Below, piece by piece: positions 1 through 32,304 of a DNA stretch of 32,304 bases. Below the pieces are notes generated by a model. That model worked only from the letters and a program-made list of their open reading frames with translations. It had not been told where the DNA came from and did no database searches. Origin of the DNA: Nocardiopsis sp. MG754419 (lineage in GTDB: Bacteria; Actinomycetota; Actinomycetes; Streptosporangiales; Streptosporangiaceae). Position 1 is the first letter of the stretch; each line of letters begins with the position of its first letter. The position numbers were made by a program, and so were the translations under genes. The stretch lies in NCBI RefSeq assembly GCF_018207095.1, contig NZ_QOCZ01000048.1, forward strand, positions 1-32,304, read 5' to 3'.

Positions 1-39
1 TCCTGGCGATCGGCACCAAGGCCGACATCGCCGACGCCC
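1..39 (+). repeat. 39-bp exact copy of an internal permease segment
   Basis: Bases 1-39 are identical to 1077-1115 inside the purine permease gene and sit in the same reading frame (LAIGTKADIADA). Identity stops abruptly at base 40. Reading on in that frame gives no permease-like sequence and reaches a stop at 162-164, overlapping the permease start codon. It could be a remnant of a tandem duplication or paralogue, or an assembly join at a contig end. The identity is seen directly; the cause is not known. Confidence 0.85.
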
Positions 40-94
40 TCGGCACCGGGGCGGGTGGCCGGCGGGACGACGTGGTTCCGCCGTACCCACAGTC

Positions 95-111
95 GGCTAC
101 ACGGAGTAGCC
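95..111 (+). promoter_or_regulatory. Small hairpin in the leader of the purine permease gene
   Basis: GGCTAC (95-100) and GTAGCC (106-111) form a perfect 6-bp stem with a 5-nt loop, about 50 bases before the permease start. It might be a weak terminator of whatever lies upstream or a leader element. I see no purine-riboswitch core around it. Function unknown. Confidence 0.3.
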
Positions 112-160
112 AACCCCCTGCACACGGCTCCGCCGTGCTCATCTCCCTCCAGGAGGGGAC

Positions 161-1603
161 ATGACCCGACTCGACGACTCCGGAGCGCGCTCCGAGCGAC
201 GCTCCACGACGGATCGATCCTGGCTCGACCGCTTCTTCCTCGTGAGCGAACGAGGATCCACCTACGGCCGTGAGGTCCGCGGCGGGCTGACGACGTTCAT
301 GGCGATGGCCTACATCATCGTCCTGAACCCGATCATCCTCAGCGGGGTCACCGACGTGAACGGCGACCAGCTCTCGGCCGCCCAACTGACCACCATGACC
401 GCCCTGGCCGCCGGGCTGGTCACCATCATGATGGGCGTGGTGGGACGCGCGCCGATCGCCTGCGCGGCGGCGCTGGGCGTGATGGCGGTGGTCGCCTACC
501 AGGCGGCGCCGGTGATGGCCTGGCCCGAGGTGATGGGCCTGGTCGTGTGGCAGGGTGTGGCCATCATCCTCATGGTCGTCACCGGGGTGCGCACCGCGGT
601 GATGAACGCGCTCCCCCACGACCTCAAGCTCGCCATCGGTGTGGGCATCGGCCTGTTCGTGTCGTTGATCGGCCTGACCAACGCCGGGTTCGTCAGCGCG
701 GGTGAGGGCGGCGGTCTGCTCCAGATCGGCGCCACGGGTGGCGGCGGCCACCTGAACGGGTGGCCGATCCTGGTGTTCGTGGCCGGACTGGTCCTGGCCT
801 CGGTGCTGTTGGCGCGCAACGTCTCCGGGGCGATCTTCTACGGGATCATCGGCGCCACCGTGCTCGCCGTCGTGCTGCACCACGCCCTGCGTCTGGACGC
901 CGAGGCGTGGGGCGGAGGCGTCCCGGAGCTCCCCGCGAGCCCGCTGGCGGTGCCCGACTTCGGGCTCCTGTTCCAGGTGGACCTGTTCGGCGCCTGGACC
1001 TCGGCGGGGCCGACGACCGCGGGGGTCATCCTCTTCACGCTGGTGCTGGCCGGTTTCTTCGACGCCCTGGGCACCATCCTGGCGATCGGCACCAAGGCCG
1101 ACATCGCCGACGCCCAGGGGCAGATGCCGCGGATCAACCAGATCCTCGTCACCGACGGTGCCGGTGCCGTGACCGGCGGACTGACCAGTTCCTCGGCGAC
1201 GCTGGTGTTCGTGGAGTCCACCGCGGGGGTGAGCGAGGGGGCGCGGACCGGACTGGCCAGCGTGGTCACGGGCCTGTTCTTCCTCAGCGCGATCTTCTTC
1301 GCCCCGGTGTTCGGCATGGTGCCGGCCGAGGCCGCCTCCGTGGCGATGGTGCTGGTGGGCGCCATGATGATGATGCACGTGGGGCAGATCGCCTGGAACG
1401 ACGTCGCGGTGGCCATCCCCGCGTTCCTCACCATCGCGATGATGCCCTTCGCCTACGACATCGCCAGTGGGATCGGGATCGGCATCATCGCGCACACGGT
1501 CATCAGGTCCGCACAGGGCCGTATCCGTGAGGTCGGTGCGCTCATGTGGATCCTGAGCGCGGTGTTCGCCTTCCACTTCGCCATGCACGCTCTGGGCCTG
1601 TGA
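161..1603 (+). CDS. NCS2-family purine permease (AzgA/PbuG type)
   Basis: A 480-residue integral membrane protein that most likely imports adenine, guanine or hypoxanthine by proton symport. The N-terminus carries the hallmark of the AzgA branch, FFLVSERGSTYGREVRGG followed by LTTFMAMAYIIVLNP (about residues 25-60). Later segments include FFDALGTILAIGTKADIADA (about 298-317) and a Ser/Thr-rich loop GGLTSSSATLVFVEST (about 337-352), both typical of the family. Around 12-14 hydrophobic segments fill the rest, and the length is normal. The start is supported by AGGAGGGG five bases upstream. The nearby molybdenum hydroxylase makes purine salvage or catabolism plausible, but the family does not fix the substrate. 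It converges on the dicarboxylate symporter across two strong hairpins. Confidence 0.93.
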   Translation: MTRLDDSGARSERRSTTDRSWLDRFFLVSERGSTYGREVRGGLTTFMAMAYIIVLNPIILSGVTDVNGDQLSAAQLTTMTALAAGLVTIMMGVVGRAPIACAAALGVMAVVAYQAAPVMAWPEVMGLVVWQGVAIILMVVTGVRTAVMNALPHDLKLAIGVGIGLFVSLIGLTNAGFVSAGEGGGLLQIGATGGGGHLNGWPILVFVAGLVLASVLLARNVSGAIFYGIIGATVLAVVLHHALRLDAEAWGGGVPELPASPLAVPDFGLLFQVDLFGAWTSAGPTTAGVILFTLVLAGFFDALGTILAIGTKADIADAQGQMPRINQILVTDGAGAVTGGLTSSSATLVFVESTAGVSEGARTGLASVVTGLFFLSAIFFAPVFGMVPAEAASVAMVLVGAMMMMHVGQIAWNDVAVAIPAFLTIAMMPFAYDIASGIGIGIIAHTVIRSAQGRIREVGALMWILSAVFAFHFAMHALGL

Positions 1604-1614
1604 CCCCACCGGCC

Positions 1615-1646
1615 ACCGTGGCCGGGCCCTCGGGCCCGGCCACGGT
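1615..1646. terminator. Bidirectional terminator between permease and symporter
   Basis: A perfect 15-bp stem (arms 1615-1629 and 1632-1646, almost entirely G/C) with a 2-nt gap lies 12 bases after the permease stop and between two convergent genes. There is no T-tract, as is usual in high-GC actinobacteria. A second 7-bp hairpin (1651-1657 with 1661-1667) follows at once, so each gene may use the hairpin nearest its own end. Confidence 0.9.
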
Positions 1647-1650
1647 CATG

Positions 1651-1667
1651 TCGGGGCGGGGCCCCGA
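1651..1667. terminator. Second hairpin, 3' side of the dicarboxylate symporter
   Basis: TCGGGGC (1651-1657) pairs with GCCCCGA (1661-1667) around a GGG loop, six bases from the symporter stop codon at 1674. It is probably the proximal terminator for the leftward gene. Confidence 0.6.
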
Positions 1668-1673
1668 CCATGG

Positions 1674-3125
1674 TCATCCGTCGCGGTGTCGTTCCGCGTC
1701 GGTCGACCCGTGCTCGGCGGTCCCCACGGCCGGGGAGAGCGTCTCCGCGCCCTCCTCCGAGGACCGTCGCTCGTCGTCCTCTCCGCCGGAGGCGACCGGC
1801 GTGGACTCCGTGTCGTCCTCGGATTCCTCCGGGGGTCGGCGTCCGTCGAGGACCGCGCGCATGCGTTCGGTGTCGAGTTGGCCCTCCCACCGGGCGATCA
1901 CGAACGTGGCCACGCAGTTGCCGAGCAGGTTGATCGAGACGCGCATCGTGTCCATGAGGCGGTCCGCGCCCAGGAGCAGCGCCACACCGGCGGCGGGGAA
2001 GGCCCCGAGCGCGGTGGCGGTCGCCGACAGCGCGAGGAAGGCCGAACCGGGCACACCGGCCATTCCCTTGCTGGTCAGCAAGAGGATGAGCACCATCATC
2101 AGCTGGTCGCCCAATCCGAGGTCGGTCCCGAAGGCCTGGGCGAGGAAGAGCGCGGCGATGGGGAGGTAGATGGCGGCGCCGTCGAGGTTGAACGAGTAGC
2201 CGGTCGGCACGACCAGGCCGGTGGTCGCCTTGGAGCAGCCGGCGTTGGTGAGCTTTTGCATGATGCGCGGCATCACGGCCTCGGAGGAGGCCGCGCCGAT
2301 GGCCAGGATGAACTCCTCCTTGGTGTAACGCAGGAACTTCCAGAGGTTGACCCCCGCCAGGACCCGGGCGATGAGCGCCAGGACGAGCAGGAAGACGGCG
2401 GCGGCCGAGTAACAGGCGATGATGAGCATGCCGAAGCTGCCGAGCGAGGACAGCCCGTAGGCACCGATGACGAAGGCCATCGCTCCGAAGGCCCCGAGGG
2501 GCGCCACGCGCATGATCCAGCCGATGCAGGTGAAGATGACCTCGGTGAACCGCTCGATGAGGTCGAGGACGGGCTGCCCCCGCTCCCCCATCTTGGACAG
2601 GGCCAGGGCGACGAACACCGCGAAGAACAGGACCTGCAGGAGCGAGTTCTCAGCGAAGGCGCCCACGACGCTCTCGGGGATCACGTCGAGGAAGAACTGT
2701 GCGATGCCCGGGAGCTCCTCGCCCTGCGTGACCTCGTCCAGGGCGGAGGTGTCGAGGTCGGCGGGGTCGACCTCGAAGCCCACACCGGGCTTGAGGACGT
2801 TGGCGACGACCATGCCGTACACCAGCGCGAACGCCGTGACGACCTGGAAGTAGATCAGCGCCTTGATCCCGATCCGGCCCACGGCGCTCAGGTCACCGAC
2901 CTTGGCGATACCGGTCACGATCACACAGAAGATGAGCGGCGCGATCAGCATCTTGATCAGACGGATGAAGCCGTCTCCCAGCGGGCGCAGGGCCTCTCCT
3001 ATGGATGGCCACAAGTGCCCGATCAGCACACCGATGACGACCGCGACGATCACTTGGAAGAACAGCGACCGGTAGAAGCGGGGGCGGGGACGATCGGACG
3101 AGTCGGCGTCCGTGGCGACGGCCAT
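1674..3125 (-). CDS. dctA: C4-dicarboxylate/amino acid:cation symporter (DAACS family)
   Basis: A 483-residue secondary transporter of the DctA/GltP family, expected to take up succinate, fumarate, malate or aspartate/glutamate with H+ or Na+. Family landmarks are visible: the first membrane segment after FYRSLFFQVIVAVVIGVLIG, the re-entrant loop region AIGAASSEAVMPRIM, then PTGYSFNLDGAAIYL, the second hairpin loop SKGMAGVPGSAF, and LLGNCVATFVIARWEGQLD near the end of the core. These lean towards DctA rather than a glutamate carrier, though substrate cannot be settled from sequence. The last 60 or so residues form a hydrophilic, acidic Ser/Glu-rich tail beyond the usual core. The ATG is preceded by AGGAGGG five bases upstream. 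An operator-like repeat cluster lies in its promoter region. Confidence 0.92.
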   Translation of the reverse strand: MAVATDADSSDRPRPRFYRSLFFQVIVAVVIGVLIGHLWPSIGEALRPLGDGFIRLIKMLIAPLIFCVIVTGIAKVGDLSAVGRIGIKALIYFQVVTAFALVYGMVVANVLKPGVGFEVDPADLDTSALDEVTQGEELPGIAQFFLDVIPESVVGAFAENSLLQVLFFAVFVALALSKMGERGQPVLDLIERFTEVIFTCIGWIMRVAPLGAFGAMAFVIGAYGLSSLGSFGMLIIACYSAAAVFLLVLALIARVLAGVNLWKFLRYTKEEFILAIGAASSEAVMPRIMQKLTNAGCSKATTGLVVPTGYSFNLDGAAIYLPIAALFLAQAFGTDLGLGDQLMMVLILLLTSKGMAGVPGSAFLALSATATALGAFPAAGVALLLGADRLMDTMRVSINLLGNCVATFVIARWEGQLDTERMRAVLDGRRPPEESEDDTESTPVASGGEDDERRSSEEGAETLSPAVGTAEHGSTDAERHRDG

Positions 3126-3157
3126 GGAGACCCTCCTCTGAGGGGACGGGGGTTAAT

Positions 3158-3183
3158 GGAATCCGTATTCCTCATTACGGAAT
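3158..3183 (-). promoter_or_regulatory. Alternating GGAAT/ATTCC repeats upstream of dctA
   Basis: GGAAT (3158-3162), ATTCC (3167-3171) and GGAAT (3179-3183) alternate in orientation, and TCCGTA (3162-3167) is mirrored by TACGGA (3176-3181). The cluster is a clearly AT-richer island 33-58 bases upstream of the dctA start, so it is a likely regulator site within the dctA promoter. The half-site is reminiscent of IclR-type operators, but the regulator is unknown. Confidence 0.5.
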
Positions 3184-3311
3184 ATGGAGACCGACACAGA
3201 GTAAGGCACGTCACAGGAGTCACGCAATGAACATGTGAACAAACCCGCTGGTAACAACCGACCCCTGGCGAGACACGGCGCACCACCCGACAGACACCAC
3301 GCGTGGGAGCT

Positions 3312-3341
3312 TTGACACCCGGCGCGACCGCGCCCTAAGTT
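3312..3341 (+). promoter_or_regulatory. Promoter of the molybdenum hydroxylase operon
   Basis: TTGACA (3312-3317) is a perfect -35 hexamer. It is followed after 18 bases by TAAGTT (3336-3341) as a -10. The transcript would start near 3348, about 30 bases before the ATG at 3378. Confidence 0.7.
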
Positions 3342-3355
3342 GTCAATGTCAACTT
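3337..3355. promoter_or_regulatory. Operator overlapping the -10 of the hydroxylase promoter
   Basis: AAGTTGTCAATGTCAACTT has perfect 6-bp outer arms (AAGTTG/CAACTT) around a 7-bp centre. It covers the -10 hexamer and the predicted start site, which is the position expected for a repressor. No regulator gene sits next to the operon, so its binder is unknown. Confidence 0.6.
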
Positions 3356-3377
3356 TCGTCTGCCCGGGAGGCCGCCC

Positions 3378-5990
3378 ATGGACACCCGCGTCAACGGAGC
3401 CCCCGCTTCCGATCCCGACGACCCCGAGCTCAACGCGGCCGAGCATCTGCGCGACCGACTCGGACTCACCGGCACCAAGATCGCCTGTGGTTCGGGCGTG
3501 TGCGGTGCCTGCACGATCCTGGTGGACGGAACCCCCACCGCCTCGTGCCTGCTGCCCGCGACCCACTTGACGCAACGCTCGACCACCACGGTGGAGGGGT
3601 TGGGCGGCACCCACCCCGTCCAGCGCGCCTTCGCGGCGCACGACGCCCTCCAGTGCGGCTACTGCACCCCCGGATTCGTGGTGGAGGCGTCGGTGTTCGT
3701 GGACACCTGGCGGACCGCACACGGCGACGTCGCCCCCGACCGGGACACGATCGCCGACGCCCTGGCCGGACACCTGTGCCGGTGCGGGGCCTACGAAGGG
3801 ATCTTCTCCGCCGTCGCCTCGGCCTGCCTCGGGGAATTCGACGACGACCCGCTCCGGGCGCCGCCGCGCTCCGACGCCCCGGACAAGGTGACCGGTCGCG
3901 CGCGGTTCACCGACGATCAGGCCCTGCCCGGGACCTGGACCGGGGTGATCGTGCGTTCCACCGAGCCGCACGCCCGCGTGGTCCGGGTGCACCCCGCCAC
4001 CACCCCCGACGGCGAGGAGGCACCCCTGGTTGACCTGCTGGGCGAGGACCGCACGGTGCGCTACGTGGGCCAGGCGATCGCTGCGGTGGCCGCGCCCGAC
4101 CGGGCCGAGGCACGGAGGCTGGCCGCGGCGGTACGGGTGGAACTGGACCCCCTGCCTGCGGTGACCACCGCCGAGGCCGCCCGCCGGCCGGACGCCCCAC
4201 TGGTGTACGAGACCAAGGCGCAGCGCGCCGCGGCGCCCGGCTACGGAGAGGCGCCCTCCCTCAGGACCTCGTGGAACGGCAACGTGCGCGGACCCGCGGT
4301 GGTGGGCTGGCGTACGGCCACGGCCGTGTCGCGGTTGCGCGCGGCCCGGCGCCGCGACGACCCCCTGCTGGTGGCCGAGGAGTACACCACCGTCGCCCAG
4401 GTGCACACGCCACTGGAACCGCACGCGAGCGTGGCCTTCTGGGAGGACGGCCATCTGCACCTGTACCTGTCCACCCAGTCGGTGAGCATGCTGACCGACA
4501 AGGTCGCCGAGCGTTGGGGGCTGCCCCGGGAACGCGTGCACGTCGTGGCCGAGTACGTGGGGGGAGCGTTCGGCGCCAAGAACTCCGTCTCGCCGGACGC
4601 CGTGGCCGCGGTGGAACTCTCCCGGCTGGTCGGCGCACCGGTACGGGTGTCGCTGGAACGGTCCGAGGAGCTCGTGGACGCGGGGTATCGCCCCGGGAAC
4701 CGCACCCGTGTGGCCCTGCTGGCCGGCGACGACGGCGAACTGCGGGCCCTGGCCGTGGACTCCGAGGGCGACGGCGGGGTGTCGGTCGGTTCCAACGTGG
4801 CCACGCTCGCCGCCCTGATGTACGGGCGTTCCCCACGGCGTGTGCGCGACTTCGATCTGGTCACCCACCGACCTCCGGGCCAGCCCATGCGCGGCCCGGG
4901 CGGCCCGCCGATGGCGTGGGCGCTGGAACAGGCCGTGGACACGATGGCCCTGCGCCTGGGCGAGGATCCGTTGTCGTTGCGTCGGCGCTGGGACGGCAAC
5001 CCCAAACGCCGCGCGCTGTACGAGCGGGTGGCGGAACTGCCGCTGTGGCGCGACCGCCCGCGCGGTGCGCGCACCGGCCGGTTCCGTCTCGGTGTGGGCC
5101 TGGCCGCGGCCGGTTGGCCCTACTTGGTGGGGCCGCTGGCCCGCGTGGAACTGACGGTCCGCAACGGTGGGCTGGTGGTGCGTTCGGGCACCCAGGACAT
5201 CGGCACCGGTATCCGTACGGTGTTGGGCGACGCGGTCGCCGACCGGCTGGGGATCCGGGCCGAGGACCTGTCCGTGGAGATCGGGCACGGCTCCGCGGTG
5301 CACGGGACGGGGTCCACCGGCAGCCGCACCACCACGTCCATGGGCCCCGCCGCGGTGGACGCCGCGGACCGTCTGCGCGCGGCCCTGCGCGAACGTTCCC
5401 CCGACGTGCCGGAGTCGGGCCCCGTCCCCGAACAGGTCTTCAAGGAGGCCCTGTCCGGGGCCGAGGGGCTGCGGGTGGTGGGCGAACGAGGCCGGGACCG
5501 CTGGGGGCGGCTCACCCCCGACACGGCCGGGGACTTGGCCGCGGGACGCGGCTTGGGCGGTGCCGTGCACGTGATGGAGGTGGAGGTGGACACCCTGCTG
5601 GGCAGGGTGCGCCCCACGCGTTGTTGGGCGGGGATCGCCGCCGGGCGCATCTACAACGAACGCACGGCCCGCAACCAGTGCGAGGGCGCCGTCGTCCAGG
5701 GGGTGGGGTACGCACTGTTCGAGGAGCGCCGTGACGACGTGGCCACCGGGGTGGTGCTCTCCGACGACCTGGAGGAGTACCGGTTGCCCGGCATGGGCGA
5801 CGTCCCCGAGACCGAGGTGTACTTCCACCAGAAGGGGTTCGAGCACGTGCCCGGCGGCGGGATCGGGCTCGGCGAGGTGTCGGCCGTGGGGGTGGCGGCC
5901 GCGCTGGGAAACGCCGTCTTCGACGCCACCGGACACCGTCACCACGACCTTCCCCTGCGTCCGGACCGACTGATCGGAGGAGCACGATGA
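3378..5990 (+). CDS. Molybdenum hydroxylase, fused 2Fe-2S and Mo-cofactor subunits (xanthine dehydrogenase family)
   Basis: An 870-residue cytoplasmic oxidoreductase that would hydroxylate a purine, aldehyde or N-heterocycle at a molybdopterin site. Residues 1-80 form a plant-type ferredoxin domain with cysteines 37, 42, 45 and 57. Residues 85-150 form the helical second 2Fe-2S domain with C93, C96, C134 and C136. From about 165 onward it is a YagR/XdhB-type molybdopterin domain: GGAFGAK near 395, QPMRGPGGPP near 500, GTQDIGTG near 603, GSRTTTSMG near 648, and a C-terminal GLGEVSAVG near 830 that supplies the catalytic glutamate. In the usual three-subunit enzymes these two parts are separate genes, so this is a fusion. 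RBS GGGAGG lies six bases before the ATG. The stop overlaps the next start (ATGA), indicating translational coupling. The true substrate is unknown; no XdhC maturation factor is nearby. Confidence 0.92.
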   Translation: MDTRVNGAPASDPDDPELNAAEHLRDRLGLTGTKIACGSGVCGACTILVDGTPTASCLLPATHLTQRSTTTVEGLGGTHPVQRAFAAHDALQCGYCTPGFVVEASVFVDTWRTAHGDVAPDRDTIADALAGHLCRCGAYEGIFSAVASACLGEFDDDPLRAPPRSDAPDKVTGRARFTDDQALPGTWTGVIVRSTEPHARVVRVHPATTPDGEEAPLVDLLGEDRTVRYVGQAIAAVAAPDRAEARRLAAAVRVELDPLPAVTTAEAARRPDAPLVYETKAQRAAAPGYGEAPSLRTSWNGNVRGPAVVGWRTATAVSRLRAARRRDDPLLVAEEYTTVAQVHTPLEPHASVAFWEDGHLHLYLSTQSVSMLTDKVAERWGLPRERVHVVAEYVGGAFGAKNSVSPDAVAAVELSRLVGAPVRVSLERSEELVDAGYRPGNRTRVALLAGDDGELRALAVDSEGDGGVSVGSNVATLAALMYGRSPRRVRDFDLVTHRPPGQPMRGPGGPPMAWALEQAVDTMALRLGEDPLSLRRRWDGNPKRRALYERVAELPLWRDRPRGARTGRFRLGVGLAAAGWPYLVGPLARVELTVRNGGLVVRSGTQDIGTGIRTVLGDAVADRLGIRAEDLSVEIGHGSAVHGTGSTGSRTTTSMGPAAVDAADRLRAALRERSPDVPESGPVPEQVFKEALSGAEGLRVVGERGRDRWGRLTPDTAGDLAAGRGLGGAVHVMEVEVDTLLGRVRPTRCWAGIAAGRIYNERTARNQCEGAVVQGVGYALFEERRDDVATGVVLSDDLEEYRLPGMGDVPETEVYFHQKGFEHVPGGGIGLGEVSAVGVAAALGNAVFDATGHRHHDLPLRPDRLIGGAR

Positions 5991-6973
5991 CCGTGACCCG
6001 ACCCACGAGTGTGGCCGAGGTGACGGCGGACCTGGCCCGGGAGGGCGTGCGTGCGCGCGCCGGCGGCACCGACCTGTCCGCCTGTCTGGAGACCGGGGTG
6101 ATCGCTCCGGGTCCCCTCGTCGACCTGTTGGACGTGCCCGGGCTCGACGGCGTCACCTGGAACGCGGACGGTTCGGCCCGGGTGGGGGCGATGACCACGG
6201 TCGCCACGGTGGCCGCCGACCCTCGGCTGGCGACGGCCTATCCGGCCTTGGCGGCCACGGCACGGGCGTTGGCCACCCCCCAGGTGCGCGGGGTCGCCAC
6301 CGTGGGCGGCAACCTGTTGCAGCGCAACCGCTGCGCCTATCTGCGCAACCCGGCCTTCGACTGTTTCCAGACCGGCGGGGACACGTGTCCGGCCCGGACC
6401 GGCGACCACCTGCGCGGCGTGGTCGTGGACCAGGGTCCGTGCGCGGCGCCGCACCCCTCGTCGTTGGCGATGGCGTTCCTGGTCTACGAGGCGACGGCGC
6501 ACCTGGAGCGTGCGTCCGCCACCGCCCTGCCCGTGGCGGACCTCTACGACGGCACCGACCCCACCCGCGACCACGTCCTGGACGCACGGTCCCTGATGAC
6601 CGCCGTGGAGTTGCCGGTGCCGGTGGCGGGTGAACGGGCCGCCTACCGACGGGCGACCGGGCGCTCCCGCGCGGAGTGGCCCCTGGTGGAGGCCGTGGTC
6701 CGGGTGGAGTGCGCGGACGGTGGCCGGGGGCCGGTGGAACGGGCCGCGGTGGCGGTGGGCGGTGTGGCCCGCACCCCGCTGCGGCTGGAAGCCCTCGCGG
6801 AGACGTTGGTGGGTGCGGAGCCCGGTCGGGACCTCCCCGTCCGGGTGACCGAGGCGCTGTCCGACCTGGCCGACCTGTGCTCGCCGCTGCCCGCCACGGG
6901 GTACAAGGTCCCCTTGCTCCAGGGCACGGTGCGTGATGTCGTCGAGACGGTTCTGGGGATCACCGGCCGGTGA
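5987..6973 (+). CDS. FAD-binding subunit of the molybdenum hydroxylase, with putative 4Fe-4S site
   Basis: A 328-residue partner of the upstream fusion protein that passes electrons from the Fe-S clusters to FAD. The N-terminal FAD motif RAGGTDLSACLETG (about 24-37) and the second flavin segment TPQVRGVATVGGNLLQRNRC (97-116) are typical of CO dehydrogenase/xanthine dehydrogenase flavoproteins. Four cysteines, C116, C126, C134 and C152, sit in an inserted loop. This resembles the loop that binds an extra 4Fe-4S cluster in PaoB/YagS and in the beta subunit of 4-hydroxybenzoyl-CoA reductase. The C-terminal domain is the usual CO_deh_flav_C fold. The start overlaps the stop of the preceding gene by four bases, so the two products are made together. 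A perfect terminator stem follows 26 bases after the stop. Confidence 0.9.
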   Translation: MTVTRPTSVAEVTADLAREGVRARAGGTDLSACLETGVIAPGPLVDLLDVPGLDGVTWNADGSARVGAMTTVATVAADPRLATAYPALAATARALATPQVRGVATVGGNLLQRNRCAYLRNPAFDCFQTGGDTCPARTGDHLRGVVVDQGPCAAPHPSSLAMAFLVYEATAHLERASATALPVADLYDGTDPTRDHVLDARSLMTAVELPVPVAGERAAYRRATGRSRAEWPLVEAVVRVECADGGRGPVERAAVAVGGVARTPLRLEALAETLVGAEPGRDLPVRVTEALSDLADLCSPLPATGYKVPLLQGTVRDVVETVLGITGR

Positions 6974-6999
6974 TCCGGCCCCCACCGAACGGCCCCGGG

Positions 7000-7048
7000 C
7001 CGCCCCGGGCCGCCGTGGCGAGGCGGCCCGCCCGGCGGCCCGGGGCGG
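7000..7048 (+). terminator. Terminator of the molybdenum hydroxylase operon
   Basis: A perfect 15-bp G/C stem (arms 7000-7014 and 7034-7048) closes a 19-nt loop that can itself fold. It lies just after the FAD subunit and before the protease gene, so it separates the two transcripts. It also argues against a protease start at the GTG (6970) that overlaps the previous stop. Confidence 0.85.
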
Positions 7049-7113
7049 ATGTGTTCACCGTGGGCGGAGCCCCGTTCCGGCATCGTCGGCGCCATGAGGG
7101 TGTTGTGCACCAT

Positions 7114-8067
7114 ATGGACGCTGAACACGACGCAGCGGAACACGAGGCGATGGACTCCTACAGCCGGGTCGTGACGGCCGTCGCGGAACGGGTGCTGCCG
7201 AGCGTGGCCGCCCTGTCCCTGCGCGGCGCGCGCGGTACCGGCGCCGGTTCGGGTGTCGTCTTCACCCCGGACGGGCTTCTCCTGACGAGCGCCCACGTCG
7301 TGCAGGGGATGACCACGGGCACGGCCACCTCCGACGACGGAGTCGAGACCCCGGTCCGGGTGGTGGGCTCCGACCCTCTCTCGGACCTGGCCGTGCTCCG
7401 CGCCGACCGGGCCACCGCTCCCCCGGCGGAGTTGGGCGACGCGGACGTGCTGCGCACGGGACAACTGGTGGTGGCCCTGGGCAACCCGCTGGGGTTGTCG
7501 GGCTCGGTGACCGCGGGGATCGTGTCCGGTCTGGGTCGCTCCCTGCCGGCCCGGGAAGGGCGCCACACACGCCTGATCGACGACGTCATCCAGACCGACG
7601 CGGCCCTCAACCCCGGCAGTTCGGGTGGGGCCCTGGCCGACTCCCGGGGTCGGGTGGTCGGCGTCAACACGGCCGTGGCCGGGTACGGGCTGGGCCTGGC
7701 CGTACCGATCAACCCCACCACGCGGCGCATCATCGGTGACCTGGTCTCCCGGGGCCGGGTGCGACGAGCGTGGCTGGGGGTGGCGGGCGCACCGGTGCCG
7801 CTCCCGCCGGCGACGGCCGAGAGCACCGGACGACGTCAGGGCCTGCGCGTGATCGAGGTCGTGCCGGGCAGCCCCGCGGGTGTGGCCGGGATCTATCTCG
7901 GTGACGTGATCCTGTCCGTCGCCGGGCGACCGATCGAGAACGGGCAGGCGCTGCAACGCCTCATGTTGGGCGACGCGGTGGGCACACGGATGCCCGTCAC
8001 CGTTCTGCGCCGCGGGGCGCTGGTGGACGTGGTGGCCGTCCCCGAGGAGTTGTCGACGGCCCGTTGA
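7114..8067 (+). CDS. HtrA/DegP-like serine protease with one PDZ domain, no membrane anchor
   Basis: A 317-residue trypsin-like S1C protease. From the chosen ATG the triad is H61 (TSAHVVQG), D91 (DPLSDLAVL) and S170 (NPGSSGGAL), all intact. A PDZ domain spans about 240-312 with GLRVIEVVPGSPAGVAGIYLGD. Most actinobacterial HtrA proteins have an N-terminal membrane segment or signal peptide; none is visible here, so a cytoplasmic site is inferred. The open frame extends left into the terminator at 7000-7048, so the start must lie later: ATG 7114, with GTG 7105 and ATG 7150 (GAGG just upstream) as alternatives. It stands alone, with a terminator on each side. Substrates are unknown; a role in protein quality control is the family expectation. 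Confidence 0.88.
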   Translation: MDAEHDAAEHEAMDSYSRVVTAVAERVLPSVAALSLRGARGTGAGSGVVFTPDGLLLTSAHVVQGMTTGTATSDDGVETPVRVVGSDPLSDLAVLRADRATAPPAELGDADVLRTGQLVVALGNPLGLSGSVTAGIVSGLGRSLPAREGRHTRLIDDVIQTDAALNPGSSGGALADSRGRVVGVNTAVAGYGLGLAVPINPTTRRIIGDLVSRGRVRRAWLGVAGAPVPLPPATAESTGRRQGLRVIEVVPGSPAGVAGIYLGDVILSVAGRPIENGQALQRLMLGDAVGTRMPVTVLRRGALVDVVAVPEELSTAR

Positions 8068-8078
8068 CCGGGACGGGT

Positions 8079-8110
8079 TCGGCCCCCGCGCGGGGACGCG
8101 CGGGGGCCGA
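8079..8110. terminator. Bidirectional terminator between protease and ddl-like gene
   Basis: A perfect 13-bp stem (8079-8091 with 8098-8110) with a 6-nt loop starts 12 bases after the protease stop and ends 26 bases before the stop codon of the convergent ligase gene. Confidence 0.9.
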
Positions 8111-8136
8111 GGGTGCCGAGGGTGCCGAGGTCGCGA

Positions 8137-9087
8137 TCAGCCGCGTGTGTACGCCTGGTGGGCGAGTTCCCGGCAGACCACGGCGAAGTCCAGCCCGGCG
8201 GCGGCCGCCGCCATCGGGAACGTCGACGTCTCGGTCAGGCCGGGGGCGACGTTGGTCTCCAGGAAGATGACCTCCCCGTCGGGTGCGACGATGAGGTCGG
8301 TGCGGGACAGGTCGCGCAGACCCAGGGTGCGGTGCGCGGTCAGGGCCACCTCGGTGGCGGCCCGGACGGTGTCCGGGTCCAGACGCGCGGGGCAGAAGAA
8401 CTCGGTGCGTCCGGCCGTGTAGCGGGCGGCGTAGTCGTACACTCCGCCGTCGGGGACGATCTCGACCGGCGGCAGGGCGACGGGCCCGTCACCGGTGTCC
8501 AGGACGCCCACGGCCAGTTCGGTGCCCTGGACCTGTTCCTCGACGAGCGCGGAGTCGCTGTAGGCGAAGCACGACATCAGGGCGGTGGACAGGTCCTTGA
8601 CCGAGGCCACCGGTGTGGCCCCGAAGGCGGAGCCGCCACGGTCGGGCTTGACGAACAGCGGCAGTCCGAGCCGGTGGGCGAGCCGGTCCAGCAGCGCCGG
8701 GGCGCCCAGGTCGTGGAAGGCGGACTTGGGCAGGGTGGCACCGCGCGGCACCCGCACGCCGCGCTCGGCCAGCAGGGCCTTGGCGGCGGGCTTGGTGTAG
8801 GCCAGGCGGCAGGCGTCGGGGCGGGCGCCCACGTAGGGCGCGCCGACCAGTTCCAGGACCTCGCGGATCGCACCGTCCTCCCCCGCGGCCCCGTGCAGGA
8901 CGGGGAAGACCACCTGCGGCGGGTCGTCGGCCAGGCGCTGGAGAAGGCCGGAGTCGACGTCGGCGACCTGAACCTCGACGTCGAGTCGGCGCAGGGCCTC
9001 GGCGACGCTGCGGCCGGATTGGACGCTCACCTCGTGTTCGGGCGACAGACCTCCGGCGAGGACGAGAACCCGGTCAAGGTCGGCCAC
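8137..9087 (-). CDS. ddl: D-alanine-D-alanine ligase family ATP-grasp enzyme
   Basis: A cytoplasmic ATP-grasp ligase expected to join two D-alanines (or a related amino acid pair) through an acyl phosphate. The first Ddl motif GGLSPEHEVSVQSG is intact, as is LHGAAGEDG. The C-terminal signature reads LETNVAPGLTETSTFP, slightly divergent from the usual EVNTxPGMTxxS but keeping the Mg-binding E and N. I place the start at the GTG at 9087, because a perfect AAGGAGGT lies seven bases upstream. An in-frame ATG at 9117 would add ten residues that contain this ribosome binding site. That gives 316 residues, normal for Ddl. It is the second gene of an operon, close behind the aminotransferase. Pairing with an aminotransferase rather than cell-wall genes suggests an accessory role, which is inference. 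Confidence 0.88.
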   Translation of the reverse strand: MADLDRVLVLAGGLSPEHEVSVQSGRSVAEALRRLDVEVQVADVDSGLLQRLADDPPQVVFPVLHGAAGEDGAIREVLELVGAPYVGARPDACRLAYTKPAAKALLAERGVRVPRGATLPKSAFHDLGAPALLDRLAHRLGLPLFVKPDRGGSAFGATPVASVKDLSTALMSCFAYSDSALVEEQVQGTELAVGVLDTGDGPVALPPVEIVPDGGVYDYAARYTAGRTEFFCPARLDPDTVRAATEVALTAHRTLGLRDLSRTDLIVAPDGEVIFLETNVAPGLTETSTFPMAAAAAGLDFAVVCRELAHQAYTRG

Positions 9088-9141
9088 GGCGCGGACCTCC
9101 TTCTGTGCTGCGGTCATGGTGCTGGTACCCCTTGGGGGTGA

Positions 9142-10464
9142 TCAGGGCAGGTCAGGGGTGGGGGCCTGGCTGCCTTCGGTGAGCGTGGGCCGGGACGGGC
9201 CGAACATGTCGCGCAGGTCCAGCTCGCCCTCGATGGCCCCGACGAGCCTGCGCACGCCCTCCCGGATCTGTTCCGGGGTGGGGTAGCAGAAGCTCAGTCG
9301 CATGCTGTCACGGCCGCGGTCGTCGGCGAAGAAGCCGGTGCCGGGCACGTAGGCGACACGGTGGTTGACCGCGCGTGGCAGCATGGCCTTGGCGTCGATG
9401 CCCTCGGGCAGGGTGGCCCAGACGAAGAACCCGCCCTCGGGCCGGGTCCAGGTACAGCCGTCCGGCATCATCGCGGTGAGCGCCCCGAGCAGGGCGTCGC
9501 GGCGTTCGCTGTACATGCTGTTGAACGCCTTGATCTGCTCGCGCCACGGGAAGGTGTCGAGGTAGCGGCGGACCACGAGCTGGTTGAACGTGGAGTGGCT
9601 GAGCATGGCCGACTCCGCGGCCAGGACGAGCTTGGCGCGCACGGCGGACGGCGCCAGTGCCCAGCCGATGCGCAGGCCCGGCGAGAGCGTCTTGGACAGC
9701 GACCCCAGGTAGATCACGTTGCCCTCGCCCTGCGAGTACAGGGTGGGCTGCGGTTCACCGTCGTAGCGGAGCAGGCCGTAGGGGTTGTCCTCGACCACCA
9801 GGACGTCGTGGCGTCGGCAGATCTCCATCACGCGCGAGCGCCGCTCGGCGGACATCGTGATGCCGCCGGGGTTCTGGAAGTTGGGGATCGTGTAGAAGAA
9901 CTTGACGGTGTGGCCGGACGCGGCGGCGTGGGTGAGGGCGTGGTCGAGCTGGTCGGGGTCGACGCCCTGGTCGTCCATGCCCACGTGTCGGATGTCGGCC
10001 TGGAAGGCCGCGAAGGTGTTGATCGCGGTGACGTAGGTGGGCGCCTCGGTCAGGACCACGTCTCCGGGGTCGACGAAGACCCGGGTGATGAGGTCCAGGG
10101 CCTGTTGGGAGCCGACGGTGACGATGACGTCGTCGGGGACCGACTGGATGCCCTCCAGGGTCATGTACTCGCAGATCTGCTCGCGCAGGACGGGATCGCC
10201 TTGGGCGGACCCGTATTGGAGCGCGGCGGCGCCCTCCTCGGAGACGACGTCCTTGACCAGGTCACCGATCTGTTCGAGCGGCAGGGCGGCGACGTTGGGC
10301 ATACCGCCCGCCAGCGAGACGATCTCGGGACGGGACGCGACGGCGAAGAGTGCCCGGACCTCCGATGCGACCATGCCCTGTGCTCGGTGTGCGTAACGGC
10401 CGACGTGCGGGTCGATACGCGAGCCCTGTTGCCCGGGCTGCTGCTCTCGGTGGTCAGCGGACAC
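9142..10464 (-). CDS. PLP-dependent aminotransferase, class I/II (LysN/2-aminoadipate type)
   Basis: A 440-residue fold-type I aminotransferase. The PLP lysine is K258 within YLGSLSKTLSPGLRIGW. Upstream are the phosphate-binding GSQQALDL (118-125), the NFQNPGG loop (195-201) and EDNPYG (225-230), where the aspartate contacts the pyridine nitrogen. It is the free-standing relative of the MocR regulators' aminotransferase domain; no N-terminal DNA-binding domain is present. Family members transfer amino groups from 2-aminoadipate, branched-chain, aromatic or other amino acids, so the substrate is open. The GTG start is supported by GGAGGT about five bases upstream. It is first in an operon with the ddl-like ligase, which suggests it supplies or recycles an amino acid for that enzyme. 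Confidence 0.9.
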   Translation of the reverse strand: MSADHREQQPGQQGSRIDPHVGRYAHRAQGMVASEVRALFAVASRPEIVSLAGGMPNVAALPLEQIGDLVKDVVSEEGAAALQYGSAQGDPVLREQICEYMTLEGIQSVPDDVIVTVGSQQALDLITRVFVDPGDVVLTEAPTYVTAINTFAAFQADIRHVGMDDQGVDPDQLDHALTHAAASGHTVKFFYTIPNFQNPGGITMSAERRSRVMEICRRHDVLVVEDNPYGLLRYDGEPQPTLYSQGEGNVIYLGSLSKTLSPGLRIGWALAPSAVRAKLVLAAESAMLSHSTFNQLVVRRYLDTFPWREQIKAFNSMYSERRDALLGALTAMMPDGCTWTRPEGGFFVWATLPEGIDAKAMLPRAVNHRVAYVPGTGFFADDRGRDSMRLSFCYPTPEQIREGVRRLVGAIEGELDLRDMFGPSRPTLTEGSQAPTPDLP

Positions 10465-10641
10465 GGTCCACCTCCGAAGGAAGGACGCTCTGGTGGGGTC
10501 TGCCGGTGCGAACCGGGAGATCTTCGTTGACTCCTGGTTCGACGCCGAGCCGATCCCCCTGGTTCACGCGAGGCCACCGGTGCGGCCGCGCCGCGGGTGG
10601 TGTTCGGTGAGTCGGTCGGGTCGTGAACCGTGGAACACGGT

Positions 10642-10716
10642 TCGGGAAATGTCCCGAGTGTAGCCCAGTGGTCGTGTGCCCACCCCCAACAGGGTTTTCG
10701 TGTGCCCTGGGGCACA
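10642..10716 (-). promoter_or_regulatory. Promoter region of the aminotransferase operon with two palindromes
   Basis: TCGGGA (10642-10647) and TCCCGA (10652-10657) form one inverted repeat. TGTGCCCTGGGGCACA (10701-10716) is a second, perfect 7-bp-arm palindrome. On the leftward strand TACACT (10662-10657) is a fair -10, but no good -35 is visible. The sites could belong to the leftward operon or to rightward genes. The rest of 10465-10797 shows nothing else that I can support. Confidence 0.4.
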
Positions 10717-10797
10717 TGCGACCGGCCCGGGCGTCGCCCTCGGTGACCGAGAAGGTACCCGGGCGCACCGCTCGACTCACACGTGGATGACCAGAAC

Positions 10798-10857
10798 ATG
10801 ACGCACTTTTCACCCCTCGCACCCGAGTCGGACAAGATCGACTTCATGGACTTCTAA
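10798..10857 (+). CDS. Possible 19-residue peptide gene
   Basis: A short frame encodes MTHFSPLAPESDKIDFMDF and ends in TAA, 63 bases before the lipoprotein start. Codon use in the second half is typical of the genome, but T- and A-ending codons occur early. Only a weak GGA is present upstream as a ribosome binding site. It could be a leader peptide, a small secreted or regulatory peptide, or chance. The acidic-aromatic end is striking in such GC-rich DNA, but I do not recognise a family. Confidence 0.25.
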   Translation: MTHFSPLAPESDKIDFMDF

Positions 10858-10920
10858 GACATTGGTGCGATGGCACAGCGCGTCCCGGAACGGGCGCGCC
10901 GACCGAACCCGGAGGAGCCC

Positions 10921-11529
10921 ATGGGAGTCCGTTCGACCACCGTCACCGTCTCCGCGACGCTGCTGCTGTGCGGCGCGCTGACCTCGTGCGCGGCCTCCGG
11001 ACCCACGGTGCAGGAGATCGAGGCGACCGACGCGGAGCTGGCCCGGGCCGCCGACGCCCTGTCGGCGTCCCTCGTGCGACCGGGGGCCGAGCGCGCCTTC
11101 GCCCGTAACGGACACCCCGTGGAGGGCACACTCACCTGCACGAGCCCGGCCGCCCCGGCCGAGCCGGACGAGACCGGGCCGTCCTCGACGGCCCCCTCGG
11201 CGGAGGAGTCGGACACGGTCACCGCCGACGGGGAGAACGCCGAGGGCGACGAGGAGGTCCTCGCCGGCAGCCTGGAGGTGGTCTGCTCCGGACAGGATCG
11301 GGACGGTGCCACGCTGCGCTTCGAGGGGCGCCCGTCGGCCGAGGCCCTGGCGGCGCGCGACGAGGGCGAGGACGGTCTGCCCGGCCGGTTCACCGGATCG
11401 GTGGACGGCGAGGAGCTGTTCGCGATGGACTGCATCCGGTGCGAGCCCCAGGACCCGGAGTCACCCGAGGCCACGGAGCCGGACGAGCTCGCCGGTGACG
11501 ACGCGGCCTCCCCCGCGGACACGGAGTGA
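10921..11529 (+). CDS. Small acidic putative lipoprotein
   Basis: A 202-residue protein with a lipoprotein signal: MGVRSTTVTVSATLLLCGALTSC, with lipobox LTSC, so the mature protein would begin at the modified cysteine 23 and be anchored outside the membrane. The rest is very acidic, with a low-complexity Glu/Ser/Thr/Pro stretch in the middle and a similar tail. Two cysteine pairs (GTLTCTS and VVCSG; MDCIRCEP) flank the low-complexity segment. The ATG at 10921 has GGAGGAG just upstream; an in-frame ATG at 10870 would put 17 charged residues before the signal peptide and is unlikely. I recognise no family and propose no function beyond surface location. Confidence 0.75.
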   Translation: MGVRSTTVTVSATLLLCGALTSCAASGPTVQEIEATDAELARAADALSASLVRPGAERAFARNGHPVEGTLTCTSPAAPAEPDETGPSSTAPSAEESDTVTADGENAEGDEEVLAGSLEVVCSGQDRDGATLRFEGRPSAEALAARDEGEDGLPGRFTGSVDGEELFAMDCIRCEPQDPESPEATEPDELAGDDAASPADTE

Positions 11530-11802
11530 GGGCACGGCGATGGCGGCACGGCCCTGAGCATGAAGCGACGGCTCGGGCCGTACCGCATCGCACGCGCTTC
11601 GCCCCCGGAGGATTCCCCCGAACCTCACGTGGGGCACTCCCCTCGACGCGTCCGACCTCGTCCCCCGTCACCCCCCTCAAGGCACGCGGGACCCGGACGC
11701 GCCCCGCACCGGTGGAACGTCCTCCGTGCCCTCTCTTGCCCGGAGGTCGACCACCGGTGGGCGGGCCGCGCGTTCCCAGTTGATCCCATCCACCCGACCT
11801 CG

Positions 11803-11823
11803 GCAACGGTTGCAACAGGTTGC
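11803..11823. promoter_or_regulatory. Overlapping GCAAC/GTTGC inverted-repeat array
   Basis: GCAAC (11803-11807), GTTGC (11809-11813), GCAAC (11812-11816) and GTTGC (11819-11823) alternate, giving two overlapping palindromes with 1- and 2-bp centres. Such spacing resembles MarR-type operators. No intact gene starts nearby, so it may be an orphan site left after gene loss. Confidence 0.4.
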
Positions 11824-12242
11824 GAGACCGTCGCCGAGAGCGATCGAACGGCGGCGGACGAGACGAACGCGGTCGCCGAACGAGCACGCGCCACCGGTGA
11901 TGAGGCGAAGGACGCCGTGGTCGACGCACACCGGGTCGCTCGCGACGAGCATGTTCTCGCGAGAGAGAACGGCGCTGTGTCCAGCCGCCGGGACGAGGAC
12001 GACCAGGGCTTCCCCGGGCGGCTGAGGCAACGGATCGAAACGGTCATCACCGGTTCCGGCCGGAGCGGCGCTCCGCGCCCACGAGGGGAGGGCTCTGAGC
12101 CCGCCCGAGCCGGCGCATCGTGGCGTCGCACGCGGTGATCCGACGCGATCGGCCGGTGGGCACACCGGCTCCAACGGTCCTCGGTGGCCTCCACCCCTTG
12201 GCCAGGACACCCCTTTCCCCGCAACGATCCAGGGCGCCTCGG

Positions 12243-12490
12243 AGATCTGACGCACGAGCGCCGGCATGTCGGGGGCGACCCATTCCTGCGCGATCAGGCC
12301 GCTCTCGACGCGGCACATCCCACGACTCCGCAGCCTCACGGAGCGCCGCGTGGCCTCCTGTCCCCGGGAACGGGCCGGTGTGGATGCCGGGGAAGTGCAC
12401 CCGGAAGACGATCCGATCGTCGCAGGCGAGGACGTCCTCGCTCTCGATCCGCACGTCCGGGAAGCCGTCCGGCATGGCCTGGACACCATG
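12243..12490 (-). pseudogene. Frameshifted fragment of a SnoaL-like/ester cyclase family protein
   Basis: One leftward frame reads HGVQAMPDGFPDVR, then IESEDVLACDDRIVFRV, then HFPGIHTGPFPG (12490 to about 12362). The adjoining frame continues QEATRRSVRLRSRGMCRVES and GLIAQEWVAPDMPALVRQI (about 12360 to 12243). Joined, they match the layout of SnoaL-like polyketide cyclase/NTF2-fold proteins: FPDVR...EDV, a V-x-F-R-V strand, HTGPF, then R-V-x-x-G-x-I-x-x-x-W. A one-base shift near 12360 splits them, and the first third of the usual protein is absent. It is therefore a decayed remnant. A sequencing indel could explain the shift but not the missing N-terminus. Confidence 0.6.
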
Positions 12491-12592
12491 CGTTCGGAAT
12501 CGGCGGCCCTGGCCCGAAAGCGCTTCGGCGACCTACCGTCAGGGGACGTGGCGGCCCTCGTCCGCGTCCTCGACCGCGTCACGGCGCACTGC
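12482..12592 (+). pseudogene. Possible C-terminal fragment of a MarR-type regulator
   Basis: A stretch of 37 codons with strong G/C third positions reads DTMRSESAALARKRFGD then LPSGDVAALVRVLDRVTAHC. The rhythm of a charged helix followed by (L-P-x-x-D-x-x-A-L-x-R-x-L-x-R-V) is common at the end of MarR-family regulators. Nothing upstream in this frame looks like a winged helix. It abuts the opposite-strand SnoaL fragment, so the two remnants appear to have been brought together by deletion. The family guess is tentative. Confidence 0.3.
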
Positions 12593-12920
12593 GGTTCCGG
12601 CGCACCGCAGCAGGACCGACAGGGCTGCTGCCCGGGCGCACGCGGCCGAGGCGCCGGGCCGCCCCGTGACCCCTCGCGGCTCGTCTCACCGGCCGTCACC
12701 ATCCTCGGCCGGGTGCTTGTGGCGGATGAGGAGGCAGGCGGTCAGGAGTACAAGGAGCGAGTCCTCGTGGACGGCCCGGGCACCGATCTGTGGACGTGGG
12801 GTAACGCTCAGCGGGACGGTCGCCGAGCGGCACCGGTCATTCCGGGCTCGTGGCGTCCGGGTCACCCGGTGACGGTCACCGTCTCCACACGTCCTGGTGG
12901 TCGTCGTGGGCGGTGCGGGA

Positions 12921-12938
12921 CTTCGCCATCGGGCGAAG
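12921..12938 (-). terminator. Hairpin downstream of the GAF-domain regulator
   Basis: CTTCGCC (12921-12927) and GGCGAAG (12932-12938) make a perfect 7-bp stem with a 4-nt loop, 65 bases past the stop of the leftward regulator. A plausible terminator for that gene. Confidence 0.5.
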
Positions 12939-13002
12939 CATGTACCCGCCGGCGCCTTTCTCACAGGGAGGCCGGAAGGCGTGGAGACGAGTTCGTCGGC
13001 GC

Positions 13003-14316
13003 CTAGAGGTGGTCGAACAGGGCCTCCGCCCTGGTCCGGTCCCGCAGGGCGCGCACGCCGGGGGCCAGGGACCCGGGCAACAGGTCCCGGAGCGTGTCGA
13101 GGCCGTGCACCCGCACGGTGACCTCGTCGGTGAAACGGTAGGGGCGGCTCTCGATCACTCCCCCGAGGTTGCGCCGCATCCGGGAGAGTTCCGCGCGCAC
13201 CGTGACCACGTGGTCGCCGGACCCGAACACGTCCTCGGACAGCTGCGCGCCCGAACGCCCCGCCCGGTGCACCGCCAACAGGAGCAGCAGTTCGGTGTGG
13301 CGCGGGGTGAGGTTGTGCACCCACTCACCGCTGGGGCCGGCCACGGTCACCGAGGACGTGCCCGGCCGGGACAGGTCCAGGGTGACCGACGAGGCCCCGG
13401 GGGTCTCCTCCGGGCGCGGACGGATGAGCCACCCGCCCGGTAGGGGTTCCAGGGCGCACTCGCCCAGCGCCGGGATCCACGCCGTGCCTCCGTCGCAGTG
13501 CTTGGGCAGCAGCACCCGACGGACCGGTTCCATGTGCACGGCGGCGGCGGTCCATCCCACGTCGTCCACGACCAGGGCGGGGCGGGTGAGCCCGGCCAGG
13601 AGGGGTGCGGCCACCGAGCGCAGTCGTTCCAGGTGGGTGTGGTGCAGACCCTGGAGGTGCGCCTGGGCCAGCTGGGCGACCGCGCTGACCAGGGCCAGGG
13701 TCGAGGGATGGATGGTGGAGACGGGGCCGGTCACGTCAATGGCGCCGAGCAGGCGTCCGTCCCGGGGGTCGTGCACGGGCGCACAGGCGCAGGTGAGGGC
13801 GTGCAGGCTCCGGACGTAGTGTTCGGCCGAATAGACCTGCACGGGACGCCCCACCACCAGTGCGGTGCCGATGGCGTTGGTTCCGGTGCTGCCCTCGTTC
13901 CAGTAGGACCCCTCGACCAGGCCGACCCGGTCGCCGATCGCGCGCATCCGGCGGGACCCCTCCCGCCAGAGCACCTGTCCGGTGGCGTCGGTGACCAGCA
14001 TGATGTGGTCGGCCTCGTCGGCCACCGAGACCAGGGACCGGCGGATCAGCGGCAGCACCTCGGCGAGGGGCGAGGCGTCGCGTTGGCGTTGGAGTTCGTC
14101 CAGTCGCGCCATACGCGGCGGGGGTCCGCCGTCGGGGTCGATACCGAACCGCCGCATGCGTTCCCAGGAGTCCTCGATCACCGGACGCAGCGGCACGGGC
14201 GTGGGCCGTCCCGAGAGCAGCGCGTCGTGGACACGGCGGAGCTGGTCGGCGTGCTCGCGCGCGTCCACCCCGGAGGGCAGCGCCGTGTCCAGTGCAGGAA
14301 ACGTCATGCGGTTCAT
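13003..14316 (-). CDS. GAF-domain transcriptional regulator with C-terminal winged helix
   Basis: A 437-residue cytosolic regulator of the type that often controls alcohol or aldehyde dehydrogenase genes in actinobacteria. After RPVIEDSWERMRRFGIDP comes a GAF domain (roughly residues 75-220) resembling the AcoR sensor region: LVTDATGQVLWREG, then GSYWNEGSTGTNAIGTAL and a histidine/cysteine segment HYVRSLHALTCACAPVHDP. No AAA+ sigma-54 activator domain follows. Instead the last 80 residues form a winged helix (LTPRHTELLLLLAVHRAGRSG...SRMRRNLGGVIESRPYRF). The start at 14316 fits the family and has GGAGG nine bases upstream; the frame stays open further left but that sequence is not protein-like. 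The ligand and targets are unknown. No dehydrogenase is adjacent; the zinc alcohol dehydrogenase and aldehyde dehydrogenase genes lie 7-10 kb away. Confidence 0.82.
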   Translation of the reverse strand: MNRMTFPALDTALPSGVDAREHADQLRRVHDALLSGRPTPVPLRPVIEDSWERMRRFGIDPDGGPPPRMARLDELQRQRDASPLAEVLPLIRRSLVSVADEADHIMLVTDATGQVLWREGSRRMRAIGDRVGLVEGSYWNEGSTGTNAIGTALVVGRPVQVYSAEHYVRSLHALTCACAPVHDPRDGRLLGAIDVTGPVSTIHPSTLALVSAVAQLAQAHLQGLHHTHLERLRSVAAPLLAGLTRPALVVDDVGWTAAAVHMEPVRRVLLPKHCDGGTAWIPALGECALEPLPGGWLIRPRPEETPGASSVTLDLSRPGTSSVTVAGPSGEWVHNLTPRHTELLLLLAVHRAGRSGAQLSEDVFGSGDHVVTVRAELSRMRRNLGGVIESRPYRFTDEVTVRVHGLDTLRDLLPGSLAPGVRALRDRTRAEALFDHL

Positions 14317-14823
14317 CGGGGCGTGCCTCCGCGGCGCGGCGGGTGGGCAGGTCCCTTCCTCCTTCTGTGCGACCGGCCCCCGTGGGGCCGGGGATTCCGT
14401 TACTGCGTCCACAAGTTTCCTGGTTCGTCTCGGGCGGGACCAAGAGAACAGGGAGAGACCCTTGTTTCGGAGGTCATTTCGACATCGTCCTTCCGTTTCC
14501 TGTTCCGGCGCCCCACGGTCGCCCCATGGGGCACGGTTCGGTGCACTGACGACCCTGTTCTCCGGATCGCCGTGGGCGGAGGGGACGGCGGCCCGGAAGG
14601 CGCCGTCGCCCCGCGCCGTGTCCACCACCTCGGGAAACATCCCCAGATTCGAGCGGACCGACGAAACGTTCACGAAAATGGCCGGATCCGGCCAACGGCG
14701 CTCATATGGCGCGCGATCGGGAGGTCGGGCGTTCACGCAGGTCGGATCGGCGCCCGCAGGTTTCGGTCGCTCCCGAGCACGTGCAGTGGCCGGTGCGGCG
14801 TCCCTTGAGTTCGCACGTGCGGG
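14317..14823 (-). other. Long upstream region of the GAF-domain regulator
   Basis: About 500 bases between two leftward regulator genes with no supported coding sequence. An 8-bp G/C hairpin (14373-14380 with 14384-14391) lies in the leader, about 57-75 bases before the start codon. AAGGAGGA on the minus strand near 14366-14358 looks like a strong ribosome binding site but has no ATG, GTG or TTG at working distance. GCACGTGC occurs twice near 14778 and 14814. I could not pick a convincing promoter. Confidence 0.4.
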
Positions 14824-16407
14824 TCAGGGGCGGCCGTCACGGCGTGTGAGGGCGAACCACAGACGCATGCGCCGCTCGGGATCGGCCAGGTCCACGCCGA
14901 GGTCGCGTTCGATCCGACCGATGCGGTAGCGGACGCTGTTGCGGTGGACCCCGAGGTCGCCGGCGGCCCGGTCCCAGCTACCGTGCCGGGCCAACCACGC
15001 GTGCAGCGTGGTGCGCAGGGTACGGGCGGTGGCGGTGTCCTCGTCGAGCGGTCCCAGGACCCGGCGGCTCAGCCCGCCCGCCTGCGCGTTCAGCAGGGCG
15101 TCGAAGGGTTCGCCGTCGGCCGACCCCGCCAGGGGGCCGCCCACGGTGCGGGCGCGCACCAACAGGGCGCCGGCCTCGCGGTCGGCCTCGGGCAGCCCCT
15201 CCGGTTCCGTGACCGCGCTCAGGGCACCGATCCACCCGTGGGACCGCAGCAGATCCAGCTGCTCCCGGTGGGCCTGCTCGCCCCGGTCGGCCAGGACGGC
15301 GCGCACGACGGTCTCGGACCCCTCGGTGTCGGGGGCCAGGTCGGTCACGTGAGTGCCCAGGGGCAGGGCCCCCGCGGCGGTGCGACGCCCCCGGGACAGG
15401 GGCGCGGCCCGCAGGACCCGGTACCCGCCGTCCGCGGGGTCCCCGACCGCCGGGTCGGCGTCGCTCCGGGGGCGAAGGTCCCCGGACGCGGGGGCGCGGG
15501 TGTCGGCCAGCGCGGCCAGGGCCGCCAACGCACGCGGGTTCAGGGCACCGTCCAGTAGCAGGGCGGTGAGCGGCAGACCCGGGACCGGTGGTTCCTCCCC
15601 GGGCGCGCGCAGCAGGAGTTCGAGGAGGGCGGTGGCCGTGCGCAGGACGGCCCGGTCGGTGATGGCCAGGGAGCGGGGGCGACCGACCAGGACCACGCCC
15701 TGGTGCTCGGGGGGCGCCCCCACCGTGTGCAGGAAGACCTCGTCGGGACCACCGGCGACCTTGGCGCTGCGGGGCCCCGTGGGAGCGGTGAGCTTGGCGA
15801 CCAACGCGCGGACCTCGGGGGCCGGTTCGGTGGGCGCACCGATGGTGCGACGCACGGGTGCGCCCGGTTCGGCGGGGACGAGGGCGGCCCAGGCACCCAG
15901 GGCGTCGGCCAGCACGGTGAGCAGCCGGTCCACGGGGGCGGGAGCGGTGACGGCGCGGGCCAGGGCCTGGTGGGACTCGCCCAGACGGCGCAGGTCGCGC
16001 AGGTGGCGTTCCTCCAGCTCCTCCCCCACCGCACGGCTGACCGCGGCGAAGGGTGTGCTCGGGGGGACCTCCAGCAGTGGCAGGCCCTGCGCGTGACACT
16101 GTTCGATCAGGGGCGGGGGGACCGTGGCGTGGACCGGGGCCATCCCGAAGCCGACGGCGCACACCCCGGCCCGGATCAGCGAGGCCACGTAGGCCCGGAC
16201 CTCGGCGGTGGTCGTGGGCAGGTTGACCCCGGCGGTGAGCAGGAGTTCGCCACCGCGCAGGTAGTCGGCGGCCTCGACGAGTTCGCTCGCGACCGCCCAC
16301 GTGATCGAGGGATCACCCCCGTCGACGACCGTGATCAGACCCAGGTCGCGGCGGCCCGCCACCACGCTCAGCGGCACGTGGTGGACGTTGGTCCCCTGGT
16401 CCGGCAT
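14824..16407 (-). CDS. PucR-family transcriptional regulator
   Basis: A 527-residue DNA-binding regulator. The N-terminal purine-catabolism-regulator domain covers about residues 8-125 (LSVVAGRRDLGLITVVDGG, ITWAVASELVEAADYLRGGE, LLLTAGVNLP). A variable central region follows. The C-terminal HTH_30 motif is clear: HGSWDRAAGDLGVHRNSVRY then RIGRIERDLGVDLADPERRM. Start ATG 16407 has GGAGGGG immediately upstream; the frame remains open further left but the family begins here. PucR proteins sense small nitrogen compounds and usually act on neighbouring catabolic genes. It is divergent from the symporter/ureohydrolase/decarboxylase operon, so it is its likely activator or repressor (inference). The shared intergenic region contains a perfect 17-bp palindrome. 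Confidence 0.92.
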   Translation of the reverse strand: MPDQGTNVHHVPLSVVAGRRDLGLITVVDGGDPSITWAVASELVEAADYLRGGELLLTAGVNLPTTTAEVRAYVASLIRAGVCAVGFGMAPVHATVPPPLIEQCHAQGLPLLEVPPSTPFAAVSRAVGEELEERHLRDLRRLGESHQALARAVTAPAPVDRLLTVLADALGAWAALVPAEPGAPVRRTIGAPTEPAPEVRALVAKLTAPTGPRSAKVAGGPDEVFLHTVGAPPEHQGVVLVGRPRSLAITDRAVLRTATALLELLLRAPGEEPPVPGLPLTALLLDGALNPRALAALAALADTRAPASGDLRPRSDADPAVGDPADGGYRVLRAAPLSRGRRTAAGALPLGTHVTDLAPDTEGSETVVRAVLADRGEQAHREQLDLLRSHGWIGALSAVTEPEGLPEADREAGALLVRARTVGGPLAGSADGEPFDALLNAQAGGLSRRVLGPLDEDTATARTLRTTLHAWLARHGSWDRAAGDLGVHRNSVRYRIGRIERDLGVDLADPERRMRLWFALTRRDGRP

Positions 16408-16442
16408 GGCCCCTCCCTCACCGCGCACCCCGTGGTACGCGC

Positions 16443-16459
16443 TCATGTCCTGGACATGA
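16443..16459. promoter_or_regulatory. Perfect palindrome, probable PucR operator
   Basis: TCATGTCC (16443-16450), a single T, and GGACATGA (16452-16459) form a perfect 8-bp-arm palindrome 36 bases upstream of the pucR-like start and within the divergent intergenic region. Outer GTACG/CGTAC elements flank it. Binding by the neighbouring PucR protein is inferred from position. Confidence 0.65.
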
Positions 16460-16534
16460 CGTACACGAGAACGCCCCCCGACCCGGCTGGACGATCCGCA
16501 CAAAAACCGAAGCGCGACAGTGCGGTTCGGCCAC

Positions 16535-16563
16535 TGGAGTGGAGCCTACCGACTACCTACGCT
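16535..16563 (+). promoter_or_regulatory. Candidate promoter of the symporter operon
   Basis: TGGAGT (16535-16540) and TACGCT (16558-16563) are separated by 17 bases and lie about 100 bases upstream of the symporter start. The -10 is reasonable and the -35 weak, as expected for an activator-dependent promoter. Confidence 0.4.
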
Positions 16564-16658
16564 GACCGGAGCACTGTGACCTGCGTCAACATCGCCGCGG
16601 TTCCCGCTGCGCCCGCACGCCGTCCACTCCCCCGCACCACTCCCCGTGAAGGAGCGTC

Positions 16659-18161
16659 ATGCCCATCGACATCGCGGTGATCGCCGCCTATCTCCTGGGC
16701 ATGATCGGCCTGGGCTGGTGGGGCATGCGACGCGCCAAGAGCAGGTCCGACTACCTGGTGGCCGGTCGTCGTCTGGGTCCGCTGATGTACGCGGGCACCA
16801 TGGCGGCGGTCGTCCTGGGCGGTGCCTCCACCGTCGGCGGCATCGGTCTGGGCTACACCTACGGCGTCTCCGGCGCGTGGCTGGTGCTGGCGATCGGCAC
16901 CGGCATCCTCGCCCTGCACCTGTTCTTCGCCAAGCGCATCTCGCGGCTGCGGGTCTTCACGGTCTCCGAGATGCTGGACCTGCGCTACGGCGGCGACTCC
17001 CGCGTGGTGTCGGCTCTGGTCATGTGGGGCTACACCTTCGTACTGACGGTGCCCTCGACCCTGGCCTTCTCCACCATCTTCAGCGGACTGTTCGAGCTGC
17101 CGCGGGTGGTGGCGATCGTCCTGGGCGGCTCCATCGTGGTGCTGTACTCCACGATGGGCGGCATGTGGTCGGTGACGATGACCGACATGGCCCAGTTCGT
17201 CATCAAGACGATCGGACTGCTGCTCATCCTCACCCCGGTGGCCGTGTGGTCGGCGGGCGGGTTCTCCGGGATGCGCGCCTCACTCGACCCCTCCTACTTC
17301 GACCCCACCGCGATCGGTGGGCAGACCATCCTCACCTACTTCGTCATCTACGCGCTGGGGCTGCTCATCGGCCAGGACATCTGGCAGCGCGTCTTCACCG
17401 GTCGCAACGACCGGGTCGCCCGGGCCGGAGGGATCGGCGCGGGCGTCTACTGCCTGATCTACGGTGTGTGCGGCGCGCTCATCGGCACCGCCGCCGCGGT
17501 GCTGTTCCCCGACCTGGCCAACCCGGACGACGCCTTCACCCTCATGGTGGAGGCCACGCTGCCGGTGGGTGTGGCCGGTCTGGTCATCGCCGCCGCGCTG
17601 TCCGCGGTGATGTCCACCGCCAGTGGCGCCCTCATCGCCTGCTCGGCGGTGACCTCCACGGACCTGTGGCCGCGGATCCGCGCCCTGTTCGGCGCCAAGG
17701 ACACGGGCGCCGCGGCCGACGGTGACGAGGTGGCGTCCAACCGCGTGTTCACCCTGGTCCTGGGCGTGGCGAGCATCTGTGTGGCGTTGGCCGTGGACAA
17801 CGTGGTCGCCGCGCTCACCCTCGCCTACAACATCCTCGTCGGCGGTCTGCTCGTCGCGATCCTCGGCGGGCTGGTGTGGCGGCGCGGCACCCGCGCGGGC
17901 GCCCTGGCCTCGATGCTGGCCGGCTCCGTGGCCGTGATCGTGACGATGATCCTCACCGGCCTGCTCGCCAACGCACCCATCTACGTGGGGCTGGGCACCG
18001 CACTGGTGGTCTACGTGGTCGTCAGCCTGCTGACCCCGCCCACCGACCCGGCGGTACTGGAGGTCTGGCAGCGTCGACTGCGCGGCCGGGACACCGACAC
18101 CGCCGACACAGCGAAGGACACGGACGCCACGAGCGCCGTCGCCTCGCAGCAGGACCGCTGA
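16659..18161 (+). CDS. Sodium:solute symporter (SSS family)
   Basis: A 500-residue membrane transporter with about 13 predicted transmembrane segments. The N-terminal [20 protein letters not shown] and [20 protein letters not shown], and the later [29 protein letters not shown] and [20 protein letters not shown], are hallmarks of the SSS family (PutP/panthothenate-type fold). The length is typical. A hydrophilic Asp/Thr-rich tail follows the last segment. RBS GAAGGAG is six bases before the ATG. The family covers proline, choline, urea, polyamines and purines, so the substrate cannot be read directly. As first gene of an operon with a guanidino ureohydrolase and a 2-oxoacid decarboxylase, an arginine-derived or guanidino compound is a fair guess. 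Confidence 0.9.
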
Positions 18162-18198
18162 CGCCGACGTCAGAACCGACGACACAGGAACGGATCCC

Positions 18199-19158
18199 AT
18201 GAACGCACCGATCGGACCCATCGACTCCAGCCTCGTGCCGCGTTTCGCGGGCCCGGCGACCTTCGCCCGTCTGCCCCGCGTCGACCAGGTGGAGCGGGCC
18301 GACATCGCCGTGGTCGGGGTGCCCTTCGACACCGGGGTGTCCTACCGGCCCGGGGCCCGGTTCGGCCCCTCCGCCATCCGCGAGGCCAGCCGGTTGCTGC
18401 GCCCCTACCACCCGGGCCTGGACGTGGCCCCGTTCGAACGTCTGCAGGTGGTGGACGGCGGTGACATCGCGGTGAACCCCTTCTCCATCGGTGACGCCGT
18501 GGAGACCCTGGATCAGGGCGCCTCCGGGTTCGTCTCGGCCGGCACCCGACTGGTGACCCTGGGCGGCGACCACACCATCGCCCTCCCGCTGCTGCGGTCG
18601 CTGTACCGCGTGCACGGTCCGATCGCCCTGCTGCACTTCGACGCGCACCTGGACACCTGGGACACCTACTTCGGGGAGCCCTACACCCACGGCACCCCGT
18701 TCCGGCGTGCGGTGGAGGAGGGCATCCTCGACACCGAGGCCATCGCGCACGTGGGGACCCGCGGTCCGCTGTACGGCAAGAGGGACCTGGAGGACGACCG
18801 TCGCTTCGGGTTCGGCATCGTCACCGCGGCGGACGTGCTGCGCAAGGGCGTGGACGAGATCGCCGACGCCCTGCGTCAACGCATCGGCGGCCGGCCGCTG
18901 TACGTGTCGGTGGACATCGACGTCCTCGACCCGGCGCACGCCCCGGGCACCGGCACCCCCGAGGCGGGCGGCATCACGAGCCGCGAACTGTTGGAGATCC
19001 TGCGCGGGCTCACCGATCTGAACCTGGTGGGCGCCGACGTGGTGGAGGTCGCGCCGGCCTACGATCACGCCCAGATCACCTCCACGGCCGCCTCACACGT
19101 GGCCTACGACCTGGTCAGCCTGCTGGCCCTGAACCACCAGCGCGCGACGGGGGCCTGA
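18199..19158 (+). CDS. Agmatinase/guanidinobutyrase (arginase superfamily)
   Basis: A 319-residue manganese ureohydrolase that splits a guanidino compound into urea and an amine. All six metal ligands are present: H125 (GGDHTIALP), D148, H150 and D152 ([10 protein letters not shown]), D239 and D241 (SVDIDVLDP). [22 protein letters not shown] near the N-terminus marks the agmatinase branch, which includes guanidinobutyrases (GbuA) and guanidinopropionases. The loop [20 protein letters not shown] (157-176) lies where specificity is set. It sits 37 bases after the symporter gene and 4 bases before the ThDP decarboxylase gene. With a decarboxylase and an aldehyde dehydrogenase alongside, 4-guanidinobutanoate is a more natural substrate than agmatine, since an agmatine route would need neither. 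This choice is inference. Confidence 0.9.
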
Positions 19159-19162
19159 GCAC

Positions 19163-20791
19163 ATGGATGGGAGCACGCCCCGTAACGGCGGCGACCTGGT
19201 CACCGAGACCCTGACGGCGTTGGGGGCCCGGGTGTGTTTCGGCATCCCCGGTCAGCACGCGCTGGGGTTGTTCGACGCGCTGCGTCGCGCACCCGGCCTG
19301 CGGTTCGTCTCGGGCCGGGTGGAGAACAACGCGGCCTTCGCCGCGGACGGTCACGCGCGGGTGACCGGTGAGGTCACCCCGCTGTTGGTGTCCACCGGCC
19401 CCGGTGCCCTGCTCACGTTGGCCTCGCTCCAGGAGTCCCGTGCCTCCTCCGCGCCGGTGCTGGTCATCAGCAGCCAGGTACCGCGGGCGGGGCTCGGGGG
19501 CGGCCGCCACGGCTACCTGCACGAGCTGCCGGAGCAGTCCGCGTCCTTCGGCAACGTCACCAAGTCGACGTTCACGGTGCGGCACGCCTCCCAGATCCCC
19601 TCCGCCGTGGCCGAGGCGTGGCGGACCGCGGCCGCGGCGCCCGCGGGCCCGGTGCTGGTGGAGATCCCCCAGGACGTACTGCTGGAGCCGACGGTGGTGC
19701 CGCGCGTGCGGGACGTGACCGCCGAGCCCCGGCCGCTGTCCCCGCGCGCGGAGTCGGTGGAGGAGGCGGCCCGTTGGCTGGACGGGGCGCGACGACCGGC
19801 CGTGTTGGCCGGGGGTGGTGTGAGCCGCTCCGGCGGACGCGCGGCGCTGGTGGAGCTGGCCGAGGCGTTGCAGGCGCCGGTGGCCACGACCTTCGGCGGC
19901 AAGGACGCCTTCCCCTGGGACCATCCGCTGTCGTTGCGATCGTGGATCGAGGACCGGCACACCACCGCGTACCTGGAGAACGCCGACGTCCTGCTGGTCG
20001 TGGGCTCGGGGCTCGGCGAACTGTCCGGCAACTACCACACCATGGCGCCCCGGGGCCGGGTGGTGCAGGTGGAGGCCGACCTCGGCAAGCTGGAGTCCAA
20101 CGTGCCCGCGCTGGGGATCCACGGCGACGCGGCCCTGGTGCTGCGCGAACTGGCCGCGGGGGTCCGGCGACGCCCCGAGGACCCGGCGGTGGTCGCCGAG
20201 GTCGCCGAGGTCGGGGCACGGGTGGCCCGGCGCCTGTCCGCGCAGGACCTGGACACCGAACAGACGGTGTTGGCCGAGATCCGCGAGGCGCTGCCGGACG
20301 AGGCGTCGAGCTTTTGGGACATGACGGTGTTGGCGTACTGGGCGTGGTCGGCCTGGGACCCACGCGGCGGGGCGATGCACTCGGCCCAGGGGTCGGGTGG
20401 TCTGGGATACGGCTTCCCGGCCGCTCTGGGGGCCGCCGCGACCGGCCGCGGTCCGGTGCTGGCGGTGTCCGGCGACGGCGGAGCCATGTACTCGATCGCC
20501 GAACTGGCCACCGCGCGCCAGCACGACCTGGACGTGACCTGGCTGATCGTCGACGACGGAGGCTACGGAATCCTGCGGTCGTACATGCAGGACTCCTTCG
20601 GGGAGGCCGCCCACACCGAACTGACCCGCCCCGACTTCGTGGCACTGGCGGCCTCCTTCGGCGTGCCGGCGACGCTCACGTCACCGGAGCGGGTGGGCGC
20701 CGACCTGGCGTCGGCCCTGGCCGAGCCGGGTCCGAGCGTGGTGGTGCTGCCCATGCACGTGGGGCTGTTCGCCCCCACCCACCTGGGCTGA
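19163..20791 (+). CDS. ThDP-dependent 2-oxoacid decarboxylase, likely 2-ketoarginine (5-guanidino-2-oxopentanoate) decarboxylase
   Basis: A 542-residue enzyme of the acetolactate synthase/benzoylformate decarboxylase superfamily, with PYR, central and PP domains in order. The ThDP-activating glutamate is E54 in GRVENNAAFAADGHAR. In the PP domain the Mg-diphosphate motif starts normally at GDGGAMYSIAELATA, but the usual closing Asn-Asn is Asp-Asp (IVDDGGYGIL). The gene order suggests an AruI-like role: decarboxylation of 2-ketoarginine to 4-guanidinobutanal, upstream of the aldehyde dehydrogenase and the ureohydrolase encoded beside it. Acetolactate synthase itself is unlikely, because no small regulatory subunit gene is present. 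The start lies 4 bases after the ureohydrolase stop and has only a weak ribosome binding site, suggesting coupling. Substrate remains to be shown. Confidence 0.85.
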   Translation: MDGSTPRNGGDLVTETLTALGARVCFGIPGQHALGLFDALRRAPGLRFVSGRVENNAAFAADGHARVTGEVTPLLVSTGPGALLTLASLQESRASSAPVLVISSQVPRAGLGGGRHGYLHELPEQSASFGNVTKSTFTVRHASQIPSAVAEAWRTAAAAPAGPVLVEIPQDVLLEPTVVPRVRDVTAEPRPLSPRAESVEEAARWLDGARRPAVLAGGGVSRSGGRAALVELAEALQAPVATTFGGKDAFPWDHPLSLRSWIEDRHTTAYLENADVLLVVGSGLGELSGNYHTMAPRGRVVQVEADLGKLESNVPALGIHGDAALVLRELAAGVRRRPEDPAVVAEVAEVGARVARRLSAQDLDTEQTVLAEIREALPDEASSFWDMTVLAYWAWSAWDPRGGAMHSAQGSGGLGYGFPAALGAAATGRGPVLAVSGDGGAMYSIAELATARQHDLDVTWLIVDDGGYGILRSYMQDSFGEAAHTELTRPDFVALAASFGVPATLTSPERVGADLASALAEPGPSVVVLPMHVGLFAPTHLG

Positions 20792-20802
20792 ACCGACCAC
20801 AC

Positions 20803-20832
20803 GGGGGCGCGCGTCACCGGCGCCGCGCCCCC
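20803..20832 (+). terminator. Terminator after the symporter-ureohydrolase-decarboxylase operon
   Basis: GGGGGCGCG (20803-20811) pairs perfectly with CGCGCCCCC (20824-20832), 12 bases after the decarboxylase stop. It suggests that the aldehyde dehydrogenase gene is transcribed separately or only by read-through. Confidence 0.75.
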
Positions 20833-21133
20833 ATCACCGTCCCTGGTCCCCGCGCACGCCGGACCGGGAGTAAGCCGCCGCCCGGCCCCGCCGCCGACAT
20901 CGCACGCGTGGTCCGGAGGCGCACCACTCCTCGTCGCACCGGCGAGCGTGCGCCCCCAACGTTCTCCGGAGCCGGGCACCGGCCCTCCGGGGCACCGGTG
21001 TCCGGGCCCCCACAGGGCACGGCCCCGAGAGACCACACCCGCCCGGGCACCGGGCGCGAGGGACGACCACCGACGAGGCGCCGCTCACCACGACGCGCCG
21101 ACCGCCATCGACGACATCGAGCGAAGGAGCACC
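20833..21133 (+). other. Intergenic region before the aldehyde dehydrogenase gene
   Basis: About 300 very GC-rich bases. I find the ribosome binding site GAAGGAG at 21123-21129 but no convincing promoter hexamers or palindromes. A promoter for the dehydrogenase is expected here because a terminator precedes it. Confidence 0.4.
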
Positions 21134-22567
21134 ATGAGCACCCACCCTCCCCTGCACAGCCTGGTCGACGGCGGGCCCCTGCACCCCGCCGGCGGTGCGA
21201 CCCTGGACCTGGTCGACCCGGTCACCGAGCGGGTGACGGGGCGGGCCGGGATCTGCGGGCCGGCCGAGGTGGAGTCCGCCATGGGCTCCGCGGCCCGGGC
21301 CTTTCGCGCCTGGCGCGGGGCCACGCCGGCCGCGCGCCAGGGCGCCCTGCTCGCACTCGCCGAGGCCCTCGACGGCCGTGCCGAGGAGTTCGCCGACGCC
21401 GAATGCCGGGAGACCGGCAAACCCCGCGCCTCGGTCCTGTCCGACGAGATCCCCTTCTGCGTCGACACCCTGCGGTTCTTCGCCGGATCCGCACGACACC
21501 TGGAGGGCAAGGCGTCCGCCGAGTACGCCGAGGACCGCACCTCCTGGATCCGCCGTGAACCGGTGGGCGTGTGCGTGGGCATCACCCCGTGGAACTATCC
21601 GCTGATGATGGCGGTCTGGAAGATCGGACCGGCGCTGGCCGCCGGCAACACGGTGGTGCTCAAGCCCGCCGAGAGCACACCGACCACCACGGTGATGCTC
21701 GCCGAGATCGCCGCGCGGGTGCTGCCCGCGGGTGTGGTCAACACGGTGGTGGGCGACCGCGACACCGGCCGGGCGCTGGTGGAGCACCCCGCCGCCCGCC
21801 TGGTGTCGGTGACCGGTTCCACCCGGGCCGGGTCCCAGGTCGCCCGGGCGGCCGCCGACGATCTCAAGCGGGTCCACCTGGAACTGGGCGGCAACGCACC
21901 GGTGCTCGTCTTCGACGATGCCGACGTGGTCGAGGCCGCCGCCGGTGTGGTGTCCGCCGGGTACCTCAACGCGGGGCAGGACTGCACCGCCGCCACCCGC
22001 GTGATCGTCCAGGAGGAGGTGCACGACGCCTTCGTGGCCGAACTGACCCGCCGGGCCGCCGCGCAGGTCACCGGCCGCCCCTCCGACGAGACGAGCGACT
22101 TCGGTCCGCTCAACAACGCCGATCAGTTCGCCCGGGTCACCGGACTGCTGGACCGGCTGCCCGCCCACGCCCGTGTGGAGACCGGTGGTCACCGGGTGGG
22201 TGAGCGGGGGTTCTTCCTGGCCCCCACGGTGGTCTCGGGGGTGCGCGCCGACGACGAGATCGTGCGGGAGGAGGTGTTCGGACCCGTGGTGACGGTGCAG
22301 CGCTGTGCCGACGAGGCCGAGGGCGTGGAACTCGCCAACGGGGTCGAGCAGGGTCTGGCGTCCTCGGTGTGGACCCGTGACCACGCCCGGGCGCTGCGGG
22401 TCTGCGCCGCGTTGGACTTCGGGGCGGTGTGGGTGAACACCCACGGCGACCTGCTGTCGGAGATGCCGCACGGTGGGTTCAAGCGCTCCGGCTACGGCAA
22501 GGACCTGTCCGCCTACAGCCTGGAGGACTACACCCGGGTCAAGCACGTGATGAGCGCGTTGTCCTGA
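21134..22567 (+). CDS. Aldehyde dehydrogenase, gamma-amino/guanidinobutyraldehyde type
   Basis: A 477-residue NAD(P)-dependent aldehyde dehydrogenase. Catalytic residues are in place: N154 (TPWNYP), K177 (LKPAES), E250 (ELGGNAP) and C284. The active-site segment NAGQDCTAATR closely resembles that of PatD and related 4-aminobutyraldehyde dehydrogenases, which set it apart from general aldehyde dehydrogenases. In this context the substrate could be 4-guanidinobutanal made by the neighbouring decarboxylase, giving 4-guanidinobutanoate for the ureohydrolase. 4-aminobutanal is the alternative. The ATG at 21134 has GAAGGAG five bases upstream; the frame is open further left, but that part lacks dehydrogenase sequence. 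It converges on the dimethylargininase-like gene across a very strong terminator. Confidence 0.92.
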   Translation: MSTHPPLHSLVDGGPLHPAGGATLDLVDPVTERVTGRAGICGPAEVESAMGSAARAFRAWRGATPAARQGALLALAEALDGRAEEFADAECRETGKPRASVLSDEIPFCVDTLRFFAGSARHLEGKASAEYAEDRTSWIRREPVGVCVGITPWNYPLMMAVWKIGPALAAGNTVVLKPAESTPTTTVMLAEIAARVLPAGVVNTVVGDRDTGRALVEHPAARLVSVTGSTRAGSQVARAAADDLKRVHLELGGNAPVLVFDDADVVEAAAGVVSAGYLNAGQDCTAATRVIVQEEVHDAFVAELTRRAAAQVTGRPSDETSDFGPLNNADQFARVTGLLDRLPAHARVETGGHRVGERGFFLAPTVVSGVRADDEIVREEVFGPVVTVQRCADEAEGVELANGVEQGLASSVWTRDHARALRVCAALDFGAVWVNTHGDLLSEMPHGGFKRSGYGKDLSAYSLEDYTRVKHVMSALS

Positions 22568-22645
22568 CCTCCGGCCCGGGGCGGTGCCCGTCGGTCCTCG
22601 CCCCTCGCCAGGGCAACCGGCGCGGCACCTCCCGAGGACGTCGCG

Positions 22646-22680
22646 GGGCGGATGCCGCGGGGGACCCGCGGCATCCGCCC
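22646..22680. terminator. Bidirectional terminator between aldehyde dehydrogenase and ddaH-like gene
   Basis: A perfect 16-bp stem (22646-22661 with 22665-22680) with a 3-nt loop. It ends 7 bases before the stop codon of the leftward gene and so serves both convergent transcripts. One of the strongest hairpins in the window. Confidence 0.93.
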
Positions 22681-22687
22681 GTCGCCG

Positions 22688-23524
22688 TCAGACCCGCGGG
22701 TGGCGCAGTTCCAGCGTGCAGCACTTGGCGCCGCCTCCGGCCTTGCGGAGTTCGTCGAGTTCGACCGGGTGGACCGTGTACCCGAGTCCACGGAGCCGGT
22801 CGGCGAGCGCGACGGCCTCGGCGGCGATGACGACGTTGCGGCCGTCGCAGACCGCGTTGAGGCCGAGCACCGCCGCGTCCTCCTCGGTGGCCAGGAGCGC
22901 GTCGGGATACAGGGAGCGCAGCACCCGGCGGCTGCCCTCGGAGAAGGCGCCCGGATAGTAGGCGACCCGGTCCCCGGCCAGGGCGAACAGCGCGGTGTCG
23001 AGGTGGTAGAAGCGCGGATCGACCAGTTGGAGGGTGACGACCGGGCGCCGCAGGAGCCGCTCGGCCTCCTGGTGGGCGGCGGCCTCGGTGCGGAACCCGG
23101 TGGCGGCCAGGATGACGTCGTCGAAGGTGATGAAGTCGCCCTCGCCCTCGTTGACGTGCTTGGGTTCCCGCGTCTCGGCGTAGCCGGCCTGGCGGAACCA
23201 GTCGAGGTAGGCGGGCCCCTCGGGGGTGCGCTCGGCGCTGGCGAACCGTGCCCCGTAGACCCGCCCGTCCACGACCAGGGCGCCGTTGGCGGCGAAGACC
23301 ATGTCGGGCAGCCCCTCGATGGGCGCGATCTCGCTCACCCGGTGGCCGAGCGACCGGTACAGATCACGGAGCCCCTCCCACTGCCGGATGGCGCGGTCGC
23401 GGTCGACGCCGGCCGCGGGGTCCATCCAGGGGTTGATCGCGTAGTCCACCGCGAAGTACGCGGGTCTGCACATCAGATAGTGCCGGGGCACCGCCACCGG
23501 CGCCGGGTCTGCGGGTCTCACCAT
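22688..23524 (-). CDS. ddaH: Dimethylargininase-like guanidino hydrolase (DDAH, pentein family)
   Basis: A 278-residue cytosolic pentein enzyme expected to hydrolyse N-methylated arginine, or arginine itself, at the guanidino carbon to citrulline. The N-terminus MCRPAYFAVDYAINPWMD, the segment GLPDMVFAANGALVVDGRV, the histidine in DPRFYHLDTALFAL (H174) and the C-terminal cysteine in GGGAKCCTLEL (C268, with C269 adjacent) match the family. In many actinobacteria this gene is paired with ornithine aminotransferase (rocD); here that partner is missing and the gene stands alone. The ATG at 23524 has GGGGAGG about five bases upstream. Its place inside a guanidino-compound cluster supports a role in arginine metabolism. 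Strict specificity for methylated arginine is not certain. Confidence 0.88.
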   Translation of the reverse strand: MVRPADPAPVAVPRHYLMCRPAYFAVDYAINPWMDPAAGVDRDRAIRQWEGLRDLYRSLGHRVSEIAPIEGLPDMVFAANGALVVDGRVYGARFASAERTPEGPAYLDWFRQAGYAETREPKHVNEGEGDFITFDDVILAATGFRTEAAAHQEAERLLRRPVVTLQLVDPRFYHLDTALFALAGDRVAYYPGAFSEGSRRVLRSLYPDALLATEEDAAVLGLNAVCDGRNVVIAAEAVALADRLRGLGYTVHPVELDELRKAGGGAKCCTLELRHPRV

Positions 23525-23745
23525 GGAACCTCCCCATCGAGGTGACCCGGAAGCCGAACGGCCCGCGGTGGACCGGGCCTGGAGCACACCGCGTTTCCGG
23601 GCGGACATTCGTGGGATACCCGCGTGGAGAGGCCGCCAATAGCCCCGGTTCCCTCCGGCGGGCGGAACTGCACGCCGCCCCCGCCCGGACGTGCCATGCC
23701 GTCCCGGACGCGCCCCCGCGCCACAGACCGACCGGACGGTATTGC

Positions 23746-23751
23746 TAGGGT
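23746..23751 (+). promoter_or_regulatory. Candidate -10 of the alcohol dehydrogenase gene
   Basis: TAGGGT (23746-23751) lies 29 bases before the ATG and stands out as an AT-containing island in GC-rich DNA. No good -35 is seen at 16-18 bases. The divergent ddaH-like gene shares this 256-base intergenic region. Confidence 0.35.
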
Positions 23752-23780
23752 CACGGCACTTCCATGATTGGAGTCCTCCC

Positions 23781-24875
23781 ATGAGCACGACCGTCAGGGC
23801 CGCCGTCTTCCACACGACCGACGCACCCCCCGAGATCCGACCCCTGGTCCTGCCCGACCCCGGCCCCGGCCAGGTGCGGGTCCGCATGGCCGCGGCGGGC
23901 GTGTGCCACTCCGACCTGTCGCTCTCCGACGGGACCCTGGCCCAGTCCTGGCCCGCGGTGCTGGGCCATGAGGGGGTCGGAACCGTGGAGGCCCTCGGTC
24001 CGGACGTGGAGGGTGTGGCCCTCGGCCGGCAGGCCATCCTCAACTGGGCACCGGCCTGCCGTGCGTGCTGGTTCTGTCGACAGGATGAACCGCACCTGTG
24101 CGCGCACGCTCTGGACGGCGCACTGACCCCCTACGCCGCGCTGACCGACGGCACCCCCGTCTACGCCGGTCTGGGCACCGGTGCCTTCGCGGAGGCCACG
24201 ATCGTGCCGGCCACGGCCCTGGTGCCGTTGCCGGACGGGATCGACCCCGCCGCGGCCGCGCTACTGGGATGCGCCGCGCTCACCGGGTGGGGCGCCGTCC
24301 ACAACGCCGCCGCCCTACGACGGGGCCGGTCGGCCGTGGTCTTGGGGCTGGGCGGGGTGGGACTGTCGGTGCTCCAGGCCGCCCGGATCGCCGGCGCGGA
24401 CCCCCTCATCGCCGTCGACGTCTCCCCCGAGAAGGAGGAACTGGCCCGGTCCTTGGGCGCCACCGACTTCCTTGTGGCCGACGGCTCCACCCACAGGGCC
24501 GTGCGGGCCCTCACCGGCGGACGCGGGGCCGACCACGCCTTCGAGGTGGTGGGCAGGTCCGAGGTCGTGCGCACGGCCTGGAACTCCACCCGACGCGGGG
24601 GCACCGTGACCGTCGTGGGGGTGGGCTCGGCCGAGGACCGGGTGTCCTTCAGCGCCCTGGAGCTGTTCCACCAGGGCCGCACGCTCCAGGGGTGCGTGTA
24701 CGGGTCCGGTGACCCGGACCGGGACATCCCGCTGGTGGCGGAGGCGGTCCGCGCGGGCGACCTGCGTCTGTCGGCGATGGTGACCGACGAGATCTCCCTC
24801 GAAGGGGTACCGGAGGCCTTCGAACGCATGCGGCGGGGCCGGGGCGGCCGGTCGCTGGTGCGGTTCGGTGCCTGA
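23781..24875 (+). CDS. Zinc-dependent alcohol dehydrogenase (MDR family)
   Basis: A 364-residue NAD(P)-dependent medium-chain dehydrogenase. Catalytic zinc ligands are C42 (GVCHSD), H63 with E64 (GHEGVG) and C164 (LLGCAALTGWGAV). The structural zinc cysteines are C93, C96, C99 and C107. The Rossmann motif GLGGVG spans 189-194. This layout matches class III-like and mycothiol/aryl alcohol dehydrogenases; the substrate is not evident. GGAGTCC lies just upstream of the ATG. It is divergent from the ddaH-like gene. It could reduce or oxidise an alcohol/aldehyde pair connected with the neighbouring aldehyde dehydrogenase, but nothing in the sequence proves this. Confidence 0.9.
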   Translation: MSTTVRAAVFHTTDAPPEIRPLVLPDPGPGQVRVRMAAAGVCHSDLSLSDGTLAQSWPAVLGHEGVGTVEALGPDVEGVALGRQAILNWAPACRACWFCRQDEPHLCAHALDGALTPYAALTDGTPVYAGLGTGAFAEATIVPATALVPLPDGIDPAAAALLGCAALTGWGAVHNAAALRRGRSAVVLGLGGVGLSVLQAARIAGADPLIAVDVSPEKEELARSLGATDFLVADGSTHRAVRALTGGRGADHAFEVVGRSEVVRTAWNSTRRGGTVTVVGVGSAEDRVSFSALELFHQGRTLQGCVYGSGDPDRDIPLVAEAVRAGDLRLSAMVTDEISLEGVPEAFERMRRGRGGRSLVRFGA

Positions 24876-24956
24876 ACGGGTCCCGGTCGGCCCCTGCCGA
24901 GGCGACCGGAAGGGGCCCGCCCCGGGCCTGGGCGCGCGGCCACGACACCGAAAGCG

Positions 24957-24979
24957 CCTTTGTCACCCTCTGACAAAGG
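24957..24979. promoter_or_regulatory. Perfect inverted repeat upstream of the FAD-binding dehydrogenase
   Basis: CCTTTGTCA (24957-24965) and TGACAAAGG (24971-24979) are perfect 9-bp arms around a 5-bp centre, about 90 bases before the dehydrogenase start. TTTGTC or TGACAA within it could act as a -35. A short gap to the preceding gene makes an operator more likely than a terminator, although a hairpin is possible. Confidence 0.6.
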
Positions 24980-25070
24980 ATGTGGTGCGGAGCGCACAGG
25001 ACCCTTGTCGTCCGCCGCGGGCCGGGGCACAGTCGTCATCACCATCCGCCGGACCCGCGAGGAGAGACCC

Positions 25071-26729
25071 ATGAGCACCGACCAGGCCGACGCGATCGTC
25101 GTCGGGGCCGGGTTGGCCGGACTGGCCGCCGCCGCCGAACTGGCCGAGGCCGGCAAGCGGGTGATCCTGCTGGACCAGGAGCCCGAGCAGTCCCTGGGGG
25201 GTCAGGCCTTCTGGTCCTTCGGTGGACTGTTCTTCGTGGACTCGCCGGAACAGCGGCGCATGGGCGTCAAGGACTCCCGGGAGCTCGCGCTCCAGGACTG
25301 GATGGGCACCGCCGGTTTCGACCGCCCCGAGGACGCGTGGCCGCGCAAGTGGGCCGAGGCCTACGTCGACTTCGCCGCCGGGGAGAAGTACACGTGGCTG
25401 CGGCAACAGGGCCTGAAACTCTTCCCGATCGTCGGCTGGGCCGAACGCGGCGGCTATCTGGCCGACGGGCACGGCAACTCCGTACCCCGTTTCCACATCA
25501 CGTGGGGCACCGGACCCGGGGTGGTCGCGCCGTTCGAGCGCCGGGTGCGCGCCGCGGCCGAACGCGGCCTGGTGGACCTGCGGTTCCGTCACCGGGTGGA
25601 CGAACTGGTCGTGACGGGCGGGACCGTCACCGGGGTGCGCGGCACGGTGTTGGCCCCCAGTGACACCACGCGCGGCCAGGCCAGCAACCGCGACGCCGTG
25701 GGCGGGTTCGCGTGCGACGCGCAGGCGATCGTCGTCACCGCCGGCGGCATCGGCGGCGACCACGACCTGGTCCGCCGCAACTGGCCCGAGCGCCTGGGCC
25801 GGGCGCCCGAGCACATGTTGTCGGGGGTGCCGGCGCACGTGGACGGTCGGATGCTCGGCATCACCGAGACCGCCGGCGGACAGGTCATCAACCGGGACCG
25901 CATGTGGCACTACACCGAGGGCATCCGGAACTGGGACCCGATCTGGGCCCGGCACGGGATCCGGATCCTGCCCGGACCCTCGTCCCTGTGGTTGGACGCC
26001 ACGGGACGGCGCCTGCCCGCGCCGTACTTCCCCGGGTTCGACACCCTGGGCACCCTGGAGCACATCATGCGCACCGGCCACGAGTACACGTGGTTCGTGC
26101 TCTCACAGAAGATCATCGAGAAGGAGTTCGGCCTCTCGGGCTCGGAGCAGAACCCGGACCTGACCGGCAAGGACCTCAGGCTGGTCCTCCAGCGCGTCCT
26201 GCCGGGCGCCCCGGGACCGGTGGAGGCGTTCAAGCGCAACGGCTCCGACTTCGTGGTCGCCGACCGACTTCCGGAGCTGATCCGGAAGATGAAGGGGATC
26301 GCCGGCGACGACGTCCTGGACGCCGACACGGTGACCCGCGAGGTGGTGGCCCGCGACCGGGAGATGGCCAACACCTTCACCAAGGACCTCCAGGTGATGG
26401 CGGTGCACGGCGCACGCCGCTACCGGGGCGACCGACTCGCACGGGTGGCGACCCCGCACCAGATCCTCGATCCCAAGGCGGGACCGCTCATCGCGGTGCG
26501 CCTGCACATCCTCACGCGCAAGACCCTGGGCGGGCTGCACACCGACCTGGACGCCCGGGTCCTGCGCACGGACGGCACGCCCCTGCCGGGGGTGTACGCC
26601 GCCGGTGAGGTCGCCGGGTTCGGGGGTGGCGGCGTGCACGGCTACCGGTCCCTGGAAGGCACGTTCCTGGGCGGTTGCCTGTTCTCCGGCCGCACCGCCG
26701 GGCGTGCGGCGGCGGCCGCCCTGGGGTAA
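25071..26729 (+). CDS. FAD-binding dehydrogenase (fumarate reductase/KstD-like flavoprotein, COG3573 type)
   Basis: A 552-residue flavoprotein. An N-terminal dinucleotide fold is clear, VGAGLAGLAAAAELAEAGKR followed by an acidic residue (about 11-36), and the C-terminus closes the FAD site with GVYAAGEVAGFGGGGVHGYR and GTFLGGCLFSGRTAG. The intervening capping domain (WSFGGLFFVDSPEQRRMGVKD, then W-rich segments) is that of the large uncharacterised FAD-binding dehydrogenases related to 3-ketosteroid delta-1-dehydrogenase. The length is typical of the group. Its substrate is unknown; steroid activity should not be assumed. Start ATG 25071 is preceded by GAGGAGAG. It has its own operator-like inverted repeat upstream, which suggests control independent of the alcohol dehydrogenase. 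Confidence 0.85.
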   Translation: MSTDQADAIVVGAGLAGLAAAAELAEAGKRVILLDQEPEQSLGGQAFWSFGGLFFVDSPEQRRMGVKDSRELALQDWMGTAGFDRPEDAWPRKWAEAYVDFAAGEKYTWLRQQGLKLFPIVGWAERGGYLADGHGNSVPRFHITWGTGPGVVAPFERRVRAAAERGLVDLRFRHRVDELVVTGGTVTGVRGTVLAPSDTTRGQASNRDAVGGFACDAQAIVVTAGGIGGDHDLVRRNWPERLGRAPEHMLSGVPAHVDGRMLGITETAGGQVINRDRMWHYTEGIRNWDPIWARHGIRILPGPSSLWLDATGRRLPAPYFPGFDTLGTLEHIMRTGHEYTWFVLSQKIIEKEFGLSGSEQNPDLTGKDLRLVLQRVLPGAPGPVEAFKRNGSDFVVADRLPELIRKMKGIAGDDVLDADTVTREVVARDREMANTFTKDLQVMAVHGARRYRGDRLARVATPHQILDPKAGPLIAVRLHILTRKTLGGLHTDLDARVLRTDGTPLPGVYAAGEVAGFGGGGVHGYRSLEGTFLGGCLFSGRTAGRAAAAALG

Positions 26730-26846
26730 GGGCTCCGGGGACACCGCCCTCGCCTCGGTCGCACGCGGGGCCGGCTGCAGGTCGGCGTCGACGACGGCCT
26801 ATGCCGGACCCCGGACGGGTCGCGGCTTCGCGAGCGCAACGGCGCG

Positions 26847-26878
26847 GAGCCGGGCGCCCCGTTCGAGGCGCCCGGCTC
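26847..26878. terminator. Bidirectional terminator between flavoprotein and RHH gene
   Basis: A perfect 12-bp stem (26847-26858 with 26867-26878) and an 8-nt loop lie between the convergent genes, five bases from the stop of the leftward one. The remaining bases of 26730-26883 show nothing else. Confidence 0.9.
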
Positions 26879-26883
26879 TGTCG

Positions 26884-27126
26884 TCAGCGGGGTGAGCGAG
26901 GCTCGTCGTTCTCGTCCTCGTCCGGCGCGGGCCCGGCCTTGCGGGGACGGCCGCGGCGGGGCAGGTCCCCCGCCTCCTTCGGCATGCGTCCGGCGTCGTC
27001 CAGGGCACGACGGAGCAGGAACTCGATCTGGGCGTTGGTGCTGCGCAACTCCTGTCCGGCCCACCGCGCGAGCGCGTCGTGGACGGCGGGGTCGAGCCGC
27101 AGCAGCACCTTCTTACGCTCGGGCAC
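26884..27126 (-). CDS. Small ribbon-helix-helix-like DNA-binding protein
   Basis: An 80-residue protein. Residues 5-45 read KVLLRLDPAVHDALARWAGQ followed by ELRSTNAQIEFLLRRAL, the strand-helix-helix pattern of Arc/HicB-like ribbon-helix-helix proteins, where the strand would contact the DNA major groove. The second half is a disordered, Arg/Pro/Lys then acidic tail. It is the second gene of an operon with the SPFH protein, 16 bases behind it, a pairing I recognise as common in actinobacteria. It may autoregulate through the GTGATATCAC site in the operon's promoter, which is inference. No toxin gene is adjacent, so a toxin-antitoxin role is unlikely. Confidence 0.82.
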   Translation of the reverse strand: MPERKKVLLRLDPAVHDALARWAGQELRSTNAQIEFLLRRALDDAGRMPKEAGDLPRRGRPRKAGPAPDEDENDEPRSPR

Positions 27127-27142
27127 GGCACCTCACCCGGAT

Positions 27143-28051
27143 CTACTGGTACAGGGTTCCGGTATTGACGACCGGGCTGGCGGGGCGGTCGGAGCACAGC
27201 ACCACGAGCAGGTTGCTGACCATGGCGGCCTTGCGCTCCTCGTCCAGGTCCACCACGTCCTCCTCGGACAGGCGCTCCAAGGCACGGTCGACCACGGTGA
27301 CCGCGCCCTCGACGATCTCGGCGCGGGCGGCGATGAGCGCCCCGGCCTGCTGACGCTGGAGCATGGCCCGGGCGATCTCGGGGGCGTAGGCCAGGTGGGT
27401 GAAACGGGACTCCACGACCTTGACGCCCGCGGCGTCGACCCGCTCGGCGACCTCCTTGGAGAGCTGTTCGGTGATGGCGTCGGCGCTGTCGCGCAGGGAC
27501 GGCACCTCGCCCTCACCGTAGGAGTCGTAGGGGTACTTGCCGGCGATGTGGCGGACGGCGGCCTCGGTCTGCGTGGAGACGAACTGGACGAAGTCGTCCA
27601 CTTCGAAGGAGGCGCGCGCGGTGTCCTCGACCTGCCAGACGACGACCGCCGCGATCTCGATGGGGCTGCCGGAGGCGTCGTTGACCTTCATGACGGAGGT
27701 CTCGTGGTTACGGATCCGGGTGGAGACCGCTTTGCGGACGGTGAGCGGGTTGACCCAACGCAACCCGTCGGTGCGGATCGTGCCGACATAGCGGCCGAAG
27801 AACTGGACCACCTGAGCCTCGTTGGGCGCGACCATGGTCAGCCCGAGTGACAGGAAGGCGCCGGCGAGCGCCACGACCACACCGACCGCGACGAGGACGC
27901 CGGGCAGGTCGAGCAGGGGCAGGAGGGCGACGCCCACACCGACGAGGAACAGCACCACGGAGACGCAGAACATGGGGATGCCGCTGGATCCGAAAGCGGT
28001 GCGTTCACGGTACTGCGGCGCGGGCCTGATGACGTTCGCTGTATCGGTCAT
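27143..28051 (-). CDS. SPFH (stomatin/prohibitin-like) membrane protein
   Basis: A 302-residue protein with two adjacent N-terminal hydrophobic segments (roughly residues 27-46 and 49-72), followed by an SPFH/band 7 domain starting at LTMVAPNEAQVVQFFGRYVG. Family features include the segments PIEIAAVVVWQVEDTARASF and LRDSADAITEQLSKEVAERV. A helical stretch follows (LAYAPEIARAMLQRQQAGAL, IAARAEIVEGAVTVVDRAL) that drives oligomer formation in flotillin-like proteins. SPFH proteins scaffold membrane microdomains and often associate with proteases or stress systems. ATG 28051 is preceded by GAGGAGAGGG about eight bases away; the frame stays open further left without homology. It is divergent from two PH-domain membrane proteins, and a shared envelope role is likely but inferred. 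Confidence 0.9.
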   Translation of the reverse strand: MTDTANVIRPAPQYRERTAFGSSGIPMFCVSVVLFLVGVGVALLPLLDLPGVLVAVGVVVALAGAFLSLGLTMVAPNEAQVVQFFGRYVGTIRTDGLRWVNPLTVRKAVSTRIRNHETSVMKVNDASGSPIEIAAVVVWQVEDTARASFEVDDFVQFVSTQTEAAVRHIAGKYPYDSYGEGEVPSLRDSADAITEQLSKEVAERVDAAGVKVVESRFTHLAYAPEIARAMLQRQQAGALIAARAEIVEGAVTVVDRALERLSEEDVVDLDEERKAAMVSNLLVVLCSDRPASPVVNTGTLYQ

Positions 28052-28081
28052 GGGTGTTCCCTCTCCTCGGGTGATGACTGG

Positions 28082-28102
28082 AGCATAGCATTGTGATATC
28101 AC
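28082..28102 (-). promoter_or_regulatory. Promoter of the SPFH-RHH operon with GTGATATCAC palindrome
   Basis: On the leftward strand TATGCT (28087-28082) is a good -10, about 31 bases before the SPFH start. The 10-bp palindrome GTGATATCAC (28093-28102) lies just upstream, in the spacer between -10 and the expected -35. The site is AT-rich in a very GC-rich setting. The divergent PH-domain genes may be controlled from here as well. Binding by the operon's ribbon-helix-helix protein is a hypothesis. Confidence 0.55.
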
Positions 28103-28153
28103 TTTTAATAGCCGGCCAGCCCCGAGGCCCGAACGAGAGGAGACGTGGACGCG

Positions 28154-28651
28154 ATGAGCACCGACGCTCTGCGCCTGCGACCGCCCCACCACCGCGTGGA
28201 CCGACGTGCCGTCCTCTGGTGGACCACCCGCTCCCTCGCGACGACGATCGCCCTCACCGCCGTCCCCCTGGTACCCGCGCTCATCTGGGAACCGGTCCGG
28301 TTCTGGTTCCTCGTCGCGACCGGGGTCATCGGCGGCGTCGGTCTGCTGATCACCGTGGTGATGCCCCAGTGGCGTTACCGGGTGCACCGCTGGGAGGTGA
28401 CCGACACCGCCGTGTACACCTCCAGTGGATGGGTCTGGCAGGAGTGGCGGGTGGCCCCGATGTCGCGGATCCAGACCGTCGACACCGCGCGCGGCCCCTT
28501 GCAGCGAGCCTTCGGCCTGTCGAGCGTGACCGTGACGACGGCGTCCGCGGCGGGCCCGATCGAGATCAGCGGGCTCGACCACGTGCTCGCCACCGAGGTG
28601 GCCGACCAGCTCACCGACAGCACCGAGGCCGTTCCCGGGGACGCGACATGA
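28154..28651 (+). CDS. Bacterial PH-domain membrane protein (YdbS-like)
   Basis: A protein of about 165 residues with two hydrophobic segments near residues 25-70 (LATTIALTAVPLVPALIWEP and FLVATGVIGGVGLLITVVM) followed by a bacterial PH domain (DUF304/bPH2): YRVHRWEVTDTAVYTSSGWV, WRVAPMSRIQTVDTARGPLQ, RAFGLSSVTVTTASAAGPIE. This is the YdbS layout. The start is uncertain: ATG 28154 has AGGAG about eleven bases upstream, while GTG 28145 is only two bases from it. Its stop overlaps the start of the next gene (ATGA), so the two proteins are translationally coupled. YdbS and YdbT of Bacillus act together at the membrane; their molecular function is poorly known. Confidence 0.85.
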   Translation: MSTDALRLRPPHHRVDRRAVLWWTTRSLATTIALTAVPLVPALIWEPVRFWFLVATGVIGGVGLLITVVMPQWRYRVHRWEVTDTAVYTSSGWVWQEWRVAPMSRIQTVDTARGPLQRAFGLSSVTVTTASAAGPIEISGLDHVLATEVADQLTDSTEAVPGDAT

Positions 28652-30534
28652 CCCCGCACGAGGATCGGCGCCCGGAGGGGCCGCACGCCGACGAGCCCGC
28701 CATCGCGGGACGGCACACCGAGACCTCCCCGGCCGAGGAACACCGCATCGCGTCGTCCGCGCCCGAGGCGGCCCACACGGACGGGCCGACCCCGGAGCCT
28801 CCCGCCGGCGGGTCGGAGCACACGGACCCCGGCCCGGAGGACGACCCGGCCGGCGACTGGCTGGGGCTGAGCCCCCTGTCGGTGTGGGCCAACACGACGG
28901 TCGTGGCCCTGTGCCTGGTGCCCACCGCGATCGTGGCCACCGTGGTCCTGTTCATCGCGGACCTGACCCTCTGGGCCGGGCTGTCGCTCCCGGCGTCCCT
29001 GGCCTTCATCGGCCTGACGACCTACCTGGACCTGCTCCGGCTGCGCGCGGTGCGCTACCGGGTGACCGTCGAGCGCATGGAGATGCGGTCGGGCATCATC
29101 GCCAAGGCCTACCGGTCCATCCCGCGCGAACGCGTGCGCAGCGTGGACGTGGCGGCTCCGATCTACATCCGCGTCTTCGGACTGTGCACCGTGACCGTGG
29201 GCACGGGTGAGAAGGTCGGCACCGGCGGGGACCAGCTGAAGCTGGAGTTCGTGACCGCGGACCAGGGTGAGCGGCTGCGCCGTGAACTGTTGCGGCGCAC
29301 CCCGACCACGAGCGCCTCCGGCCCCACGGACTCCGCGGAGGAGACGGACGCCGGACCGGCCGAGGACGAGGGGACCGAACTCGCCCGCCTGAACCCGCGC
29401 TGGTTCGCCTACGCCCCGGCCACCACCGCCACCTTCGGTATCGGCCTCGGTGTGATCGCCGCGCTCGTCGGCCTCAACGCGCAGTCGGGCGGATACGGAT
29501 GGCGGTGGATCTCCGAGCAGGCCGGACTGCCCAGCGGGCAGCAGATGGCCGACTTCGTGCTGAGCCGTGTGTTGCTCGTCGTGCCCCTGGCGCTGTTCGG
29601 GCTGTTGCTGTCCGGCGTGGTCATTCTGGTGGCCGCCGCGGTGGAGACCTGGTGGGACTACCGCCTCACCCGTGAGCCCGACGGCACCGTGCGGCTGCGG
29701 CGCGGTCTGCTGACCAGTGTCTCGTTGTCGGTGGAGGGTCGACGGCTCAACGGCGTGGTCCTGCACGAGCCGTTCGTGCTGCGTTCGGTGGGCGGGGCCG
29801 CCGTTCAGGCCGTCGCCACCGGTCTGGAGGGCGACGACGACAAGAAGACCAGTGCGAAGAGCCGGCTGTCACCGGCCATGCCCCGCGCCCGCGCCCGTGC
29901 CCTGGGTGCGGCGCTGATGGCCCGGGAGAGCTCCGCTCTGGACGTGCCACTGGAGGGACATCCGCGGGCGGCGTTGCGCCGGCGGTTCACCCGGGCCGGC
30001 GTCGTCACGCTGACGGGTCTGACCGCGGCCGGTGGGCTGGCGTGGCTGCACGGGGTCGCCACCGGGTCCTGGTGGGAGGTGGTCGGGACCATCGAGGAGA
30101 ACATCATCCCGGTCCCCCTGTTCAGTGGGAGCGTGGAGGCCGCCCCCGGCTGGGGTTGGTTCCTTCCTGCGGCGATCCTGGGCGTGGTCGCGTTCTGGTA
30201 CGCGGTGGGCTCCTACCGCGGGTTGGGCCACGGCCTGCACCCGGACTACCTGGTGCTGCGCAAGGGCATGGCGGCCCGGGACACGGTCACGCTGGAGCGG
30301 TCGGCGGTGATCGGCTGGCGGATCACGCGCTCCCCCTTCCAGCGCAGGCTGGGGCTGGCCGACGTGTCGGCGACCACCGCCGCGGGGACGGGCATGTACA
30401 CCGCGGTGGACGTGGGTCTGGGCCAGGGGCTGGCCTGGGCGGACGCTGCGGTGCCCGCGTTGCTCGCGCCCTTCCTGGAAGGCTCCGAGGACCACGCGGA
30501 GGCCGAGGAGCAGAGCACTCCGCCGGCCCCCTGA
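28648..30534 (+). CDS. Large bacterial PH-domain membrane protein (YdbT-like)
   Basis: A 628-residue membrane protein. The first 75 residues are a disordered, Pro/Glu/His-rich cytosolic region not seen in shorter homologues. Then come repeated units of two membrane segments plus a bPH2 (DUF304) domain: one around residues 85-220 (YRVTVERMEMRSGIIAKAYR, SIPRERVRSVDVAAPIYIRV), one around 250-420 (DYRLTREPDGTVRLRRGLLT), and one at the C-terminus (HPDYLVLRKGMAARDTVTLE, RSAVIGWRITRSPFQRRLGL). This matches YdbT. An acidic linker separates the first and second units. It overlaps the YdbS-like gene by four bases. Partnership with that protein, and perhaps with the divergent SPFH protein, is inferred from context. 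Confidence 0.88.
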   Translation: MTPHEDRRPEGPHADEPAIAGRHTETSPAEEHRIASSAPEAAHTDGPTPEPPAGGSEHTDPGPEDDPAGDWLGLSPLSVWANTTVVALCLVPTAIVATVVLFIADLTLWAGLSLPASLAFIGLTTYLDLLRLRAVRYRVTVERMEMRSGIIAKAYRSIPRERVRSVDVAAPIYIRVFGLCTVTVGTGEKVGTGGDQLKLEFVTADQGERLRRELLRRTPTTSASGPTDSAEETDAGPAEDEGTELARLNPRWFAYAPATTATFGIGLGVIAALVGLNAQSGGYGWRWISEQAGLPSGQQMADFVLSRVLLVVPLALFGLLLSGVVILVAAAVETWWDYRLTREPDGTVRLRRGLLTSVSLSVEGRRLNGVVLHEPFVLRSVGGAAVQAVATGLEGDDDKKTSAKSRLSPAMPRARARALGAALMARESSALDVPLEGHPRAALRRRFTRAGVVTLTGLTAAGGLAWLHGVATGSWWEVVGTIEENIIPVPLFSGSVEAAPGWGWFLPAAILGVVAFWYAVGSYRGLGHGLHPDYLVLRKGMAARDTVTLERSAVIGWRITRSPFQRRLGLADVSATTAAGTGMYTAVDVGLGQGLAWADAAVPALLAPFLEGSEDHAEAEEQSTPPAP

Positions 30535-30778
30535 GCCGTCCGCCGCGGGACCCGTTCGACGCTCGGGCCCGTGCTCGGGTGGCCCACGGTGCGGCGGGCA
30601 TCGTCGACGCGCTCGGGCCGCCCGTGGCCCGCGGACATTGCGGGCCCCGTGCCCGTCGCCTCACTTCTCCGTGGGGCAGCGGACACGGGGCCCACCCGTG
30701 CACAAGCCCTCGTGAAGCCCCGTGCGCGGCCCGAGGATCCCCTTCCCGGAACCGCCGGAGCCCGGGGCACCGCTCCCC

Positions 30779-30798
30779 CGAGGGCGGGCGCGCCCTCG
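30779..30798. terminator. Hairpin between PH-domain and STAS genes
   Basis: CGAGGGCG (30779-30786) pairs with CGCCCTCG (30791-30798) around a 4-nt loop, ten bases before the STAS stop. It is probably the terminator of the leftward STAS gene. The remainder of 30535-30778 contains no gene or other element that I can support. Confidence 0.65.
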
Positions 30799-30808
30799 TC
30801 CGGGACGC

Positions 30809-31213
30809 CTAGAAGACGGGGTTGTCGCGGATGGGCGGACCGTCCGCGCGCAGTCCACTTGTGTGACTGAGCGCCATCTCCACCATGGGATAGACGTCGA
30901 ACAGGCGCCGCATCGTCAGGGCGTCCAGGACCCGTTCGGCGATCGCCGTGGGCTCGGCGAGGACCATGTGCCGTCCCTGTTCGCTCAGGGAGCGGTGGAC
31001 CGAGACGAGTGCGCGCACGCCGCTGGCGTCGAAGAAGCCGACCCCGGACATGTCCACGACCAGGCAGGCGCATCCGGAGTCCTCGACCGCCCGAAGGAGA
31101 CGGTCACGCAGCCGGTCGGCGGTGGCCAGGTCCACCTCGCCGTGGACGCCTACCACCGTCACCCCTGTGCAGGAGAAACGTTCCCGGGCCGAGAACGGTA
31201 CATCCTTCGCCAC
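30809..31213 (-). CDS. STAS-domain anti-sigma-factor antagonist
   Basis: A protein of about 134 residues of the SpoIIAA/RsbV type. The STAS fold is plain: GVTVVGVHGEVDLATADRLR, then CLVVDMSGVGFFDASGVRAL, in which the serine of DASG is the residue phosphorylated by a partner anti-sigma kinase. When unphosphorylated it would bind that kinase and free a stress sigma factor. Neither the kinase nor the sigma factor gene is in the window. The GTG at 31213 has GAGAGG eight bases upstream and is preferred; an in-frame GTG at 31222 lies too close to it. The residues after about 115 are a short extra tail. Three CGyAACC-like repeats lie just upstream. Confidence 0.87.
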   Translation of the reverse strand: MAKDVPFSARERFSCTGVTVVGVHGEVDLATADRLRDRLLRAVEDSGCACLVVDMSGVGFFDASGVRALVSVHRSLSEQGRHMVLAEPTAIAERVLDALTMRRLFDVYPMVEMALSHTSGLRADGPPIRDNPVF

Positions 31214-31233
31214 TCGGGCCACCTCTCACCGGA

Positions 31234-31275
31234 CGTAACCTTTCCACTACGCAACCGCGTACGAGATCGTAACCT
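31234..31275 (-). promoter_or_regulatory. Three spaced CGyAACC repeats upstream of the STAS gene
   Basis: CGTAACC (31234), CGCAACC (31250) and CGTAACC (31268) lie in the same orientation at 16- and 18-base intervals, 20-62 bases upstream of the STAS start. On the leftward strand they read GGTTACG/GGTTGCG. They may be promoter hexamers or regulator half-sites; the spacing is close to that between -35 and -10. Confidence 0.4.
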
Positions 31276-31496
31276 CTCCATCGAGGTCGCGGGAGCCCTT
31301 TGGTGAGAAAAACCGCCGAAATCTCGCTGATGTGACCACAGGGACAGCTCGGTGTCACCTCGGACGACCCGCTCTGGCCCGACACGGCGGGGGCCGCGCG
31401 ACCCCGCGGATCGCACCATCGACTCTCGGACACTCCCGAAGTCGGCCCCGCGCCGTGCTTTCACGGCTCCCGTGCGGTAAAAGCGGTATTTGGACG

Positions 31497-31556
31497 CCCG
31501 CGTGACGGACGGGGCTCCCGCCTCTCCACGTGGCGGGAGGTCGACCGTCACGCGGG
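31497..31556 (+). promoter_or_regulatory. Large compound hairpin in the leader of the DUF4916 gene
   Basis: An outer perfect 12-bp stem (31497-31508 with 31545-31556) encloses a second perfect 8-bp stem (31515-31522 with 31532-31539) and a 9-nt loop. It ends 44 bases before the downstream ATG. Just upstream, GGTATT near 31485-31490 is a possible -10, which would start the RNA almost at the base of the stem. It may be a regulatory 5' leader, an attenuator or a small RNA. From 31276 to 31484 I see nothing else. Confidence 0.55.
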
Positions 31557-31599
31557 ACACGAACAGAGCGAAGGGAGGGAGCGGCCGCTCGACCGCTTC

Positions 31600-32160
31600 A
31601 TGCGGACGATGGCCGCGGACCCCATGACCGAAACCGCTGACACCCAGCCCGGCTGGTTCTCCTCCGAGGAACTGGAGAGCGTCCGCGCCCGCATGCCCGT
31701 GCTCTACGTCCAGGCGGTGCCCGTTCGTGTGGACGAGAGCGGGGCGGTGACACACGTCGGCCTGCTCATGCGGGCCGACCCCGACGGCAGCTTCAACCGC
31801 TCGGTGGTCTCCGGCCGGGTCCTCTACCACGAGCGGGTGCGCGACGCGCTCCTGCGTCACTTGGAAAAGGACCTTGGACCGGTCGCCCTGCCGCGCATCC
31901 CCAGCTCGCCCCAGCCCTTCACGATCGCCGAGTACTTCCCCACCCCCGGGACCACACCGTTCCACGACCCCCGCCAGCACGCGGTGGCCATGGCCTACGT
32001 CGTCCCGGTGAGCGGCGACTGCCAACCCCGGCAGGACGCCCTGGACCTGGTGTGGTTCACGCCCGAGGAGGCCACGAGCCCGGACGTGCGGGCGGACATG
32101 CAGGGCGGTCAGGGCGTCCTGGTACGCCAGGCCCTGGCCTACGTCGGTCACGCCCCCTAG
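31600..32160 (+). CDS. DUF4916/NUDIX-like hydrolase
   Basis: A 186-residue cytosolic protein recognisable as the actinobacterial DUF4916 family, which is placed in the NUDIX superfamily. Conserved stretches are MPVLYVQAVPVRVDESGAV, SGRVLYHERVRDALLRHLEK, DLGPVALPRIPSSPQPFTIA and EYFPTPGTTPFHDPRQHAVA. The segment that corresponds to the NUDIX box is degenerate (no full GX5EX7REUXEEXGU), so catalysis is uncertain. The family's substrate is unknown. Start choice is uncertain: ATG 31600 is the first, with ATG 31624 near where homologues usually begin. A GGGAGGGAG lies some 18 bases upstream of the former. A large compound hairpin sits in its leader. Confidence 0.8.
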   Translation: MRTMAADPMTETADTQPGWFSSEELESVRARMPVLYVQAVPVRVDESGAVTHVGLLMRADPDGSFNRSVVSGRVLYHERVRDALLRHLEKDLGPVALPRIPSSPQPFTIAEYFPTPGTTPFHDPRQHAVAMAYVVPVSGDCQPRQDALDLVWFTPEEATSPDVRADMQGGQGVLVRQALAYVGHAP

Positions 32161-32181
32161 ATCCCCGCGGGGTCGCCGTGA

Positions 32182-32212
32182 GCGGCGGCCCCGCCCTCTT
32201 CGGGGGCGCCGC
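32182..32212 (+). terminator. Terminator of the DUF4916 gene
   Basis: An 11-bp stem with one internal mismatch (32182-32192 with 32202-32212) and a 9-nt loop, 22 bases after the stop and directly before the next promoter. Confidence 0.7.
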
Positions 32213-32216
32213 GCAC

Positions 32217-32263
32217 TTGTGGGTCGGGGTCGTGCGACTTATTATGACTGACCAGTCAGTCAT
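32217..32263 (+). promoter_or_regulatory. Strong promoter overlapped by a perfect TetR-type operator
   Basis: TTGTGG (32217-32222) and TATTAT (32240-32245) are 17 bases apart. ATGACTGACCAGTCAGTCAT (32244-32263) has perfect 9-bp arms around CA and covers the end of the -10 and the start site, the classic place for a repressor. The half-site GACTGAC is typical of TetR/AcrR-family operators. The gene that follows could be the repressor itself or a target such as an efflux pump. Confidence 0.85.
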
Positions 32264-32281
32264 TTATACCGGGAGGCCACG

Positions 32282-32304
32282 ATGACGTCGTCCCCGTCCC
32301 GAGC
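32282..32304 (+). CDS. Start of a gene cut by the window edge, possibly a TetR-family regulator
   Basis: ATG at 32282 has GGGAGG five bases upstream and lies directly behind the promoter/operator. Only seven codons (MTSSPSR) and part of an eighth are inside the window, so the product cannot be identified. A self-repressing TetR regulator is suggested by the operator alone. Confidence 0.5.

Follow-up and report, generated by a model that had tools for sequence, protein, structure and literature searches.

The window, a stretch of 32,304 nucleotides from Nocardiopsis sp. MG754419, contains an accessory catabolic operon which, on balance, appears to yield GABA, urea and CO2 from a guanidino 2-oxo acid derived from arginine, with 2-ketoarginine as the likeliest candidate, and which is probably under PucR-type control. 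In the proposed scheme a symporter would import the guanidino 2-oxo acid or a precursor, a ThDP-dependent enzyme would convert 2-ketoarginine (5-guanidino-2-oxopentanoate) to 4-guanidinobutanal, a dehydrogenase would turn this into 4-guanidinobutanoate, and a ureohydrolase would split off urea to leave GABA. A GABA transaminase encoded elsewhere would then consume the GABA, and a urea-carboxylase route would process the urea. We infer every substrate, the order of the steps, the direction of transport and the PucR signal of this scheme.

The decarboxylase, aldehyde dehydrogenase and GbuA-like ureohydrolase activities of this scheme also occur in the arginine transaminase/oxidase pathway of Pseudomonas, whose gene names are AruH, AruI, KauB and GbuA. 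In the window, however, the three genes share one operon with a symporter gene, next to a PucR gene that points the other way; the decarboxylase falls outside the AruI clade, and the operon is not linked to a dedicated arginine transaminase or oxidase.

Gene layout and control region

Domain profile matches assign the five open reading frames of the module (Table 1) to the families named in the initial annotation, and the PucR gene is divergent from the symporter, ureohydrolase, ThDP and dehydrogenase genes, as described there; the reading of the genes as a catabolic set with uptake and control is likewise supported. For the dehydrogenase, ATG 21134 is a more likely start than GTG 20948 because homology begins near the former. 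The PucR start is probably located downstream of TTG 16503, since in the frame opened by this TTG the PucR domain does not begin before residue 61.

Table 1. Features of the module and its neighbours, in window coordinates
Feature	Position	Strand	Domains, models or content
Class I/II aminotransferase (PLP), neighbour outside the module	9142..10464	-	PF00155
PucR-type transcription regulator	14824..16503	-	PF07905, residues 61-162; HTH_30, residues 496-552
Divergent control region	16504..16658	no strand	holds GTGCGGTTCGGCCACTGGA
SSF (sodium:solute symporter) family transporter	16659..18161	+	PF00474
Ureohydrolase, agmatinase-annotated kind, predicted guanidino-acid hydrolase (guanidinobutyrase-like)	18199..19158	+	PF00491
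ThDP-dependent enzyme, predicted 2-oxo-acid decarboxylase	19163..20791	+	TPP_enzyme N, M, C domains
Aldehyde dehydrogenase, aminobutyraldehyde type, 477 aa from the more likely start ATG 21134	21134..22567	+	PRK13473; 6c43
Dimethylargininase (DDAH), neighbour outside the module	22688..23524	-	NF045659

Scores of 76.2 bits for PF07905 (cut-off 33.5) and 72.5 bits for HTH_30 (cut-off 27) place the regulator in the PucR family; against the PmfR model NF045769 it scores 81 bits (cut-off 800). The symporter, which may serve to take up the guanidino or keto acid, matches PF00474 with 122 bits and TIGR00813 with 128 bits, under the cut-off of 184.

In relatives GTGCGGTTCGGCCACTGGA recurs with small changes, whether or not the module is present. 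Of 24 upstream regions inspected by eye, 18 show a conserved block containing it; it was not found in those of L040, L041, L042, L044, L045 and L129. The block may represent a PucR operator; no palindrome is common to all the upstream regions compared. Sigma-70 promoter matches are absent from 16300-22750 and Rfam matches from the whole window.

Xanthine-type genes are located at 161-6973. A purine role for PucR drawn from these genes was rejected, as the PucR gene is retained beside the ureohydrolase gene in the ThDP-less Nocardiopsis loci examined; taken for the whole region, such a role may exist.

Conservation of the gene set

A gene-order survey, as had been proposed, was carried out on 80 loci from named genomes, picked by ThDP homology alone. 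The ureohydrolase gene is found in the examined flanks of 66 loci, in 58 of these directly upstream of the ThDP gene on the same strand and within 2 kb, and was not seen in the examined flank of the remaining 14. An SSF symporter occurs in 64/80 loci and a PucR match at E<=1e-8 in 55/80, many of the latter weak, while the full order PucR(-)/SSF-Ureo-ThDP-ALDH, counted with a dehydrogenase match of at least 470 bits, is present in 32/80. Across the taxonomic order, a ureohydrolase match is adjacent in 26 of the 32 genomes with ThDP matches of at least 60% identity (counted by eye from two lists of 297 genomes each). The gene set is conserved beyond chance.

The pieces of the module also vary together within the genus. 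Of 38 Nocardiopsis genomes that carry the ureohydrolase, 16 have a ThDP gene at the locus; the dehydrogenase is present in 13 of these and the symporter in 10, versus 3 and 1 of the 22 without a ThDP gene there (Fisher p 4e-5 and 1.5e-4, respectively, values that ignore kinship). One of these 22 (G029) has a 64% relative of the ThDP gene elsewhere. Because they keep the ureohydrolase while the locus lacks the ThDP gene, the ureohydrolase has a use of its own. Also against the proposed scheme, three Nocardiopsis genomes have the dehydrogenase and no ThDP gene, and Mycolicibacterium loci have the ThDP gene and no aminobutyraldehyde-type dehydrogenase.

GABA had been named as the likely product, which fits the locus version of Corynebacterium kalidii, where a GABA transaminase above its cut-off and an SSADH-like dehydrogenase are encoded nearby, and a GABA transaminase match elsewhere in the Nocardiopsis genome (587 bits, cut-off 507). 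At the edge of a contig, the latter genome also matches a urea carboxylase model (1321 bits, cut-off 1304).

The ureohydrolase and the dehydrogenase

The ureohydrolase (Arginase family, 326 bits) is the sole PF00491 match in a genome-wide profile search and carries the metal-binding motifs GGDH, DAHLD and DIDVLD at 122, 148 and 239. Its solved relatives are, best first, GbuA (282 bits), PAH (268), GpuA (260) and agmatinases (226, 210 and 210); GbuA (3NIO) and GpuA (3NIP) are enzymes of P. aeruginosa. Residue R68 aligns with R72 of GbuA, which has been proposed to contact the substrate carboxylate (PMC9772407). Arg occupies this place in 66/66 ThDP loci with a ureohydrolase, in 16/16 further loci with a match and in three of five plasmid loci with a match (one has His, one is not covered), whereas E. 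coli agmatinase has Ala then Trp and no Arg; GpuA shares the Arg with GbuA. Because the Arg is kept in all 66 loci and absent from the E. coli enzyme, a guanidino acid is a likelier substrate than agmatine. The match with the GbuA activity made in the initial annotation is supported for this enzyme, a predicted guanidinobutyrase-like hydrolase.

It is quite unlikely that the enzyme is instead an agmatinase, with the dehydrogenase oxidising putrescine-derived 4-aminobutanal and the ThDP enzyme serving an unrelated function. The ureohydrolase passes the NCBIfam agmatinase models TIGR01230 (234 bits, cut-off 174) and PRK02190 (321 bits, cut-off 302), and four ThDP-less loci of other genera (L140-L142 and L147) pair ureohydrolase and dehydrogenase with polyamine ABC genes of the potA type, to which L140 adds a gene for a flavin oxidase. 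In our judgement, however, these models fail to separate agmatinases from guanidino-acid hydrolases, and human AGMAT is a case showing that agmatinase labels may be wrong (PMC9772407). The conserved Arg and the closeness to GbuA also speak against agmatine, as do the genome, which has no PF01276 match and just one partial speA match of 76 bits, and the 2-oxo-acid ThDP enzyme, which would be left without a role. Medi2865 of Streptomyces mediocidicus, likened here by description, is also actinobacterial and annotated as agmatinase, and hydrolyses 4-guanidinobutyrate; it was assayed during a search for a polyene-processing enzyme (PMC5704753).

The enzyme differs from GbuA in Y157, which aligns with the guanidinopropionase residue Y157 of GpuA and not with M161 of GbuA; Tyr is found at this place in 66/66 loci. 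Together with similar surrounding residues this would suit a shorter or altered guanidino acid, e.g. 3-guanidinopropanoate, with the ThDP enzyme acting on the matching keto acid. Such a substrate is very unlikely, as Tyr (Y218) also occupies the M161 place in Aspergillus 4-guanidinobutyrase (PMC10833137). The Corynebacterium version encodes a GABA transaminase, and natural C4 keto acids with a guanidino group are not known to us.

The dehydrogenase matches Aldedh with 514 bits, the NCBIfam subfamily PRK13473 (aminobutyraldehyde dehydrogenase) with 647 bits (cut-off 615), the equivalog TIGR03374 with 511 bits, under its cut-off of 909, and the solved gamma-aminobutyraldehyde dehydrogenase 6c43 with 455 bits. 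The stretch NAGQDCTAA, pointed out earlier as typical of aminobutyraldehyde enzymes, is also present in 6c43. The PRK13473 and 6c43 scores are consistent with a predicted substrate of the 4-amino- or 4-guanidinobutanal type.

The ThDP-dependent enzyme and possible keto-acid sources

The ThDP enzyme has all three ThDP domains and belongs to a clade of actinobacterial proteins that share the motif WDMT..YWAWSAWD. Its best model is PRK08266 (348 bits, cut-off 571), and against the AruI-type model PRK07524 (NF005712) it reaches 320 bits, under the cut-off of 500; of three plasmid proteins annotated as AruI-type 5-guanidino-2-oxopentanoate decarboxylases two were scored, and both pass (L113 870 bits, L149 597 bits). 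In a tree of 29 rows, with 14 of the 80 loci taken in and long branches outside the clade of the ThDP enzyme, the 17 rows of that clade join at 100/100, and the three AruI-like rows group with three other actinobacterial proteins at 99/98. The AruI-type assignment of the initial annotation was therefore not borne out: orthology is rejected by score and tree, and the enzyme is only a distant relative of the known 2-ketoarginine decarboxylase AruI. That 2-ketoarginine would be its substrate is drawn from the gene context.

An acetolactate-synthase-like carboligase merely sitting in the operon is highly improbable. Several database names label its relatives acetolactate synthase, as is the best solved match (191 bits, among the best 60 of 152), yet TIGR00118 gives 247 bits, far under the acetolactate synthase cut-off of 538, and the ThDP gene is linked to the ureohydrolase gene as counted above and to D-2-hydroxyacid dehydrogenase genes in 7/80 loci. 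The clavulanate pathway also has an arginine-using ThDP enzyme. A clavulanate-type pairing of ThDP enzyme and PAH was rejected, as PAH, the second-best solved relative of the ureohydrolase, has His at the R68 place; no other clavulanate-type gene occurs among the window ORFs scanned, and the arginine-using enzyme is not among the best 60 of 152 solved matches.

The steps might also run in another order, with the amidino group removed first by the ureohydrolase or in another step, the ThDP enzyme converting 5-amino-2-oxopentanoate to 4-aminobutanal and the dehydrogenase forming GABA, which we regard as unlikely. Arginine transamination in S. meliloti (AspC, IlvB1, SpeB2 and GabD enzymes) likewise runs through a network of aminotransferase, ThDP decarboxylase, ureohydrolase and dehydrogenases that allows several orders, but the redundant enzymes there number at least 16; its ureohydrolase SpeB2 accepts guanidinobutanal, 2-ketoarginine and guanidinobutanoate as substrates (PMC7268258). 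Deguanidination may precede decarboxylation, because the activity of IlvB1, an AruI homologue, is seven times higher with 5-amino-2-oxopentanoate (PMC7268258). The window dehydrogenase is nearest aminobutyraldehyde enzymes, and PRK08266 also takes in a protein of R. etli that is 34% identical to the ThDP enzyme and has a comparable gene context, being encoded downstream of an aminotransferase gene. This order requires, however, a ureohydrolase that accepts a C5 keto acid; R68 cannot separate the two orders since it fits the carboxylate in both.

At the locus, no enzyme forming the keto acid was found to be tied to the module. The statement that the cluster has no aminotransferase holds in this sense; a PLP aminotransferase gene is nevertheless located 4.4 kb upstream. 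It is retained in 5/8 loci without the module and is not tied to it, because it is also kept in Nocardiopsis loci lacking the ThDP gene. Its product is nearest a PH0207-type aminotransferase (355 bits; MppQ 206 bits) among solved relatives, so an MppP-type arginine oxidase is not supported, and over 402 aa it is 47% identical to a PLP protein encoded close to speB on a plasmid of Paenarthrobacter. This nearest gene is a candidate but unproven source of 2-ketoarginine. The DDAH gene (402 bits, cut-off 300), convergent with the dehydrogenase gene, is retained in 8/10 ThDP-less Nocardiopsis loci examined; neither neighbour had been mentioned in the initial annotation.

The same activities are paired independently elsewhere: AruI-type genes (NF005712) are each directly followed by an aldehyde dehydrogenase gene on two Caballeronia plasmids, and one (597 bits) lies 3.9 kb from speB on a Pararhizobium plasmid. 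Tentatively, Actinobacteria may possess their own 2-ketoarginine decarboxylase, a ThDP clade non-orthologous to AruI that would be exchanged as a module while the guanidino-acid hydrolase at its centre stays constant, fed in some lineages by D-argininate (2-hydroxy-5-guanidinopentanoate) via a D-2-hydroxyacid dehydrogenase whose gene overlaps the decarboxylase gene. A limited literature search yielded no description of this branch. The operon probably enables the actinobacterium to form GABA and urea from a keto acid derived from arginine.

Gene content of the window

The window's source genome is a 6.4 Mb assembly in 474 contigs, and the nearest relatives of its ThDP protein in named genomes are found in Nocardiopsis listeri, N. 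sp. JB363 and N. metallicus (87-89% identity). Open reading frames and profile matches confirmed the five genes of the initial annotation in position and family; their interpretation as an island for 2-ketoarginine and 4-guanidinobutanoate catabolism was supported in part, the gene set itself being present as observed. The symporter and ureohydrolase genes are separated by 37 bp, the ureohydrolase and ThDP genes by 4 bp, and the ThDP and dehydrogenase genes by 342 bp, assuming that the latter starts at ATG 21134, near which its profile homology begins, and not at GTG 20948.

Features of the module and its surroundings in the window
Feature	Coordinates	Strand	Remark
Xanthine-dehydrogenase-type gene (Fe-S and Mo parts fused), FAD subunit, HtrA-like protease ORF	3378-8067	+	
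Class I/II aminotransferase	9142-10464	-	
GAF-domain protein	13003-14736	-	weakly similar to DhaR activator
PucR regulator	14824-16503	-	
SSF symporter	16659-18161	+	
Ureohydrolase	18199-19158	+	
ThDP enzyme	19163-20791	+	
Dehydrogenase	21134-22567	+	
Dimethylargininase	22688-23524	-	NF045659, 402 bits (cut-off 300); downstream of dehydrogenase, opposite strand

The dimethylargininase, absent from the initial annotation, belongs to the family for which the M. tuberculosis enzyme served as the model; Rv2323c of that species, annotated as dimethylargininase, is reported as required for growth on arginine (PMC4569260). The aminotransferase shares 47% identity over 402 aa with a protein of the conjugative Paenarthrobacter OM7 plasmid (L117; L-numbers denote fetched loci of relatives, G-numbers scanned genomes); speB, amino-acid ABC and M20 hydrolase genes are found in the vicinity of its gene. 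The HtrA-like protease ORF shares a 4-bp overlap with the xanthine-dehydrogenase-type genes, and the GAF-domain protein adjoins PucR in several Nocardiopsis-type loci. The control region (16504-16658) and its equivalents in relatives contain the conserved block GTGCGGTTCGGCCACTGGA, with a palindrome resembling TGGATGGTTCATCCA further upstream in several relatives; block or palindrome is a possible candidate for the PucR operator.

Ureohydrolase and ThDP enzyme

The best solved relatives of the ureohydrolase are the P. aeruginosa guanidinobutyrase GbuA (282 bits), proclavaminate amidino hydrolase (268 bits) and the guanidinopropionase GpuA (260 bits), with agmatinases ranking behind (226, 210 and 210 bits). 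Its R68 aligns with GbuA R72, for which work on the human enzyme proposes a contact with the carboxylate of the substrate in the adjacent subunit (PMC9772407). GpuA also has Arg at this position; E. coli agmatinase has Ala followed by Trp68, a residue with a suggested role in agmatine binding (PMC8125230). R68 is kept in 66/66 ThDP loci and 16/16 further loci, and in five plasmid loci with a match the position is Arg in three, His in one (L117) and not covered in one. A counter-sign to the likeness with GbuA is Y157, which corresponds to GpuA Y157 at the position of GbuA M161; both are residues reported for substrate recognition, but an Aspergillus 4-guanidinobutyrase also has Tyr there (PMC10833137). 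A Streptomyces protein annotated as agmatinase, likened here by annotation and activity, is reported to hydrolyze 4-guanidinobutyrate (PMC5704753). Judged from these residues and scores, a guanidino acid is the likelier substrate, rather than agmatine. In M. smegmatis an agmatinase gene was reported up 3.2-fold under nitrogen limitation (PMC4617892).

Orthology of the predicted decarboxylase to AruI, the 2-ketoarginine decarboxylase, is not supported by score or tree: the ThDP enzyme reaches 320 bits on the AruI-type model PRK07524 (cut-off 500), and on PRK08266 348 bits (cut-off 571). Of three plasmid-encoded proteins that carry the annotation 5-guanidino-2-oxopentanoate decarboxylase, the two that were scored exceed the PRK07524 cut-off (870 and 597 bits); with one of the three the window's enzyme shares about 36% identity. 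In a 29-row tree, with long branches and unsure deeper joins, it falls into a clade of 17 rows (100/100) apart from the AruI-like group, which joins three other actinobacterial proteins at 99/98. The stretch WDMT..YWAWSAWD is common to the ThDP clade with few changes, and one may speculate that its Trp and Asp residues hold the guanidinium group.

Distribution of the module

In named genomes 135 relatives of the ThDP protein were confirmed, and the best 80 loci, selected on that protein alone, were used. The fetched flank contains a ureohydrolase in 66/80, directly upstream of the ThDP gene on the same strand in 58; a symporter is present in 64, and the complete order of divergent PucR, symporter, ureohydrolase, ThDP enzyme and dehydrogenase in 32. 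Some of the 14 loci without ureohydrolase are short stretches (e.g. L080), others long (e.g. L077, L078, L094, L108, L110). Among the matches listed for the 297 genomes scanned from the order, a ThDP match of at least 60% identity occurs in 32 (in two pieces in G185). Counted by eye, it is adjoined by a ureohydrolase match in at least 26 and by none of those listed in six (G029, G162, G185, G251, G266, G291). Some ureohydrolase match occurs in 252/297, and the ureohydrolase is thus far commoner than the ThDP gene.

Within Nocardiopsis a ureohydrolase orthologue is present in 38/40 genomes, 16 of which carry the ThDP orthologue at the same locus; a seventeenth (G029) has a 64% ThDP relative elsewhere. 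The dehydrogenase is found at 13/16 loci with the ThDP gene (one match partial, G297) versus 3/22 without (Fisher p 4e-5), and the symporter at 10/16 versus 1/22 (p 1.5e-4), with p values that ignore kinship and presence sets read by eye from match lists. All 16 ThDP-bearing loci have dehydrogenase, symporter or both. Ten loci without the ThDP gene were fetched (L129-L135, L137-L139). Eight of them (L129-L134, L137, L139) have PucR and ureohydrolase with neither symporter nor ThDP gene, L132 retaining a 58-bit dehydrogenase remnant; the other two have a permease, accompanied by the symporter in L135 and by the dehydrogenase in L138. In these eight, of which L131 is short and L133 and L134 lack all three genes, the aminotransferase occurs in 5/8, the GAF protein in 5/8 and the dimethylargininase in 6/8, and these genes are therefore not tied to the module. 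The SSF gene is missing in 6/16 ThDP-bearing Nocardiopsis. The ThDP and dehydrogenase genes are separated by a gene for a PF02133 cytosine/purine-type permease, assigned by clustering, in five or more of the named loci, among them one without (L076) and four with an SSF match (L032, L035, L042, L045); some loci may thus have replaced the importer and others have two.

Other ThDP loci include amino-acid ABC transporter genes, M20 hydrolase and Lrp/AsnC regulators, and the neighbourhoods in other lineages fit a basic 2-oxo acid substrate. In L077, L086 and L094 the surroundings of the ThDP gene include genes for a creatininase-family protein and for an amino-acid permease (one member each profile-scanned, others by clustering). 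The 55-kb plasmid of Arthrobacter sp. NicSoilB11 (L112) bears SSF, cupin-domain, speB and ThDP genes; close by, the identical ThDP protein accession is encoded a second time.

A D-2-hydroxyacid dehydrogenase gene (one call by profile scan, others by clustering) adjoins the ThDP gene in 7/80 loci (L079, L082, L087, L093, L095, L100, L110), overlapping it by 4 bp in L082, L087, L095 and L100; four of the seven have a ureohydrolase in the flank. On two Caballeronia plasmids an aldehyde dehydrogenase gene directly follows an AruI-type gene. On a Pararhizobium plasmid a GlcD-type FAD oxidase gene overlaps another AruI-type gene, and a speB gene lies at a distance of 3.9 kb (PRK02190 248 bits, below the cut-off of 302). 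Two unrelated kinds of 2-hydroxyacid-oxidising enzyme beside two decarboxylase clades suggest a D-argininate branch of catabolism.

Proposed order of steps and fate of the products

The module would convert 2-ketoarginine via 4-guanidinobutanal and 4-guanidinobutanoate to GABA and urea. Alternatively, the amidino group may be removed first and the ThDP enzyme may act on 5-amino-2-oxopentanoate: in S. meliloti an AruI homologue reportedly prefers this compound, while three guanidino intermediates are substrates of a ureohydrolase (PMC7268258), and the step order in Nocardiopsis is therefore not fixed by the genes alone. In four loci that come from other genera and lack the ThDP gene (L140-L142, L147), the ureohydrolase and a dehydrogenase of 57-58% identity occur together with potA-type genes above the TIGR01187 cut-off; two of the four have weakly potD-like genes and L140 a flavin oxidase gene. 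There the aldehyde may arise by amine oxidation, as guanidinobutanal from agmatine or aminobutanal from putrescine.

With regard to sinks for GABA and urea, the Corynebacterium kalidii locus encodes, near the ThDP gene, a GABA transaminase (TIGR00700 575.5 bits, cut-off 507) and a flavin amine oxidase, and also an SSADH-like dehydrogenase (501 bits, below the cut-off of 646). In the window's genome, GABA transaminase is represented by a match of 587 bits and urea carboxylase by one over the cut-off at a contig edge (1321 bits). Urease alpha and PF01276 gave no match and speA only a 76-bit partial match in this 474-contig assembly, where absence of a gene is weak evidence.

A literature search over titles and abstract starts, with most subscription papers outside its coverage, found no description of the actinobacterial operon.
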